A DNA stretch of 64,000 nt from Myxococcales bacterium. GTDB taxonomy: Bacteria; Myxococcota; Polyangia; Polyangiales; Polyangiaceae. The stretch is from the NCBI GenBank assembly GCA_003151595.1, contig PLXW01000052.1, positions 19,357 through 83,356 on the forward strand. Reading direction: 5' to 3'. Made by a program: the position numbers and the translations under genes. The notes beneath the pieces are model-generated. The model had not been told where the DNA came from, did not search any database, and saw only the letters and a list, made by a program, of their open reading frames with translations. Positions 1 to 64,000 of the stretch are shown one piece after another; position 1 is the first letter of the stretch, and the number at the start of each line of letters is the position of its first letter.

Positions 1-174
1 ATCGGCAAGACGGTCGGGAACCGCGCGGCCGTGGAGGACGAGCTCATCGGCCTCGACGAGTCCGAGATCGGAATACGGGGCTATGCGGCCGACGGAGGCA
101 CCGGAGTGCCCGCAGAAGAGCGGGCGAACGCGGAGACGGTGCAGGTGCCTGCCATCGCCGGGCAACTCGGGTAG
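1..174 (+). CDS. C-terminal end of a probable ammonium (Amt) transporter, partial
   Basis: Open from the first base in frame 1 to a TAG, 57 residues, with the 5' part outside the window. The visible tail contains a basic/acidic stretch followed by GLDESEIGIRGY. This resembles the cytoplasmic C-terminal tail of Amt/MEP ammonium channels, which commonly carry a GLD-x-x-E-x-G-x-x-x-Y pattern after the last membrane helix; in Amt proteins this tail mediates gating and GlnK binding. No membrane segment is visible in the fragment, so the family call rests on the tail alone. It converges with the minus-strand lipoprotein gene downstream, 23 bases apart. Confidence 0.55.
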   Translation: MGKTVGNRAAVEDELIGLDESEIGIRGYAADGGTGVPAEERANAETVQVPAIAGQLG

Positions 175-197
175 CGCGAGGCGCGTGTCTTCGGGCG

Positions 198-719
198 CTA
201 CGGCGCCGCGATGAACGCTTGCGCGCGCGCGAGGATCTCCTTCGCCTCGGGGAGGTCCTCGCCGTCGAGCGTGACGATGAAGCTGCCGTCATCCGAACGA
301 ACGTCGATCTTCACCCATCCGTCGGGGAGCCAGTACGGCTCGTTCGGCGGCCGCTCGACGCGACCCAGCGCGAGGCGCGCGGATCGACACGAGAGAGCGC
401 GCACCATGAGCTCCGCCGTCATGCCGGGGAGAGGGCGAAGATGGAGCTCCGCGCCGTGGAGCCGAGGCTCACGGTTGCTGCCGGTCTGTACGTAGTAATA
501 GAGGGGTGCCACGCTCTCCACGACCTCTGCACCGAAGAGGCGCGGGTCGATCGCCTGCGAATCGCATCGTCTGTGCTCTTGCTGCGCCGCCTCGTGAATG
601 CGATCCGTTCGCGCGGGCGCGGGGAGAATGCCGTACATGCCCTGGCAACCCGCAGTGAAGAGCGCGGAATGCAGAGCGAGGAGCGAGAACGCCGCGCGCC
701 CGCGAACGATGAGGGTCAT
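198..719 (-). CDS. Lipoprotein of unknown function
   Basis: 173-residue protein starting at the ATG at 719. A longer upstream reading would run through the neighbouring barrel gene, so I chose the Met directly before a lipoprotein signal (hydrophobic core then TAGC, Cys near residue 24). The mature part has no domain I recognise; it is mixed alpha/beta in character with an Asp/Glu-rich end. It is the last gene of a three-gene minus-strand run (2712 to 198) behind an outer-membrane barrel protein, only 26 bases after it, so it is probably cotranscribed and may be an envelope accessory of that porin. Confidence 0.7.
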   Translation of the reverse strand: MTLIVRGRAAFSLLALHSALFTAGCQGMYGILPAPARTDRIHEAAQQEHRRCDSQAIDPRLFGAEVVESVAPLYYYVQTGSNREPRLHGAELHLRPLPGMTAELMVRALSCRSARLALGRVERPPNEPYWLPDGWVKIDVRSDDGSFIVTLDGEDLPEAKEILARAQAFIAAP

Positions 720-745
720 AGGCAACTTCGGGTGCTCCGCCTCGC

Positions 746-2287
746 TCAGAATCGGACGAGCAACGCGACGATGACCCGCGTGTCGCCTTTGACCAGATCG
801 GGCGTCCATCCCTTGGGCGTGGTCGTCGTCGTGTAGCCGTCGGGAGACGTCACGCCGCCGTGACCCGCGAAGTACGGCACGCTCGCCTGGCGATGGTTGA
901 ACTCGATGTCCCAAGTCGTGTGCTCGTCGGGCATGTATTGAAAGCCCGACTCATAGTCGAACGCGTCGAAGCTCGTGCCCGGAACCAGGGGAAATGGGTC
1001 GCTCGCGGGCGCCACGTTGAGCGGCTGCGAAACCGGCGAAGCGTTCCCGCTCGGCGCGAGGACGAGGTAGCGACCGGGGTTGTGCATCATGCCGCCTCCG
1101 GCCGTCCACGCGAGGTGCCCGCCGAAAAACCACAGCCGATTGTAGACCATCCAGCTCGCGAACTGTTGCGTGCAGGGCGTCGCTGACGAACAGGTGCCCA
1201 TCGTCCCCTTCCCACCCCAGGGCACGACGCCGCCTCCACTCTCACCGCCGAAGTCAGCCGTCAGTGAGAACGCCGCCCTCGTGAAGATCGAGTCGACCAC
1301 CTGGCTCTGGAAGTACCGCGCCTCGACGCTGTTGTCGGTGTGGAAGCGCATCCTACCCGGAGTGTCCTGGGTGTCCCAGCCGACGTAGTCGTTCGAATTG
1401 AACGCGAACCATTCGACCGGCCGCCACATGACCTGCGCGCCGAAACCCGGCATCTCGTTGAACTTGCCGTAGGACTGCCAGCCGTTGATGAGCCACGGCT
1501 CGATCTTCAGCTTGTCGCTCGGAAAGATCTGCAGCCTCATCCCATTGAAGAACCATGGAGTGTTGTCCGACGTGAACGACGGCAAGTACATCCAGTTCTC
1601 GAAGTTGTCGTACGAGAACAAGCCGACGTACGACATGAAGATGCCGGCATCGAGGTTGATGCCGTGGAGGGCGTCCCAGTGATAGCCGCCGTTGACCTCG
1701 CTGACGTAGCGGAGCGCGGTCTGGAGATCGAACTGACCGCGGTTCGTGCTGACATCGTTGCGCGGCACGATGGTGGACCGCAGCCCGAATTGCGTCATCA
1801 ACCGCGCGCGCGCGTGGCCGACGTGGAAGTCGCCTCCGAAGCCGCAAAACGCGAGGGTGGCTTCATTGTTGCGCGAGAGCGCCGTCGAGCCGACGACCGT
1901 GTGGTCGATGGGGTTCGCGGCCGAAGCCGTGTAGTTCACGTCGAGGAGGAAGCTTCCGGTGAACGCCGGCGTGTCGAGTACGGCCTTACTCTGACGGTTC
2001 GCGCCGTTGAGCCACGTGAAGTCGCCGAAGGCGAACGGTTCGCTCGCCTTCTCTGGAGCCTCGTCGGAGAGGATCGGTTCGATCGGAGTCGGCACCGGCG
2101 GAGGAGGCGCCGCATTCGCCGGTGCGGGGGGCGCGACCGGTGCCGCAAGCGGCGGCGTCACCTGCACGGCAGGAGCGGGCTGTGATGGGGCGAGAGCCGG
2201 CTCGCCCTGTGCCCCGGCGAGGGTGGGCACGAAGAGGGTGCAAGCGAGCGCGCCAAAGAACGGAATGCGAGTTGATAGTATGGACAT
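746..2287 (-). CDS. Outer-membrane beta-barrel protein, putative porin
   Basis: 513 residues. Start chosen at the ATG at 2287, since AGGAG lies 7 bases upstream (2295-2299), rather than the ATG 18 bases earlier. A signal peptide ends at about AGA-QG (residue 26). It is followed by an Ala/Pro-rich linker of about 50 residues and then a long region of alternating aromatic/polar segments rich in Trp, Tyr, Phe and Asn, ending in a terminal Phe typical of barrel insertion signals (…ALLVRF). Content and length fit the family of putative porins that carry an N-terminal proline-rich periplasmic linker. Substrate unknown. It opposes the probable ammonium transporter and sits between two lipoprotein genes in one minus-strand unit. 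Confidence 0.75.
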   Translation of the reverse strand: MSILSTRIPFFGALACTLFVPTLAGAQGEPALAPSQPAPAVQVTPPLAAPVAPPAPANAAPPPPVPTPIEPILSDEAPEKASEPFAFGDFTWLNGANRQSKAVLDTPAFTGSFLLDVNYTASAANPIDHTVVGSTALSRNNEATLAFCGFGGDFHVGHARARLMTQFGLRSTIVPRNDVSTNRGQFDLQTALRYVSEVNGGYHWDALHGINLDAGIFMSYVGLFSYDNFENWMYLPSFTSDNTPWFFNGMRLQIFPSDKLKIEPWLINGWQSYGKFNEMPGFGAQVMWRPVEWFAFNSNDYVGWDTQDTPGRMRFHTDNSVEARYFQSQVVDSIFTRAAFSLTADFGGESGGGVVPWGGKGTMGTCSSATPCTQQFASWMVYNRLWFFGGHLAWTAGGGMMHNPGRYLVLAPSGNASPVSQPLNVAPASDPFPLVPGTSFDAFDYESGFQYMPDEHTTWDIEFNHRQASVPYFAGHGGVTSPDGYTTTTTPKGWTPDLVKGDTRVIVALLVRF

Positions 2288-2301
2288 GGGAGGACTCCTG
2301 T

Positions 2302-2712
2302 TCATCCAGCCGTCGCGTCGGTTGGCACATCACTCCCGGCGTCGTCGGTCCCCGCGTCTTCCCATGGGCCTCCGTCGAGCGACTGGACGGTGCAGGCGCA
2401 TGCGGCACCGGGATGGGCCAGGCATTCACAATTGGGGTCGGAGTACGGCGGCTGCGCCGGACAGCAGACGGCGATCACGCACGTCGGCGGCACCGTGCAG
2501 GCGAGCCCCGAGTTGCATTCGTCCTCGTTGTAGGCGGCACCGCTCGGCGAGGTCGCCGCCGAGGTCTCTACGAGGGCGGGATTGCAACGGTCGCCTTGCG
2601 CGCCCTGGTGGCACGCGGCGAGTCCCGCCGTCGCGGCCAATGCTAGAGCAGCGGCTCGAGGGAACCAGAGCTGCACCGCGTCGAAGCCGAAGCAAAATCG
2701 AATCGGTCTCAT
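2302..2712 (-). CDS. Cys-rich lipoprotein of unknown function
   Basis: 136 residues from the ATG at 2712, with a purine-rich AGAGGAAAA sequence upstream. The N-terminal signal ends in LAAC (lipobox Cys at about residue 34). The mature part carries about 13 cysteines, many in pairs such as VCCPAQPP and CECLAHPG, so it is probably disulphide-stabilised outside the cytoplasm, and it ends in an Asp/Gly-rich tail (DAGTDDAGSD). It lies 14 bases upstream of the porin gene and is probably the first gene of that transcript. Small Cys-rich lipoproteins with Asp/Gly tails are common in large myxobacterial genomes and rarely have a known role. Confidence 0.65.
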   Translation of the reverse strand: MRPIRFCFGFDAVQLWFPRAAALALAATAGLAACHQGAQGDRCNPALVETSAATSPSGAAYNEDECNSGLACTVPPTCVIAVCCPAQPPYSDPNCECLAHPGAACACTVQSLDGGPWEDAGTDDAGSDVPTDATAG

Positions 2713-3093
2713 TGGGGTTTTCCTCTCTGGGTTTCGCGGAGCACGCAGGGCGCACGTGGGCCTTCCGCGCGCCTCGAGTCGGCGCACGCGATCAGAGCCT
2801 CGCGGCCGCTCAGGCGCCGCGGGCGATGCGAGCGAGGGCGACGCGTGAGGCGTCGACCCTCGGATCTCTGCGCCGCGTTCTCATTCGTCGAACGCGGCGA
2901 GCGACGGTCTCACCGGAGCGGGGGGATGAATGCGCGGTTGCTCGAGCCTGGCGAGTCCCTCCCACGCGGATGACTCTGCATCGCCGAACGTTTCCGCTCC
3001 GTGTCGGAGCGATATCAAATGACGCAATAAGCTATCTCAATTGCGGCTCAAATACGGCAAATGCCGCGGCGTGTTGGGGTCTCCCTTTGCCCA
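2713..3093. other. Intergenic region without a supported gene
   Basis: This 381-base stretch lies between the 3' end of the cyclase gene and the start of the lipoprotein-porin operon. It includes a locally AT-richer segment (about 3010-3070) that is the likeliest promoter zone for the minus-strand operon, and a short inverted repeat CGGCA-AA-TGCCG at 3057-3068. The longer open frames here have no coding character and continue into neighbouring genes in the wrong frame. No clear -35/-10 or sigma-54 box could be assigned. Confidence 0.5.
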
Positions 3094-4509
3094 TCATGGT
3101 GCAATGCGTAATGATTCGGCCGCATCGCCCAGACCAAACACCCGCATCGATGCCGTCTTCCCGCGGGCAGTCATCGGCGCGAGCTCCCGCAAGCCTTTGG
3201 CGTCGCCGAGTCGCTCGGCCGTTTCCGCGGACACGAGGAGCGGCGTGCCCGCCTCTTTCGTCAACCCCTCGAGCCTGGACGCCGTGTTCACCGCGTCACC
3301 GATGACCGTGAACTCGAGCCGCCGTCCCGGTGCGCCGATATTGCCCGCGACCACCGGACCGGTATGAACCCCCACGCCCATCCTCAGCGCGAGCTCCCCA
3401 CGTCGCGCGCGGTGCGCGTTGAGTGACTCGAGCGCGCGAAACATCGCCTGCGCGCAATCGACGGCACGCTTCGCCCCTTCGTCCCCTCCCGGGTTCGCCG
3501 TCGCTCCGCGCTCGGTCGCTCGCTCCAGGCCAAACACGACGAGAATGCCGTCGCCGATGAACTTGTCGAGCATGCCGTCGTGCGCATCGATCTGCTCGAG
3601 CATCGATCCATGAAACTCGTTGAGCTGGCGCACGACCTCGTCAGGCGACAGCGACTCGCTCATCGCCGTGAATCCGCGAAGGTCGGCCGACAGGAGGGTC
3701 ACCGTGAGGAGTTGGCCTCCGAGCGACAGCGCCGCGTCGGGGTGATCGCGCATCACGCGCTCGACCGCCGCGGGCGAGAGGTACCGGCGCAGGAGCTGCA
3801 GCCGCGCGAAGTTGTCGAGCGTGCGCCTCCCCTGCCTCGCCGCCGCCACGCCTACGCCCCCCATGATCCAGAAGATGAGCGCCATCGCGATCTGCGCGTC
3901 CTGAAAGCCCTCGATCGGGACCAGCACGAGCGGCACGAGAAGCGACGCGATCACGGAGCCTACGACCGACGCGAGGGCGTCGCCGCGCAGCGCGTTCAGC
4001 ATCAGGATGAGGCCCGTGCTCGCCCCCAAGATATGGCTCGCGAACCTCGGCCCTTCGGCACGCATCTCGGGGCTCCCGAAGATGTTGACCACGACGAACG
4101 TGAGCGCCGACAGAGCGAGGTCGAGCGCGAGCGAGAGCTGGATGAGCCATGGACGCGCGCCGACGCGCACGACGATCGTTCGCAGGATGAGCGCGTAGAC
4201 GACGGCAACTGCAAAGCAGACCGTCGGCGTGATCGTCCTCGCGTCCCCGCGCGCGACGTGCACCGCGTTGACGACGAGTGTGATTACGACCGCGGCGGCA
4301 AACGCCCACACGCGATAGCGCGCGATCCGATTTTCGACCTCGTCACGCGCGACGCGGAGGGTTTGATCGATCTCTACTGCAGCTGCGGACCGCGGAAGCA
4401 CGGCTCGAAGATACCGCGCCTCCGCAGCCTTCGGGTCATCGGCGCTTGCCGAGCGACCCATCCAGCCCGCGCGGTGGGGTAGCGGACCGCGGACCGGCCG
4501 CCACCCCAT
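3094..4509 (-). CDS. Membrane-bound class III adenylate/guanylate cyclase
   Basis: 471 residues. ATG at 4509 with GGAG four bases upstream; a GTG one codon earlier is too close to that site. The N-terminal part has a short soluble region followed by about five or six hydrophobic segments (roughly 70-240). A linker follows, then a class III cyclase catalytic domain (about 275-455). The catalytic features are visible: SADLRGFT with the first metal Asp, LDKFIGDG with the substrate-binding Lys and second metal Asp, and VIGDAVNTASRLE with the transition-state Asn and Arg. It should make cAMP (or cGMP) from the cytoplasmic face of the membrane. Its stop lies 380 bases from the next gene and it follows the VOC gene by 13 bases. 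A cyclic-nucleotide-binding protein is encoded near 21 kb. Confidence 0.9.
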   Translation of the reverse strand: MGWRPVRGPLPHRAGWMGRSASADDPKAAEARYLRAVLPRSAAAVEIDQTLRVARDEVENRIARYRVWAFAAAVVITLVVNAVHVARGDARTITPTVCFAVAVVYALILRTIVVRVGARPWLIQLSLALDLALSALTFVVVNIFGSPEMRAEGPRFASHILGASTGLILMLNALRGDALASVVGSVIASLLVPLVLVPIEGFQDAQIAMALIFWIMGGVGVAAARQGRRTLDNFARLQLLRRYLSPAAVERVMRDHPDAALSLGGQLLTVTLLSADLRGFTAMSESLSPDEVVRQLNEFHGSMLEQIDAHDGMLDKFIGDGILVVFGLERATERGATANPGGDEGAKRAVDCAQAMFRALESLNAHRARRGELALRMGVGVHTGPVVAGNIGAPGRRLEFTVIGDAVNTASRLEGLTKEAGTPLLVSAETAERLGDAKGLRELAPMTARGKTASMRVFGLGDAAESLRIAP

Positions 4510-4522
4510 CACGCTCCGCGAC

Positions 4523-4981
4523 TCACTTCTTCATGCCGGCGACGAACTCGTCCTGCGCCTTCTTCATCTCCGCCGGCGAGAGATCTTTGATGTGCTTGGC
4601 GAACGTCCACTCGTTGCCCCACTTGTCGACGACCGTCCCCATCCGGTCGCCCCAGAACATGTCGGCGATGGGCATCTTCACCTTCATGCCGGCATCGACC
4701 GCGCGCTTGTAGGCGCCATCGACATCCGCCATGTAGACCCAGAGCCGCGAGACGCTCGCCCCTGCGCCCATCTCGGGAGCCGTGTCGTTGCAGAAGAGGA
4801 CCGAGTTTCCGATGCGAAACTCCGCGTGCCAGATCTTCTTCCCGGTGGGGTCGGGCGCACGCATCATTTCTTCGGCGCCGAGCGCCTTCTTGTAGAACTC
4901 GAGAGCCTCGGCACACCCTTCGATGGTCATCGACGGCGTGACGGTGTGGAGCCCTTCCGGAATCGGTTTGACGTTGCTCAT
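4523..4981 (-). CDS. VOC-superfamily protein of the PhnB/glyoxalase-like type
   Basis: 152 residues with a good ribosome site (GGAGG nine bases before the ATG at 4981). The sequence shows the paired beta-alpha-beta-beta-beta pattern of vicinal-oxygen-chelate proteins: an opening PSMTIEGCAEALEFYKKALG, a middle FRIGNSVLFCND, and a closing DRMGTVVDKWGNEWTFAKH. These are hallmarks of the PhnB-like branch annotated as glyoxalase/bleomycin-resistance-like. Most members have no assigned substrate, so no reaction is claimed. It is cytoplasmic (no signal) and tightly followed by the cyclase gene. Confidence 0.85.
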   Translation of the reverse strand: MSNVKPIPEGLHTVTPSMTIEGCAEALEFYKKALGAEEMMRAPDPTGKKIWHAEFRIGNSVLFCNDTAPEMGAGASVSRLWVYMADVDGAYKRAVDAGMKVKMPIADMFWGDRMGTVVDKWGNEWTFAKHIKDLSPAEMKKAQDEFVAGMKK

Positions 4982-5062
4982 GGGTCGTTTCCTCCGTGGC
5001 GTGGAGGGACGGCGTATCGCCGTCTGGTGAGGCGATCAAGCTGTGCCTCGAAAGGAGGCCCG

Positions 5063-5671
5063 TCACCCCGAAACGATGATCGTCGTGACCCCTTGGTCCA
5101 CGAAGTCGAACGTCCCCGTCGCCGACCGCGCGCAGAGCCCGAGTTGCACCGTCCCCGCGGTGGAGAGCGAGAAGACCGCGCTGAGCGACGTCGTGGGCTG
5201 CGAGCCCGCGGAGAAACCAACCTGGAGCGGCTGAACCATCTGCGGCGCCGCGGCTCCGACGGCCGAGCAGATCCCGAACGTGGCGCTGGCCCCGGCGATG
5301 GACCCGAGGCTCGCGCTCGACGTCACGTGCACAGTGAGAGGTTTGGCCCCCACCGCGACGGCGTACGGCACCACCACGAACGCGGGGGTGGCTAGCGCCG
5401 TCGGCACGCTCGCCGCGCCTGTCGCCGAGTCCATCGTGACTATCGGACCGGCCTGCAGCGCGGCGATCTCGCCCTGGATGAAATTGAAGTTGTTGGTCAG
5501 GTCCGCGGCCGTGAGCGTTTGGCCATCCGTGTAGGTGACCGGCAGGGCGGCATACGCGATACCTCCGCCAAGGGCGACGAGGCCGAGGACACCCAAGCGC
5601 ACACCCCACTTCTTCAGGGGCTTCACGTAAGCGGGGAGCTCGAGATCGACGATCACCATCTTGAGTTTCAT
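5063..5671 (-). CDS. Exported protein with a single membrane/signal segment, unknown function
   Basis: 202 residues from the ATG at 5671. The first 27 residues are charged, then one hydrophobic segment (about 28-46, ending GGGIAYAALP) precedes a motif TDGQTLTAADLTNNFNFIQ. Similar short helices open many exported coiled-coil proteins of this phylum. The remainder is Ala/Ser/Val/Thr-rich and likely beta-structured, with two Cys. I do not recognise a family. It lies 25 bases downstream of a lipoprotein gene in the same direction, so the two are probably one transcript and may act together at the cell surface. Confidence 0.7.
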   Translation of the reverse strand: MKLKMVIVDLELPAYVKPLKKWGVRLGVLGLVALGGGIAYAALPVTYTDGQTLTAADLTNNFNFIQGEIAALQAGPIVTMDSATGAASVPTALATPAFVVVPYAVAVGAKPLTVHVTSSASLGSIAGASATFGICSAVGAAAPQMVQPLQVGFSAGSQPTTSLSAVFSLSTAGTVQLGLCARSATGTFDFVDQGVTTIIVSG

Positions 5672-5696
5672 GTTTCCGGTCTCCAGAAGGCGCGCG

Positions 5697-6374
5697 TCAG
5701 AGGATGCAGCAGGAACCGAGCGGCGTGGCCGCGTTGCCAAGAACACAGGGGGAAAGGAGCGGATTGGTGCACGGGCTTCCGGAACCGGCATCGGTCGCGC
5801 CGACCGTTCCATCCGCCTCGCCGATGAAATTGAAGTCCTCGCCGGTCGCGTCGTTGAATGTCCACGTGGCGCTGGGCGCTCCGCAGTTGCTCGCCGTGTT
5901 CGGCGCGACCGCGCCGTAGCTGGCCAACGGGGTCGCGAAGGTGATGTCGCTCGGCGAGACGGAGTCGATGACCGCCGTCATCCCGGTCACCGTGCCGGGC
6001 ATCCGATTCACGGCCTGCACAGTTGCGGTGAGCGTTCCGCCGGGGCCGACTCCGCCGGTCGGGTTCCAGGCAACGGTTCCGAGGCACGTATGGAAGGACA
6101 CGTCGCCCGGCGCCGGGCCGTACGGCAGCGTCGACTGCGCGAGAGTCTCGCCCGTCGGCGCGCGGTAGACGACGGTCATCGTTCGATGCGCGACGTCGAC
6201 GCTCCCCTCGAAATAGTAGATCGCCTTGCCGCCGCCGCTCCGCGCCGCTGCGCCGTTCGACGGAAGGGCGACGGGGCTCGGCGACGGCGCTTGCGAACGA
6301 CTGCACGAGACGAGCACCACGGAGACGCTCGCGGCAAGGATCAGTCGAGTCATCGCCGCATATATGTGAGCCAC
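5697..6374 (-). CDS. Lipoprotein sharing a domain with the lipoprotein at 19468-20532
   Basis: 225 residues from a GTG at 6374 that has GAGG four bases upstream; an ATG at 6353 without a clear ribosome site is the alternative. Lipobox LVSC. The following ~140 residues closely match the first half of the lipoprotein encoded at 19468-20532. Shared stretches include YFEGSVDV, TMTVV, TLPYG and FHTC, and both have TWTF-x-x-A with a downstream FTGE or FIGE-x-DGT. Here the protein ends shortly after this domain in a Cys-rich tail (terminal SCCIL) instead of the DUF1554-type domain seen in the other copy. Role unknown, probably surface-exposed. Confidence 0.75.
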   Translation of the reverse strand: MAHIYAAMTRLILAASVSVVLVSCSRSQAPSPSPVALPSNGAAARSGGGKAIYYFEGSVDVAHRTMTVVYRAPTGETLAQSTLPYGPAPGDVSFHTCLGTVAWNPTGGVGPGGTLTATVQAVNRMPGTVTGMTAVIDSVSPSDITFATPLASYGAVAPNTASNCGAPSATWTFNDATGEDFNFIGEADGTVGATDAGSGSPCTNPLLSPCVLGNAATPLGSCCIL

Positions 6375-6483
6375 GCATCCTCACCGGGGGCGCTCGCCGG
6401 GAGCGAGCGCGAGGTTGACTCTCAGGTGTATCACGACGTCGAGCATCGGCGCGAACGGCCGCGTGGGGGGCTGCGGACGAGCG

Positions 6484-7317
6484 CTACTCCGCGACCAGCT
6501 CGAACTGCAGCCAGGTCCCATAGGCGCAGCACGCATAGGCGAGCGCGCCGAACAGATCGACGATCCATCCCACCGCCGCCACGTGCGCGGGGCTCACGTC
6601 CGAGAACACGATGTCGGCGCTCGCCGTCAGGACGATCCCCGCGAGGATCGCCGCCCACACGCGCCAGACTTGCCCGCCGCGGAAGCCGAGCGTGATGCGG
6701 AGGAGAATGGCCGCGGGGATCAGCGTGAGCAGATCGATGACCGGATAACCGACGTTCACGAGCCGCTCGGCCAGCGGCGCGGGCGTCATGGCCACGGGCA
6801 CGAGCACGGTGTACCCGACGACGCCGAGGAGACACGTCGCGACGACCCCGATGAGGACGTCCTGCCGCGGATCGCCCGCCGCGAACCCGCTCTTGCGGTA
6901 CGCGTTCACGAAGGTGAAGAGCGCGACGATGAGCAGAACGCACCCGAGCGTGAAGAAGACGTCGCCCACCGAAGGCACCGGCGCAGGCACCCCGAGGACT
7001 CGGTCGTACGTGACGAGGACCACCTGCCCGGCGAACCAGCCGGCGAGCCAGGCGCTCAACAGGAACCACCCGCGGCGAGCGGCGTTCCCCTCGCCGTAGC
7101 GGCGGGCGCATCGCGCAGCGAACACGGCTCCGGCGGCCTGCGGCGCGAGCTTCGCGATCGAAGTGAACACGGCGAAGCGCGGCGGCGAGAGCAGTTCGGT
7201 GAAGACGCACGAGCTCGGCGCGATCTCCCGTGCGACGAACACGACGACGACGACGGCCGCGTAGAGCACGAAGACCCACGTCGACCTGCGCGCGCTCTTC
7301 ATTGCGACGGTCTTCAT
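6484..7317 (-). CDS. Integral membrane protein with about seven helices, sensor-like, no effector domain
   Basis: 277 residues from the ATG at 7317. Seven or so hydrophobic segments fill the chain (first at about 12-30, last at about 245-268). The motif PVPSVGDVFF after the third helix resembles the PS-x-x-D-x-x-F loop seen in multi-helix sensor modules that precede GGDEF or kinase domains in other bacteria, but here the gene stops without any effector. It overlaps the stop of the small upstream gene by the tetranucleotide ATGA (7314-7317), so translation is probably coupled and the two products may form a complex. Function not known. Confidence 0.75.
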   Translation of the reverse strand: MKTVAMKSARRSTWVFVLYAAVVVVVFVAREIAPSSCVFTELLSPPRFAVFTSIAKLAPQAAGAVFAARCARRYGEGNAARRGWFLLSAWLAGWFAGQVVLVTYDRVLGVPAPVPSVGDVFFTLGCVLLIVALFTFVNAYRKSGFAAGDPRQDVLIGVVATCLLGVVGYTVLVPVAMTPAPLAERLVNVGYPVIDLLTLIPAAILLRITLGFRGGQVWRVWAAILAGIVLTASADIVFSDVSPAHVAAVGWIVDLFGALAYACCAYGTWLQFELVAE

Positions 7318-7580
7318 GGCGCCCCCCCGAGCGCGCCGATGGCCGCCCACAGCTCGCGCACGACCTGCTGCGTCTTCTCCTTGCCGATGTACACGTGGAG
7401 CCCGGGCTCGAGCTCGGCGATGATGGCCGTCACGCCGGCGTGGTCGATCGACGGCGTGCCGGGCACGCAGCGCTGGCACACGCCCCGCGCGGACGCGCTC
7501 GCCATGGTCGTGCCGACGTAGGGCGAGAACGCGCGCACGAGAATCGCGATGAGCTGTTCTTTGGCGACCGTCGCGATCAC
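7314..7580 (-). CDS. Small conserved-looking protein of unknown function
   Basis: 88 residues from a GTG at 7580. No clear Shine-Dalgarno sequence precedes it (the upstream strand is CT-rich), so the start is uncertain and the ATG at 7505 could be used instead. No signal or membrane segment; it contains a C-x-x-C pair (GVCQRC) and amphipathic helices at the C-terminus. It lies 15 bases behind the spermidine-synthase-like gene and overlaps the following membrane-protein gene by ATGA, which is the main evidence that it is real. Confidence 0.6.
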   Translation of the reverse strand: MIATVAKEQLIAILVRAFSPYVGTTMASASARGVCQRCVPGTPSIDHAGVTAIIAELEPGLHVYIGKEKTQQVVRELWAAIGALGGAP

Positions 7581-7595
7581 GAGGAGGAGGACAGA

Positions 7596-10070
7596 CTACC
7601 GGAGCATCGGACCCGCCGACGCGGGAACCGCACGCAGGGCCTCCGACGTCGCGCGAACCCCCATCACGAGCGCGACGCCCGCCACCGCGTAGCACGCCAC
7701 GCCTGCCCAGTAGCTGACGGAAATCCCGAACGTCAGGGCAACCGCCATCGCCAGCACGGATGCCATCACGGATGCCGCGCCGTTCACTCCCCACAACCAC
7801 GGCGTCGCCTGCGGCACCCGTGCGTTCGCGAGCCGGATACCCAACGGGAAGGCCGTGCCCATCACGCCGCCGAGAGGGAACAAGATCGCCAGCGCCACGG
7901 TCAGCCGCACGAGCATGCTGCCGTGCTGCCATGCATTCAGCGCGGGCACGCTCGCGAATCCGAAGATCACCATCACCCCCACCAGCGCCATGAGGCAACG
8001 CGGCGCGAGGCGCCCGAAGCTCGCGTCGGCAATGCGGTCGGTGAGGTAGCTGCCCAGGCCGCCCGCCAGCAGCAGCGCGAACAGAATGACCGAGAGACCG
8101 TAGACGGGATGGCCGAGGAAGAGGATCAGTCGCTGCATCTGTGAAATCTCGATCAGCATGAAGCCGAGGCCGATGCAGGCGATGTAGACGAGGCACGGCG
8201 CCGCGCCCGCCGCCGACTTCCCCCGCGCGGCCCACGCCAGCGGCACGACGATGCACAGCACCGTCAACACGGTCACGACGCCGAGCAATCCGAAGAGCAT
8301 CCCCACCGCGCGTTGGTTCGGATCGGTCGCGGGGCTGGGCCTGCCGTAGGGATCGCTGATCGGGCTCCGGCGCAGAAAATCGCGCGGCCGGAGCATCTGG
8401 AAGAAGAAGGGGGCGTCGTCGGTCGGCGCGGAAAAGGTCATCCCAAGTCGATCTTCCAGCGCTGCGACGTCGGTGTCGGTCGCCATTTGGCGGAACGCGT
8501 CGGGGCGGGTCTGCCGCGGACTCCACATCACGTCGAATTGCAGTCGACGAGTGACGTCTTCGAGCGTGTCCAGATCCGCCGCAGAGAAAGCCGTCCGGCT
8601 CACCAGCACGACCGCCATCTTGCACCACGACACGTGCGCCTTGGGCGTGAGGTTGGCCACGACCACGATGTTGTTTTCCGGCTTCTCGACTCCCAGGGCG
8701 CGAAGGGATTCGCGCGCCAGCGCGGTCAACCGATAGATCTCGTAGGGCGGCTCGCTCTCGAAGCCGCGGGAGACCGACAGGATCCCGTCCGGCTTCAGGC
8801 GTTCCAAGAACAGCTTCCAGCTCTCGCGTGTGTAGAGCGCGTTCTCCGACAACACGAAGGCGCCCGCAGCGGTCGCGGCCCAGGTGTCGATGAACGTGAG
8901 CTGCACGACGTCGGCAGGGTCGCCGCCGGCCGCTGCATAGCTGCGCCCTTCCTGGTTGACGAAGCGCACTTGCGGGAGACGATCCAGGTGGCCGGTGAAA
9001 TCGCCATAGCGCTCGGTCAGGATGCGCAGGACGTCCTCGTTCATTTCGACGCCGGTCACCTCCTTCTGGCCGAAGACCGCGGCCGAGAGAATGTCCGTCC
9101 CGCCGCCGACGCCGACGACGACGACCTTGCCAGCCGGTCGCAGGTAATGGACGAGATTCGAGACGTCGTATTTGAGGTAGTCGACGCGACTCAAGTCACC
9201 GTCGAACTGCGTCAGCATCGTGCCGGCGACGCTGTCGATGTTCAGCGTGTAGTAGAGCGGCGCGGGAGCGTGTTGCTCATACGTCTGGCTCAGGCTCCAA
9301 CTCAACGGGGTGCCGTCGCGAGTCAGGGGCCTCACGGCGAGGCGGGAAAAAGAGTTCCACTTCTCGTACGCCGCCTTGTCTTCGAGGCGGCCCTTGGTCC
9401 AGGTGATGTGGAGCGGCGACGCCGAGCGCGCAGCCAGAACCTCGTGTCCAGCCACGACCGTCACGAGAAGAAGGCAGCTGCCTGCCGCGGCCGAGCGGAG
9501 TGCGCGGTGCTCCTTCGCGGCGAAGCACCACGCCGCGACACCTGGAAGCAGCGCGACGACCACGACCGCGGCTACTGCATCGAACCAGTGAAGGAGCGCG
9601 ATGACCAGCAGGCAGCCCGCTGCTGCGCCGGCGAGGTCCGCGCCGTAGAGGCGGCTTGTTTGCCGAGGGAAGCGCGTCAGCGCGAGGCAGACGCAGACAC
9701 CGCTCTCATAAAAGGGCACCGCGATCGCGATGAACGTTCCGGTCAAGCCGAGCAGTGGCCGATCGCCTAGAACTGGCCCCAGAGCGATGTGAGCCGCGAC
9801 GCCAGTCACCATGAAGAGACCCGTCCGCAGGGCACTCCACCCCATCGCGCGCTCGGTCTGTTCCTTCGGGTAGCGCGCGGGCTGCAGGTAGACGCGCAGC
9901 GCCCCGAGCGTCATCCCGAACATGGCAATCGAGATGGCCAGGAACGCCAGATGATACCACATCGTCACGGAGAAAATCCGTGTGAGGAGGACCTCGTACG
10001 CCAGCGTGGCCAATGTCACGAGGAACAGACCTGTGTAGGTTCCCTTCGTCGGCGCCAATTCGTCTGTCAT
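7596..10070 (-). CDS. Membrane-embedded spermidine-synthase-like protein
   Basis: 824 residues. Order: N-terminal transmembrane bundle (about 15-220, seven helices), a soluble spermidine-synthase-like Rossmann domain (about 300-530), and a second transmembrane bundle (about 600-810). The soluble part has the S-adenosyl-nucleotide-binding loop VVVVGVGGGTDILSA followed by an acidic residue (GVEMNED). Related membrane-fused proteins are common in deltaproteobacteria and are usually annotated as spermidine synthase, but their substrate is generally unproven, so I do not claim polyamine synthesis. The neighbouring small protein and seven-helix protein follow it closely on the same strand. Confidence 0.85.
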   Translation of the reverse strand: MTDELAPTKGTYTGLFLVTLATLAYEVLLTRIFSVTMWYHLAFLAISIAMFGMTLGALRVYLQPARYPKEQTERAMGWSALRTGLFMVTGVAAHIALGPVLGDRPLLGLTGTFIAIAVPFYESGVCVCLALTRFPRQTSRLYGADLAGAAAGCLLVIALLHWFDAVAAVVVVALLPGVAAWCFAAKEHRALRSAAAGSCLLLVTVVAGHEVLAARSASPLHITWTKGRLEDKAAYEKWNSFSRLAVRPLTRDGTPLSWSLSQTYEQHAPAPLYYTLNIDSVAGTMLTQFDGDLSRVDYLKYDVSNLVHYLRPAGKVVVVGVGGGTDILSAAVFGQKEVTGVEMNEDVLRILTERYGDFTGHLDRLPQVRFVNQEGRSYAAAGGDPADVVQLTFIDTWAATAAGAFVLSENALYTRESWKLFLERLKPDGILSVSRGFESEPPYEIYRLTALARESLRALGVEKPENNIVVVANLTPKAHVSWCKMAVVLVSRTAFSAADLDTLEDVTRRLQFDVMWSPRQTRPDAFRQMATDTDVAALEDRLGMTFSAPTDDAPFFFQMLRPRDFLRRSPISDPYGRPSPATDPNQRAVGMLFGLLGVVTVLTVLCIVVPLAWAARGKSAAGAAPCLVYIACIGLGFMLIEISQMQRLILFLGHPVYGLSVILFALLLAGGLGSYLTDRIADASFGRLAPRCLMALVGVMVIFGFASVPALNAWQHGSMLVRLTVALAILFPLGGVMGTAFPLGIRLANARVPQATPWLWGVNGAASVMASVLAMAVALTFGISVSYWAGVACYAVAGVALVMGVRATSEALRAVPASAGPMLR

Positions 10071-10284
10071 TCGCGGCTCTGGAGCTCCTTCATGGGTCGG
10101 GCTACGCGCGGTCCATCGACGCCTGGGCGACGTCCTCGCCGCGCGAGACTACGGGACTGTTGGAGAACATGCGATCGGGGCGTCGGGGCGTGCTCGGCGG
10201 CGCGAGGCTCGCCACAGACCTCCGCCGCGATGGCATCCTTTTGGCAACGGGAGACTTCCGCCTGTTACGCTGGTGAGCACTCCC

Positions 10285-10569
10285 ATGGTCAACGACGTCG
10301 TCAACACCACCCGCCCGCGCGTCCCTCTGCGGATCCTGCTGCGCGTCGCGCCGGTCGACTACCCCACCCTTGCAGCGCGCCTCGCGGCGTACAAGGTCGT
10401 GATCCTAGGGGACGCCAAGAGGGAGTACTGGCAGGCTCTCTGGAACCCAGGCGACCTCGAAGCGTTCGCGTGGGTCAGCACGGCGGACGTGAACCTCGCG
10501 ATCGACGCGCTCCGGAGTGTCCGTGAGGTCGTCGAGGCGCGGATCTCGATGCGCGACGTGAAGAAGTAG
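10285..10569 (+). CDS. Small cytoplasmic protein of unknown function
   Basis: 94 residues; ATG at 10285 chosen because GGTGAG lies seven bases upstream. A GTG at 10273 in the same frame is the alternative. It has no signal or membrane segment. The sequence is a compact alpha/beta pattern with a central RLAAYKVVILGDAKREYWQ and a C-terminal amphipathic helix with a basic end. I do not recognise a family. It is divergent from the spermidine-synthase-like gene and converges with the FHA-sigma54 regulator, whose stop lies three bases away. Confidence 0.65.
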   Translation: MVNDVVNTTRPRVPLRILLRVAPVDYPTLAARLAAYKVVILGDAKREYWQALWNPGDLEAFAWVSTADVNLAIDALRSVREVVEARISMRDVKK

Positions 10570-10572
10570 ATC

Positions 10573-12306
10573 TCACCGCTTTCGCGGTCTTCGAATCTCG
10601 TACTGCTGGATGCGCGCGATGAGAGTGCCGCGCGAGATGCCCAGGAGCCGCGCCGCGTGCGTCTGGTTGCCGGCGCACTCGTCGAGCGCGGCGAGGACGC
10701 GGTCCCGCTCGAGGCTCGTCGCGGACGGACCGGACGTACCCTCGGGTAGGACGATACGGGACGTGGGCACGTCGGCGTGCGCGAACTCGTCATCGCTCTG
10801 GGCGGGGAGCAGAGACGGGCGCGCCGGCAGGAGCGTCCCCATTTTTTCGCCGGGAAGGTGCTCCGCGCGGATCTCGTCGCCGGTGCACAGGAGCACGGCG
10901 CGGTCGATCACGTTCCGGAGCTCGCGGACGTTCCCCGGCCACGCGTACGACTTGAGGAGCACGAGCGCTTCCTCGGAGATCCGCGGCGCAGGCACGCGCG
11001 CCGCTTGCCGGGCCGCCTTCGCGACGAAGAGGCGCGCCAGCGGCACGATCTCTTCGACGCGCTCGCGCAGCGGTGGAATCGCCAGGGTGATTCCGTTGAG
11101 GCGGAAGAACAGGTCCTGCCGGAAGCGGCCCCGCGCGATCTCTCCCACCAGATCGCGGTTCGTCGCGGCGATGAAGCGTACGTCGATCGGTCTCGGCGCC
11201 GTCGAGCCGACGCGGAACACCTCGCGCTGATCGAGCACGCGCAGGAGCTTCGCCTGGAACGCGAGCGGCATCTCGCCCGCCTCGTCGAGGAAGACCGTGC
11301 CCCCTCCGGCCGCCTCGAGCAGCCCGGTCTTCGCTTGCACGGCGCCGGTGAACGCCCCGCGCTCGTGACCGAACAGCTCGCTCTCAAGCAGCGACTCGGA
11401 GAGCGCCGCGCAGTTGATGGCCACGAGGCGCGCTTTCGCCCGGGGCGATTGCTCGTGGATCGTTCGCGCGATGACCTCCTTGCCTACTCCGGTCTCACCC
11501 ACGATGAGGACGTTGATGACGCCCGCGGCCACGCGCTCGATGAGCGGCTGGAGCCGGCGCATCGCGCCCAGGCGGAGGGGCTCGGTGGCGAAGGAATCCA
11601 CCGGGCTCTCGGCTTCGTCGACCGTCGCCGCGTGCGCGATCAGCGCCTCGGGGGTCCGGCCGTCGCGCTTCCACGCCGCGATGCCGATGTGTACGGGGAG
11701 CCCGCCGTCGTTGAAGCGATCTTCGATGCGCCGCCCGATCATCTCGGCGTCCGAGGCGGACGTCTCGACGAGCAGCACCTCGAGCTCGTGAGGGGCGTAC
11801 TCGGCGACGATGTCCGACGGGCGCAGGCACGAGGCCAGCACGTTCGCCAGCGCCTCCGTCGTCCCGCCGCCGATGATCCGGACCCTCATGATGGCGAAGC
11901 TGACGTCGCTCCGGTCCGCGCGCGCGCACTCCTCCTCGAGGCGCGCCTCGAAGTATCCGTGCGCCCACACGCGCCGCGGGCGCGCGCTCGTGGCCATCGA
12001 CTGGAGCGTCAGCACCGATCCGCCGATGGCGATCGTGTCGCCCAGCGCGAGAGGGACCTCTTCGTTCTTGCGCAGGCGCCTGCCGCCGATGCTCGTCCCG
12101 TTCAGGCTCCCGAGGTCGCGAAGCATCGTCGCGCTGCCGAGGAGCAGCACCGCGTGCCGTCGCGAGAGCTGCGGATCGTCGACACGCACGTCCGCTTCAG
12201 CGCCGCGCCCGACGACGATCTCCCCGCGCGCGGGGAGAGAGACCGTCTGCGTGGTCGTGTCGGTGACGATGAGGAGCGAGAGGTGCCCCGCAGGAGCGTC
12301 GACCAT
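10573..12306 (-). CDS. FHA-domain sigma-54-dependent transcription activator
   Basis: 577 residues. ATG at 12306 taken as start; an in-frame TTG at 12324 also exists. Order: N-terminal FHA domain (about 10-100; VGRG, LSRRHA and LGSLNGT are the phosphothreonine-binding signature); a middle region (about 115-230) that looks like a degenerate GGDEF fold without the GGDEF motif; AAA+ sigma-54 interaction domain with Walker [15 protein letters not shown] loop and DEAGEMP Walker B; C-terminal Fis-type helix-turn-helix ([14 protein letters not shown]). FHA replaces the usual phosphoreceiver, so the likely input is a Ser/Thr kinase rather than a histidine kinase. Two such kinases are encoded within 6 kb. 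Targets would be promoters with -24/-12 boxes. Confidence 0.92.
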
Positions 12307-12344
12307 TCTCCATGAGCCTCGCAACGACGCGAGCGCACGTCAAA

Positions 12345-12884
12345 TCACTGGTTGTTCCCGGTGCACGTCTCGCACGTCGGGTCGAACTCCACGAACAGCG
12401 AATCGGGCTGTCCGCTGCCGATCGCGCCCAGCTCCAGGCACAGGCTGTCGATGAATCGCGCGTCGTACGGCGCGACGTTCGAGTACTCGCGCACCAGCTT
12501 CAACAGCTTCAAGCTCGGCGGGCAGCGCGTGTAGAGCCAGAAGGCGGAGGTCCCGGTCGCCTCGCTGTAGTTCGCCGGCGTACTGCAGCCGAGCCCTCGC
12601 AGGGCGTCTTCGAACGGATCGTCCTCCCAACCGCCGCCGGCCGGGAAGCAGCAGGTCAACGGAGAGCAGCTCTTCTTCGCGGCGGCTCGGATGGCGTCCG
12701 TCCTGAGACTCGCCGACACGCCTTGCACGGTGCTGCTCTGACTCTCCGTCGTCGTCTTCGCGTCGACCGTGCCGTCCACGGCGCACCCCGCGAGGAGAAG
12801 GCTCGCCCCAGCGACGGCCCGTAGAGCGTGGACGAACCGTTCATTGTGGGTCATGCAGGCGATACAAAGCGAAGAGCGTTCCAT
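12345..12884 (-). CDS. Cys-rich lipoprotein of unknown function
   Basis: 179 residues from the ATG at 12884, which has GAGGGG seven bases upstream. The ATG at 12854 lacks a ribosome site but gives a shorter, more typical signal. Lipobox LLAGC; the mature part has several cysteines (SCSPLTCC, CETC) that probably form disulphides. No family recognised. It is 38 bases upstream of the FHA-sigma54 regulator on the same strand, so the two may be cotranscribed. Confidence 0.65.
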   Translation of the reverse strand: MERSSLCIACMTHNERFVHALRAVAGASLLLAGCAVDGTVDAKTTTESQSSTVQGVSASLRTDAIRAAAKKSCSPLTCCFPAGGGWEDDPFEDALRGLGCSTPANYSEATGTSAFWLYTRCPPSLKLLKLVREYSNVAPYDARFIDSLCLELGAIGSGQPDSLFVEFDPTCETCTGNNQ

Positions 12885-12953
12885 GAGCGCCCCCTCGAGT
12901 CATCGCGAGGTTGCAGGGGCGACGCGCGCGTGGCTGCACGAACTGTTCAATCG

Positions 12954-12968
12954 CAACGCTTCGCGTTG
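12954..12968. terminator. Short hairpin, possible terminator of the upstream kinase gene
   Basis: Perfect six-base inverted repeat CAACGC-TTC-GCGTTG in the gap between the kinase-sensor gene and the lipoprotein gene. It has no T-run, so it is at best a weak or factor-dependent stop. Confidence 0.25.
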
Positions 12969-13053
12969 TACAAACGGTTCGAACAATCGGTGCAAGCGGA
13001 GGTGAGAGGCTGGCGTTGTGCGCCCTACCCCGTCAGCCTTCATGGCCAGCGCT

Positions 13054-15606
<2,553 letters not shown>

Positions 15607-15754
15607 GGCGGGCGCATGGAAGATATCTGGTCCGGGCGCGCGCCCACGCCGAGATCGACGAGGGCCACGCGCAGATCGCCAGCGTTGGTCGAAACAGTGC
15701 CCGAGAAGAGCCGATTCGAACGTAGGCAAGACGCGCCGCCGCACGGCTCCCCCG

Positions 15755-17584
15755 CTAATCGGCGCGGTGCTCGGTGAGCCACGCGCGCGCGGCGCGCGCT
15801 TCGTCGACGCGCTGGATACGGTCGTCGATGTCCGCCGCCTCGCGCGCGAGCTCGAAGGCACGCGCCCCGCGCGCCCCTGTCTCCCACAGCGCCCTCGCCA
15901 GCGTGAAGCGCACGTCGGCGAGGGCGGTCTGCCACTCCGGCGATTCGGCCTCCGCGGTGGCGCTCGCCTTGAGCGCGCGCTCCAACGGCTCGAGCGCCTC
16001 ACGCGGCTTGCCGATGAACACTCGCGCGCGCCCCACGCCGAGCAGGGCATGCACGAAGTTCGTCTCGTGCTCGGCGCCGTTCTTCTCGTTCACGTGGATC
16101 GCGCGCGTGAAGTACTCGATGCTCTCCTCGTAGCGACGCAGCCCCGAGAGCACGTCGCCCATGTTCGTGTAGGCGTAGCCCATGTGACTGCTCTCGGGGC
16201 CTTGCACGCGGAGGCCGCTGGCGATCGCCTTCTCGCAGTACGCGAGCGCCCCGGCGTCGTCGCCGAGCGAATGCAGCTCTGAGCAGGCGTTGTTGTAGGA
16301 GTGCGACAGCATGCTGTTGTCCGGCTGGACGCGCTCGGCCAGCTCGATCGCGCGCTTCTCCCACCCGAGCGCGCGCCGATTGTCGTTCGCCACCGCAGCG
16401 ACGTACGAGCGCGCGCGCAGGAAGGGGATGCGCGCGGGGTGCTCTTCGCCCATCGCAGGGACGATCGAGGCGTCGGCGTCGTCGAGGAGGCGCTCGGCGT
16501 CCTCTCCTTGACCGAGCCCCGCCTCCTCTTGCGCGAGATCGCGCTCGAGCCCCGCGATCGTTCGCACGTCGGCGCCGGCGCGCCGGGCGGTGTCGAGCGC
16601 GTCGCGAAAGTACGCGGCGGACTCCTTGGCGCGCCCCTTCGCGTCATGCAGCCACGCCAATGCGGCCAGCCACTCGGCCTTGCGTTGTCCCTCGTCGCCG
16701 GCGCGCCGCAGCGCCGCCTCGGCGACACGCGACCATCGCTCGGCCTCGTCGTAGCGGCCTGCGTCGGTCGTCCAGCGAATGAGCCACGTCGCCGCCTCGG
16801 CGCGCGTCCCGTCGGCGCGTCCGGCGTCGGCCGCGATCACCGCTTGCGTCCCTTCGTCGATGCCCACGTCGCGCGACACGCCCGAGGTGGCCTTCGCGCG
16901 CGCCGAGGCGAGGAGCACCTCGGCGAGCAGCGGGGCGTACGCGACCTTGCGCGCACGCGCGACGAGCGGCTCGATCTCCTGGAGCGCCGCGCCGGATCGC
17001 ACGGTGTCGAGGTTGGCCTTCGCCGTCGCCAGCTCACGACGGATGGCGGCGATCTCGGTCACAGCTGCGGCGTCGGTCGGCTCCGGCTCGACCGCGGTGA
17101 GGGCCACGAAGTCCTTGCAGCGATCGACGCCGGTGAGCCCCATCGCGGCTTGCAGCGCGTTGTTCGCGACGTCGCGATCGGCCGTCGCCAGCACCTGCGC
17201 AAGCGCGCGCACCTCGTCGCGCCGCTGCTCGAGGCACGCCATGCGTATCGTCATCACCTGCTCGGACTGCACCTGGTTCACGCGCGTGGCCGTGCACGTC
17301 TGCGCATACGACGCGGTCCACTCCCCGACATAGCGATCGACCTGGGCCCGGGTGCGGCGCCACGTGTCGGCGGCGTTGGGCGCGCCGCTCGCGAGGAGCG
17401 CGGACTCGATGCGCTGCTTCACCTGGGCGTTCCACACTTCGGTCGCTTCGGCGTCGCCCCCGGCGCACAGGCGCGCGACGCGCCCCCTCTCGGACCGCAC
17501 GAGCCCCATCATCGAAACCGCTACGACCGCGACGCCGCCGACGGCAAGGGCGATGCGCGTCCTTTGCCGCGCCGGATCGCGCAC
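15755..17584 (-). CDS. TPR half of a frameshifted Ser/Thr kinase
   Basis: 609 residues if read alone, but it begins in the middle of a typical protein. RDPARQRTR is normally the linker directly after a kinase domain, then comes one membrane helix (about 10-27), a region with three or four Cys (50-160), and tetratricopeptide repeats from about 220 to the end (for example SYNNACSELHSLGDDAGALAYCEKAI). In the common myxobacterial kinase-TPR family this is continuous with the kinase. Here the kinase frame (17521-18549) and this frame overlap by 64 bases and are offset by one base. Adding one base near 17580-17595 would join LLD-(D/E)-LVRDPARQRTR in frame. Treat it as the second half of one broken or miscalled gene. 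Confidence 0.8.
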   Translation of the reverse strand: MRDPARQRTRIALAVGGVAVVAVSMMGLVRSERGRVARLCAGGDAEATEVWNAQVKQRIESALLASGAPNAADTWRRTRAQVDRYVGEWTASYAQTCTATRVNQVQSEQVMTIRMACLEQRRDEVRALAQVLATADRDVANNALQAAMGLTGVDRCKDFVALTAVEPEPTDAAAVTEIAAIRRELATAKANLDTVRSGAALQEIEPLVARARKVAYAPLLAEVLLASARAKATSGVSRDVGIDEGTQAVIAADAGRADGTRAEAATWLIRWTTDAGRYDEAERWSRVAEAALRRAGDEGQRKAEWLAALAWLHDAKGRAKESAAYFRDALDTARRAGADVRTIAGLERDLAQEEAGLGQGEDAERLLDDADASIVPAMGEEHPARIPFLRARSYVAAVANDNRRALGWEKRAIELAERVQPDNSMLSHSYNNACSELHSLGDDAGALAYCEKAIASGLRVQGPESSHMGYAYTNMGDVLSGLRRYEESIEYFTRAIHVNEKNGAEHETNFVHALLGVGRARVFIGKPREALEPLERALKASATAEAESPEWQTALADVRFTLARALWETGARGARAFELAREAADIDDRIQRVDEARAARAWLTEHRAD

Positions 17585-18549
17585 CAGTCGTCGAGGAGCG
17601 CGCGCATCGACGGGTACCGATCGGCCCCCTCCGGGCTCATCCCGCGGACGAGGACACGCCGGAGGCGCAGCGGCACGGTCGACCCTTTCGGCGCCTCGCG
17701 GATCGCGCCGCGCACCGTCGCGTCGAGCATCGCCACCACCGTCTCGCCGGCAAACGGCTTCTCGCCGTAGAGCGCCTCATACAAGGACACGCAGAACGCG
17801 AACTGATCGCTGCGCTCGTCGGCCGCTTCGCCGAGGCACTGCTCGGGCGCCATGTACCCCGGCGTCCCGAGGAGCTCCCCTTCTTCGGTCATCGGCTCCG
17901 CGAGCGCGACGTCGCTGGCCGGCGCGGACGCGCTCGGCGCGGTGGTCCGATCGACGAGCTCGCGAGTAGTCGCCGCTTCGCTGGTCGCGCGCGCGATGCC
18001 GAAGTCGGTGACCTTCACGTCGCCCGCATCCGATACGAGAACGTTGTCCGGCTTGAAGTCCCGGTGGACGAGCCCGGCGGCGTGCGCGGCCGAGAGCCCG
18101 CGCCCGGCGGCGAGGTACACGTTCAGCACCTCGTCGTGCGATCGCGTCGCCGCGCGCTGCCACGCCTTGAGGGTGCGCCCGAGGACGAACTCCATCGCCA
18201 GGAACAGCCGGCCGTCGACCGTCCCGGCGTCGAACACGGCGACGACGTTCGCGTGCGCCAGCCGCGCCATCGCCTGCGCTTCGCGGATCAGTCGCTTCTG
18301 ATACATGGCGCTGCGCCGTCGCAGCACCTTGAGCGCGACCTTCCGATCGAGCTTCTGATCGTAGGCCGCGTACACTTCGCCCATGCCGCCGGCGCCAATG
18401 CGCTCGAGCACCGTGTAGCGATCGATCGTCGCGCCGCGATCGAGAATGCTCTCGTCGTGCTCACCGGGCCGGTTCGAGCCGGGGCGAGCCGGGGGCGGCG
18501 ATGTCTCGTCGACTGTGACGCCGCTCCCACCGGTGACCGGTTCGACCAT
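17521..18549 (-). CDS. Kinase half of a frameshifted Ser/Thr protein kinase
   Basis: 342 residues from the ATG at 18549, with AAGGGA upstream. Kinase domain about 45-320: Gly loop GAGGMGEVY, VALKVL, HRDFKPDN, DFG, and an APE-like MAPEQ. The last genuine kinase residues are RYPSMRALLDD; the following 20 residues (rich in R, G, S) are out of frame and end at a stop. The TPR partner continues in the other frame (15755-17584). Whether the split is a real mutation, a programmed shift or a sequencing error cannot be told from one sequence. If real, the product is a soluble kinase without its membrane helix and TPR domain. Confidence 0.85.
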   Translation of the reverse strand: MVEPVTGGSGVTVDETSPPPARPGSNRPGEHDESILDRGATIDRYTVLERIGAGGMGEVYAAYDQKLDRKVALKVLRRRSAMYQKRLIREAQAMARLAHANVVAVFDAGTVDGRLFLAMEFVLGRTLKAWQRAATRSHDEVLNVYLAAGRGLSAAHAAGLVHRDFKPDNVLVSDAGDVKVTDFGIARATSEAATTRELVDRTTAPSASAPASDVALAEPMTEEGELLGTPGYMAPEQCLGEAADERSDQFAFCVSLYEALYGEKPFAGETVVAMLDATVRGAIREAPKGSTVPLRLRRVLVRGMSPEGADRYPSMRALLDDWCAIRRGKGRASPLPSAASRS

Positions 18550-18668
18550 GCGGTGTCCCTTCGTCGGTCGAGGCTACCAGGGATCACGAGGCGTTCGCGC
18601 GCCGGCCGACGGTGCGGAGCCGGCCGATGAACGTGCGCACCGCAGACATCGACGACCACGCCCCGCGA

Positions 18669-19425
18669 CTACGACGACGCGCGTGCGCGGTTCGACCGCC
18701 TTGGCAGCCCGAGCGCCACGAACAGCAAACCGACGAGCGCCGCGGCTCCTCCCGTCCCTCCGCGCGCGCCGCCGGTTCGTTCGACGGAGCAGCCTCCATC
18801 GTCCGACCCGGAGCTCGATCCGCTCGACCCCGCGTCCGTGTCGCCCGCGTCGTCGCCCGACAGAGGCGGAAGCGTGGCGTCCGCGACACCGCTGTCGGCT
18901 CCCGGAGTCACGCCGCCGGAGTCGACCGTCGCGTCGACGTCGCTGCCGCCGTCGTCGGTGCCGCCGCCGGTGTCGACGCTCGCGTCCACGCCGCCCCCCG
19001 CGTCGATGCCGCCCCCTGCGTCGACGCCGGCCTCGCTCCCCGCGTCGCCTGCGCCGTCAGGCAACGACAAGCTCACGTCGGTCGCTTCGTACGTGAGCAC
19101 GCGACCGGCGGGTCCGGTGCTCGACGCGAACGTTCCGCTGCTCGATCCGAACGGGAGGAGCTTGAACGTGTCGCTCGGCGAAGGGGGGAACCCGTTCACC
19201 ACGGTGACGTTCACCGCGCCGCCCAGCCGGCCACGCCGCTCACCGCGAGCTGATCGAACTGCGTGCCGGCCGTCACGCCGCCGATCTCGATCGCGAGCGT
19301 GCCCGCCGACGTCTGCGTGTAATCGCCGGTGATCGTGAGCGTGCCGGGCGACGCGCCGGGGCTCATCTGGCCGCCGCTCGTGACGTTGCCGACGACTGTG
19401 CCGAACCCGCCGAGCGTCCCCCCCT
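18669..19425 (-). pseudogene. C-terminal remnant of a surface protein with a MYXO-CTERM-like anchor, frameshifted and truncated
   Basis: Minus-strand frame from about 19425 to 19228 reads passenger-type beta repeats (GGQMSPGASPGTLTITGDY, then LAVSGV). It meets a stop, and the same pattern resumes one base out of frame from 19214 (NVTVVNGFPPSPSDTF). A long Asp/Gly-rich spacer and a C-terminal anchor follow: GCSVERTGG, a hydrophobic helix and a basic end RRSNRARASS, the MYXO-CTERM layout. Inserting one base near 19221-19230 would join LAVSGVAG-LGGAVNVTVVNGF. Upstream the frame is closed by TAG at a seven-G run (19418-19424) and no start is present, so the N-terminal part has been lost or replaced by the neighbouring lipoprotein gene. 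Confidence 0.6.
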
Positions 19426-19467
19426 ACCGTCGCTGATTTCGGGGCGCGCGGCGACGCGTGCCCTCGC

Positions 19468-20532
19468 TCACTGCTCGAAGCAGTACGGAGAGCTCACGAT
19501 GTTCGCCGACGGCGGCGTATTGCAGGCCTGTATGTCCCCTAGCTGCTGCGTCCAGTTGCTGTCGGCGACGTTCGTGACCCCCGCTTGACCGCTGCCCGTC
19601 GCGGACGACGTGAAGCCGGAGCAGGTGAACCCGACGAGGGCGGTTCCATCGGGAGCGGTTCCGGTCCACGCATTGTAACCGCCGTTTTCGACGGGATTGA
19701 GGTGCGTGCCGGAGATGAGCCCGGCGTAGTCGTTGGCGATCGTCTTTCCGGTCTCGAAGCTCACGTAGGGGACGGTGGCCTGCACGAAGCGCGTGTTCGG
19801 GCAGTTGCCGGAGTCATCGCTGAGCCAAGCTTTGAACGTACCCGCGAGGCCCAGTCCAGCGGCCTCCGTCTGGCACGTCGCGTCTGCGCCGGCGAGGCCT
19901 CCGAGATCTCCGGCGGTGGCATTGGTTCCGATGAACACCATGCACTGGCCTTTGGACTGGCACCCACTGGGAGCCGTACCGTCGACTTCGCCGGTGAACG
20001 TGAAGCTCGTCGTCGAGGCCTGAGTGAACGTCCACGTGGCCACGTTGGGGCTGCAACTCGTGTCGCCCGTGTTGGGTACGTTGCCATAGTCGTTGCCTGG
20101 ACCGAGGCTCGTCGTGAACACGGTCCCGGTGTCCGAGATGCTCGTGATGTTCACCGTGAAGTCGGGGATCGCCGCCGCCATGTCGTTGACGGCTTGCACC
20201 GAGGCGCTGAGGGTCCCACCACCCAAGCCCGTCGAGGTGTAGCTCACGGTTCCGGGGCAGGTATGAAAGTAGACCTCGCCCGCGCCCGTTCCGTACGGGA
20301 GCGTCGCCTGCGCCTTCAGCGCGCCCGACGGCGTTTTCGCGACGACGGTCATCGTGCGCTGCGTGACGTCCACGCTCCCTTCGAAATAGAGGAGTGCCTT
20401 GGCGTGGCTCGGCTGCGCGCCGCCCGTGGGAGGGAGGGTTACCGCCTCCGGCGACGGCGCTCGCGAGCCGCTCGAGCACGCGGCGATTCCGATGATGAGA
20501 GTGGAGCCTAGGATCGCTCGGAACGCGCGCAT
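19468..20532 (-). CDS. Lipoprotein with a shared N-terminal domain and a DUF1554-type C-terminal domain
   Basis: 354 residues; ATG at 20532 chosen because GGAGG lies eight bases upstream (an ATG two codons earlier is too close). Lipobox IAAC. Residues about 25-190 are homologous to the lipoprotein at 5697-6374. Residues about 200-350 (beginning CMVFIGTNATAGDLGG, containing ADATCQTEA, FKAWLSDDSGNCP, and ending CF) show the conserved Cys and aromatic pattern of the DUF1554 domain known from Leptospira and myxobacterial lipoproteins. The function of that domain is not established; surface location is likely. Confidence 0.85.
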   Translation of the reverse strand: MRAFRAILGSTLIIGIAACSSGSRAPSPEAVTLPPTGGAQPSHAKALLYFEGSVDVTQRTMTVVAKTPSGALKAQATLPYGTGAGEVYFHTCPGTVSYTSTGLGGGTLSASVQAVNDMAAAIPDFTVNITSISDTGTVFTTSLGPGNDYGNVPNTGDTSCSPNVATWTFTQASTTSFTFTGEVDGTAPSGCQSKGQCMVFIGTNATAGDLGGLAGADATCQTEAAGLGLAGTFKAWLSDDSGNCPNTRFVQATVPYVSFETGKTIANDYAGLISGTHLNPVENGGYNAWTGTAPDGTALVGFTCSGFTSSATGSGQAGVTNVADSNWTQQLGDIQACNTPPSANIVSSPYCFEQ

Positions 20533-20718
20533 GGTCATCTCCTCCTTGAGGGTCAGGTCGTCCGGCTCCGCCGGGGATGAGGTCGCAATGACTATTGCGC
20601 GCAGCGTGCCCAAGCCCCGTTGCGCGAAACGAGATCGGGATTGAGAAAACGATATCGCTCACTTGCCTGTGCCTCGCGCATCAGCCGACGGTGACCGTGC
20701 ATCCCGTAGGTCGTGCAA

Positions 20719-20738
20719 TGCACAACACTCCTTGTGCA
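20719..20738. promoter_or_regulatory. Inverted repeat between the CNB-protein gene end and the lipoprotein start
   Basis: Perfect seven-base arms TGCACAA-(6)-TTGTGCA, next to a second small dyad GTGCA-A-TGCAC (20713-20723). This could be a hairpin near the 3' end of the minus-strand CNB gene or an operator-like site. No T-run follows on the minus strand, so a terminator role is not well supported. Confidence 0.3.
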
Positions 20739-20767
20739 ACGGGTGCGCTACGCGCGGGGCGCGTGGC

Positions 20768-22222
20768 TCACCCCAGCCTCTCCAGCACCGCCACCACGTG
20801 CTCCGGGCTCCGCTCGCACAGCGCGCGCAACCGAACGGCGTCGAAGAAGGCGACCGTCGTCCCCGCCGTGGCGATCGCCGTCACGCTCGGGGCGATCTGG
20901 TGGATCGCGTCGCGCACGCCGTAGAACGAGTCGGGCGCGACGACCGACAGCGGCGTGCTCGTCGCGCCGTCGCCGAAGAGGCCGATCGACCCCTGCGCCA
21001 CCAGGCACGCCACCTCCGGCACCTGCCCGGCGGGGAGGAGGATCGTCTCGGCGTCGAACTTCTCCAGGCGCTGGATGCACGAGAGCATCTCGTCGCGCAC
21101 CTGCACGTCGAGCTGCCCCATCGTCTCGTGCATCGAGAAGAACGAGTCGATGCGGTGCATCTGCTTGGTCTGGGCGATGCGCAGCCCGAACGCGAGATCC
21201 TCGTCCATGGCCTCGCGGACCGCGGTCGCCGGGAGCACCCACACGACGCTCACGCGCTCGGCGCGAAGCGACGCCGTGCACCGCGCGGTCTGCCTCGCGA
21301 GCACGCTCGACTCACCGAGCAACCACCCGGGGAAGCAGCAGCGCACCAGCCACGAGCCCCCCGACGGTTTCTCCAGCCACACGCCGAGGAGGCCACTCTT
21401 CACGACGAACACGTTTGTCGACGGGTCCCCCTCGCTCACCAGCGTTTCGCCCGGCGCCAGTGTTCGCGACGTGACGCCGCGGGCGAGGCGCGCGGCGAGA
21501 TCGTCGGGGAGACCGGCGAGGCTCCGCGCGTCGAAGAGGCTCTGGAGAGGCTTCAGGCGCGTACGACTCTGCTCGAGCAAGGCGTCGATCGGCGAGCCGG
21601 CGAAGGCGTCGCGCGAGACGAGATCGAGCGCGAGGGCCGCGGCCTTCTCGAGCGAGGGGAGATCGAACCGGTCGGCAAACTCGCGCGCGGCGGCTTCGAG
21701 GTAGCCGCGCGCGAGCGTCGGCTCGCCGAGCTTCTGCTCGACTTCGGCCATCGTGAAGAGCGTGGCCCCGCGGTGCTCGTGATCGCCGAGCATGCGCGGG
21801 AGAAGATCGCGCGCCTGGCGCAACGAGTCGGCGTCGCCGCGCGCGAGGGCCGCCGCGACGCGCACCGGGATCGGCTCGCCCATTTCGGTGAGCATCTCGA
21901 GCCCGTCGTCGTCTCCCCTTCCCACCAGGTCAGCGCCAAAGTCGCCGAGGTCGTCGGGGGGTGGAGCGAGCGAGGCGCGCTGGGCGCGGCGCACCGCTTC
22001 GACGACGTGCTCGACGCCGAGGGTCGGCGTGATCCCGCCGCCGCTCGTCACGGTGAGGTCGGCCACGTGCAGATCTCCGGACGGCGCCGCGAGCACCACG
22101 GTCACCAGCCAAGCGTCCCCGGACACGCGCCGCACGCGACGCACGTCGCGCACGTCGAGCAGCTTGCCGAAGTCGGCGCGCAGCGCGTCGGACACGTGCT
22201 TCCAGACTTCCTCGCGGGTCAC
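20768..22222 (-). CDS. Cyclic-nucleotide-binding-domain protein
   Basis: 484 residues from a GTG at 22222; the longer open frame adds only an Arg/Ala-rich leader. N-terminal region (1-75) is a small alpha/beta domain, then a helical repeat-like stretch (about 120-240, ARDLLPRMLGDHEHRGATLFTMAEVEQKLG). Then comes a cNMP-binding beta-roll (about 250-370) with APGETLVSEGDPSTNVFVVKSG and a phosphate-cassette-like segment (PGWLLGESSVLARQTARCTA), and a second, less conserved beta-roll to the end. No DNA-binding motif is visible, so it is probably a signalling adaptor rather than a CRP-type regulator. A membrane cyclase is encoded at 3094-4509. Confidence 0.82.
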   Translation of the reverse strand: MTREEVWKHVSDALRADFGKLLDVRDVRRVRRVSGDAWLVTVVLAAPSGDLHVADLTVTSGGGITPTLGVEHVVEAVRRAQRASLAPPPDDLGDFGADLVGRGDDDGLEMLTEMGEPIPVRVAAALARGDADSLRQARDLLPRMLGDHEHRGATLFTMAEVEQKLGEPTLARGYLEAAAREFADRFDLPSLEKAAALALDLVSRDAFAGSPIDALLEQSRTRLKPLQSLFDARSLAGLPDDLAARLARGVTSRTLAPGETLVSEGDPSTNVFVVKSGLLGVWLEKPSGGSWLVRCCFPGWLLGESSVLARQTARCTASLRAERVSVVWVLPATAVREAMDEDLAFGLRIAQTKQMHRIDSFFSMHETMGQLDVQVRDEMLSCIQRLEKFDAETILLPAGQVPEVACLVAQGSIGLFGDGATSTPLSVVAPDSFYGVRDAIHQIAPSVTAIATAGTTVAFFDAVRLRALCERSPEHVVAVLERLG

Positions 22223-22357
22223 GAGCCCGAGAATACGACACGGACGACGCGCGCGCGCCGCCCGCGCGATGGCACGCGAGCGCAATCGGATCGCGCATGC
22301 CCATGACGATCCTCGACAGAGCGGTTCGCGCGATCAGCGGCGCGATAGCCTCCACGA

Positions 22358-22864
22358 TCACTTCGACTGCGTCACGAGCGCAGCCAGCTCCGCGACGCAC
22401 TCCTCTTGATCGGAGTCCTCGACCGCGCCGCGGCGGTAGCGCCGTACGAGCGCGATTGCGTCGCGCGGCTCGCGCCCGAGCGTCGCCAGACAACACGCGA
22501 CGACGAGGCCGCTCCTCCCCAGCCCCGCCCAGCAGTGAACGACGACGGTCTCGCCCGAGCGCGCCCGTGCGACGATCGTCGCCACGAGCGCGGCCAGATC
22601 GTCCAGCGAGTTGGGCGTCGAGAAGTCGGCGATCGGGAAGCGCACGAGATCGATGCCGCTCGCGCGCACCTTCTCTTCGAAGCCCGTGATGCCGAGGTGC
22701 TCGAGCTCGGCGTCGCCGACGAGCGACACGAGGAGCCCGGCGCGGTGCGTCGCGCGAAGGTCGCGGAGATCCTCTTCGAGCGAGCCGTGCCTCCCCGGCG
22801 CGATGGTCAGTCCGATCGGGCCGGCGAGGCCGGTCACCGCAGTGGGGAGGAAGTCGACGTGCAC
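22358..22864 (-). CDS. Dual-specificity / tyrosine-type protein phosphatase
   Basis: 168 residues from a GTG at 22864, with GAGG about six bases upstream. The Cys-phosphatase P-loop is present as HCWAGLGRSG (Cys111, Arg117), and a conserved acidic residue for general acid catalysis (IAD, Asp80) lies about 30 residues before it. The arrangement resembles the CDKN3-like/cyclin-dependent kinase inhibitor phosphatases found in many bacteria. It could remove phosphate from proteins phosphorylated by the Ser/Thr kinases in this region, but partners are unknown. No signal sequence. It starts seven bases after the HAF-repeat lipoprotein gene ends. Confidence 0.88.
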   Translation of the reverse strand: MHVDFLPTAVTGLAGPIGLTIAPGRHGSLEEDLRDLRATHRAGLLVSLVGDAELEHLGITGFEEKVRASGIDLVRFPIADFSTPNSLDDLAALVATIVARARSGETVVVHCWAGLGRSGLVVACCLATLGREPRDAIALVRRYRRGAVEDSDQEECVAELAALVTQSK

Positions 22865-22871
22865 GAAGCCC

Positions 22872-24251
22872 TCAGTAGACCGCCGCCGACAGCCGCAGCA
22901 CGAACATGTGCGTGGTGAGCTGCGCGGACGCGGTGTCCGTTGCGTATCCCAGCACCACCGACCCGTCCGCCGACGCCGCCGTGACGTCGGTGAGATCCCA
23001 GCCGGTGGGGAGCGTGAGCTGCTGTGCGGTCACGACGTCTTGCAACTTCCGCATCCCTTTCGCCTTCGTCCACACCACTGCCACCTCCTCGGAGCCGAGG
23101 CCGCCCGAGCTCCAGGAGGGATCGCCGTCGGCGCCGAAGATGACCGTATTGGAGGCTGCGATGGCATTGAGCCATACCTGATCTTGAGGCTGCGAATTGG
23201 GCAGCGTCCCGAGCTGGACGACTCCTTCAGCTTGTGTCCAGTAGAAGCTACCATTGACTGTCGCATTCCACGGACCTGCCACCATCGTCCCGTCGGCGCT
23301 GATCGCCAGGACCTCACCGACCGCCATTCCCGTGGGATCGAGCACCACGCCCGTGCCGTCCGAGTGCCAGATCGCCGGTACGCGATCGGCTGATGGGAAC
23401 TCCGCGAAGCCGCCGATCACGCTTCCGTCGGCCGAGACATAGCTCGCCCGGTTGCTCCCGCCCGCCATCCCGAGGTGCTGCAACGGAGTCGGCGTCCACG
23501 CCGCGCCCGCCCGCGTCCAGAGCATCGCCGAGACGCTAGGGCAGCCGTTCCACACGTACCCGACTGCGATCGATCCGTCGAAGTCGAGATTGAACGCGCC
23601 GCTCTCGGTGTTCGGATTGCCGGCGTCGACGTCGCCCGGGCAACCACTGGCATACACGGCGTCGGTCCAGCCGCCGCATGCGTCCCAGACCCCCGCGACG
23701 ATCGAGGTCGTCCCGTGATAGGCGCTGATCTGGTTCCCATCGCCCGACAGCGACGTGGCGAGAGTGAATCCAGGGTCGCCCGTGATGGTCTTCCGGGTGA
23801 GCGCGCCCGTGACCGTATCGTAGAGATAGACGTCTCCGTTCGCCGCGGTGCCGTCCTGAAGGAGCGCCAGCTTGCCGTCCGCGCTGAGATCGATCGGGCG
23901 ATCCGCGCCGCCGATGTCCACGAAGACGAGCGCCGATCCACCGCCGTCCACATGAGAGCTCGCGTCGATGCCGCTGTCGGGATCGCCTAGATGCACGCAA
24001 GCCGCTTCGACTTCGCCGTCCGCCGCCGCGTCGCTCGTGTCATCCAGTCCAGCGTCGACGTCGGCGTCGGCGCTGACGTTCGCATCGCTGCCTGCGGCCG
24101 CGTCGTTGCCGCCCGAGTCGGGGAGCGAGCCGTCGGTGCCCCCGTCGCCTGCGCCGCCATCCTCCTGGGAAGAGTCGCCGCAGCCGTGAACGAGAGCGAT
24201 GACCAGAAGCCCGAGCGCAGCGGAGAACGTCCCATGGAGCGATCGATTCAT
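22872..24251 (-). CDS. Lipoprotein with HAF-type extracellular repeats
   Basis: 459 residues from the ATG at 24251, which has GAGG six bases upstream. Lipobox VHGC, then an Asp/Gly/Ala-rich spacer of about 90 residues, then a repeated pattern of a VSADGSVIGG- or ISADGTMVAG-type loop followed 15-25 residues later by an aromatic P-x-I-W-x or F-Y-W strand. This is the signature of the HAF family of extracellular repeats, which probably fold as a beta-propeller. At least five units are visible (about 150-455). Likely surface-exposed; ligand unknown. It is divergent from the thioredoxin-domain lipoprotein. Confidence 0.8.
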   Translation of the reverse strand: MNRSLHGTFSAALGLLVIALVHGCGDSSQEDGGAGDGGTDGSLPDSGGNDAAAGSDANVSADADVDAGLDDTSDAAADGEVEAACVHLGDPDSGIDASSHVDGGGSALVFVDIGGADRPIDLSADGKLALLQDGTAANGDVYLYDTVTGALTRKTITGDPGFTLATSLSGDGNQISAYHGTTSIVAGVWDACGGWTDAVYASGCPGDVDAGNPNTESGAFNLDFDGSIAVGYVWNGCPSVSAMLWTRAGAAWTPTPLQHLGMAGGSNRASYVSADGSVIGGFAEFPSADRVPAIWHSDGTGVVLDPTGMAVGEVLAISADGTMVAGPWNATVNGSFYWTQAEGVVQLGTLPNSQPQDQVWLNAIAASNTVIFGADGDPSWSSGGLGSEEVAVVWTKAKGMRKLQDVVTAQQLTLPTGWDLTDVTAASADGSVVLGYATDTASAQLTTHMFVLRLSAAVY

Positions 24252-24539
24252 GAATGACCTCGGCGCCAGAGACTGTCTCAACGCCGCCGCTCGACCAGGA
24301 AAGAATGAAGACGCAATGTCGATCGCGGAGTGCATGGACGTCGGCGAGACACACAGGCGTACTCGGCTCCGGGCGAGCTGGCATTTCAAAGGCGCAATGC
24401 GGTTTTCAGGTTTGATTGACAGGTACGACTGCCCTCTGCGAAACCATCGAGCAGATGAGGGCTCCGTGTCGCGCGCCGCATCGCGACGTCGATGTCGTCC
24501 GTTCGGAGGACGAGCGCGAACGAGTGTCGCCGTATAAGA

Positions 24540-25940
24540 ATGGTCATGGACCGAGACGCGCTCCGCCGCGCGATGGTGATGACGATGTTCGTGAGCGCGG
24601 CCGCGTGCAGCTCCGCACGACCTCCGCCGACGAACGTGCAGCTTCCTGCCGTCGCCGCCGCGCCGCCCGCGTCACACGCTCTCTCGTTTCGCGAGGGAGG
24701 ACTCGACGCCGCCATGGCCGACGCGCGCCGCGATCACCGACTGGTCTTCGTTGATCTCTGGGCGAGCTGGTGCCCGCCGTGCATGGCGATGCGGGCGTCG
24801 GCGTTCGACGATCCGAAGGTCATCGCCCTCGCCGATCGGTTCGTCTGGGTCGCGATCGACGATGATGGCGCCGAGGGGGGCGAGCTGTCGAAGCGCTGGG
24901 GGCTCGAGTCGTTGCCCGTCGTGCTCGTCCTCGATCCCGAAGCGCCCCCGTCCTCCGCCCTTCGCGCCCGCTGGAGCACCACGTCCTTGGCGGGGGCCGA
25001 GGTCGCCGCGTTGCTCGAGGCCGTCGCCCCGAGCCCACTCCCGGAAGGGACCGTCGACGTCTTCAGCGCGACGGTCGTCTTGCGCGCACAAGACGACGCG
25101 GGACGCGCCGCGCGCGCGCGGGCCGATGCGCTGTTGGAGCATCTCCCCGCGTCCTCACCGCTCGCGCCGTTCCTCGTCGAGGAGCTCGTCTGGGAGGCGA
25201 AGGGTCGAAAGGACTTCGAGCGATGCGCCAAGCTCGCCGAAGGGTGGAGCGATCGCCTCCCCGCCGGAGGCCTCGCCGTGAACGTCGCGTTCAACGGTCA
25301 CGAGTGCGCGAAGCACACGTCGCCGCCGCGGTTGGAGAGCGCGCGCCACCAGCTCGACCTCGTGCAGACGACACTCCAGGATCCCCACGCGCCGATTCTG
25401 CCGTTCACCCGCGGATATGCGTCCTACACGCTCCGCGCCCTTCGCTTGGAGGAGAAGGACCCGTCGCGCGCCGACGAGGTGACGGAGCGATGGCTCGCCA
25501 TCGCCCAGGAGCAGTCGTCTCGCGGCAGCCTCGCTCAGCGCGCATCGTTGAGCGCCCCGCTCGAATTCTGGCTCGACAGGTTCAATGACTATGCGCGCGG
25601 CGCGACCTCACTCTGCGACATCGCGCGCGCGTCGCCCGGCGACGGCGACGCGCTTCGACGCGCTGCCGAGGCGCTCGGCGTCGCGGGGCGGGTCGACGAA
25701 GGGATCGCCGCGATCGAGCACGGCGCCGCCGCCGTCCCCGTCGAGCGCCGTCTGCCGGTGCTCTGGCAAGAGACAGAGCTGCTTCGAAAGAAGAAGGACG
25801 CGGCGACCGAGGCGTCGGCCTTGGACGCAGCGTTGCTGCTCCCTCCTGCGGCGTACGCGTCTCGTTCGTCGGCGGCGCTTCGCGCGAAGATGAAGGAGCG
25901 GCGCGAGGAGCTGCGGAAGGCGGCGCGCGATGCGAAATGA
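24540..25940 (+). CDS. Thioredoxin-domain lipoprotein with a C-terminal helical region
   Basis: 466 residues; start placed at the ATG at 24540, with other Met codons at 24546 and 24573. Lipobox AAAC (Cys23). The thioredoxin-like domain spans about 50-170 with the redox pair in WASWCPPC (Cys78/Cys81) and the cis-Pro in ESLPVV. The remaining ~290 residues are helical and TPR-like in composition. It is expected to work at the periplasmic face as a thiol-disulphide exchange protein of the TlpA/DsbD-gamma type. A long hairpin at 26024-26069 separates it from the convergent protease gene. Confidence 0.85.
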   Translation: MVMDRDALRRAMVMTMFVSAAACSSARPPPTNVQLPAVAAAPPASHALSFREGGLDAAMADARRDHRLVFVDLWASWCPPCMAMRASAFDDPKVIALADRFVWVAIDDDGAEGGELSKRWGLESLPVVLVLDPEAPPSSALRARWSTTSLAGAEVAALLEAVAPSPLPEGTVDVFSATVVLRAQDDAGRAARARADALLEHLPASSPLAPFLVEELVWEAKGRKDFERCAKLAEGWSDRLPAGGLAVNVAFNGHECAKHTSPPRLESARHQLDLVQTTLQDPHAPILPFTRGYASYTLRALRLEEKDPSRADEVTERWLAIAQEQSSRGSLAQRASLSAPLEFWLDRFNDYARGATSLCDIARASPGDGDALRRAAEALGVAGRVDEGIAAIEHGAAAVPVERRLPVLWQETELLRKKKDAATEASALDAALLLPPAAYASRSSAALRAKMKERREELRKAARDAK

Positions 25941-26023
25941 AGCTCGAAGAGATCGTCGCCTCGGTCGAGGTGCGCCGTCTCTCGCTCACACCTAGCGGTC
26001 CCTTTGCGCGGAGCGCGCGCCCA

Positions 26024-26069
26024 CGCGTCGAGGCGGCAATGGCATCGCTACCATTGCCGCTTCGACGCG
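26024..26069. terminator. Long bidirectional hairpin terminator between convergent genes
   Basis: Nineteen-base arms (26024-26042 and 26051-26069) with an eight-base loop, perfectly paired except for one G-T wobble. It lies between the plus-strand thioredoxin-domain gene (stop 25940) and the minus-strand protease gene (stop 26087), the place expected for a shared terminator. There is no strong T-run on either side. Confidence 0.65.
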
Positions 26070-26086
26070 CTTCGGTCGCTAGTAAT

Positions 26087-29000
26087 TCAGCGTGACGAGC
26101 GGCGACGGCGCCGCGCGACGACGATCGATCCGATCGCGACGAACGCGAGGCCCGTGGGCGCCTCGGGGAGCGAAGACGATCCCACCGTCGAGCAGCCGCA
26201 CCCGCTCGACGCGCCCGTCCCACCGTTGCCGCCGCCGTCGCTCGGGTTCGCAGAGCCGTCTTCCAACGTGCCCCCGCCACTCGAGCTGCCGCTGCTGCTT
26301 CCGCCACTCGAGCTGCCGTTGCCGCCGGAGTCGTCGCCCGTCGCCGCAGCGTCGTCGTCACCGCTGACGCTCGAATCGTCGCCGCTGACGCTCGAGTCGT
26401 CGCCCGCGCTGCCGTCGCCTGTGCCGCCGCTACTGCTACCAGAAGCATCGCCCGAGGCTGCGTCGTGCGTGGAACCGGAGTCGCCCCCACTGCTGCTTCC
26501 TCCGGCGTCGGTCGCCGTGCCACCGTCGAGCGGACCGACTGTCACGGTGGTCGTCGTGTAAGCGCCGTCGGCGTCCATCCCGATGACGTCCGTCGTTCCG
26601 ACGAGCGAGCCGCCGGTGAACAACCCCGTCGATTCGTCGATCGTGGAGCAGACGTCCGTCTGTGCGGCGCACGTGGTGTCCGAACCCGTGAACCATTTCA
26701 TCGGCATGATGCCGCCCGTGGCCGAGAACTGCTTCGTCGCGCCGTTCGCGACGTGCGGATTCAACGGCGAGATGGCCAGCGTGACCGGCGTGAACGAGAC
26801 GGTCACCTTGGACGATTCCGACGGGAAGTAGTGCCCGTCGCCGCCGTACATCGCGTACACGTCCACGGACTGATGCCCCGGCCTCACGAGGCCCGGCGGA
26901 ATCGTCACGTTGATCGTGGCGGCGCCCGCGACCGTCGTGCCGACGAGCGCGCTCGTCCCGAGCGTCCACGAGCCCCAGTTGATATCCGGGTTGCCGCTCG
27001 CGTCGTACGACTGGAAGGCGAAGGTGACGATGCCGCCGGACAGACTGTTGGCGCTGGTCACGGTGGGGGCGACCGTCGCCGTCAGCGCGACGCTCACCCC
27101 TTCGTCGACCGCGGCGTTCGGAACCGCGACGAGCGTGGTCGTCGTCGGCGTGAGCGAGTTCATCGCCGTGAGGAGGTTGTAGACGTCGAGCGATCCGAGG
27201 CCGACAGCGCAGTCGTAACCCGTCGTCGCGGCGTAGCCGTACACATTCCCCGATCCGCATCCCGGGTCGGCGGCGGCCGTGCAGCTGACTTCGTTGTTCC
27301 CGAGCGTGCCGTCGTGGAACGCGGCCGGCGTGGAGGTGTTGAGCGCGTAGAGGAGCGGGTTGATGTTGCCGAGTCGGCCCCCCGCCACTTGATCCATCAT
27401 CGCAACGACCCCTGCAAACGCGGGGGTCGCGAACGACGTGCCCCCGCCGCCGTGGAGAGCGGCGCTCGAGGCCGTACCCGTCCCGGCGCAATCGGTCCCA
27501 GCCGCGTTGGTCGTGCACATCATCAAGTCCGCAATTTGCGCGCTGGTGACGCCGGCCGCCGTGAAGGACACGTCTGGTACTTGCCGCATGTTCGCGGCGA
27601 CGACGCCTGCAACCGGCAACGTACCGACCGAGGTGCACGTGGGGATTCCGCTTTGGTACGACGGTCGGCTGAAGAAGACGCTGATGCCTCCGCCGCCGGC
27701 CGCTACGCTGGGCGTCGTCCCGGTTCCGGTGTGCGCCTCGTTCCAAACGTGCTCTTTGGCGGCGACGTAGCCCGTGAAGTACCCGTCGGAGCCGGTGGTG
27801 AACGTATTCTTGGCGAACTGCGTTCCGCCGACGGCCGTGACACCTGGATAGGCGGCGGGCGTATTGACGTAGAGACCGCCGAGGCCGTCGTTGATGCACG
27901 ACGTGGCGCCGGAGTCACCGGAGGCAGCGAGATAGGTGATTCCTAAGAGGTTCGCGGCTGACCCATAGACGTCGACGATGTTTTGATCGCCGGCTGTGAG
28001 GCCGGCACCGTTGGGCGGAGCGGGAAGATAATAACCGTCGCACCCTCCCCAACTCTCGCTGAGGATGGCGCCGAGGTTGTTGTCGATGATGTAGTAGGTC
28101 GCATCGTCGACGTTGCCGTCGTCCGCGCCCGTGTAGACGTAGTTGATCGTGGCCCCTTTGCCGACGCCGCCGGTCCACTCGACGTCGAGCACCGCTTCGA
28201 ACCCCGCACTGTTGCTCCCCTCCTGCGAGACGCCAGTGTCGGGGACGAGGGTCATCGTCACCGTGGACGCCGGCAGCCCGAACTTCGATCGCCAGGAGTT
28301 GATGTCGGTCTGCGCGATCTGCGCGATTCCGACGACGGCGATGGTCACGCCCGCCCCCGTGATGGGGGTGCCGCCGATGCCCGGGGAATACGCCTTGGTG
28401 ACGTCGTAGACGTTGGCCCAGTCGGGGGGCGCGAAGCCGGTGAGGGTGCCGCTCGTATAGTCGGGGGAGACCTCGCTCCTCGTGTTCATGACGTGCGGAT
28501 GGAAGTCGTGCGTGTTCGTCACGTCGAGCACGATGTCCGCGAGCTCCGCGGGGACCTGCGGCGACGCCGACATGGCGTAGTGCATCTTGCCGGCGACCTC
28601 GTACTTCCGCATGGGCGCACGGAACGCGCTCTGCACGTTGGCGACGGTCCCCGAGAACGTGACGCGCGACCCCAGGCGCGACGTCGTGTGCAGCTCCAGC
28701 CCTTGCGACGCGAGCCACGTGTTCGTCCGCTCGATGTCGGCGGGGTTGGCGCCGAAGCGCGCCGCATACTGCTCGGGCGTGAGCCACTTGCGGTAGCTCG
28801 GCGACGCGGGATCGAGCTGCGCTTTCTTCAGCGCCTCGCGGTCCGCCTGCTGTGCCGGCGAGAGCTTGAACACGACGGACAGGTTCGACAGCCGCTTGGT
28901 CGGCTCCAGCGGCCCGCGATCGAGCTCCGGCCGCGCCCCGGCGAACACGCCGCGCGCAAGCTTCACGTACCCGTTCACCGCAGCCGCGCGCTTCGGCGCC

Positions 29001-29110
29001 GGCGCGGTTCCCGTCGTCCCGTCCGCGCCTCGCGACCCGCACGCGCTCAACGCGATGCCAGCCGGCACGACCACCAACGCCGCAATCAGTCCGAAACGCA
29101 CTGCTCTCAT
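26087..29110 (-). CDS. Sedolisin-family (S53) serine-carboxyl protease with MYXO-CTERM-like anchor
   Basis: 1007 residues from the ATG at 29110, with GAGGAG seven bases upstream. Signal/lipobox LSAC (Cys24); activation prodomain about 65-205 (KLSPAQQADREAL, YRKWLTPEQYAARFG). The S53 catalytic domain (about 225-640) has Glu305 and Asp309 (FEAVLDVEW), Asp399 (AASGDSG) and Ser559 (GGTSFATP), the full catalytic set. Two Ig-like beta regions follow (about 660-860), then an Asp/Gly/Ser-rich spacer and a C-terminal GCGC-hydrophobic-Arg tail of MYXO-CTERM type. The protease should be secreted and held at, or released from, the surface by the sorting system for that tag. Prodomain cleavage is the usual activation step in this family. 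Confidence 0.93.
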   Translation of the reverse strand: MRAVRFGLIAALVVVPAGIALSACGSRGADGTTGTAPAPKRAAAVNGYVKLARGVFAGARPELDRGPLEPTKRLSNLSVVFKLSPAQQADREALKKAQLDPASPSYRKWLTPEQYAARFGANPADIERTNTWLASQGLELHTTSRLGSRVTFSGTVANVQSAFRAPMRKYEVAGKMHYAMSASPQVPAELADIVLDVTNTHDFHPHVMNTRSEVSPDYTSGTLTGFAPPDWANVYDVTKAYSPGIGGTPITGAGVTIAVVGIAQIAQTDINSWRSKFGLPASTVTMTLVPDTGVSQEGSNSAGFEAVLDVEWTGGVGKGATINYVYTGADDGNVDDATYYIIDNNLGAILSESWGGCDGYYLPAPPNGAGLTAGDQNIVDVYGSAANLLGITYLAASGDSGATSCINDGLGGLYVNTPAAYPGVTAVGGTQFAKNTFTTGSDGYFTGYVAAKEHVWNEAHTGTGTTPSVAAGGGGISVFFSRPSYQSGIPTCTSVGTLPVAGVVAANMRQVPDVSFTAAGVTSAQIADLMMCTTNAAGTDCAGTGTASSAALHGGGGTSFATPAFAGVVAMMDQVAGGRLGNINPLLYALNTSTPAAFHDGTLGNNEVSCTAAADPGCGSGNVYGYAATTGYDCAVGLGSLDVYNLLTAMNSLTPTTTTLVAVPNAAVDEGVSVALTATVAPTVTSANSLSGGIVTFAFQSYDASGNPDINWGSWTLGTSALVGTTVAGAATINVTIPPGLVRPGHQSVDVYAMYGGDGHYFPSESSKVTVSFTPVTLAISPLNPHVANGATKQFSATGGIMPMKWFTGSDTTCAAQTDVCSTIDESTGLFTGGSLVGTTDVIGMDADGAYTTTTVTVGPLDGGTATDAGGSSSGGDSGSTHDAASGDASGSSSGGTGDGSAGDDSSVSGDDSSVSGDDDAAATGDDSGGNGSSSGGSSSGSSSGGGTLEDGSANPSDGGGNGGTGASSGCGCSTVGSSSLPEAPTGLAFVAIGSIVVARRRRRSSR

Positions 29111-29283
29111 CAGAAGCTCCTCGTTCTCCCCCGCCCGTTCGCGAGAGCCCTGCGTTGTTACCCGACAACGCCTCTACGGTCGCGCCCAATTGGCGTCCCA
29201 AGAGCGGGCGGGTGCCCCTGAGGGGGATGCTGGCAGCCCGCCGGAGGCGCGTGCGCGTGAACGAGCGCGTCGCGCCATGAGCC

Positions 29284-29925
29284 TCACGGCAACGTCTCTT
29301 CCTGTTTCGCTTTCGCGAGCGTCTTGATCGCCGCGGCCAGATCGTCCGACTCGCTGCCGGCGTCGACCGCCATCGCAGACTCGGGGGGCCTGGCCGGCGT
29401 CGCAGGCGACTCGGTGTGATGCACGTGGTGGTGATGCGTCGGCGGCGCCGCCGTCTTCTCTCCCGCGTCCTTGACCGACGCGGCTCGTTCCGCCCGTGCG
29501 CGCGCCATCTCGCGCTCGCGCGTCAGCGCGGCCTGCGCCGACGTCGACGTCTCGGTGCCGGCGGATACGGGTCCGGGGCGCACGAGCACCTCGACCCCCG
29601 CGCCGAGCAGGCACCCGAGCGTGAGGAACACCGCGACCCGCAAGGCCCGCTCACGCACCGTCATCTCGAGAGTCACCGTCTCGACGCGCGCTTCCGAGGG
29701 CACAGCCATGGCCATCGGCGTCGGGCGATCGAGTGGCGCGCGCCCGGGTGGTCGTGTGGTTGCCGGTGGTCGCGGCGCGGGCCCGGGCCGGCGCACCTGC
29801 CGTGCGACGAACGCCGCCGTCCGTCGGAAGAGGACCGTGGGGTCGTTGTCGTTCGTGACGGGTTCAGGCGGATCGTCAGACGCGAATGCGGCGGTCGGTC
29901 GCGCAGCCCTCTTGTGGACAGGCAT
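29284..29925 (-). CDS. Single-pass membrane protein with His-rich segment
   Basis: 213 residues from the ATG at 29925, with GGAG eight bases upstream. The N-terminal half is cytoplasmic, Pro/Arg-rich and disordered (about 1-90). One transmembrane helix lies at about 100-118 (VAVFLTLGCLLGAGVEVLV). The outer part is a charged helix (EREMARARAERAA) and a His-rich patch HHHHVHH that might bind metal. The layout resembles anti-sigma or linker proteins, but no domain is recognised. It lies 173 bases upstream of the protease gene on the same strand. Confidence 0.65.
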   Translation of the reverse strand: MPVHKRAARPTAAFASDDPPEPVTNDNDPTVLFRRTAAFVARQVRRPGPAPRPPATTRPPGRAPLDRPTPMAMAVPSEARVETVTLEMTVRERALRVAVFLTLGCLLGAGVEVLVRPGPVSAGTETSTSAQAALTREREMARARAERAASVKDAGEKTAAPPTHHHHVHHTESPATPARPPESAMAVDAGSESDDLAAAIKTLAKAKQEETLP

Positions 29926-30412
29926 GGCGTGGCTCCACACGAACGTCTCCGCAAGGGATGTGCCTCGCGCTCGCGAGCAGCGATCCTGCGCGCGGGAATC
30001 CAACGAGAGTGAATCGCGCGAATGGCGGATCGCGGACGGACGCGAGGTCACACGATCGCGCGAGGAAACGCGCGAACGCTTGAGAGCGCGAGCCGACGCG
30101 CGGAAAGTGTCAGTGGCCGATCGATCCGCGCCCAATGTGGGATGGGTCGTCAGCGCTGATGGCTACAGGCAGCGGTGTGGATCGCGACCGACCCCGACGC
30201 CGACTCTGACCGCAGGTGCCCGTCCCACTCGTGCATTTGCCGGAGCTTGTCCCGCACTCACAATCGCTCGCGGTGCAATCGGGCTGCCAGGTCGCGGTGG
30301 GAGGGGGTTGGCACAACGTGGCGCCCGCAAATCGCGCTTGATCGTGACCGGGAGGGTGGCACGTCCACTGCACCGATTCCCGTGCGCCATCACGGCGACG
30401 AAGGAGACTTTC
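29926..30412. other. Divergent intergenic region with a decayed Cys-rich coding remnant
   Basis: This 487-base stretch lies between the divergent membrane-protein gene and the lipoprotein gene. On the minus strand, about 30190-30330 still reads a Cys-rich segment (CQPPP, WQPDC, DCECGTSSGKC, CGQS) like those in the small lipoproteins nearby. Its frame has no start of its own and runs into the next gene, so it looks like a leftover 3' end. No promoter boxes can be assigned with confidence. Confidence 0.4.
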
Positions 30413-31252
30413 ATGCGATTCGCTACGCTCTTCACCATCGGTCTTCTCGCACTCACGGGTTGCTCGGGCGGTGACAAGGGAGGGGGCAGCACGTCGACGT
30501 CCGCGTCGGGCGACACGAACGGTTGCGCGAACGGAAGCGCTCTTGCGGGCGCCACCTACGACCTCTCGAAGTCGCGCTTCGCCTTCGGCTCGGCTCCGGT
30601 CGAGACGAAGAACGGCAACCTCGATCGTTTCGTCGGCTCCGACGGCGTCGTGGCCATCACCACGCTGGGTGACGCCCAGGGGATCATGAACGCAGGTGCG
30701 CCGGAGTCGCAGCTCCCCGATTGGAGCACCGACGGCGCCGCGCTCACCGCGCATGTCTCGGCGTACTTCGCCTCCATGGGGGTCGATGCCTGCCAGATCG
30801 CGCGGACGAACATCTTCGGCTCCGCTGGGGGCGGCGGCGCCTCGGACGGATCGAGCACCACCGTGGCGCCGAGCCACCAGGCGGTGGTCTTCACGCGCGG
30901 CATCGAAGGCATCCTGGTGGCCGAGTCGAACGCCTCGGCCCAGGTGAACAACGCCGATCAGAGCGTCTCCGAGTCACTCTTCTGGCCGACGATCCCGGCG
31001 GACGTCGTCACCGCGGCCAAGGGGTTCCAGAGCGCGCTGGCCGCGCCCGGAGCGCTCACCGCCTTCAAGGCGAAGCTCCGGTCCGACGCCCAGGGGGACG
31101 GCGCGATCGTCATCCACCATTCGAGCGGGATCTCGCAGAGCGGGAGCATCGAGGCCGTCGCCACGTACGACGTCCAGCAGGTCAACTCTTTCGGTGACGG
31201 CGCGTCGCTGAGCTTCGACTCGGGCGGAAGCCCGGTCACGCTCCCGCAGTGA
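30413..31252 (+). CDS. Lipoprotein of unknown function
   Basis: 279 residues; ATG at 30413 with AAGGAG eight bases upstream. Lipobox LTGC, then a Gly/Ser/Thr-rich linker. The mature domain of about 240 residues begins AGATYDLSKSRFAFGS and is alpha/beta in pattern, with a single Cys pair candidate (NGC, DAC). I do not recognise a family. It is followed 40 bases later by a parvulin-type lipoprotein gene in the same direction, suggesting one envelope-related transcript. Confidence 0.75.
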   Translation: MRFATLFTIGLLALTGCSGGDKGGGSTSTSASGDTNGCANGSALAGATYDLSKSRFAFGSAPVETKNGNLDRFVGSDGVVAITTLGDAQGIMNAGAPESQLPDWSTDGAALTAHVSAYFASMGVDACQIARTNIFGSAGGGGASDGSSTTVAPSHQAVVFTRGIEGILVAESNASAQVNNADQSVSESLFWPTIPADVVTAAKGFQSALAAPGALTAFKAKLRSDAQGDGAIVIHHSSGISQSGSIEAVATYDVQQVNSFGDGASLSFDSGGSPVTLPQ

Positions 31253-31292
31253 TCCTGCCCGCGCGGTGAACGCTGGTATCGTCCCGTTCGAG

Positions 31293-31778
31293 ATGAAACC
31301 AGCGTCCACCCTTCTCTTCGCGCTCCTGCTGGCAACGCTCTCGGCCTGCGATGAGAAGAGCGCGCCGAACGTGGCGCCTCCTCCCGCGCCGAGCGTCGTC
31401 GCCTCCACAGCACCCTCGACCCCGCCGCCCGCGCCCACCGCGACCGCCGCGCCCACCGAGATCGCCGCTCAACACATCCTCGTCGCCTACCGCGGCGCGG
31501 AGCGCGCCCCCTCGGGAGTGACGCGCTCGAAGGCGCAGGCCAAGACGCGCGCGGCCGAGGTCGACGCAAAGGCGAAAGCGGGCGAGGACTTCACCGCGCT
31601 CGTCGCGCAGTACTCCGACGACCCTGCGGCGAAGGATCGGCTCGGGAGCCTCGGGAAGTTCTCGCGCGACAAGATGGACAAGAGCTTCAGCGAGGCCGCG
31701 TTCCAGCTGCACGTCGACGAAGTCAGCGACGTCGTCGAGACCCGCTTCGGCTTTCACGTCATCAAGCGGAACCAGTGA
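31293..31778 (+). CDS. Parvulin-type peptidyl-prolyl isomerase lipoprotein
   Basis: 161 residues from the ATG at 31293; an in-frame GTG at 31266 is the alternative. Lipobox LSAC, an Ala/Pro/Thr-rich linker to about residue 60, then a complete rotamase domain: AAQHILVAYRG, the helix with KAKAGEDFTALVAQYSDDP, the GSLGKFSRDKMDKSF loop, and the closing VETRFGFHVIKR. This is the PpiC/PrsA-type fold used for folding of exported proteins. As a lipoprotein with one domain it probably acts in the periplasm at a membrane. Confidence 0.92.
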   Translation: MKPASTLLFALLLATLSACDEKSAPNVAPPPAPSVVASTAPSTPPPAPTATAAPTEIAAQHILVAYRGAERAPSGVTRSKAQAKTRAAEVDAKAKAGEDFTALVAQYSDDPAAKDRLGSLGKFSRDKMDKSFSEAAFQLHVDEVSDVVETRFGFHVIKRNQ

Positions 31779-32145
31779 GTCCGACGCGGCGGCCTTCGCG
31801 ATGAGCGCGTGAGTGCCAGCGATGTTCGCGGCCAGCGCTCACACCCGCCGTGGCGCTTCCGATCCCCCCCCGCGCGCGCATGCCTTTCACCGCGAGGGCG
31901 TACGCCGACTCGAAGGTCGAACGTTTGGTGTGAATCTCGACGTGATCGCGGAGCGCGCGCTCGAACACCTTGAACGCCAGCATCATCGGCGCCTCGACGA
32001 CCAGGGCGTGAAGGCGCATCTTCGGACTCAGGTGGAGGATGTTCCACTTGAGCGAGCGGCCGCGAGCTTCCCAATCGAAGCCCGTCGCTTCGCTCATGTC
32101 GAGAAATCCCTCGTAAGGCGTGACGGCTTGCTCGTCCGTCAGCAC
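31762..32145 (-). CDS. Truncated STAS/SpoIIAA-like protein, possibly decayed
   Basis: 127 residues from a GTG at 32145, with AGGA six bases upstream. The middle (FLDMSEATGFDWEARG, then RLHALVVEAPMM, VFERAL, STFESAYALA) resembles the second half of SpoIIAA/STAS-like proteins that are frequent in this phylum. The expected N-terminal strands are missing or compressed. After an eight-G run near 31861 the reading becomes Arg-rich and runs into the end of the opposite parvulin gene, and another frame reads better there. This suggests a frameshift and a gene remnant. Confidence 0.4.
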   Translation of the reverse strand: MLTDEQAVTPYEGFLDMSEATGFDWEARGRSLKWNILHLSPKMRLHALVVEAPMMLAFKVFERALRDHVEIHTKRSTFESAYALAVKGMRARGGIGSATAGVSAGREHRWHSRAHREGRRVGLTGSA

Positions 32146-32175
32146 GTATGTCCTGCGCGCGACCTCGCCCGTGAG

Positions 32176-32637
32176 TTAGTCGTCGACATCGACATCGAAC
32201 GCCGGGAGCATCCGTCCCCGCACGGCCACCGACTCGACGTCGGCCACGCGCCGCGCGCCCATCTTTGCGTAGAACCCCGCGGCGTGGGGATCGCTCACGA
32301 GACGAAGGGTGCGAAACCCCTCCCCTCGCGCCGACGCGAGCGCGTGCTTCCAGAGGAGCGCGCCCGAGCCCGAGCCGATTGCCGCGGGCTCGAGCCAGAG
32401 ATCGCGGAGCGTCGGGACGTTGGCTTCGAGGCTGAGGATGTAGAAACCGACGAGCGCGCCGGCGCGCTCTGCGACGACGGTCACTGAGGTCGAGATGAGC
32501 TCGGGGGGGATTTGCATCGCGTCGTGGGCGGCGCGCATGAAGGCGTCGTCGTAGCCCCAGTGGCGCTTGGAGCGGAGAGCGAGGGAGGTGAGGGTCGCGG
32601 CTTCGTCAGGGCGGGCGCGGCGGAAAGCGAGCGACAT
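32176..32637 (-). CDS. GNAT-family N-acetyltransferase
   Basis: 153 residues with the usual GNAT order: RRARPDEAATLTSLALRSKRHWGY (helix 1), a central strand VGFYILS, the LRDLWLEP strand, the acyl-CoA pyrophosphate loop AIGSGSGALLWKHA, and the late strand/helix LVSDPHAAGFYAKMGARRV. It transfers an acyl group, most likely acetyl, to an unknown amine. It is cytoplasmic and single-domain, of typical length. No obvious ribosome site precedes the ATG at 32637. Confidence 0.9.
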   Translation of the reverse strand: MSLAFRRARPDEAATLTSLALRSKRHWGYDDAFMRAAHDAMQIPPELISTSVTVVAERAGALVGFYILSLEANVPTLRDLWLEPAAIGSGSGALLWKHALASARGEGFRTLRLVSDPHAAGFYAKMGARRVADVESVAVRGRMLPAFDVDVDD

Positions 32638-32706
32638 GCGGCGGGGATCTAACGCTTTTGGCGCGCGGGCACGAGGGCCCTATGCCGTAGGGCCGCCGCG
32701 CTCGGC

Positions 32707-34521
32707 CTAGAACCAGAGCTGGACCACGGCATAGGGGCCGATGCTCACTGTGTGCGTCGCCGCGCAGCTGGACATGGCGACGTTGCTCGTATTGTCGGTG
32801 CCGCCGGAGTCCCCCGCGAGCCACCACGCGCCGGTGCAGGTCGCGCAGCTCACGGCCCCGCACGTCTTGGCCCAGGTGCACCTGTTTGCCGGCGTGGTCC
32901 CGTTCATCCAGTTCTCGGAGAGGTCCGGGTCCGTGCCGCTTCCCCACTCGTAGTACATCGTCGAAGAGCCGATGCTCTCGCCCTTCACCCGAACATTCAG
33001 CTCTTCGTTGTAGCTCCCGTTGTTGACGGCGAGCACGGCGTAGTGGCCGTCACCGTTGCCGAACGCCAGAGAGTTGATATGCCCATCGCCGCCTCCGATG
33101 GACACCGGATAGAGGCCGTCTTTCTGGTTCATGGCTCCGTTTACGATCCGGAGCGCCTCGCCCGTCGCCGTGTAATAGAGGTTCCAGGCGTAGCTCGTCG
33201 TGTCGACGGTCGCCGACGGGTCGGTGCTCCAGGAGTCATAGACGTCGGCGAGGTGGTGGTCTTTGGCGTCGATGGCTGCGAAATAGTCGCCATAAAGCTT
33301 CTGGAAGCCGACGCGGTAGATCCCCGCATAGGCGTACTGAAGCAGGGCCGACGCCGCCCACATGGCGTTGAATTGGCGGCCTCGGATGTACGTCGGGCTG
33401 CCGGGGTAGTGGAGGTCGGGGCGATCGATGTCGGTCGTGTTGCCCTCGACGCCCGAATTGAATTCAGTGACGTACACCTTTCGCCCGGCGGCGCCCTTGA
33501 CGAGGTTGGAGGCCCACGGGTTGGCGTAGGTGTATAGGTAGCTCATGAGGCACGACTCGATGCCAGGTATTGTGCTGCTGCCACTGAGCCCGCACGGGTA
33601 GCTGTGGACGGACACGGCGCTCACCCGGCCCTGATTGCTCCACCCGTTGTCTGCGTTCAGGAAGTCCAAGACTCCACTGCCTCCGTCGTCCCAGCTCGTG
33701 AACGGAGACGAGGTATCCTCCCAGTTGGTCGCGTTCAGCGGAACGATGACGTCGTACGTGGTCCTCGGATCGTTGGCGACGATGGCGTCGACGTACGGTC
33801 GAACGAAAGACATGTAGCTAGCGCCGCTATGGGTCCAGGTGCTGCCGCTCTTGGTCGCCCAGTTGGAGGAGTGGGCGCTGACGTTGTCGGCGTAGGGCTC
33901 GTTGCCCAACTCGTAATCGCAGGTGACTCCGTTCGCGTAGCACCAGGCGGCTATCTGTCCCGCCGTCGTGCCCGTGTCGTTGGCCGTGTTGATGACGTAG
34001 ACGACCGCTCCTGCCCCGACGGCGCGCGACAGCGACGCGTAGGTGCTCAAGCTCGGCTTCGGGCTCATCACGTCGAGAAAGTGGCCCCACTCGCCATACT
34101 GGTTGGTCTCGCCGCCGTACCACCAGCCACCGTACCAGCTCGAGACATAGGCGCCCGTCGCATAGCTGTACGCTTCGCTCGGCGTCCCGGCGGGAATGCG
34201 GAGAAAAGCGGGAAGAAGGCCACGCACTTGCGACTGATAGGCGCCGAGCGTCGGGCTCATGGCGGAAATGATGTCCTCGGTCGCGAATCCAGAGAAACCG
34301 GACAGCGTACGGGACTTGGTCGGAATGACGTCGAGCGTAGTCGTCGAATGGGTCGTGAGCGCAGCGCAAGCCGGCGTCGAACCGGCCGTGACGGATTGGC
34401 CCTGGGCCCGGGACGCGAATTCGGAGTCCGCCGGAGTGCCGCATGCAGCGACGCCGATGGATGCCATCATCAGTGATGCAGAAGACATGTTGAGTACTTC
34501 GAGGAGCGTCGAACGGTGCAT
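32707..34521 (-). CDS. Secreted glycoside-hydrolase-like lipoprotein (GH-A clan)
   Basis: 604 residues from the ATG at 34521, with AGGTGA six bases upstream. Lipobox VAAC (Cys27). The chain fits a TIM-barrel glycosidase of clan GH-A: YELGNEPY with Glu208 as probable acid/base and YVTEFNSG with Glu353 as probable nucleophile, about 145 residues apart, as in GH39, GH51 and GH79 types. The C-terminal ~150 residues form a beta-domain with Cys pairs near the end. The exact family and sugar cannot be fixed by eye; it would act on an external polysaccharide or glycoside. It is divergent from the lipoprotein gene at 34806. Confidence 0.75.
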   Translation of the reverse strand: MHRSTLLEVLNMSSASLMMASIGVAACGTPADSEFASRAQGQSVTAGSTPACAALTTHSTTTLDVIPTKSRTLSGFSGFATEDIISAMSPTLGAYQSQVRGLLPAFLRIPAGTPSEAYSYATGAYVSSWYGGWWYGGETNQYGEWGHFLDVMSPKPSLSTYASLSRAVGAGAVVYVINTANDTGTTAGQIAAWCYANGVTCDYELGNEPYADNVSAHSSNWATKSGSTWTHSGASYMSFVRPYVDAIVANDPRTTYDVIVPLNATNWEDTSSPFTSWDDGGSGVLDFLNADNGWSNQGRVSAVSVHSYPCGLSGSSTIPGIESCLMSYLYTYANPWASNLVKGAAGRKVYVTEFNSGVEGNTTDIDRPDLHYPGSPTYIRGRQFNAMWAASALLQYAYAGIYRVGFQKLYGDYFAAIDAKDHHLADVYDSWSTDPSATVDTTSYAWNLYYTATGEALRIVNGAMNQKDGLYPVSIGGGDGHINSLAFGNGDGHYAVLAVNNGSYNEELNVRVKGESIGSSTMYYEWGSGTDPDLSENWMNGTTPANRCTWAKTCGAVSCATCTGAWWLAGDSGGTDNTSNVAMSSCAATHTVSIGPYAVVQLWF

Positions 34522-34805
34522 TGAGCGTCACCTAGCACGCTCGTGGGAGCGCGCATTGGTTCGCGATGCCACCTCTCTGGCGCTCCGCGCACGTTGACGC
34601 AATTCCTGGATCGCGCTGTCACCGCATGTCACCGGAGGACGCCGCAAGCGGCACACGCTCTCCGCACGAACGCTCCGGATCGCGCAATCGATCCGGACGG
34701 CACGCGGATTGCGAAGGCGAGGCTCGTGACGTCCCGCCGCGACACCCCGAGAGGCGTATCGCGGCGGGCCGTGACCCAACGAATGCCACAGGAGGAATGC
34801 AAGGC

Positions 34806-35600
34806 ATGAACGCGACCCTTCGCTGTCTCTTTCTCGTTTGCGGCCCCGCCGTTCTCGGCGTGATCCTCGCCCCGGCCCTCTCCGCCTGCTCCGGTGGCGC
34901 CGCCGAGTCGTCGAGCTCCGGTGAAGAAGCCCTCGCGGCTCCCGCTTTCGATCCTCCACCCGATTGGCTCGCACACTCGGTTGCGGGGGCGACCGTCGCC
35001 AGCGTCGACCCTCTGAACGTCGTCCTCTCGGCGCAATCCGACACGACGATCGCGGCCGGATGGTTGCCACTCCTCGGCCATCTCGGCTGGAGCTCCGTAC
35101 GAATCGGGTCGAGCGCGCTCGGTCTACTCGAAGGCAAATGCATCGATCCGGAGAACGCGAGCGTCCAGACCAAGGGTACGTACGTCGAGCAGCCAGTCTC
35201 GCTGCGCGCTGATGGCTGCGCCAACATCGCCGAGCCAGGCACCCCCGGCGGCCCCAAACACAACCACGCGCGCGGTTGGCTCCAGGCCAAGACAGGCGCC
35301 TGGTTCCTGGCTGTGAGCGAGGAGCACGTCTGCGTGGTCTCTTCGTTTCCGTTCTACGACCATTGCATCGACTCGAACGGGTTCAATCAGGGCCGCGAGG
35401 ATCTGAAAGCGCAGACGCTGAGGGAAGCGAAGGCTCTCGGCTGGCAGGTGATGACCGAGGGAGTCTCGTGTCCCACCACGGTGACCGCCCCCGGCTGCGT
35501 GAGCTTCGAATACACGACCCGAGCGGCAGGTAAGGGCAGCGGTGGGGTCGCGTACGACGATCAGGTGCTAGTCGTCACGCTTCGACTCAAGTCGGGGTGA
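34806..35600 (+). CDS. Lipoprotein of unknown function
   Basis: 264 residues. ATG at 34806 chosen: GGAGG at 34791-34795 is at good distance, whereas the ATG at 34797 lies almost on top of it. Lipobox LSAC. The mature domain begins after a Ser-rich linker (SSSSGEEA) and shows an alpha/beta pattern with four Cys. The stretch HNHARGWLQAKTGAWFLAV and a later CVVSSFPFYDHC could form a disulphide-closed loop. No family recognised. It is divergent from the glycosidase-like gene across a 284-base gap with no other feature that I can see. Confidence 0.7.
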   Translation: MNATLRCLFLVCGPAVLGVILAPALSACSGGAAESSSSGEEALAAPAFDPPPDWLAHSVAGATVASVDPLNVVLSAQSDTTIAAGWLPLLGHLGWSSVRIGSSALGLLEGKCIDPENASVQTKGTYVEQPVSLRADGCANIAEPGTPGGPKHNHARGWLQAKTGAWFLAVSEEHVCVVSSFPFYDHCIDSNGFNQGREDLKAQTLREAKALGWQVMTEGVSCPTTVTAPGCVSFEYTTRAAGKGSGGVAYDDQVLVVTLRLKSG

Positions 35601-35660
35601 TTCGAGGACGAGATCCAGAGGAGCGCGGGCGAGCCCGCGCGCGCGTGCTAACTTCGAAGG

Positions 35661-36092
35661 GTGAGCCGCCGCTCGCTCCAGGTCCTCGGGTTCGTTCTCG
35701 CAGCGACGTCGTCGGCCTGCTTCGCAGACATCGGCGATGTCGTGAAAGGGAACGACGCAGGCGCGTCCCAGGGCAATTCGATCCCCGACGGGGCGCCCGG
35801 AGCCAGCAGCGGAGGTGGCAACGGTAACGGGAATGGCAACGGCAACGGCCACGGCGTCGACGCCAGCATTTGCACGACCGCAGCGCCGTGCGTCTCGATC
35901 GCCTCGTCCTGTCTTCAGAAGCCCACGTGCATCTGCCTCTCGTCGGTCTGCGGGAGCGGCGGAACCACCTGCACGACGAGCAACACGTCGATCGACATGC
36001 TGTGCGGACAGGGGGGACTCGTTTGCCAGGGGAAGACCGACGGCAGCGGCATCGTGTGCGTGACCGGGACCGGCGACGTCTGCTGTCAGTGA
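35661..36092 (+). CDS. Small Cys-rich lipoprotein with a Gly-Asn repeat
   Basis: 143 residues from a GTG at 35661. The signal ends SSAC. A linker of repeated Gly-Asn pairs (about 50-65) leads to a compact C-terminal domain with about 12 cysteines (CTTAAPC, CLQKPTCICLSSVC, ending VCCQ), so it is probably tightly disulphide-bonded. Role unknown. It follows the previous lipoprotein gene by 60 bases on the same strand and converges with the PEGA/TPR protein gene 16 bases downstream. Confidence 0.65.
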   Translation: MSRRSLQVLGFVLAATSSACFADIGDVVKGNDAGASQGNSIPDGAPGASSGGGNGNGNGNGNGHGVDASICTTAAPCVSIASSCLQKPTCICLSSVCGSGGTTCTTSNTSIDMLCGQGGLVCQGKTDGSGIVCVTGTGDVCCQ

Positions 36093-36108
36093 GACTTCGC
36101 TCGCGCGC

Positions 36109-37065
36109 TCAGAAGCTTCCGCGAAGACTCACATTGCCCGGCCCAGCAACGACGCTCGCGCGCATGCCGGCGCTCGTGGAGGTCGCGCGGGGCGAGGGGG
36201 CGACCAGCAACAGCACGACCCCCGTCGCCCCTACGACCCCCGCAGCCGCCCACGCGACATTGGTCCACGCTCGCGCGCTGACGGCGCGATCGTGATCGCT
36301 CTGACTGGTGTCGCCCGTTCCGTCGAACGCATCGCGCGCGCTGAGCGTCGTCAGCCCCGAGTACACGGCCAGGCCTCCCAGAACGACCGCACCACCGACG
36401 CCGATCCAGCCGAGCGTGCGCAAAGGCGACGAGGAAGACGACGGCACCGGCGCAGCCACCGGCTCGATCGGGGTGAGGGGGCGCCCGACGACGGGCGGCG
36501 CGATGACGAGCGGCGCCATGTCGATCGCCAGCAACTGACCCGCGGCCGTCTGCACGTCGCGTGACTCCGTGTGACCGTCGCCATACGTCGCGTGCAGCGA
36601 ATACGATCCGGGCGCGAGGTGAATCTGCGTCGGAAGCGAGCGCCCTTCGGCGTGCGCGATCGCGACGTGTGCGCCCACCGGTCCCGTGACGTCGAGTCTT
36701 CCCAGCTTCTTCTCGAGCGCGGCGATTCGCTCCGTGGCGTCGACACGCTGCGGCTCGCCGAGGTCCTTGGTCGCGAGCGCAGTTGCGTAGGCGTCGGCTG
36801 CGCGCGGCGCGTCGCCGCCTGCTTCCCACGCGATGCCCGCGTTGTAGATGCTCGCGCCGCGCGGATCTTCGCGAAACGCCCCTTCGAACATCTCGGCCGC
36901 CGCGCGATACGCGCCGCGCGCATACGCATCGGCCCCGGCGCGGTACTGCTCGACCGCGTGCGCCGCGTCGGCGCGCGCGCACGGCGAGGCGCTGGCGACG
37001 ATCCCGGAGAGGGATGCGCAGAGTAAGACTGGAACGAATCGGCGACTACGATCGCGAAGGGTCAT
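36109..37065 (-). CDS. TPR and PEGA-domain envelope protein
   Basis: 318 residues from the ATG at 37065. A signal peptide (to about residue 33) is followed by a tetratricopeptide unit (YRAGADAYARGAYRAAAEMFEGAF), then a PEGA-like beta domain (LDVTGPVGAHVAI… IHLAPGSYSLHATYGDG), and then two hydrophobic helices near the C-terminus (about 219-236 and 270-286). Its start codon overlaps the stop of the upstream kinase gene (ATGA at 37062-37065), so the two are translated together, and this protein may be a substrate or scaffold of that kinase. Confidence 0.82.
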   Translation of the reverse strand: MTLRDRSRRFVPVLLCASLSGIVASASPCARADAAHAVEQYRAGADAYARGAYRAAAEMFEGAFREDPRGASIYNAGIAWEAGGDAPRAADAYATALATKDLGEPQRVDATERIAALEKKLGRLDVTGPVGAHVAIAHAEGRSLPTQIHLAPGSYSLHATYGDGHTESRDVQTAAGQLLAIDMAPLVIAPPVVGRPLTPIEPVAAPVPSSSSSPLRTLGWIGVGGAVVLGGLAVYSGLTTLSARDAFDGTGDTSQSDHDRAVSARAWTNVAWAAAGVVGATGVVLLLVAPSPRATSTSAGMRASVVAGPGNVSLRGSF

Positions 37066-38651
37066 TCGTACGGGCTAGGAGCGAGGGCGCGAGATGACTT
37101 GTGACCGGAGAGGGAGGGTGACGCCGCCCGATCGCTCTTGGGCTCGCGCGCGGTCTTCTTGAGTGTCGCGCTGGCGGGGAGCGCGCGTGTGCTCTGCACC
37201 GCGAGCGATGACTGCGGCGGCGGCGCCGCCAGCGCGATCGGATCCGCAGCGGGCGCGGGAGCAATCGCCATCGCGACCGGGGGCGGCGGCTGCGGCGCCG
37301 TGAGCACCGCGGCGGTGACGTGGCGCGATTTCTCGAGACTCCACGCGCCGAGCATCGCGAGCCCGATGCCGAGCACGACCGCGCCGAGCGCCGCGCGCCG
37401 AACCGGATTCGTCACCTTCTCGAGCATCGTTCGATCGTCGATCGGGAGATCGAAGACACGCGCCTCCGCGTCGTCCGTTCCGGCCGGCGGCGACGCGCGA
37501 AGCGTGTCGGTGTCGTCTTCGAGGCCCGATTTGAGGCGGCGAATGGACGGCGAGATCACGCGTAGCTCGCGCGAGACTTCCATCCGCGAGATCCCGGTCT
37601 GCGGTTGCGACGTGATCGATTTCTCGGCGAGCGCATCCATCTGCTCGCGCAGCCGCAGGACCTCCTGCACCTGCGCTCGCCGCGTGTCGAGCTTCGCGCG
37701 GCTCGTCTCTCTCACGAACTCCGCGACCTCTTCGTGCGTCGCCAGACATCCGGCGTCGGCGCACGCGCGAGCGAGATCGTGCGCCAGGATCGCCACGCTC
37801 GCCGTGCGCTCGGTGACCTGCGGCACGAGCGCGCGCCCAACGACCGCTTCGATCTCCGGCGTGACCTCGGGGTTCACGCTGCGAAGGAGCGGCGGGACCT
37901 CGCGAATCACGCGCAGGAGCGTGGCCATCCCTTCGCCACCTGCGTGCAGCCGCCGCCCAGCGAACAGCTCCCAGGCGACGGTCCCCGCGCTCCACACGTC
38001 GGCCCGCCGGTCGACGGGAATGCCCATCACCTGCTCGGGGGCCATGTACGCGGCCTTCCCCTTGATCACTCCGGTCGACGTGTGCCCGACGCGATCCGCT
38101 GCTTTCGCGATCCCGAAATCGGCGAGCTGCGCGACGCCGTCGACCCCGACGAGGATGTTGTGTGGCGTGAAATCGCGGTGCACTACCCCGAGCAGCGCGC
38201 CGTCGTCTCCGCGAAGCTCGTGCGCCGCGTGTACCCCCGCGAGCGCGTCGAGCAGGATGCGTGCGCCGATGGCTTTCGGCATCGGAGTCTTCGAGCGAAA
38301 GAGCTGCCCGAGCGTCGCCCCTTCGACGTACTCCATCACCAAGAACAGCCCGAGCGGGTCTTCCCCGACGTCGAGGATCGAGACCACGTTTCGATGACGA
38401 ATGCGCGAAGCGATCCGCGCCTCCTCCAGAGTGATGGCTCCCCACTCTCCTTCTTCCGAGAGGTGCGCGTGCGTGAGCTTCAACGCTACTCGCCGCTCGA
38501 ACCCGCGCGCGCCGATGCTGCGCGCCAGGTAGACCGTGGCCATCCCGCCGCTGGCGATTGGGAGCAGGATCTCGTAGCGGCCGATACGCGCCGGAACGAC
38601 CCGCGCCTGCGCTGCCCGAAGGCTCGCCGCACTGTCAGCCATTCGCTTCAT
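37062..38651 (-). CDS. Ser/Thr protein kinase with single membrane helix, atypical catalytic loop
   Basis: 529 residues from the ATG at 38651 (another ATG at 38642). Kinase domain about 20-300 with Gly loop ASGGMATVY, VALKL, and DFGIAKA. The catalytic loop is HRDFTPHN, so the Lys usually two residues after the catalytic Asp is Thr, a variant often seen in myxobacterial kinase-like proteins. A regulatory linker (about 300-415) leads to a transmembrane helix (about 420-440) and a Pro/Ala-rich outer tail. It is divergently arranged with the kinase-sensor gene at 38860, with 208 bases between starts, and coupled to the TPR/PEGA gene. Confidence 0.88.
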   Translation of the reverse strand: MKRMADSAASLRAAQARVVPARIGRYEILLPIASGGMATVYLARSIGARGFERRVALKLTHAHLSEEGEWGAITLEEARIASRIRHRNVVSILDVGEDPLGLFLVMEYVEGATLGQLFRSKTPMPKAIGARILLDALAGVHAAHELRGDDGALLGVVHRDFTPHNILVGVDGVAQLADFGIAKAADRVGHTSTGVIKGKAAYMAPEQVMGIPVDRRADVWSAGTVAWELFAGRRLHAGGEGMATLLRVIREVPPLLRSVNPEVTPEIEAVVGRALVPQVTERTASVAILAHDLARACADAGCLATHEEVAEFVRETSRAKLDTRRAQVQEVLRLREQMDALAEKSITSQPQTGISRMEVSRELRVISPSIRRLKSGLEDDTDTLRASPPAGTDDAEARVFDLPIDDRTMLEKVTNPVRRAALGAVVLGIGLAMLGAWSLEKSRHVTAAVLTAPQPPPPVAMAIAPAPAADPIALAAPPPQSSLAVQSTRALPASATLKKTAREPKSDRAASPSLSGHKSSRALAPSPYE

Positions 38652-38859
38652 GGTACGCGGCGATCCCCGGACCGTCGAGACGGCTAGGCCGTCTCTCGCA
38701 TCCCTCACACGTGAGTCCACTGACCCACACGTGGCCGTCGCGTGGCGCGCACTTCAAGGACACTCCGCTGCAGCGTCGATCACGGTCAGCGAGGTCCGTC
38801 GGCGGCGGGTGGCCGAGGCGCTGCTCGAGGGCAGTAGGGACTGAGGTACTCTCGTCTCC

Positions 38860-41358
38860 GTGTCGAAGACGGGGGACACGTTCGACCGCTATGTCCTCGA
38901 GGCCGTGCTCGGCGAAGGGGGGATGGGGCGCGTCTATCGCGCGTTCGACCCGCGCCTCGGGCGTCGCGTCGCGCTGAAGGTGCTGGTGGTGGACGACGTG
39001 CGAGGCGATGCACGCCCCGACGCCGTCGCGCGCATGCAGCGTGAGGCTCGCGCGGCAGCCGCCTTCAGCCATCCGAACGTCGTCGCCATCTACGACGTGG
39101 GCGAGTTCGAGGGGGCACCGTTCATCGCCATGGAGCTCGTCACGGGCACGACGCTCAGCGCGTTCGTGGGCGACGCGAACGTGAGCGACACGCAGAAGCT
39201 CGCCTGGCTTCTCGACGTCGCGCGCGGGCTCGGCGCAGCGCATCGCGCGGGTCTCGTTCATCGCGACGTGAAGCCCGAGAACGTCATGATCACGACCGAC
39301 GGGATCCTCAAGATCCTCGACTTCGGAATCGCCCGCCGCTCCGACGGCGCTTCGCCCGAGAGCACCGGCCCGACGCTCGCGGCGCAGGTTCCGGCGATCA
39401 CCGCCGCCGGTCTGATGATCGGCACGCCGCAATACATGGCGCCCGAGCAGCTTCGAGGCGACGCGCTGGACGGCCGGGCCGATCAGTTCGCGTGGGGAGT
39501 GATGGCGTGGCAGGTGCTTGCCGGCCGGCTTCCGTGGCCCGCGGGGGGCGGCGCGCAGTTGATCACGTCCGTGCTCACGCTCCCGGTTCCGGCGCTGAAC
39601 GCGGTGAGGCCCTCGATGGATCCGCGGACGGCCGAGGCGATCGCGCGCGCTCTCTCGAAGCGACGCGAAGATCGCTTCGAGACGATGGAGTCGCTGCTCA
39701 CGGCGATCGGCGGCGGTCACGAGACCCCGATCGTCGTTCGGAGCTCGCCCGACATGGGGCTGGAGTCGAGGACGAAGCAAGGGCTCGCGTCGACGCGACC
39801 GCCGGCGCTCGCCGTGGGGCACCGGTCGCGTGCGATGCGCGTCGCCGTCGTCGCAGGCGTCGCCGTCGCGGCGAGTGTCGCGGCGATGCCCTTCGCGAAG
39901 CGTTCCCACGATCCCGCCTCTGCGACCGCGAGGCCCGATGCGGCTGCGCGCTCCGGCTGCTCGACCAACGCCGAGTGCGCGCTCCAGAATGGCAAACCGT
40001 CGCTCTGCCGCAAGGACGACGGCGCATGCGTCGCGCTCGAACCCGAGGAGTGCAAAGCGTTCGCCGAGCCCGGCGATCTCGCGAGCGACGACACGCTGTG
40101 GATCGGCGCCCTCATCGGGAAGAACCCGTTTCCGAGCCCCAACACGCGCGCGCTCGACCTCGCGCGTCACGAGATCTCGCGCGCCGGTGGGCTGCCGCCT
40201 CGTCACGGGAGCGATCGACGTCGCCCGCTCGGAATCGTCGCCTGCCGCTCGGCCCCCGACGAGGCCGCGGCGGCGAAGCGACTCGTCGAGCTGCACGTGC
40301 CGGTCGTCGTCGGAGCGGTGCGCAGCATGGAGGCGGTCGCCTCGGTCTTGCTCCCGCACGACGTCGCCGTCATCACGACGTCGCCCGACGAACGCCTGAC
40401 GCGCGTTCAACCCCCCGAGGTTCATCCACGCCTCGTATGGCGCGGCTACCTAGCGTCTTCGGCGTTCGGAGCGGCCGTCGGCTCGTTCGTCACGGCGAGC
40501 ATGTCGGGAGCGCTGGGCCCCTCCACCAAACCGGCAGTGGATGCGCGGCTGGAGATCGTGACCCGCCCGAACCAGGTGGATGCGCAGCTCACCGACGCCG
40601 TGATCTCGGCGGTCAAGCTCGGGGGCCGATCGGCTGGCGACTCGAGCGATGCCATCCAGCAGACCACGATCGATCCGGCGAGCTCGGAGCCGAGCGTTGC
40701 CGATGCCGAACGCATCGCACGCTTCGCGCCCAGCGCCATCGTCATGGAGACGGACTTCTCGCCCTCGTGGCTCGAGACGCTCGAAGCCTCGTGGCCGAGC
40801 GCTCGACCCAGGCCGATCTACGTCTTCTTCACCAGCCTGGACGCACAGGCGCTCGCTCCGTTCGTCGGCCACGACGCCACGAAGCGCCGCCGCTTCTTCT
40901 CGGTCGACACCCCCGCGAACACCGACGGCAACGTGAAGTTCGCGATGCGCTTCAACGCCGCTTACGGCCCCGACTTCACGACGACGCCCGGCACCGCGCC
41001 GAGCGTGGAATACGATCCGGTCTACGTGGCGGCCCTCGCCATCGTCGCGGCGGGCGATCGCCCGCTCACCGGGCAAGCGGTGGCCGACGGGATCGCGCGG
41101 CTTGTCATGCCGGGCCCGACGATCGGCGTCGGCCCGGCGCGCCTGTACGAAGCGTTCGACGCGCTCAGCCGCGGTGACAGAATCGATCTCGCCGGCGCCG
41201 GTACGCCCCTCGATTTCGACGTCGCCACGGGCGAGAGCTCGCCGCGCACGGTCGTGTACTGCTTGAAGGAGACCCCGACAGGGATCGACGCCGTCGAGTC
41301 GGGCGTCGGGTACGAGGTCGCGTCGAGATCACTGACGGGCACGCTCCGATGTCCGTGA
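38860..41358 (+). CDS. Ser/Thr protein kinase fused to an extracytoplasmic ligand-binding domain (second copy)
   Basis: 832 residues from a GTG at 38860. Kinase domain about 8-285 with GEGGMGRVY, Lys40, HRDVKPEN (134-141) and DFG (154-156). A transmembrane helix lies at about 326-345, then a Cys-rich connector (CSTNAECAL, CRKDDGAC, EECKA) and a type I periplasmic-binding-like domain (LWIGALIG, VPVVVGAVRSMEAVASVLL, SAIVMETDFSPSWLETLE). Both this protein and the one at 13054-15606 end with L(R/T)GT-x-RCP, and they share connector cysteines, so they are paralogues. The outer domain here is shorter and lacks the clear PLTGP opening, suggesting a different ligand. Confidence 0.9.
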   Translation: MSKTGDTFDRYVLEAVLGEGGMGRVYRAFDPRLGRRVALKVLVVDDVRGDARPDAVARMQREARAAAAFSHPNVVAIYDVGEFEGAPFIAMELVTGTTLSAFVGDANVSDTQKLAWLLDVARGLGAAHRAGLVHRDVKPENVMITTDGILKILDFGIARRSDGASPESTGPTLAAQVPAITAAGLMIGTPQYMAPEQLRGDALDGRADQFAWGVMAWQVLAGRLPWPAGGGAQLITSVLTLPVPALNAVRPSMDPRTAEAIARALSKRREDRFETMESLLTAIGGGHETPIVVRSSPDMGLESRTKQGLASTRPPALAVGHRSRAMRVAVVAGVAVAASVAAMPFAKRSHDPASATARPDAAARSGCSTNAECALQNGKPSLCRKDDGACVALEPEECKAFAEPGDLASDDTLWIGALIGKNPFPSPNTRALDLARHEISRAGGLPPRHGSDRRRPLGIVACRSAPDEAAAAKRLVELHVPVVVGAVRSMEAVASVLLPHDVAVITTSPDERLTRVQPPEVHPRLVWRGYLASSAFGAAVGSFVTASMSGALGPSTKPAVDARLEIVTRPNQVDAQLTDAVISAVKLGGRSAGDSSDAIQQTTIDPASSEPSVADAERIARFAPSAIVMETDFSPSWLETLEASWPSARPRPIYVFFTSLDAQALAPFVGHDATKRRRFFSVDTPANTDGNVKFAMRFNAAYGPDFTTTPGTAPSVEYDPVYVAALAIVAAGDRPLTGQAVADGIARLVMPGPTIGVGPARLYEAFDALSRGDRIDLAGAGTPLDFDVATGESSPRTVVYCLKETPTGIDAVESGVGYEVASRSLTGTLRCP

Positions 41359-41371
41359 GTGCGATCTCCGG

Positions 41372-42826
41372 TCAGCGCTTCACGCGCTTCTTGTGGTGCC
41401 TTTTCCGTACCGGTGGCGGCGCCTCCTTGTGTGTCGCGTGCCCGCCGGCCCTCCCGACGGCCACCGCGGCGCGCCCCGCATCGAACAGCACCTCCTCGTC
41501 GTCACCGCCATCGTCGTCGTCCTCTTCGGTGTCGGCGTCGGCGCTCGCGTCGGTGTCCTGGCCGAGCGCATCGATCGCGGCATCGGCTACGCTCGTCTCA
41601 GGGGCGGGCGCGTTTTGGTCATCGCGAGCCGCCGCGTCGGAGAGCGATGCGTCTCCAATTTCGAGCGCGACAGCGCGGGCCGACGACGGCATCGGCGGAG
41701 GAGCCATGACGCTGGCGCTCCCCCCGGTGCTCACGTGCGCAAACAGCGGCGACCTCGCGACCAAGGTCGCCGCCGCCGCTCCCGCGCCCAGCGAGAGGAT
41801 CACCAGCGCGAGGCGGCCGCCGCTCGACCGCGGGTGGCGCACGTCGTTCACGACGGGCGTCGGCGCCCTCGTCACCGCGGGAGCCACCTTCCCGACCGAG
41901 AGCTGAGTCGGCGCGAGCGCGATCGAGCTCGCCGGGTCCTCGTCGATCTCCGCGAGCGCCTCGCGCACCGCGGCCTGCATCGCGCGCGCGTCCTGCCAGC
42001 GATCGCCCTGCTCGAACGCGAGCGCGCGATCGACCACGAGGGCCGTGCGCGGGCTCACCCGAGGGACCACCGACCGGAGAGACGGCGCAGGGGTCGTCAT
42101 CGCGCGGAGGAGCGACTCGGTCGGGCTCTCCGCTTCGTGCACGTGGCGTCCGGAGAGGACCGCGAAAACGATCGCCCCGACGGCGAAGATATCCGACCGT
42201 GCGTCGATGAGCTTCACCCGCCCGCGCGCCTGCTCCGGGGGCATGTACTGCGGCGTCCCCATCATCACGCCCGTGTTGGTCGCGTCTTCGCCGCCGGGAC
42301 GATCGAGCAGACGCGCGATCCCGAAGTCGAGCACCTTCACGGAGCCGTCCTTCATCAGGAAGACGTTGTCCGGCTTGAGATCGCGATGAACGATCCCCGC
42401 GGCGTGCGCCGCGGCGAGCACGTCGAGGAGCTGCTCGGCGATCCGGAGCGTGTCGGCGACGCCCATTCCCCCGGACTCCTGGTCCCTGCGCGAGGCGAGC
42501 GACTCGCCCTCGAGCAGCTCCATCACGAGGAAGATGTCCCCTCCGTCGACCCCGTCATCGAGGATCGCCACGGCGCCGGGGTGGCCGATCTTGTTCGCGA
42601 AGTACCCCTCGCGGAGGAAGCGCCGGCGGATGTCGGCGTTCGCGGCGAGCTCGGGGTGGAGGAGCTTCAGCGCGGCTTGCCGCAAGTTGTTCGTGTGCCT
42701 CGCCGCGTAGACGGCGGCCATCCCCCCGACGCCGAGCACTCGCTCGAGCCGCCATTTCCCGGCCACGACATCGCCGATGCGACGCTCGGCGAGCTCGGAG
42801 GAATCGGGAAAGGATGCGCTCGTCAT
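41372..42826 (-). CDS. Ser/Thr protein kinase with membrane helix and acidic tail
   Basis: 484 residues from the ATG at 42826. Kinase domain about 22-290: GVGGMAAVY, Lys54, HRDLKPDN (147-154), DFG (167-169), MPPEQ. Juxtamembrane linker, then a transmembrane helix (about 350-368) and an outer region with a very acidic run (DTEEDDDDGGDDEE) followed by a strongly basic C-terminus (KRHHKKRVKR). No ligand domain is visible. It converges with the kinase-sensor gene at 41358, 13 bases away. Confidence 0.9.
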   Translation of the reverse strand: MTSASFPDSSELAERRIGDVVAGKWRLERVLGVGGMAAVYAARHTNNLRQAALKLLHPELAANADIRRRFLREGYFANKIGHPGAVAILDDGVDGGDIFLVMELLEGESLASRRDQESGGMGVADTLRIAEQLLDVLAAAHAAGIVHRDLKPDNVFLMKDGSVKVLDFGIARLLDRPGGEDATNTGVMMGTPQYMPPEQARGRVKLIDARSDIFAVGAIVFAVLSGRHVHEAESPTESLLRAMTTPAPSLRSVVPRVSPRTALVVDRALAFEQGDRWQDARAMQAAVREALAEIDEDPASSIALAPTQLSVGKVAPAVTRAPTPVVNDVRHPRSSGGRLALVILSLGAGAAAATLVARSPLFAHVSTGGSASVMAPPPMPSSARAVALEIGDASLSDAAARDDQNAPAPETSVADAAIDALGQDTDASADADTEEDDDDGGDDEEVLFDAGRAAVAVGRAGGHATHKEAPPPVRKRHHKKRVKR

Positions 42827-42988
42827 CGGGAGGGTGCGTCGCGAGGGGCGGCGCGCCGGGAGGGGGAGACATCGTAGCGCGATCGCTCCCGGGACATTCG
42901 CGAGGTGCGTGTGTAGCTGGTGGGCAGAGGCCGCTTACGGAGATGATCCCGTACACGAGCTGGCGCGCGTGCAAATGCTCCAGACCGA

Positions 42989-43297
42989 CTACGTGCGCGG
43001 CACGAAGGACAGCGACGTCAGTTGAGTCCCCACGCGCGTCCGCACGTGAATCCGGGCTGGCCTCGCCTTCTCGCCATCGCCACGAAGCCACGTTCCCCTA
43101 GGCGCGGAGGACGCTTGAGCGGAGCTTGTCGGCGGAAGTGCGCGAGCGCGATCCCGCGAGCGAGCGATCTGCCCCTTCTGATCGTCGCGCGAGCCCGACC
43201 AGAGCCCCCACACGAGCCCCGCCGGCGCGAGGATGGCCAAGAAGAAGACCAGCTTGTACTGCGCCGGATACGAGAGCTTCTCGCGCGCCGTGGACAC
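42989..43297 (-). CDS. Small single-helix membrane protein, tentative
   Basis: 102 residues from a GTG at 43297. It has one clear transmembrane segment (YKLVFFLAILAPAGLVWGLW) near residues 14-33 and a basic tail. Codon use looks coding over the first ~45 residues and less so later, so the C-terminal boundary is uncertain. No family recognised and no good ribosome site. Confidence 0.45.
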   Translation of the reverse strand: MSTAREKLSYPAQYKLVFFLAILAPAGLVWGLWSGSRDDQKGQIARSRDRARALPPTSSAQASSAPRGTWLRGDGEKARPARIHVRTRVGTQLTSLSFVPRT

Positions 43298-43770
43298 ACC
43301 ACGAGCATAGCGAGGCGAGGCGAGGCGCGCCGCCGCGCGCGAAATGAAACTACGTTCCTCGACGTGGCGAGACGACTCCAGCCCGGCCACGTGGACGATC
43401 GCGCTGTCGCTCGCGGCGCTCTCCTCTTGGATCGCGCGAACCTGTACCGATCGGGGCGTCGATCCATCTCACTGCGGGCAGCGAAGCACTCGGTGACATG
43501 AGGACCCCCCGTTTGCGCGCCGCGGGCTCGCACGATGCTCGGCGCGTTGGCGGTACGGTCACGATGACGAGCGTGAACGCGAGCTACTCCGTTGGAGCGA
43601 TTCGCCAGGCAGGGCTCGGGTCGCGGTTCACCCGAAAGAGGTCCGAGCCGTCGCTGGCGACGCTGGCAACGGCCGATTGGCGAACCAGACCTGCGCCGAT
43701 CCCGGCCCCGCCTCCCACGGAGGCCGCAGACGTCTGCGCCGTGCTCGTGAACGGCCGGAAGTGAGCGCTC
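43298..43770 (-). pseudogene. Non-coding stretch containing a short remnant of a surface-lipoprotein gene
   Basis: No intact gene is supported here. Minus-strand codons from about 43770 to the TAG at 43584-43586 read AVASVASDGSDLFRVNRDPS, which closely matches IYSVASDGTDVFWVNRDPS in the surface protein encoded at 49916-51175. Nothing else of that protein is present, so this is probably a fragment of a former duplicate. Confidence 0.4.
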
Positions 43771-43773
43771 GTT

Positions 43774-44448
43774 TCAGCGACCCAGCGCGAAGTTCAAGGT
43801 CACCTCGGAGCCGGCCGCGGTCACGGACTGCGTCGTGGGCTTGAGGCGCGGCGACCATGCTGTGACGCGATAGGTTCCGGGTGGCACGTTCAGAACGTAC
43901 TTACCTTCCGCGTCGGTCTTCGCGAAGTAACCGGACGGCGTGACGACGATGTACGCGAGCATGTTCTTGTGCACGTTGCACAGCACCGCGTAAACATTTG
44001 GTTTGTCGAACGTCTTCGGTATCGCGCCGTGAGTCGGGATCAAGCCGATGTCCCACCCCTCGCCGTCAGGGGAGAACGCATTGTGTGAGACAGGATCGGT
44101 ATTGCCGAAGGTGATCGTGCCGCCCGCCGGGATCACGGAGAGGAAAGGGACGAACGTCATGTCGTGGTTGTCGATCACTGCAGACATGCTCGCGCCTGAC
44201 TGCTTCGGACCGTCTTCGAGATAGACGACGGCTCCTTTCTTGATGGCGTTGTACGGGTCGGTCACCACGGTGCCCATGATGGTACTGAGATTCTTCACGC
44301 TCGCCGGCGCCGCCGCGGAGCTCACCACGGCGACGGGTTCGGGGGCGGCATGCGCGGCCGTGCTCGCCGGCGGCGTGACCTCGCCTTCGTGTCCGCACGC
44401 GACGCTAGAGACGACGGCGAACATCGCCAAGACGGATCGTGGTCCCAT
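43774..44448 (-). CDS. Lipoprotein with cupredoxin-like copper site and carboxypeptidase-regulatory-like domain
   Basis: 224 residues from the ATG at 44448, with AAGGAG upstream. Lipobox VAC (Cys18). A beta-rich domain follows with candidate type 1 copper ligands His122 (VSHNAFSPDG), Cys157, His160 and Met163 (CNVHKNM, the C-x2-H-x2-M spacing of amicyanin). The last ~50 residues (YFAKTDAEGKYVLNVPPGTYRVTAWSP) are the fold called carboxypeptidase-regulatory-like. Similar proteins are often annotated as methylamine-utilisation-like. It is the last gene of the minus-strand cytochrome/copper operon and paralogous to the protein at 45524-46318. Likely role: electron carrier or copper protein at the envelope. 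Confidence 0.85.
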   Translation of the reverse strand: MGPRSVLAMFAVVSSVACGHEGEVTPPASTAAHAAPEPVAVVSSAAAPASVKNLSTIMGTVVTDPYNAIKKGAVVYLEDGPKQSGASMSAVIDNHDMTFVPFLSVIPAGGTITFGNTDPVSHNAFSPDGEGWDIGLIPTHGAIPKTFDKPNVYAVLCNVHKNMLAYIVVTPSGYFAKTDAEGKYVLNVPPGTYRVTAWSPRLKPTTQSVTAAGSEVTLNFALGR

Positions 44449-44609
44449 CGTGTAACTCCTTCGGAGACGCAGCTGCGTCTACCCGTGCAACAAGCACCTT
44501 TCGTTCCGCCGCGACAGCGCCGAGAAATCGGCGAAGAAGCTCGGCATGGACGAAGCGTTTGCGTCGATGACGAGAATCGTGCGCCGGAAGGCTCGCGACC
44601 TCGACACTC

Positions 44610-44978
44610 TCAACCGTCGGCGCCTGAATCGACCGGCGCGTCGCCAGCGCCCGAGTCAGTGGCCGCCTCGCCGCCGCCATCGTCTGACGCGGAGCCGTCC
44701 CCGGTCGGAGCGCCCGAGTCACAGTCGAATTGAGATGGGCAATCCCACGTCCCGCCCGTGCATGTGCAGCTCGACGGGATGACGGTGCTCGTACCGTCGC
44801 ACGCCGCGCTAGGCGTCGAGAGATCGTAGGCGCACTGGAGCTGATCATCGCTGCACGACGCACCGGGCTCGATCGCTCCCTTGGCTGGGCAGTCACCAGT
44901 CCCGTTGCACGCCGCGTTGGTCGCCAGCACGGCGGCGAACAGCGCGACCGGCAGGAGCAACAGTCGCCGTCGGATCAC
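44610..44978 (-). CDS. Small Cys-rich lipoprotein in the copper/cytochrome operon
   Basis: 122 residues from a GTG at 44978 that overlaps the stop of the azurin-like gene (GTGA), so translation is probably coupled. The longer open frame upstream is a shadow of the azurin gene. Lipobox NAAC. Ten or so cysteines in the mature part (GDCP, SCSDDQLQC, SSCTC, WDCPSQFDCD), then an Asp/Gly/Ala-rich tail. Function unknown; the operon position suggests a role in maturation or organisation of the redox proteins. Confidence 0.7.
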   Translation of the reverse strand: MIRRRLLLLPVALFAAVLATNAACNGTGDCPAKGAIEPGASCSDDQLQCAYDLSTPSAACDGTSTVIPSSCTCTGGTWDCPSQFDCDSGAPTGDGSASDDGGGEAATDSGAGDAPVDSGADG

Positions 44979-45514
44979 GGCGTCACCGTGAGGACGCCCT
45001 TCATCATGATGTAGTGTCCGGGGAACGTGCAGATGTACGGATATTTCCCCGGAGCGGGCGCCGTGAACGTGACCTCGGCGGTTCCGCCCGGCTTGGTGAG
45101 TGGCGTATATGCGAGAACGTCGGGACCCGCGACGACGTATCCTGCGTCCGGCGCCTTCGCCAGCCCATTCGCAGCGACGCTCGCCTCCTTGCCTGGCATC
45201 ACGAGCGCCCAGTTGTGCTGCATGACGTCCTGCGTCCCGTTGTTCTTTAGAGTCACGTGGACCTCCGCGCCCGTGGGAACCGTGAGCTTCGTCTTGTCGA
45301 ACGCCATCAAGTTGGCGACGCTCGCGATTTGAAGCTCCACCTTCTGAGCAGCAGGGGCGGCGGCGCTCGCCGTCGCCGAAGGGGTGGGTGCAACGGCCGG
45401 CGGAGTCGGTGCCGGTGCTGCGGCGGTTGGCGCCGGAGCCGCGGGCTCGCTCTTCTCGGTGCAGGCTGCGCAGGCGAGGACGGCGGCGCATGCAAAGGCG
45501 ATTCGGGTACGCAT
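44975..45514 (-). CDS. Azurin-like blue copper lipoprotein
   Basis: 179 residues. Lipobox CAAC (Cys18), an Ala/Pro linker to about residue 55, then an azurin-type cupredoxin domain. Ligands: His100 (VMQHNWAL) and Cys162, His167, Met171 (CTFPGHYIMM), giving the azurin C-x4-H-x3-M spacing. The domain also has the azurin-like PGKYPYICTFPGHY segment. It should carry one electron on a type 1 copper at the periplasmic side of a membrane. It is in the middle of an operon with an outer-membrane cytochrome-barrel fusion and two other copper-site lipoproteins. Confidence 0.92.
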   Translation of the reverse strand: MRTRIAFACAAVLACAACTEKSEPAAPAPTAAAPAPTPPAVAPTPSATASAAAPAAQKVELQIASVANLMAFDKTKLTVPTGAEVHVTLKNNGTQDVMQHNWALVMPGKEASVAANGLAKAPDAGYVVAGPDVLAYTPLTKPGGTAEVTFTAPAPGKYPYICTFPGHYIMMKGVLTVTP

Positions 45515-45523
45515 TGTGGAGTC

Positions 45524-46318
45524 CTATCGATGAATGTCGAAGTTGAGGGGAACGTCGCCGTCTTTGACGGTGACAGGTTGCGTGAAGGGCTGCTGTCGCG
45601 GCGCCCACGCCGTGACCTTGTAGGTTCCCGGGGGAACGTTCTTGATCGAGTAGTGCCCCTGTGCGTCGGTCTTCGCGAAGTAGCTCGACGGCGGCACGAT
45701 GAAGTACCCGAGCATTCCGGGGTGGAGGTTGCACAGGAGCGTGTAGACGCCGGCGCTCTTGAAGACGTGAGCGACCGCTGCGTGCTGCGCGATCATTCCC
45801 AGATTGAATCGCTCGTTGTCTGGCGAGAAGACGTTGTGCGGGAACGGATCGTCGTTACGAAAGACGCCCCGACCGCCCACCGGAACTACGGAGATGAACG
45901 GCGAGAAAGTCATCGTGCGGTTCACGACCGTGGTGCTCATCTTCGCAGTCGGCTCGATCGGCGCATCTTCGATGTAGACCACGGCGCTCGCGGCAGCGGA
46001 CTTCGGGAGTGTGGTGACGGTTCCGGAGATGCTCGCCGGAGCCGGCGCTGGCGCGGTCGCGACGGCAGCAGTCGCACCTCCTTCGCCGGGCGCACCCGCA
46101 TCGCTGCTGGTAGGTCCCGCGCAGTTGCAGTTACAGGCACACGGCGGGAGCGCAGCGGCGCTCGGGGCGACGGCCGGAGTCGGCTCTACGGCGGGCTCGT
46201 CGGTGAGCTCCGCGGCTGGTCCCGCAGCGGGCGCCGACGGGGTCGTGGGCATCTTGGGTGCTTCTCCTTCGCACGCCACGAGGACGAGGGCGAAGAACGC
46301 GAGGCATCTGGTATTCAT
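45524..46318 (-). CDS. Lipoprotein with cupredoxin-like copper site, paralogue of the 43774-44448 product
   Basis: 264 residues from the ATG at 46318, with GAGGAG upstream; the longer frame overlaps the cytochrome gene and was rejected. Lipobox VAC (Cys16). A linker contains CACNCNC (60-66), a possible extra metal site. Then a domain with His161 (PFPHNVFSPD), Cys196, His199 and Met202 (CNLHPGM), the same C-x2-H-x2-M spacing as its paralogue, and a C-terminal carboxypeptidase-regulatory-like domain (GHYSIKNVPPGTYKVTAWAP). It follows the cytochrome-barrel gene by ten bases and is very likely cotranscribed. Confidence 0.87.
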   Translation of the reverse strand: MNTRCLAFFALVLVACEGEAPKMPTTPSAPAAGPAAELTDEPAVEPTPAVAPSAAALPPCACNCNCAGPTSSDAGAPGEGGATAAVATAPAPAPASISGTVTTLPKSAAASAVVYIEDAPIEPTAKMSTTVVNRTMTFSPFISVVPVGGRGVFRNDDPFPHNVFSPDNERFNLGMIAQHAAVAHVFKSAGVYTLLCNLHPGMLGYFIVPPSSYFAKTDAQGHYSIKNVPPGTYKVTAWAPRQQPFTQPVTVKDGDVPLNFDIHR

Positions 46319-46328
46319 CTCATTCTCC

Positions 46329-47843
46329 TCAGAACGCCACGGCCGCGGTCGCGCTGACCGTCTCCGCCTGGAAGGTGGTCTGCTGTCCCGGAGCGAGCCC
46401 GACGGCCGCGCCACCGGCGGCGCCCCATGACCCGGCCACGGGTGCGCCTTTCGCGGTCTCCATGTCGCCCGTGAGGATGACCCGGACATCCGGGCGCACG
46501 AGCATCGCGATTCCAGGAATCACACGCAGCAGGCTGAAGGCGTTCGAGCCCTCCGCGCTTCCGACCGTGTACTCCGTGCGAACGCCAGGCACGAACCACG
46601 GCCAGATGACGTAGTCGAGCTCACCCCAGGCAACGATGCCTCGCGCGCTCGTGTAGTCAGGCACGCCGGGGATGGCCGTCCCGCTCGGGTTCGCCGTCGC
46701 CGACGTTCCGACGTACGGGCGCGAGTGCCATTCATACTGCCCTCCCGCGTCGAGGACGAGCGAGTCATATTGCGCTCGGACCGTGCCTCCGGCGATGTCG
46801 AAGCTGTCTCTCTGCGGGACGGCGATCGCCGATCCGCTGGCATTCGTGCCGGTCCCGTTGTCGAGGACGTTGAGCCCGTGGTAGCCGAAGACATCGAGCG
46901 TGATCGCCTTCTCCGCCCAAGGCTTCGTTGGGTCAGGGACGTTCGATCCATACTTCCCTTCGCCGTCGAGTGCGACGCCCCCCGACTTGATGCCTATGTG
47001 AACGTAGGCGTCCTCGGCGTTGAGCGCGTTCAGACCGGCGGCGTTGCTCGACGCTACCCACCCGGCCGACCAGCCGAAGCGATGCATCAAGGTGCCATTC
47101 AGCTCGAGGCCGTCCGTGTGCCCCTGACCGAGGATGAAGGAGCCCGAGGGGTTGTACAACCCGATGACGGATACTCCGGGTAGTCGTGAGTCAGTAAGAT
47201 AGTCGGAGTGCAGTCCGAAGCTCGTGAGCTGGGGCGCGAAGAGGCGACCGAGCCAGAGGTTGATCGCGTGCTTGGGACCGACGATGTCGTTCCACAGGAG
47301 GTACGCCGTCTCGATGTCGCCGCTGATCGGGTTGTTGCCGTCCTGAGCGATCGTGACCTGCGTGAAGTAGGTGAGCGTGTCGCTCAGAGCGCCCGCGCCG
47401 AACAGGTGGAACTCGCCGACGAGGCCTCCCCACGTGAACGTGTTGCCCGCCGCGTCGTGCGCGTCGGAGCCGGGGATGTTCACGTTGACTGCGCCGTTGA
47501 ACATCACCGACAGCGGGATCGCGTCGGGGATGTTCGAAGGCCAGACGGAGTTCGGGAAGGTCTTCTTGTACTCCTCCTGCCCGAGCGCGATCATCGAGGA
47601 CTTCACGGCGTCGCTGTCCACGCTGCCGCTCTCGCTCGGAAAGCGATAGCCGTTTCGCCGGAACGCTTCTCCGAACGGATTGAGCACCGGATAGATGGTG
47701 TGGCACGTGAGGCAGCTCGTCTGGTACTTGCGGGCGAACGACGGGACCGCACCGGCTTCACGCACGCTGGTGAACGTCGTCAGCAGCATTGCGACGAGCA
47801 CGGCAAAAACAATCCCAACCCCACGTCGACGGACGGGTCGCAT
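46329..47843 (-). CDS. Outer-membrane monoheme cytochrome-beta-barrel fusion (Cyc2-like)
   Basis: 504 residues from the ATG at 47843, with AAGGAGG upstream. A signal peptide to about residue 32 is followed at once by a single heme site CLTCH (44-48) in the context VPSFARKYQTSC…P.L..FG..FR.NGY. The remaining ~430 residues are barrel-like: alternating aromatic strands, Gly/Asn/Ser-rich loops and a terminal Phe (AAVAF). This order (one small heme segment, then a porin) is the arrangement of Cyc2-type iron oxidases and related outer-membrane cytochromes. The product is predicted to move electrons across the outer membrane. Copper proteins that could accept or donate those electrons are encoded directly downstream. 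Confidence 0.82.
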   Translation of the reverse strand: MRPVRRRGVGIVFAVLVAMLLTTFTSVREAGAVPSFARKYQTSCLTCHTIYPVLNPFGEAFRRNGYRFPSESGSVDSDAVKSSMIALGQEEYKKTFPNSVWPSNIPDAIPLSVMFNGAVNVNIPGSDAHDAAGNTFTWGGLVGEFHLFGAGALSDTLTYFTQVTIAQDGNNPISGDIETAYLLWNDIVGPKHAINLWLGRLFAPQLTSFGLHSDYLTDSRLPGVSVIGLYNPSGSFILGQGHTDGLELNGTLMHRFGWSAGWVASSNAAGLNALNAEDAYVHIGIKSGGVALDGEGKYGSNVPDPTKPWAEKAITLDVFGYHGLNVLDNGTGTNASGSAIAVPQRDSFDIAGGTVRAQYDSLVLDAGGQYEWHSRPYVGTSATANPSGTAIPGVPDYTSARGIVAWGELDYVIWPWFVPGVRTEYTVGSAEGSNAFSLLRVIPGIAMLVRPDVRVILTGDMETAKGAPVAGSWGAAGGAAVGLAPGQQTTFQAETVSATAAVAF

Positions 47844-48327
47844 GCGAGTGCCTCCTTGGGCCTGCCGGCGAAGACGCCCGAGCTAGCCGGCCACTCGCTA
47901 GAGCAATGAGCGTTCCGCGCGCTCCCGTCCGTCAGCGCCCTGTGCACATCGCGAAAGACGCGGGAAATGCGGCGATGCGCACGCGCGGATTGCGTCGCGG
48001 CGCAGAATCAGCGCCTCTAGCGGACGGGGGCGCGCGCTCGCGCTGTGGAAGACGCGCGCGGAGGTGAGGCGATCGTGCGGCTCCCGGCCGTGCGCGCCCT
48101 CGCACGCTGCGTGGCCGGCGAGGGCGAGAGAGCTTGCGCGGCATGCGCGCCTGTCGCTTGCGGCCTCGGACGACGCGGGCCACGACGCCCCGGCGATGCC
48201 GGCGGGGATCGCGCGGGAACTTCCGCCGTGACCTCGCAGCGGATGCTGACGCTGCAGATCGAAGCAGCAACCCCGGTTCCCACCGCGACATTGACGTGTC
48301 CCGACGACGCGACGGAATCGCTCTTTC

Positions 48328-48353
48328 CTGTACGGAGGCTCTCCGCAGTACAG
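48328..48353. promoter_or_regulatory. Hairpin with six-plus-four-base stem
   Basis: CTGTAC and GTACAG arms enclose GGAG-GCT-CTCC with a three-base bulge. It is isolated from any gene end, so it may be part of a structured RNA or a regulator site. No T-run is adjacent. Confidence 0.3.
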
Positions 48354-48404
48354 AAAAGACAGATGGCGTCTCTCCCGGCGAGGCGCTCACGGCGCCGCAG
48401 CAGC

Positions 48405-48510
48405 GGTGCCCAGAGACGGAATCGAACCGCCAACACGGGATTTTCACCCGCTCCCCCTCTCGCGCGAAACGTAGGCCACGCGCGCGCGAGAAAGAGGCGC
48501 GCGTCTGGGC
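48405..48510 (-). other. tRNA-like element: 3' half of a tRNA-Phe-type gene with an abnormal 5' half
   Basis: Read on the minus strand, 48446-48405 gives GAAAATCCCG (as after the Phe anticodon GAA), a five-base variable segment, a T arm with GGTTCGATTCC, and TCTGGGC-ACC. A matching acceptor strand GCCCAGA is found at 48510-48504. Between them the normal D arm is missing. Instead there is a long hairpin (about 14 pairs, CTCGCGCG against CGCGCGAG at its core), and the anticodon loop lacks U33. This is not a normal tRNA. It could be a decayed tRNA-Phe, the tRNA-end copy left at an integration site, or a structured RNA. Confidence 0.45.
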
Positions 48511-48579
48511 CCGGGCCGAGGCGAATCGAGGGAAGTGACAACAGGCGCTCGGCGCGGGTTCACGCAGCCGCGCACCCCG

Positions 48580-49797
48580 TCACCAGCGGCGGGTCGAGAA
48601 GAAGATCCAGTTGGTCATCGCGGTGTCGAAGCCGTTGGTCGCGTTGCCCAGATTCGCGTCGAGCCCTTCGTGCTGATGACCCCCGCCGGTGACCGTCACC
48701 GCTTCGTACTGATCGGGAGGCCCCCCGAACCCGCAGCCCCCGAAGTCGTCCTTGATGTTCACCGCCTGCGGCGTGCCGAACATCGTCTTCACGGGACTGG
48801 CGCCGCAGCCAAGGTAGCCCGACCAGAAGGCTTCGGTCTCTGCGAAGGAGGTGATGCAGTGGGAGGCGATGCATGCTCCGGCGTACTTGACCGCGTTGTC
48901 GGCGGTGCCATGCACGTTGTTGAGGAAGAAGCTCTTGTTCGCGCTCGAGCAGCGCTCGGTCCCCGGCACGGGGGAGTTGTTGCTCACCTGGACGTTCATG
49001 GCCGCGGAGACGGGCGCGTAGCCCTTGAAGAGCGAGCTGTAGGTCGGATCACAGGCGACGCCCCAGGTGAGCGATCCGCCGGACGAGCCGCCGGTGAGGA
49101 TCAACCGCGACGGATCGATGTCGATGCTCGGGTTGGCGGTTGCGTCATTGACCACGGCGGCGAGGTACGGCCCGTCTGAAGGCGTCGTGCCCGTATTCGG
49201 AACGTCCATGTACGGGTGAGTCCATGCGTTGCTCGGGCAGTAGCTGAGCATGATCACGACGAGACGGTTGGCGTCGGCCACGGCGATCCAGTTGTCGCCG
49301 TCGAAGGCGACCTGGCCCGTTCCGCATGCCACGCCTGCGCCTCCCGCGGTGAAGACCGCGGTCGCCTTGCCGACGAGGTTCTTCGGGCGGTAGTAGCCGT
49401 AGACGCGGCAGTCGCTCGCCACTCCATTATTGATCGCGCCGAGGCCGATCACGTTCGTCGTGCCAGGCAGCGGGCCGGTCGGGCAGTTGGGCGGCGCCGG
49501 GTAGGTCGCGATGCCCTTGGTGTTCGGCGGACTGCCCGACTGGCAAGGATTGGTGGTGCACGTCGCCTGGCTGACGAATGACATGCTCGGCCCGGCAGCA
49601 GAATCGGGCACAGGTGCGCCATCGAGCGCGGCGTCCGTGCCCGTGACGGCGCCCCCCTCCGATGCGGCCCCGGAGCCGCTCTCGCCTGCGTCGAGTGAGC
49701 TTCCTGGTGGGCCTCCACCTTCTGGCTCCGATTGGAGGCCGCCGCTCGAACCCGTGCAGGCAAGGAGACCGAGGAGGAAGGGGAGCGCGCATCGCAT
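48580..49797 (-). CDS. Esterase / PHB-depolymerase-like secreted lipoprotein
   Basis: 405 residues from the ATG at 49797. Lipobox LLAC, Gly/Glu/Ala-rich spacer, then an alpha/beta-hydrolase domain. It has an oxyanion region TAGGAGVACG…, the nucleophile elbow LTGGSSGGSL (G-x-S-x-G, Ser in SSG), a later Asp region, and a catalytic His in GGGHQHEG. The Cys-rich N-terminal domain segment (TCTTNPCQS) and overall layout fit the poly(3-hydroxybutyrate) depolymerase/LpqC-like esterases, though the substrate is not certain. It is secreted and lipid-anchored; no operon partner is obvious. Confidence 0.8.
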   Translation of the reverse strand: MRCALPFLLGLLACTGSSGGLQSEPEGGGPPGSSLDAGESGSGAASEGGAVTGTDAALDGAPVPDSAAGPSMSFVSQATCTTNPCQSGSPPNTKGIATYPAPPNCPTGPLPGTTNVIGLGAINNGVASDCRVYGYYRPKNLVGKATAVFTAGGAGVACGTGQVAFDGDNWIAVADANRLVVIMLSYCPSNAWTHPYMDVPNTGTTPSDGPYLAAVVNDATANPSIDIDPSRLILTGGSSGGSLTWGVACDPTYSSLFKGYAPVSAAMNVQVSNNSPVPGTERCSSANKSFFLNNVHGTADNAVKYAGACIASHCITSFAETEAFWSGYLGCGASPVKTMFGTPQAVNIKDDFGGCGFGGPPDQYEAVTVTGGGHQHEGLDANLGNATNGFDTAMTNWIFFSTRRW

Positions 49798-49915
49798 GTC
49801 CCCATAACCCTTGCACGGGGAACTGAATGCACGACTGGCGACTCTCGCCAATCGATTGGCGCGCATGGCAAGAGCTCTGGTCACCCAGACGACGACGGGC
49901 GTCGCCAACGCGCGA

Positions 49916-51175
49916 TCACTTCGCGATCTGGAAGACCATGTTGCACAGGTCGGCCCAGTACACGTGGGTGCCGTCGGCCGCGATGGCCGTCACGCTCGAC
50001 GGGTCGACCGCGAGCACCGTCGGCGACCCGCCGTCGGGGACGCCGGTGAGCGGCGCCGACACGATCGCCGTGGCCGCGCCCGACGTCTCGGTCCAGTAGA
50101 CGTTCGTGGCATCGATCGCGAGTCGCGCAGGCGAGCTTCGCCCCGAGGCGAGGACGGTCTGCGCTCCTCCGCCGATGGGCGCGCGCACGATCTCCCCGAG
50201 ACCGACGTCGGTCCACACGACGAAGCCCGGGCCGACCTGGAGATCGAACATGTAGTTCCCGGTGCCGACCTGCGTGGGGGACGAGGAGCCGCCGTCCGGG
50301 ATGCCGTTCTTCGACGCCTGCAGGACGAGCGTGTGGTTGTTGCCGATCCAGTAGAAGTTGTTCGCATCGCCCGCGAGGAAGTCTCCGATGCTCCCGGCCA
50401 CGGTCTGCGAGGCGATGACGATCGGCGCGCTCCCGTCGGGGAGCCCGCTCGTGGGGGCAGCGAAGACGGCGCCGAGGTTCGCTTCGATCCACGCCACGAC
50501 CCCTCCGCCGACCGCGATGCCGAACGACATGTCCGCGGTGGCGATGAACGTCGGCGCCGCGGCGCCGGTCTTCGCGATCGCTTCGATGGAGTAGTACTCG
50601 GCCCACACGACGCGCGTGCCGTCGAGCGTGAGGACGGCGGGGGTCGGGCGGTTCGTGGCGAGCAGCGTCATCGCTCCACCGCCCACGGGGATCGTCGCGA
50701 TCGATCCGCCGCTCGGGTCGCGGTTCACCCAGAAGACGTCCGTGCCGTCGCTGGCGACGCTGTAGATAGTGACGCCGCGCGCGAGCGCGAGCGCACCGGC
50801 GTCGGTCGTCTGACCGGGCGCGATCGGACACTCCGGCGTGACGCCCGTGTCGACGTCGCCCGTGTCGGCGATCCCCGTGTCGAGCGGACCGGCGTCGGCG
50901 GCGTCGGTGTCGGAGGCGGGCGCGTCGTCGGAGGGCGAGGCGCCGTCCGGCGTCGCGGCGTCGTCGCCGGGGAGCGCAGAGTCGACGACCGTCGCGTCGC
51001 ACGATCCGACCGTCGCGCAGGTCGACGGCGCGCCGTCGAATGAGAGCACCCCTCCGTCGTCCGACGGCGTCGGCGACGAGTCGTTCGAGACGCAGTCCGC
51101 GAGCAGCGCGATCGCGAAGACCCCCGCGACGGCCGCGAACCACCCGGCGTAACGCGTCGAACGGGGCTTCTTCAT
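49916..51175 (-). CDS. Surface protein with Asp-rich spacer and beta-propeller-like repeats
   Basis: 419 residues from the ATG at 51175. Signal segment ending LLADC, a near-lipobox with Asp instead of Ala/Gly before Cys, so lipidation is uncertain. An Asp/Thr/Ala-rich spacer of about 90 residues follows. The main part repeats a unit of about 45 residues with VASDGTDVFWVNRD- or AIDATNVYWTET-like strands followed by a GGG- or G-x-PDGG-type turn. Six or seven such units predict a beta-propeller, as in many myxobacterial DUF5050/TolB-like surface proteins. A short remnant of a similar gene is at 43584-43770. Confidence 0.75.
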   Translation of the reverse strand: MKKPRSTRYAGWFAAVAGVFAIALLADCVSNDSSPTPSDDGGVLSFDGAPSTCATVGSCDATVVDSALPGDDAATPDGASPSDDAPASDTDAADAGPLDTGIADTGDVDTGVTPECPIAPGQTTDAGALALARGVTIYSVASDGTDVFWVNRDPSGGSIATIPVGGGAMTLLATNRPTPAVLTLDGTRVVWAEYYSIEAIAKTGAAAPTFIATADMSFGIAVGGGVVAWIEANLGAVFAAPTSGLPDGSAPIVIASQTVAGSIGDFLAGDANNFYWIGNNHTLVLQASKNGIPDGGSSSPTQVGTGNYMFDLQVGPGFVVWTDVGLGEIVRAPIGGGAQTVLASGRSSPARLAIDATNVYWTETSGAATAIVSAPLTGVPDGGSPTVLAVDPSSVTAIAADGTHVYWADLCNMVFQIAK

Positions 51176-51231
51176 GCGCACGAAGGTACCGCGATCTGGG
51201 GCCGGGGGGGCGAAGGCCGGGAGACGCGAGC

Positions 51232-52527
51232 TCAGTGCGCGACCGCGACGGGAGCGACCGGCGGCGCGTCCGCGACGACGAGCTCGCGCGACGCATCGAT
51301 GAACCACCACGGCGCCGTGCCGGCGACGGCGACCACGGCCATCACGACGATCGGCACGTCGTAGCTCCCCGAGACCTTGGCGATGTACCCGAACACGACC
51401 GCCGAGATCGCGCCGCCGAGCTGCCCCGCGGTGTTCATCGCGGCGGCCACTGTGCCGGCGTGGCTGCGGCCGACGTCGATGCAGACCGCGAAGCCGTTGG
51501 CCTGGAAGAAGCCCCACAGCGCGAAGGCGACAGACAGGATCGCGATCACGGCGACCTTGTCGTGCGTCACGGCCAGGGCTGCGTAGGCGATCCCGGCGGC
51601 GCCGAGGCCGACGCCCGCGGCCACGCGCCGCCCGCGACCGAGACCGAAGCGCGTGACGAGCGCGTCGCTGGTGGCGCCGCCCCCCGCGTTGCCGAGCATC
51701 CCGGCGATCCACGCGACCGCGACCCACCGCAGCTCCCCCTCGCCGAAGGCGCGCGCCTTCACGAGGTACGTCGGCATCCAGAAGACCGAGAAGTAGCCGC
51801 AGTAGACGGCCGCGAACCACGACGCCATCAGGCTCCACATCGTCCCGCTGCGCAGCGCGACTCTCCACGGGAGCCCGTGCGCGGGTGGCGGCGGAGCGCC
51901 GGCGGTCTCTTCGAGCTCCACGGCGCGCACGCCGGCCTTCTGGGCGGGGGTGTCGCGGAACCACGCGTACCACGCGATCGCCCACGCGACGCCGAGCACC
52001 GCGAACACGAAGAACGACGCGCGCCATCCGAAGCGCTGTTGAATCGGGACGACGATCAGTGGCGACAGCGCGCCCCCCACCTGCGTCGCGGCGCCGAACG
52101 CGCCCATCGCGGTCGCGCGCTTGCGGAGCGGGAACCACCGCGCGATCGCGATCGACGCGTTCGGCCACGCGCCCGCCTCGCCCGCGCCAAAGAGGAAGCG
52201 TGTGACGAGCAGCGACGGGAGCCCCATCGCCGCGCCGGTGAGCGCGGTGAACGCGGACCACCACACGACGATGCGCGTGAGCACGCGCCGCGGGCCGGCG
52301 CGATCGCCGAGGTGGCCGCTCGGGATCTCGAAGGCGGCGTAGGCGATCGAGAAGGCGACGCTGATCCACCCGAGGTGCTCGGGGGCGATGCGCAGGTCCT
52401 CCTGGATGCGCGGCAGCGCGACGGAGATGCAGACGCGGTCGATGTAGAGGACGACGCCGAGGGCGCAGAGCAGCGCGAGGACGAGGTGGCGGTGCCTCAC
52501 CGGCGAGGGGGGGCTCGGGGGAGTCAC
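51232..52527 (-). CDS. Major facilitator superfamily transporter, ACS-like
   Basis: 431 residues from a GTG at 52527, twelve hydrophobic segments in two halves. The first loop has GHLGDRAGPRRVL, the MFS motif between helices 2 and 3. The start LYIDRVCISVALP is typical of the anion:cation symporter family (glucarate, hexuronate and related organic acids). The central cytoplasmic loop (about 200-225) is Ala/Pro-rich. The substrate is probably a small organic anion, but this is a family-level inference. No catabolic gene is adjacent. Confidence 0.88.
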   Translation of the reverse strand: MTPPSPPSPVRHRHLVLALLCALGVVLYIDRVCISVALPRIQEDLRIAPEHLGWISVAFSIAYAAFEIPSGHLGDRAGPRRVLTRIVVWWSAFTALTGAAMGLPSLLVTRFLFGAGEAGAWPNASIAIARWFPLRKRATAMGAFGAATQVGGALSPLIVVPIQQRFGWRASFFVFAVLGVAWAIAWYAWFRDTPAQKAGVRAVELEETAGAPPPPAHGLPWRVALRSGTMWSLMASWFAAVYCGYFSVFWMPTYLVKARAFGEGELRWVAVAWIAGMLGNAGGGATSDALVTRFGLGRGRRVAAGVGLGAAGIAYAALAVTHDKVAVIAILSVAFALWGFFQANGFAVCIDVGRSHAGTVAAAMNTAGQLGGAISAVVFGYIAKVSGSYDVPIVVMAVVAVAGTAPWWFIDASRELVVADAPPVAPVAVAH

Positions 52528-52701
52528 CGGGGGATCAGGGTCTCACGAGCGGCGTGCTCCAGGCCGGCAGATTGTAGCGAACCGCCCGTCACTTTACGGG
52601 ATCGCGCCAGTGGGCGCCGCCATCGTCCCCGTCTGAACGTGCGAGGCTTTCGCGGTCCCGGCTCACGCGGGTCGCAACGCAGCGGCGAGGAGCGCGTGTC
52701 T

Positions 52702-52890
52702 CTAATGCGCGATAACCGAGCCGCCTGGCCCGCCACCGCTCACGATGACCTTGAGATCGTGATCGCGACCACGGCACCAGTACGCGCCACAGATGAGGAG
52801 GCCGAGAAGTGCGCCGACGATGAGTCCTCGAGCGAGCAGACCTGCCGGGAGCCAAGGCTTTTTCTTCGGGTCATCTCCTTCGGTGCTCAC
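52702..52890 (-). CDS. Small single-helix membrane protein, tentative
   Basis: 62 residues from a GTG at 52890. Charged N-terminus, one transmembrane segment (about 17-37, GLLARGLIVGALLGLLICGAYW) and a short tail with Gly-rich end. No ribosome site is evident; kept because the composition and single helix look natural. Confidence 0.45.
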   Translation of the reverse strand: MSTEGDDPKKKPWLPAGLLARGLIVGALLGLLICGAYWCRGRDHDLKVIVSGGGPGGSVIAH

Positions 52891-53133
52891 GGATATGAAC
52901 CTTATACCGCTGAAGCGTGAAGGACCCGCGAGATCAGTAGCCGTCGCTGGCGTAGGGGCAGCCGCGGTCGGTGTTTGTGGATGAGGCGGACGTTGACTGA
53001 CACGACGCTGGAGGGCGTACTCAACGGCCTATCGGTTGCAATGGGCATTAGCGAGAAGATGCGCGTGAGCGCGCGGTCTGTGACCGTCTTGCTGCTCAGG
53101 AGGCCTTGTTCCCGGTCAGTGAAGGTCGCGCGT

Positions 53134-54840
53134 CTATCGCCCGTTCCCCGACTCGCTCGACGATGCCAGCGGCGGAGGGGAGCGAGGAAGGCGCATGGTG
53201 AACGTCGTTCGTCCTTCCGCGGAGCGCGCAACGAGAGTGCCGCGATGCGCACGCGTGATTTCGCTCGCGATGTAGAGCCCCAGCCCGAGGTTGCCGGCCT
53301 TGGAATGTTCGCTCTGTCTGGCGCGGCGGAACGGCTCGAAGATGAATGGGAGCACGTCGGCCGGGATCGGGTCGCCCTCATTACTGATCTCCACGACGAC
53401 TTCGGACCCATCGCCATAGGCGTGAAGAGCGACGCCCGTGCCTACCCGTGCGTGCTCGGCGGCATTCCCGGCGATGTTGGAGATCACCTCCGCCAGGCGG
53501 TCGGCGTCCCAGCGCCCCATCATGTCCCCATGCGTGGTGCATTGCACGGGCACCGAAGCACCAAGCGTGAGCTCCTCGGTTGCGTTCCGGCACACCTCGC
53601 CGAGGTCGGTCGGGCGCAGCTCGAACAGCATGCCTCCACCCAAGCGCGCGCGCGTGAAGTCGAGGATCTGCATGATCATGCGATCCATTCGGCGGGCCCC
53701 GGAGAGGACGCGCATCACTACGCGCTTGTCCTCTTCGGTGAGGTTGCCGTGCGCGACGAGGATGCCGGCGCCCATCGTCACGGCGCTGAGCGGGTTTCGC
53801 AAATCGTGACCGAGGATACCCAAGAGCCGCTCGCGAAGCTCCGCCGTCGCGAGCTCGGCAGTGAGCAACCGGTCGGCTTCCACCCGCGACGCCTCGACAT
53901 CCCGACGCGCGTCCACTTTCTCCGTCACGTCGTACGCATGGATGAACACGCCCTCGATGCTCCCGTCTGCACCGCGGAGTGGTGCGTAGACGAAGTCGAA
54001 GTAAGTGTCTTGAAGAACACCGTCCCGATTGCGATCAAGCCGCGCCAGAACCTCTTTCCCATGATAGGCGACGCCGGTCTTCAGAACGCCGCGAAGCAGA
54101 TCATCGAAGCCCTGGCCGTGAAGCTCGGGGAGTGCCGCCATTAGAGGTTGCCCCAGGATGGCGTCGCTCTTTCCCCACATATCGAGGATCATCGGATTGA
54201 CGAGCTCGATCCTAAGATCTGGACCGCGAAGAACGCAGGCGGCCGTCGGTGATTCGTCGAACATCATCTGCAATCGTTTTCGCTCGGCCTCCGCCTGACC
54301 TCGAATGGCCGCCTCCGCGCGCTTTTGATCGTCGACGTCCATGTTGGTGCCGAACCAACGGACGATCTGTCCATCGGCGTCGCGCAACGGCACCGCGCGA
54401 GAGAGAAACCATCGGAACTGCCCGTCGTGACGTCGTAGGCGAAACTCGTCCGCCCAGGGCTCACCGCTCGCCAGTGCGTGCTTCCACCCCGCAACAACGC
54501 GCGGTAGGTCGTCCGGGTCGTGGACGGACTTCCACTTCCATCCCTCCTGTTCGTCGAGGGTCGTGCCGGTGTAATCGTACCAGCGTCGATTGTACCAGGG
54601 GATGTGCCCGTCGGGATTGGCGTACCAGGCGAGAATAGGCAGCGTGTCAGCGAATGTTCGGAGCTGCTCTTCGCTCGCCTTGAGCTCTCTCGTAGTCGCT
54701 TCGGCCGCATCCGTCGCCTCGTGCGCGCGGAGCGACGAGAGAACGAGCTCCCCGTTCACCTCACGCACGCGTTGCGCGCGGGCCAGCTCGCGCGCCGTAG
54801 AATCAGCGTCGCGCACGTGACCGTTGTTTTCGGGCGTCAT
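53134..54840 (-). CDS. PAS-domain sensor histidine kinase paired with a KaiC-like ATPase
   Basis: 568 residues. Order: a short helical N-terminus, PAS domain 1 with PAC segment (about 55-180; IPWYNRRWYDYTG, WFGTNMDVDDQ), PAS domain 2 (about 190-310), HisKA with the phospho-acceptor His in GILGHDLRNPLS (about residue 350), then the HATPase domain with N-box (NIAGNAAEHA) and G-boxes (NLGLGLYIA). No membrane helix, so it is a cytoplasmic sensor. It has no receiver domain and no response regulator is adjacent. Its start overlaps the end of the KaiC-like gene by 38 bases, which ties the two functionally. Confidence 0.9.
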   Translation of the reverse strand: MTPENNGHVRDADSTARELARAQRVREVNGELVLSSLRAHEATDAAEATTRELKASEEQLRTFADTLPILAWYANPDGHIPWYNRRWYDYTGTTLDEQEGWKWKSVHDPDDLPRVVAGWKHALASGEPWADEFRLRRHDGQFRWFLSRAVPLRDADGQIVRWFGTNMDVDDQKRAEAAIRGQAEAERKRLQMMFDESPTAACVLRGPDLRIELVNPMILDMWGKSDAILGQPLMAALPELHGQGFDDLLRGVLKTGVAYHGKEVLARLDRNRDGVLQDTYFDFVYAPLRGADGSIEGVFIHAYDVTEKVDARRDVEASRVEADRLLTAELATAELRERLLGILGHDLRNPLSAVTMGAGILVAHGNLTEEDKRVVMRVLSGARRMDRMIMQILDFTRARLGGGMLFELRPTDLGEVCRNATEELTLGASVPVQCTTHGDMMGRWDADRLAEVISNIAGNAAEHARVGTGVALHAYGDGSEVVVEISNEGDPIPADVLPFIFEPFRRARQSEHSKAGNLGLGLYIASEITRAHRGTLVARSAEGRTTFTMRLPRSPPPLASSSESGNGR

Positions 54841-56314
54841 TGCGCTTTCCCGCCTTTCTTACCGCCAGCTTGCTTGGAGCGCCGCTCAAGATCCCTTCAT
54901 AGCCCTTAATCGCGCCGCTCGTGACCACCAAGCCGTCCTGCGTTATGTCGTACTCTCTCAGGTCCTTGCTGTGGGGGCTCGAGCGGACCTTGACGACCGA
55001 GATCGCGCGTTTGAGCTGCCCGTCGATCTCGACGTAGCGTTGCATCAAAATGGCGTCCGTCAGGAAGGCGACGCCGTGCGGGCTGAACTGGAGCTCGTTG
55101 TACGAGTCCTCGAGCTCCACGGTCGCCATCACCGTCACGCCACCCCCCGTGAGCGCCCCGATCATGCGGTACGTCGACTCACGAAAATCCTCGCGGAACG
55201 TCGGCGCAAGCGCGAGCTCGAGGCCGGAGAGCGAGTCAATGACCGCGCGTTTGGCCCCGATGCGAATCACCGCTTCGCGGAGCGCCACGAGCGTCTCGTC
55301 GATCGAGAGGTCGAGCGGCCGCAGATACACGATCTCGAGCTTCTTGCTCTTCACCAGCTTCTTGAACTCGGCGCCGTGCGGCGTCGTCGCCAAGTAGTCC
55401 TCGGGGCGCTTCTCGAAAACGGCGAGAACCCCCGTCTCGCCGCGCTGCGCACCTTCGACGAGGAACTGATTGGAGAGCACGGTCTTGCCCGATCCCGACG
55501 GGCCGGCGATGAGCACCGAATAGCCGGCTGGAACCCCCCCGCCCATCATCTCGTCGATCGCAGGCACGCCGATCGAGAGACGATGAGCGAGCGCGGCCGG
55601 AGCGTTTTCGGGTTTGAGGAGTCGCGGGAAGACGCGGACGCCCGCGTCATCGATTCGCGCCGTGTGGAGGCCCGGGATCTGCGCCTGACCGCGCACCTTC
55701 ATCACCTGAAGCTTGCGCACGACGGAATTGCGATCGACGGCTTGGGAAAGCCAGACGATCCCATCCGCCACGGTGAAGACATCGCTGTCTTGCTCGGCCG
55801 CTGTGTACTCCCCGAGCAGGAACGTCGTGGCCTCGCAGCTGGTCAGATGCAGTGCGAGCTGCTGAACGAAATCTTGCATCTGGATCCCGTCCCGATCCCT
55901 GAGCGCCCGCTGGACCATCGACCGAAACGAGTCGACGAACACGAAGCTGGGGCTCGCTTTTTCCACCTCTCTCTCGATGCGCGCGAGGACTGCACCGAGC
56001 CCCCCCTGCTTCAGCTCGTCGCCGAGGTGGACGAAGCGGATCGACTCCTTGAGCTTCGCGGGATCGAAGAACGAATACTGCTGCTGGTAGCGCAGCATCT
56101 TGATCGGCGGCTCGCCGATGATCGAGAAATAGATCGCCTTGTGCTCGGGCGATGCGTTCGCGAACATGATCTGGTGCCCCAGCGTCGTCTTTCCGCATCC
56201 CGGGGCGCCGGCGATCAAGTTGAACGAGAACTCTGGAATGCCGCCGCCGAGCGCCTCGTCCAGGCCAGGCACCCCCGACGGCAACTTGCGGATCGAAACC
56301 CTGTCGGTGCTCAT
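54803..56314 (-). CDS. Two-domain KaiC-like ATPase
   Basis: 503 residues from the ATG at 56314, which overlaps the preceding stop (TGATG). Two RecA-type ATPase domains: the first with Walker A GAPGCGKTT (about 35), the second with GPSGSGKTV (about 270). Each has the KaiC-type opening GVPGLDEALGGGIPE / GVPAIDEMMGGGVPA. The C-terminal signature LTDAI…YVEIDGQ.KRAISVVKVR.S.H matches KaiC. At the position of the cyanobacterial clock phosphosites Ser431/Thr432, however, a by-eye alignment gives Ala/Phe. It is therefore probably a KaiC-family switch ATPase and not a phosphorylating clock protein. It ends in a basic tail. No kaiA or kaiB is nearby. Confidence 0.9.
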   Translation of the reverse strand: MSTDRVSIRKLPSGVPGLDEALGGGIPEFSFNLIAGAPGCGKTTLGHQIMFANASPEHKAIYFSIIGEPPIKMLRYQQQYSFFDPAKLKESIRFVHLGDELKQGGLGAVLARIEREVEKASPSFVFVDSFRSMVQRALRDRDGIQMQDFVQQLALHLTSCEATTFLLGEYTAAEQDSDVFTVADGIVWLSQAVDRNSVVRKLQVMKVRGQAQIPGLHTARIDDAGVRVFPRLLKPENAPAALAHRLSIGVPAIDEMMGGGVPAGYSVLIAGPSGSGKTVLSNQFLVEGAQRGETGVLAVFEKRPEDYLATTPHGAEFKKLVKSKKLEIVYLRPLDLSIDETLVALREAVIRIGAKRAVIDSLSGLELALAPTFREDFRESTYRMIGALTGGGVTVMATVELEDSYNELQFSPHGVAFLTDAILMQRYVEIDGQLKRAISVVKVRSSPHSKDLREYDITQDGLVVTSGAIKGYEGILSGAPSKLAVRKAGKRNDARKQRSRARR

Positions 56315-56754
56315 CACTCCGTCTCCTCTTTGGGGGCGCTCGACACGCGGAACACGGGCCACGAATCGCGTAACACCTCGGACGTCAGCCGCTCTCCGAT
56401 CAGCGTTCCGAGCAGGGCAAGCAGCGTGGCGTAGAGCGCCAACGAGGCTTCGGTGACGGCGTCGGGGTTCTCGCCGCGCAGACAGGCCTCGAGCTGCTCA
56501 GGGAGGTTTGGGGCTCGCTCGACGGCCAGGTCGACTTTTCCGAGACAGGGAAAATCGGGCGCACTCAACTTCACGCTGCGCGCAAACAGCGCGCGGGCAG
56601 CGGACGGGCCGACGAGCGTCGAGAGATGCGCGACGATCGTCTCGCAGACGCGCCGCGCGGCCGTGGCGCGTTCCTCGGCGCTCTCGGCCTCTTGGGCCTC
56701 ACGCGCAAGCAGCCGCCGAGCGGCATTCAGTTGCGCGGTGGTCGGCGCTTTCAT
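56314..56754 (-). CDS. Helical protein of unknown function in the KaiC operon
   Basis: 146 residues from the ATG at 56754, whose first bases overlap the stop of the upstream gene (ATGA). It has no signal or membrane segment. The sequence is strongly helical: an N-terminal amphipathic helix (RRLLAREAQEAESAEERATAA), then a compact domain with SAARALFARSVKLSAPDFP and a C-terminal Leu-rich helix. Its own stop overlaps the KaiC-like start (TGATG). Overlaps on both sides argue for tight stoichiometry with KaiC. No family recognised. Confidence 0.75.
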   Translation of the reverse strand: MKAPTTAQLNAARRLLAREAQEAESAEERATAARRVCETIVAHLSTLVGPSAARALFARSVKLSAPDFPCLGKVDLAVERAPNLPEQLEACLRGENPDAVTEASLALYATLLALLGTLIGERLTSEVLRDSWPVFRVSSAPKEETE

Positions 56755-57107
56755 TGGGGATAGGGAGCACCAGGGTAAGAACAGGCGGCACGAGTGTCTA
56801 TCCTGAGCATGCCGAGAGCAGTCTGCCGACGGCACGAGCTCATCCGCATCCTGTCTTCAGCGTCGCCGTCGGCGCGCGGGCTCACGTAGAACACACTGCC
56901 GAACTGCACGTGAGACCAGACGTCGCTTTGCTTCTCGAGCGTCACTGCTGGGCACTCGTCGTCCTCGTACCGCTCGGGCATCTCCTCGCAGTACCTCACG
57001 ACGTGCGGCTCGGCAGCGTCGAGAATCGCCGACGTCGCGTCGAGCGCGTGCTGGACGGCGCGGCGAGTATCGTCGGGCCGCGGATCGTCGGCGTAGCTCT
57101 CGAGCAC
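56751..57107 (-). CDS. Protein of unknown function, first gene of the KaiC operon
   Basis: 118 residues from a GTG at 57107, with GGAG eight bases upstream. Acidic alpha/beta protein (ESYADDPRPDDTRRAV, RYCEEMPERYEDDECP) without signal or membrane segment. It stops in an ATGA overlap with the next gene, the main reason to accept it. The preceding acyl-ligase gene stops only 48 bases upstream, so transcription may run through from the peptide locus. No family recognised. Confidence 0.65.
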   Translation of the reverse strand: MLESYADDPRPDDTRRAVQHALDATSAILDAAEPHVVRYCEEMPERYEDDECPAVTLEKQSDVWSHVQFGSVFYVSPRADGDAEDRMRMSSCRRQTALGMLRIDTRAACSYPGAPYPQ

Positions 57108-57155
57108 GAATTTGTCTCCATACTGACAATGCGAGCCCGGGGACGCTGGCGCAAT

Positions 57156-60100
57156 TCACCCAACTGGGGGCGGCCCGGGGAACGTCGTGGCGGCCTCCAT
57201 CTGCTCCAGGTAGAGCGCCCGATTCCGCGATCGTGAAAGCTTTCCCGACGTGCTCTTCAGCAGCGCGCGCTCCCGGAGCAGTCGCACGTCGTACGCGGCG
57301 CAGCCGAACACGGACGAGACGTGCGCCCGGATCCTCTCCTTCAGATCGGCGCTCTGGTTCGGCTCGACCTCGTCGTGGACTTCGGCGAGCAAGACGAGCC
57401 GCTCCGTCCCGAGCGTCTCGTCCTCGATCCCGAAGACCACGACACGGCCCGGCTTCATACCGGGCATCGCACCGACGCTCTCCTCTACATCGTGTGGATG
57501 GACGTTGTGCCCTGCGACGATGACGAGGTCCTTCTTGCGCCCCGTGACATAGAGCTCGCGGTCGAGAATGACGCCTACGTCACCCGTGGAATACCACCCG
57601 TCCCGGAGCGCGGCGGCCGTCGCGCCGGGATCGTCGAAGTATCCGCCCATGAGCGAATCCCCCCGCACGCGGATCTCCCCCGCGTGGCCGTGGGTCAGCG
57701 TTCGACCTTGGGAATCCACGATCGCGATCGACGTCCCTTCGATGACCTCTCCCGACCCCGTGAGCACGACCGGCGATCCCTTCGAACCGCTGGCGCGCTT
57801 CGCGATACCCTTGGTGCGCCACAGTTGCGCGTCCACGGGCGTGGAAACGAGGCCCCGGCCGGGCGGAACTTGGGTCACCGCGAACGTGTTCTCCGCCATC
57901 GCGAACGAAGCCGAGAGGGCCGATCGCCGGAGCCCGACGCTCGCGAACCGTCGATGAAAGGCGTCGGCCGCGCGCTGGGTGACCGGCTCCGAGCAGTTGA
58001 CGACCGCGCGCCAGGACGACAGGTCGAGCCCCTCCAACGACTCCTCCGAGATCCTCTGCGCGGAGTACATGAACGCAAAATTCGGCATCCACGAAAGTGT
58101 GCCGCGCTCACGCGTCACCTCTCGCAGCAGGAGCTCGGGGCACGCGAGCCAATCGAACGGTGACATCATCACGAGAGGGAGGTCGGCGAGCAGCGGAAGA
58201 AGCAGACACGCGATGAGGCCCATGTCGTGGTAGAGCGGCGCCCAGCTCACGACGACGTCGCGCGAATCGCATCGCAACGCGCGCGCGAGGTGTCGCAGCT
58301 GCGCTGTCGTCGCTCGCTCGTCGAGTAGGACCCCTTTCTGGAGGCCGGTCGTCCCGGACGAATGCTGGAGGAGGAGCGGCCGGTTCGCTCGCCGGCCCGG
58401 GGCGGCGGCGCTCCGCGCTGTCGGCGTCGGCTGGTGAGAAGACACCTGTATGTCAGGCGCGCGCGAGGCCGCGATGCACGCGCGCACCAGCGGCTCGTGA
58501 GGTGGAGCGCATAAGACGAGACGCGTGCGGCTCCTCGCGGCGACCTCGCCGAACCACGAGACGAAGGCCGACTCCGAGAGCTTCACGCTCGGCGCCGCGA
58601 CGATCGAAGGGACGAAATCGTAGAGAAGCGCGCCGAGGAACGCCGAGACGAGCGGCAAGCCCTGAGGCAGCATCAGCGTGACGATGTCCCCCGGTTCGGC
58701 ACCCAGGCTCGCGAAGAGATCGGCGTAGCCGCGCGCGCGCTCGAGGAGCGTGCTCCATCCCGCATACTCGTAGTCGTTCGGCTTCGTCGAACGCACCACT
58801 TTGACCTGCCACGGGTGACGCGCCGCCGCAGCGTGGTGCTCGATCAAGTCGGTGACACGGTCATACGTGCCTAGCGGATCGACGTGCGCCCGTCGCCGCG
58901 CCTCCGAGGCGACTCTGCGATCGCCGCTCTCGGCGATCGCGGAGATCGCAGAGGGCCGCGCGCGGCGTGCCCGGAGCGCCGCATCGAGGAGCGTCGAGCG
59001 GCGGTAGATCGTCGCGACGGTCAGGTCCTCGTCTACGAACGCGACGCCGAGCTTCGCTTCGATCTCGTGAACGAGATCGAGCGCCGTGAGCGAGTCGAGA
59101 CCGAGCGTCCGCAAATCATGGGTGTGAGGAATGTCCGTCTCGCCGAGCCTCAGATGGCGCCGGATCGCCGCGTCGACCGTCGCCTCGATCTCCGCATCGG
59201 AGACCGGCTCGGCCGGGGATATCGCGGGAGGACTCGCAGGAGGACTCGCGGTCATCGGCGCGAGGTCACGAAGCTCGGAAGCCAGCTCCGGGGCGGTGAG
59301 GAGATAGCGTTTGATCGACCACCTATCCCCGCGGAAGACGCGCATCCCAGCCCGCAACGGGCGCCGCCCGAGGCCGATCCACACGCACTCTTCTGCGCGA
59401 ACCTTCAGCTTCGCCAGGAGGTCGGTCAGCTCGGTGGGACTGTGGACGATGCCCTCGAGGTGTTCTGCGCTCACGAAGCTCGTCGAGCTCCCCGGCACGT
59501 TCCACTTCTCTCGCAGAGCAGCCTCCGGCAAAGATGACGCGCACACCAGCTTCACGCCGCGCGCGCGCACGGCGAGGAGCGCTTCGTTGACCCCGCAGTA
59601 GAATTGATAGTCAGGACGGCCCAGGCTGCGTTGCAGCGACTCGTGGGCCGACGGCTTGTCCCGGATTCTCCCGGGCCACACCAGCGTGTCCGGATCGAAG
59701 ACGACGACGCGAGCCTTCGGCTCGTCGTGGCGCCTGCGGAGAAAGTCGAAGAGGCCGGCGGCGATTTGATCGGAGGCGCCGGCTTGCGGGTCGCCTGCCG
59801 GGAACGTCTGTCGTTCAGAGGAGGGATCAGCCCACTGGGTCAGTTCGATCCAGAAGCGCGGGTTGTACGCGCAATGATGTCCGGAGCCTGTGTACTCGTC
59901 GTCCAGGACGACGCGGCCGCCGCGCGCGACGGTGAGACGCGACTCGTCCAGGAGGAACGTGTCCGGAGCGCGCAGCGCTTCGGCGAGGCGCTGATTCAGC
60001 TCCGCGTACAGTCGCGCGCGGAGATGGTGCGCGGCGGCGCCCTCGGGAATGGGAGAGAGTGACGGTGCGCCGACTGACATCACGGCGAGCGGCGCCGTCG

Positions 60101-61184
60101 TATGGCGTCGCACCGCGGTCACGAGCTCGTCCATGACGGCGATGACGCGCGGGACCTGCCCCTCTGCCGCGTTCCAGTCGCCTCTCGCGGCGGCGTCGTG
60201 CAGCGGCGCCGTGCAATCGGCCAGGGACAGAAAGACGGCGGCCCACGAGCTGCGCGCAAGCGCGGCCGAGGGGGTCGCCTCGCCGAAGAGATCGAGGTGA
60301 ACGTGATGGCGCTGGGCGAGGCGCTGGAGCGCTCCACCCACGAAACTGATCTGACACTGCCCGATGACGGCGACCCGACCGAAGGCCGCCATGCGATTCA
60401 CGTCGGTCCAGTCGTACGGAGTCGCAGAGTCAGTCCACTGGTGATGAGGCTCGCTCCACTGCCGCGCCGACGGTCCATCGGCACGAACATCGAGCCGCGC
60501 CGCCAGCGCATCGAACCCGCGGCGTTCCGCGGCTCGGCTGGGCCACAGCAGCCGGCGGAGGACGAGGAAGCGGCACGCGGACAGGAGCTCCTCTTCCGAC
60601 CGAATGCCGAGGCGTTTCCCCGCGGCGGCGATGCTGCACGGCGTTCGAAAGGCGCGCGCAAGCCGCCAGAGTCGTTCGCGGAGATGAACGCGCGGCCCGA
60701 GTGGGTGCAGGGCGATCGTCTCGCCCGGACACACTCCCAAGGACACGACGTGGGGTGATAAGTGCAGGCGCGAGCGCGGCGTCAGAGCAAAGGCTGCGCG
60801 CTCCACGTCCGACAGAGTCTCGTCGGGCGCGCACCAGCGATCGATCGCGTTTGCGGCGAGCGGCATGCTCGGAGCGACGGGAGGCAGCTCGGTACGGCGA
60901 CTCGCGAACGCGCTGCGAATTCGCCGGGGCGCATCGAACGTTTCGGGTACCAGCAGCTGCGCCTGGACGAGGTGCCCGAGGACGAACGCTACTCCTCGCT
61001 CGCTCTCTTCGAAGTGCTCTGCGACCTCGCTCGCTCGCCGCGGCCGGGCGTGCCACGCGAGGATCTCGAGGACCCGCCGGTCGCACACGAGGCGGCTGTG
61101 ACCGAGGACGTGGCTCGCGATGCTGAACCCGGCTCGCAGCGGCGCGACGACGAACGGTCCCCCGCGAACGAGTCGATCCTGCAC
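57156..61184 (-). CDS. Multidomain enzyme: winged-helix / FkbH-HAD-like / acyl carrier / acyl-AMP ligase
   Basis: 1342 residues from a GTG at 61184, with CGGAG close upstream. N-terminal ~230 residues form two winged-helix-like units (about 30-80 and 165-215), the kind used to bind RiPP leader peptides. About 265-455 is the SGNH-like N-part and about 490-640 the HAD-like part of FkbH proteins, with the nucleophile pair Asp497/Asp499 in FDPDTLVW. An acyl carrier domain follows (about 660-740) with phosphopantetheine Ser698 in GLDSLTALD. An adenylating ligase (about 770-1330) has SSGTTGLQKG (942-951), WYSTGD and GRKKDLVIVAG, most like fatty-acyl-AMP ligases. It should activate an acid, load it on the carrier and perhaps pass it to the peptide encoded just upstream. 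Confidence 0.85.
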   Translation of the reverse strand: MQDRLVRGGPFVVAPLRAGFSIASHVLGHSRLVCDRRVLEILAWHARPRRASEVAEHFEESERGVAFVLGHLVQAQLLVPETFDAPRRIRSAFASRRTELPPVAPSMPLAANAIDRWCAPDETLSDVERAAFALTPRSRLHLSPHVVSLGVCPGETIALHPLGPRVHLRERLWRLARAFRTPCSIAAAGKRLGIRSEEELLSACRFLVLRRLLWPSRAAERRGFDALAARLDVRADGPSARQWSEPHHQWTDSATPYDWTDVNRMAAFGRVAVIGQCQISFVGGALQRLAQRHHVHLDLFGEATPSAALARSSWAAVFLSLADCTAPLHDAAARGDWNAAEGQVPRVIAVMDELVTAVRRHTTAPLAVMSVGAPSLSPIPEGAAAHHLRARLYAELNQRLAEALRAPDTFLLDESRLTVARGGRVVLDDEYTGSGHHCAYNPRFWIELTQWADPSSERQTFPAGDPQAGASDQIAAGLFDFLRRRHDEPKARVVVFDPDTLVWPGRIRDKPSAHESLQRSLGRPDYQFYCGVNEALLAVRARGVKLVCASSLPEAALREKWNVPGSSTSFVSAEHLEGIVHSPTELTDLLAKLKVRAEECVWIGLGRRPLRAGMRVFRGDRWSIKRYLLTAPELASELRDLAPMTASPPASPPAISPAEPVSDAEIEATVDAAIRRHLRLGETDIPHTHDLRTLGLDSLTALDLVHEIEAKLGVAFVDEDLTVATIYRRSTLLDAALRARRARPSAISAIAESGDRRVASEARRRAHVDPLGTYDRVTDLIEHHAAAARHPWQVKVVRSTKPNDYEYAGWSTLLERARGYADLFASLGAEPGDIVTLMLPQGLPLVSAFLGALLYDFVPSIVAAPSVKLSESAFVSWFGEVAARSRTRLVLCAPPHEPLVRACIAASRAPDIQVSSHQPTPTARSAAAPGRRANRPLLLQHSSGTTGLQKGVLLDERATTAQLRHLARALRCDSRDVVVSWAPLYHDMGLIACLLLPLLADLPLVMMSPFDWLACPELLLREVTRERGTLSWMPNFAFMYSAQRISEESLEGLDLSSWRAVVNCSEPVTQRAADAFHRRFASVGLRRSALSASFAMAENTFAVTQVPPGRGLVSTPVDAQLWRTKGIAKRASGSKGSPVVLTGSGEVIEGTSIAIVDSQGRTLTHGHAGEIRVRGDSLMGGYFDDPGATAAALRDGWYSTGDVGVILDRELYVTGRKKDLVIVAGHNVHPHDVEESVGAMPGMKPGRVVVFGIEDETLGTERLVLLAEVHDEVEPNQSADLKERIRAHVSSVFGCAAYDVRLLRERALLKSTSGKLSRSRNRALYLEQMEAATTFPGPPPVG

Positions 61185-61260
61185 GGTGGCTCCGGAGCTT
61201 CGCGCCGAATGCTCTGCGCATCAAGCCGCGACGCGACTTGATGCGCCGAGCACGGGCCGG

Positions 61261-61428
61261 TCAGGTGCGAAGGAACGACGAGGGCGCGAACGACGCGGGC
61301 GCGAAGGACCGGCCCGCCTTGAGGCCGCTGCGGATCGAGAGCGCCTCCGCCCCCGTGAGCTCGGTGTCCTCCTGCGCGAGCTTGATCTTGCCGGTGTTCG
61401 ACTTCGTGATCTGCTTCTTCGTCTTCAT
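61261..61428 (-). CDS. Small peptide with leader and S-F-A-P repeat, RiPP-precursor-like
   Basis: 55 residues, ATG at 61428, with GGAG nine bases upstream, stop TGA at 61261. The N-terminal ~38 residues are Lys/Gln/Thr-rich, then acidic, a typical leader (MKTKKQITKS… LAQEDTELTGAEAL). They end near a Gly (RSGLKAG), after which comes SFAPASFAPSSFLRT, two near-identical FAP-x-S-F units and a basic end. No membrane segment. It lies 76 bases upstream of the winged-helix/FkbH/carrier/ligase gene on the same strand. Leader plus short repetitive core directly before a modifying enzyme is the usual layout of ribosomally made modified peptides. The peptide class is not one I recognise. Confidence 0.7.
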   Translation of the reverse strand: MKTKKQITKSNTGKIKLAQEDTELTGAEALSIRSGLKAGRSFAPASFAPSSFLRT

Positions 61429-61453
61429 GGTCGTGATCTCCAGTGAGTGATTG

Positions 61454-61531
61454 CGCGTGTTGCGTGATCTGCAAGCTAGTCACACGCGCGAAAGATGCTT
61501 GTCATCCCAACGGACGACTAAGCAACACGCG
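61454..61531. promoter_or_regulatory. Divergent promoter region with a ten-base inverted repeat
   Basis: CGCGTGTTGC at 61454-61463 and its reverse complement GCAACACGCG at 61522-61531, centres 68 bases apart, lie in the 213-base gap between the divergent peptide gene and the metallo-beta-lactamase-fold gene. They are candidate operator half-sites or loop-forming sites for a regulator of both units. No clear -35/-10 could be fixed. Confidence 0.4.
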
Positions 61532-61641
61532 GGCCGCGCGTGATCCGCGCTCGATACCGCGACTCTTGTGCAAGCGATGCACTCCGAAGCGCAGCGCGTG
61601 CTCTGGTTGTGGCCGACGTGCACTCGGTCTACTTTCACGCC

Positions 61642-63135
61642 GTGAGCTCGTTCGACGTCACGTTCCTCGGGCACCAGGGGTGGCTCTTCTCGTCCGGCGA
61701 ATCGCGGCTGATGGTCGACCCGCTCTTGACGCCCGCGTTCGGGCATCTGGGCGCGCTCGGCGTGGTCTACCCGCCGCGCGTTTTTTCCTTCGAGGCTCTC
61801 CCGCCCGTCGACGCGTTGCTCATCACGCACGAGCACGAAGATCACCTCGACGTGCCTTCGCTCGCGCGGATCGATCGAAGAGTCCCCGTGCTCCTCTCGG
61901 CGCACTCCTCGCGCGCAGGGCACGCGCTGCTCAGCGAGATGGGGTTCAGCGTCCATCGCGTCCGCCCCGGCGACGTCGTGACGATCGGGGATCTCGATCT
62001 CCATCTCTTCGCGCCTGACGTGACCGACGCCGAGACGATCGACGAATGGGACGTCCTCCCATTCCTGGTACGGGACCGACGCGGACACGGCAGCTTCTTC
62101 ACGACAGTCGACGTCGACCCCCATGAGCGGCTCGAGCAGGCCGTGCGCGCCATCATCCCGCGTCCCCCCGTCTGGTGTTACACGAACAACGTGAGCGATC
62201 TTTCGTTCGCCGGCGGCGGGAAGGTGCTCCGCACGCAGCCGATGGATGCCTCGGCCCTCGCCCGCGGGCTACTCGATCACTATGCGGGTCTCTGCCTGCG
62301 CCGCGCGGAACCGGAGGCGATCCTCATGTGCGGAGGAGGGTTCGCGTTCGCGGGTGACCGCGCCTGGATGAATCGGCACGTCTTCCGCGCCGACTCGACC
62401 GCCGTCTGCGCGTCCTTCTCCGCGCTCATGCCGCGACGGACGTTCCGCGCGCTCCTCCCGGGCGAGACGGTGATCCAGCGTGACGGGGCGCTGGCTGCGA
62501 TTCACCCCGACTCTCCGTTTCTCCGCAGCGCGCCGCGAGACGAGTGGCCGCCGCGGGACTACGTCGGGCCGGCGGAGCCCCTCCTGAGCTACTCCCCGGC
62601 CACCTCCGTCCGTGAGCTCGATCAGGGCGAGCTCGATCAGCTGGAGGTGGAGCTCGATGCGTTCGCCGCCCACCTCTGCTCGCGGCAGACCTTTCGCGCG
62701 CTTCTATCGCTCGACGCGTCGGAGCTCGAAGGGCGACGCCCGACGTTCTCGCTCGTCGCGCTCTGCGATGAGGAGGGCGGAGCGTACGTCTATGAGTACG
62801 ATCTCGCATCGTGCGCATTCGTCGCGGCGGAGAACGTGGACCCCGTCGCCGACTACGTAGGTGGGCTCGAGTGCTGGGCGAGCGATCTGCTCGCCGTCTT
62901 CCGCGGCGAGCTCGCCCCCTCGGCGATCTCGTTCGGCCGGTGCCGAAGCTGGAACGCCCTCCCCAAACGTTGCCCCATCGACTGGGGAGAGCTCTGGCTC
63001 TACTGCCACCCCCTCCGGCGTCCCGACCGGTTCCTTCACTTCTATCGACGGATGCTCGCCGGGATCGGCGCGCCGACGCCGTGCGTGCGTGCGTCGGGTG
63101 CGGCAAATCCGATCGTCGTCAATGCCGCCCGTTGA
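61642..63135 (+). CDS. Metallo-beta-lactamase-fold protein of unknown substrate
   Basis: 497 residues from a GTG at 61642, chosen because FDVTFLGHQG starts the fold; the frame is open further upstream without a ribosome site. The MBL-fold domain occupies about 1-200 with metal ligands in THEHEDHLD (His63, His65, Asp67, His68), a later FAPD and an FFTTVDVD segment. The C-terminal ~290 residues have no recognised domain (Cys-rich in places, CRSWNALPKRCPI). It shares the layout of UlaG-like or CMP-Neu5Ac-hydroxylase-type MBL proteins rather than beta-lactamases. Its position opposite the peptide gene suggests a hydrolase or oxygenase in the same pathway. Confidence 0.75.
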   Translation: MSSFDVTFLGHQGWLFSSGESRLMVDPLLTPAFGHLGALGVVYPPRVFSFEALPPVDALLITHEHEDHLDVPSLARIDRRVPVLLSAHSSRAGHALLSEMGFSVHRVRPGDVVTIGDLDLHLFAPDVTDAETIDEWDVLPFLVRDRRGHGSFFTTVDVDPHERLEQAVRAIIPRPPVWCYTNNVSDLSFAGGGKVLRTQPMDASALARGLLDHYAGLCLRRAEPEAILMCGGGFAFAGDRAWMNRHVFRADSTAVCASFSALMPRRTFRALLPGETVIQRDGALAAIHPDSPFLRSAPRDEWPPRDYVGPAEPLLSYSPATSVRELDQGELDQLEVELDAFAAHLCSRQTFRALLSLDASELEGRRPTFSLVALCDEEGGAYVYEYDLASCAFVAAENVDPVADYVGGLECWASDLLAVFRGELAPSAISFGRCRSWNALPKRCPIDWGELWLYCHPLRRPDRFLHFYRRMLAGIGAPTPCVRASGAANPIVVNAAR

Positions 63136-64000
63136 CTGCAAAGCTCCCGCGAGGCGCGGCCTCTATCCCGCGATCGAGCCGTACCGTACCGGCCGCATCG
63201 CCGTCTCCCCTCTCCACGACCTCTACTACGAGGAGTCGGGAAACCCGGACGGCAAGCCGGTCGTGTTCCTCCACGGCGGTCCGGGTGGCGGCACCGAACC
63301 GAAGCAGCGGCGCTTCTTCGACCCCGAGGCCTACCGGATCGTGCTCTTCGATCAGCGCGGGTGCGGCAAGAGCGTGCCGCATGCGTCGCTCGAAGAGAAC
63401 ACGACGTGGGATCTCGTCGGCGACATCGAGCGCTTGCGCGAGCGGCTCGGGATCGCGCGCTGGCAGGTCTTCGGCGGATCGTGGGGGAGCACGCTGGGAC
63501 TCGCGTACGCACAGACGCACCCCGACCGTGTGACCGAGCTCGTCCTGCGCGGGATCTGCCTGCTGCGAAAGCACGAGATCGACTGGTTCTACCAACGCGG
63601 CGCCGACGCGCTCTTCCCGGACGCTTGGGAGGAGTTCGTCGCGCCGATTCCGCCGGACGAGCGAGCGGATTTGCTCGGGGCCTACCACCTTCGCCTGACG
63701 AGCGACGACCCTCGAACGCGGCAAGAAGCGGCGCGCGCGTGGAGCGTGTGGGAGGGCAAGACGAGCTGCTTCACGCCCGACCCGGCGGTCATCGCGAAGA
63801 CGGCGAGCGACGAGTTCAGCCTCGCGGCGGCGCGCATCGAGTGCCACTACTTCCTCAACCGAGGCTTCCTGACCGGGGAGCGCGCGCTCCTCGCGGCGGC
63901 GAACGTGGCCAAGATCCGCCGCATCCGCGGCGTCATCGTTCAAGGGCGTTACGACGTGGTGTGTCCGATGGAGAACGCCTGGGCGCTCCACCGTGCGTGG
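63122..64000 (+). CDS. pip: Proline iminopeptidase, partial at the 3' end
   Basis: 293 residues visible; the gene continues past the window. The ATG at 63122 lies inside the preceding gene (14-base overlap), so translation is coupled. Alpha/beta-hydrolase with oxyanion motif HGGPGGG, DQRGCGKS, nucleophile in GGSWGS, and the near-complete S33 family pattern (PYRTGRIAVSPLHDLYYEESGNP). It should release N-terminal proline from peptides. Linked to the S-F-A-P peptide gene it might trim that product, but housekeeping enzymes of this type are common. Confidence 0.92.
   Translation, partial: MPPVDCKAPARRGLYPAIEPYRTGRIAVSPLHDLYYEESGNPDGKPVVFLHGGPGGGTEPKQRRFFDPEAYRIVLFDQRGCGKSVPHASLEENTTWDLVGDIERLRERLGIARWQVFGGSWGSTLGLAYAQTHPDRVTELVLRGICLLRKHEIDWFYQRGADALFPDAWEEFVAPIPPDERADLLGAYHLRLTSDDPRTRQEAARAWSVWEGKTSCFTPDPAVIAKTASDEFSLAAARIECHYFLNRGFLTGERALLAAANVAKIRRIRGVIVQGRYDVVCPMENAWALHRAW

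What the first reader, a model, noticed from the sequence alone, without database searches (positions are those of the whole stretch)
56751..64000. Candidate new RiPP-like pathway: S-F-A-P peptide, FkbH-carrier-ligase, MBL-fold protein, proline iminopeptidase
Seen: a 55-codon gene with a leader-like half and a repetitive end lies 76 bases before a 1342-residue enzyme. That enzyme combines winged-helix-like units, FkbH/HAD, acyl carrier and acyl-AMP ligase. Divergent from it are an MBL-fold gene and an overlapping proline iminopeptidase. Known: ribosomal peptide pathways place a precursor next to leader-binding and modifying enzymes, and acyl ligase plus carrier activate acids. Inference: the carrier-bound acyl or glyceryl-type group is put on Ser (or another residue) of the core, and peptidases finish it. 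I know of no described class with this set.
Basis: partly seen in the sequence, partly recalled or inferred. Interest (0 to 1): 0.87.

Follow-up and report, generated by a model that had tools for sequence, protein, structure and literature searches.

The report
RRE-guided acyl-ligase RiPP enzyme and peptide
A bacterium, probably a myxobacterium, carries a tiny peptide gene directly in front of a giant enzyme that appears to grip the peptide with two peptide-binding domains and to activate and carry an acyl group for attachment to it, an arrangement I could not find described.

Summary
A 55-codon gene (61261-61428, minus) precedes a 1342-residue enzyme by 76 nt. It ranks first of 255 short ORFs by codon usage and has a ribosome-binding site; a strong stem-loop fills the gap. 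Models show the enzyme's N-terminus as two winged-helix units that best match RiPP recognition elements (TigE above all), then an SGNH-like domain, a HAD domain, a carrier and a fatty-acyl-AMP-ligase (FAAL) domain. The HAD domain has lost catalytic residues (DD pair in 18 of 18 aligned members), so the suggested glyceryl chemistry is unlikely. A Cys at the SGNH nucleophile position and a nearby His-His are invariant, and shared by the three nearest FkbH proteins in the genomes searched: one in a RiPP-type cluster, one 2.8 kb from a RiPP radical SAM gene, one beside an MBL gene. Best reading: a one-protein RiPP acyl-transfer enzyme, FAAL and carrier loading an acid that the SGNH-like domain moves to the leader-held peptide. 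The MBL gene travels with the enzyme (5 of 6 close relatives), but its family also occurs without it. Not shown: the peptide gene in any relative, any product, the acyl group, the attachment site. The enzyme was seen only in the protein collection, in no genome searched.

The parts
61261..61428 (-). putative precursor peptide gene, 55 aa; Lys-rich N-terminus and SFAPASFAPSSFLRT tail
   Evidence: SD, GC3 0.96, best codon score of 255 short ORFs; no relative found in the protein collection
61216..61246 (-). 14-bp stem-loop in the 76-nt gap between peptide gene and enzyme
   Evidence: z -4.0 for the gap; no terminator-like site; no Rfam match
57156..61184 (-). 1342-aa enzyme: tandem RRE-like - SGNH-like - degenerate HAD - ACP - FAAL
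60945..61172 (-). first RRE-like unit (residues about 5-80)
   Evidence: AF2: short strand, then three strands and three helices; block pLDDT 86-97
60546..60773 (-). second RRE-like unit (residues about 138-213)
59724..60389 (-). SGNH-hydrolase-like domain (residues about 266-487), Cys277 at the nucleophile position, D428/D429 and H436/H437
59274..59723 (-). HAD-like domain (residues about 488-637), motifs degenerate
58953..59201 (-). acyl carrier protein domain (residues about 662-744), invariant Ser698
   Evidence: PF00550 29.8 bits against 20.8
57195..58832 (-). fatty-acyl-AMP-ligase-like domain (residues about 785-1330), invariant Lys1315
   Evidence: PF00501; NCBIfam FAAL models lead; solved FAALs such as 3pbk, FadD32, FadD23
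61609..63135 (+). divergent MBL-fold (UlaG-like) gene, probably linked to the enzyme
63122..64000 (+). prolyl aminopeptidase gene, overlaps the MBL gene; cut by the window end
   Evidence: TIGR01249; a role in the pathway is not tested
56751..57107 (-). DUF6985 gene 48 nt downstream of the enzyme; possibly same transcript
   Evidence: PF22481 47 bits; the match lacks the first 29 profile positions

Best explanation
A RiPP-type pathway in which one fused enzyme acylates a ribosomal peptide. Supported by fold or sequence: two N-terminal RRE-like domains; a carrier with its Ser; a FAAL domain with its Lys; an SGNH-like domain with invariant Cys277 and His436/437; a HAD domain that has lost catalytic residues and is probably inactive. 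Inferred: the RREs hold the leader of the 55-aa peptide; the FAAL makes an acyl-AMP and loads the fused carrier; the acyl group passes (probably over Cys277) to the C-terminal S-F-A-P region, to a Ser/Thr hydroxyl or to an amine, since the peptide has no Cys. The HAD domain remains as scaffold from an FkbH-like ancestor that took its acyl group from 1,3-bisphosphoglycerate; ligase and carrier have replaced that source. The MBL-fold enzyme may be an accessory hydrolase.
Against: No relative of the 55-aa peptide was found in the protein collection, though six close enzyme relatives are in it. No Pfam or NCBIfam RRE/PqqD model hits residues 1-250 even at E 10; the weak hits are other winged-helix families, best PF08100 (O-methyltransferase dimerisation, 19.3 bits, cut-off 25.6). 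Unrelated winged-helix proteins (FAM91A1, GATOR1) score as high as NisB or MccB, and Foldseek is known to give many false RREs (PMC12710340, section 5). No RiPP-specific gene was found among 20 larger window genes scanned. L088's FkbH and radical SAM genes are separated by four ORFs on alternating strands; L089 has no proven precursor. The SGNH Cys also occurs in L083 and L084, FkbH-like proteins of another class without HH, whose context I did not examine. Roles of Cys277 and of the acyl group are inferred.
Confidence: 0.52

Rival explanations
1. RiPP pathway, but the enzyme does something other than acylating a residue of the peptide: for example it activates the peptide's own carboxylate, or forms an ester or macrocycle through the carrier-bound group.
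For: RREs, precursor and adenylate-forming domain fit as well; the peptide tail is rich in Ser.
Against: The ligase is closest to fatty-acyl-AMP ligases and has a fused carrier, typical for an acyl group brought in from outside.
Confidence: 0.2
2. A free-standing acyl-lipid or tailoring enzyme: FAAL-ACP plus SGNH acyltransferase acts on a lipid or a protein partner bound by the winged-helix units; the small gene is an unrelated or regulatory peptide.
For: No small-gene relative found; no other RiPP-specific gene in the window genes scanned; FAAL-ACP-acyltransferase fusions are common in the same search (PF01553 rows); sequence profiles of the N-terminus point weakly to other winged-helix families.
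Against: The winged-helix units match RREs best by structure; codon usage, SD and spacing of the small gene; RiPP genes at or near two FkbH relatives.
Confidence: 0.22
3. One reading: FkbH-type transfer of a glyceryl group from 1,3-bisphosphoglycerate to the carrier, then to a Ser.
For: Fold relation to BF1531 3slr and sequence relation to FkbH; the window's own protein keeps the motif I Asp, and three distant members keep the Lys.
Against: DD pair lost in 18 of 18, Lys in 15 of 18, nucleophile Asp in 11 of 18, against 29, 30 and 30 of 30 canonical FkbHs that keep them; TIGR01686 does not hit the core at E 10; the C-terminal half of FkbH is absent.
Confidence: 0.06

Closest known systems
FkbH-like glyceryl transferases of polyketide pathways (TIGR01686)
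   Same: SGNH-like plus HAD core; [quoted passage not shown]
   Different: HAD catalytic residues lost; no FkbH C-terminal half; RRE-like units, ACP and FAAL fused; Cys and HH in the SGNH-like domain, rare or absent in the canonical FkbHs aligned
GNAT-lipidated RiPPs (lipolanthines, goadvionins, lipoavitides, selidamides, nostolysamides)
   Same: acyl group put on a ribosomal peptide
   Different: those use a GNAT, with acyl-CoA as donor in the nostolysamide study (PMC13060382, passages; acyl-ACP as donor in others is recalled); here no GNAT, but FAAL, carrier and RRE-like units in one chain with an SGNH-like candidate transferase
RRE-bearing RiPP enzymes (TigE, MccB, ThcOx, LynD/TruD, TglHI)
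   Same: RRE-like fold on the modifying enzyme (that these carry RREs is partly recalled)
   Different: catalytic part is acyl activation and carrier, not rSAM, ThiF, YcaO or oxidase
FkbH proteins at or near RiPP genes found here (L090; L088; L089 uncertain)
   Same: Cys and HH in the SGNH-like domain, closest by profile in the genomes searched
   Different: intact HAD motifs, FkbH C-terminal half, no ACP-FAAL; no paper on such pathways surfaced in the searches made

Membership tests
RiPP pathway | short precursor gene next to the modifying enzyme, same strand | tested here: met
   (in this window)
RiPP pathway | precursor conserved with the enzyme in relatives | tested here: inconclusive
RiPP pathway | modified peptide product | not testable with these tools
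   needs expression and mass spectrometry
[quoted passage not shown]
   both units, each with a short extra strand in front; best solved matches
RRE domain | match to a curated PqqD/RRE profile | tested here: not met
   residues 1-250: no PqqD or RRE model in Pfam or NCBIfam at E <= 10. RRE-Finder's own models were not available
RRE domain | binds the leader peptide | not testable with these tools
   needs a binding assay
FkbH (TIGR01686) | score above the curated cut-off | tested here: not met
   core segment: no TIGR01686 hit at E <= 10; the relatives L088-L090 do match
FkbH (TIGR01686) | HAD catalytic residues (Asp nucleophile, Lys, DD) | tested here: not met
   DD in 0 of 18, Lys in 3 of 18, Asp in 7 of 18
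FkbH/BF1531-like fold | SGNH-like domain followed by HAD domain | tested here: met
Fatty-acyl-AMP ligase | closer to FAALs than to CoA ligases, with adenylation motifs and Lys | tested here: met
   NCBIfam FAAL models lead but below their cut-offs (best 324 against 600)
GNAT-lipidated RiPP | GNAT acyltransferase with the precursor | tested here: not met
   no GNAT among the Pfam hits of the enzyme, its neighbours and the 20 window genes scanned

The most novel reading that the evidence does not exclude
A new RiPP class: a single protein with tandem RREs, its own acyl-AMP ligase and carrier, and an SGNH-like Cys transferase derived from an FkbH scaffold with an inactivated HAD, which acylates a leader-bound ribosomal peptide without CoA and without a GNAT. 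It would be one branch of a wider, undescribed group of RiPP-linked FkbH enzymes in Myxococcota.
Probability: 0.4. Interest if true: 0.86.

Novelty: new variant of a known kind. Interest (0 to 1): 0.72.

Why it matters
It would join carrier-protein (NRPS/PKS-like) acyl activation and ribosomal peptide modification in one polypeptide, giving a programmable route to acylated peptides, and it would show a second use of the FkbH fold: transferring acyl groups to peptides. It also offers a profile (Cys plus D..HH in an FkbH-like core) with which to look for further RiPP clusters that domain-based tools miss.

Tried and rejected
Whole genome of the window: none held. Core profile: 0 of 2 genomes; 4 of 377 of the phylum, all weak; 4 of 317 of the class, 3 strong and 1 weak; 3 of 71 of another class, weak. 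Core protein in the order: 0 of 183. Only a few candidates per genome were scored in the large searches (4 or 5), so misses are possible.

RRE-SGNH part of the L090 protein: 0 of 377 phylum genomes. G530, G575 and G578 got their handles only and were not in that sample, so the empty answer shows little.

Plasmids: no match for peptide or core. PADLOC: none for 4 proteins. Rfam: none for 60900-61700. The MBL gene as a pathway marker by itself was rejected: homologues in 22 of 317 genomes; 13 of the 22 neighbourhoods were fetched, and BLAST with the window's enzyme, aminopeptidase, small peptide, DUF6985 and MFS marked no gene within four places of MBL other than MBL. Two of the 13 (L116, L121) resemble each other. 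The MBL of L089 is only distantly related. A kinship of the peptide with lanthipeptide leaders was considered by eye; NCBIfam gives no hit at E <= 1. In one search the third protein was meant to be the N-terminus of the L089 FkbH but the coordinates gave its C-terminus, so it says nothing.

Papers: search listings only; no papers. Passages seen: PMC13060382, PMC3679948, PMC7489565; term counts and one passage in PMC7470986. PMC12710340: outline with abstract, sections 5 and 6, term counts. 'Not found described' rests only, in an open-licence library.
Full report
Observation. The small gene (61261-61428, minus) encodes MKTKKQITKSNTGKIKLAQEDTELTGAEALSIRSGLKAGRSFAPASFAPSSFLRT. It has an ATG start, GGAG 9 nt upstream and GC3 0.96, and the best codon score of 255 ORFs of 40-90 aa in the window. 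The 76-nt gap to the enzyme holds a 14-bp stem-loop (-44 kcal/mol for the gap, z -4.0, none of 200 shuffles as good); no terminator-like site was found. Stem-loops between precursor and enzyme are familiar in RiPP operons (recalled, not tested here).

HAD and SGNH. Motif I nucleophile is Asp in 7 rows, Asn in 1, Glu in 10 of 18. The DD pair is kept in 0 of 18 (its first Asp in 8). The Lys is kept in 3 of 18 (P0009, P0011, P0013). In 30 canonical FkbHs Asp, DD and Lys are kept in 30, 29 and 30. The window's own protein keeps the Asp and lacks Lys and DD. Hence formation of glyceryl-ACP by this domain is unlikely. At the nucleophile position of the SGNH-like domain the family has Cys in 18 of 18, and D..HH in 18 of 18. 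I aligned 30 of the 76 FkbH match rows (those given loci, all among the 32 best scores) and L088-L090. Cys occurs in 2 of 28 canonical rows readable there (L136, L152; L148 is gapped, L156 not alignable) and in 3 of 3 of the others; HH in 0 of 29 readable canonical rows and 3 of 3. Cys without HH also occurs in L083 and L084, FkbH-like proteins of another class whose surroundings I did not examine. In the tree the 18 family rows form one group (100/100), the 30 canonical rows another (100/99), and L088, L089, L090 fall outside the canonical group; the place of L088 is weakly supported (83/34).

RiPP contexts. Of 317 genomes of the class, 55 have an FkbH match at E <= 1e-20; three full FkbH proteins match the family core profile strongly (E 5.8e-27, 4.3e-19, 5.5e-18, at most five candidates scored per genome). 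L090 (G578): the FkbH gene lies in a RiPP-type cluster with a class I lanthipeptide-type leader (just over its cut-off), a LanC-like gene, two arginase-like genes and two JmjC/cupin genes. L088 (G530): a TIGR03975 RiPP radical SAM C-methyltransferase gene lies 2.8 kb away, with four ORFs on alternating strands between, on a 6.7-kb contig. L089 (G575): an RRE-like N-terminus by eye and an MBL-fold neighbour, no proven precursor. PMC12710340 (section 6) notes RRE-JmjC fusions whose bacterial relatives lie in RiPP-like contexts.

MBL gene. Five of the six close enzyme relatives (P0003, P0004, P0005, P0006, P0007) share their exact contig length with an MBL relative at 73-78% identity (P0125, P0126, P0127, P0124, P0128); P0002 does not, though an 81% relative (P0123) exists on other contigs. 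None of the 12 more distant enzyme relatives shares a length with any of the 120 MBL rows listed of 157. MBL homologues (36-49% identity) are found in 22 of 317 genomes, none of which shows the enzyme. So the gene is linked in this clade but is not a marker of the pathway. The aminopeptidase overlaps it by 14 nt; its linkage in relatives was not tested.

Mechanism. Shown by fold or sequence: leader-binding type domains, intact ligase and carrier residues, degenerate HAD, invariant Cys and HH. Inferred: acid + ATP -> acyl-AMP -> acyl-carrier -> Cys277 -> residue in the tail of the leader-held peptide. The identity of the acid, the acceptor, leader removal and export are unknown. No RiPP-specific gene was found among 20 larger window genes; besides the aminopeptidase, an MFS transporter gene (51232-52527) and a gene with a pro-kumamolisin activation domain (26087-29110, peptidase family by recall) are present but not obviously linked.

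Limits. The largest gap is that the small gene could not be checked in any relative; the only test was negative at limited sensitivity. The two enzyme relatives with an organism name are MAGs (Archangiaceae, Nannocystaceae). The assignment to Myxococcota rests on these, on named MBL relatives and on gene content. Odds: on checking I found the L088 context looser, and the HAD losses less uniform, than first written; I lowered the main confidence from 0.55 to 0.52 and the novel case from 0.42 to 0.40, and raised two rivals by 0.01-0.02.

Noticed in passing
L090 (G578:C140:310000-329000), 8775-17410: FkbH protein with RRE-like N-terminus (by eye) with two arginase-like genes that have an extra N-terminal part, a class I lanthipeptide-type leader peptide, LanC-like and two JmjC/cupin genes: a RiPP-type cluster with an FkbH enzyme, itself unusual.
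   Followed up: partly
L088 (G530:C361), 3-6412: FkbH protein (5' end cut by the contig) 2.8 kb from a TIGR03975 RiPP maturation radical SAM C-methyltransferase gene.
   Followed up: partly
L089 (G575:C1:1096000-1115000), 7019-10583: FkbH protein with RRE-like N-terminus (by eye) convergent with an MBL-fold protein that has a long N-terminal extension.
   Followed up: partly
L081, L083, L084, L091: FkbH-like proteins of another class that match the family core weakly; L083 and L084 have Cys at the SGNH position but no HH. Their surroundings were not examined.
   Followed up: no
56751-57107 (-): DUF6985 gene 48 nt behind the enzyme, match starting at profile position 30; possibly same transcript, possibly shortened.
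   Followed up: no
53134-56362 (-): KaiC-type double ATPase and PAS histidine kinase genes overlapping by 38 nt, probably a signalling pair.
   Followed up: no
19214-19366 (-): 51-codon ORF with the second-best codon score of 255 short ORFs; its sequence looks like a piece of a repeat-rich surface protein.
   Followed up: no
window 10573-42826: Five protein kinase domain genes and an FHA-sigma54 activator gene, typical for myxobacteria by recall.
   Followed up: no
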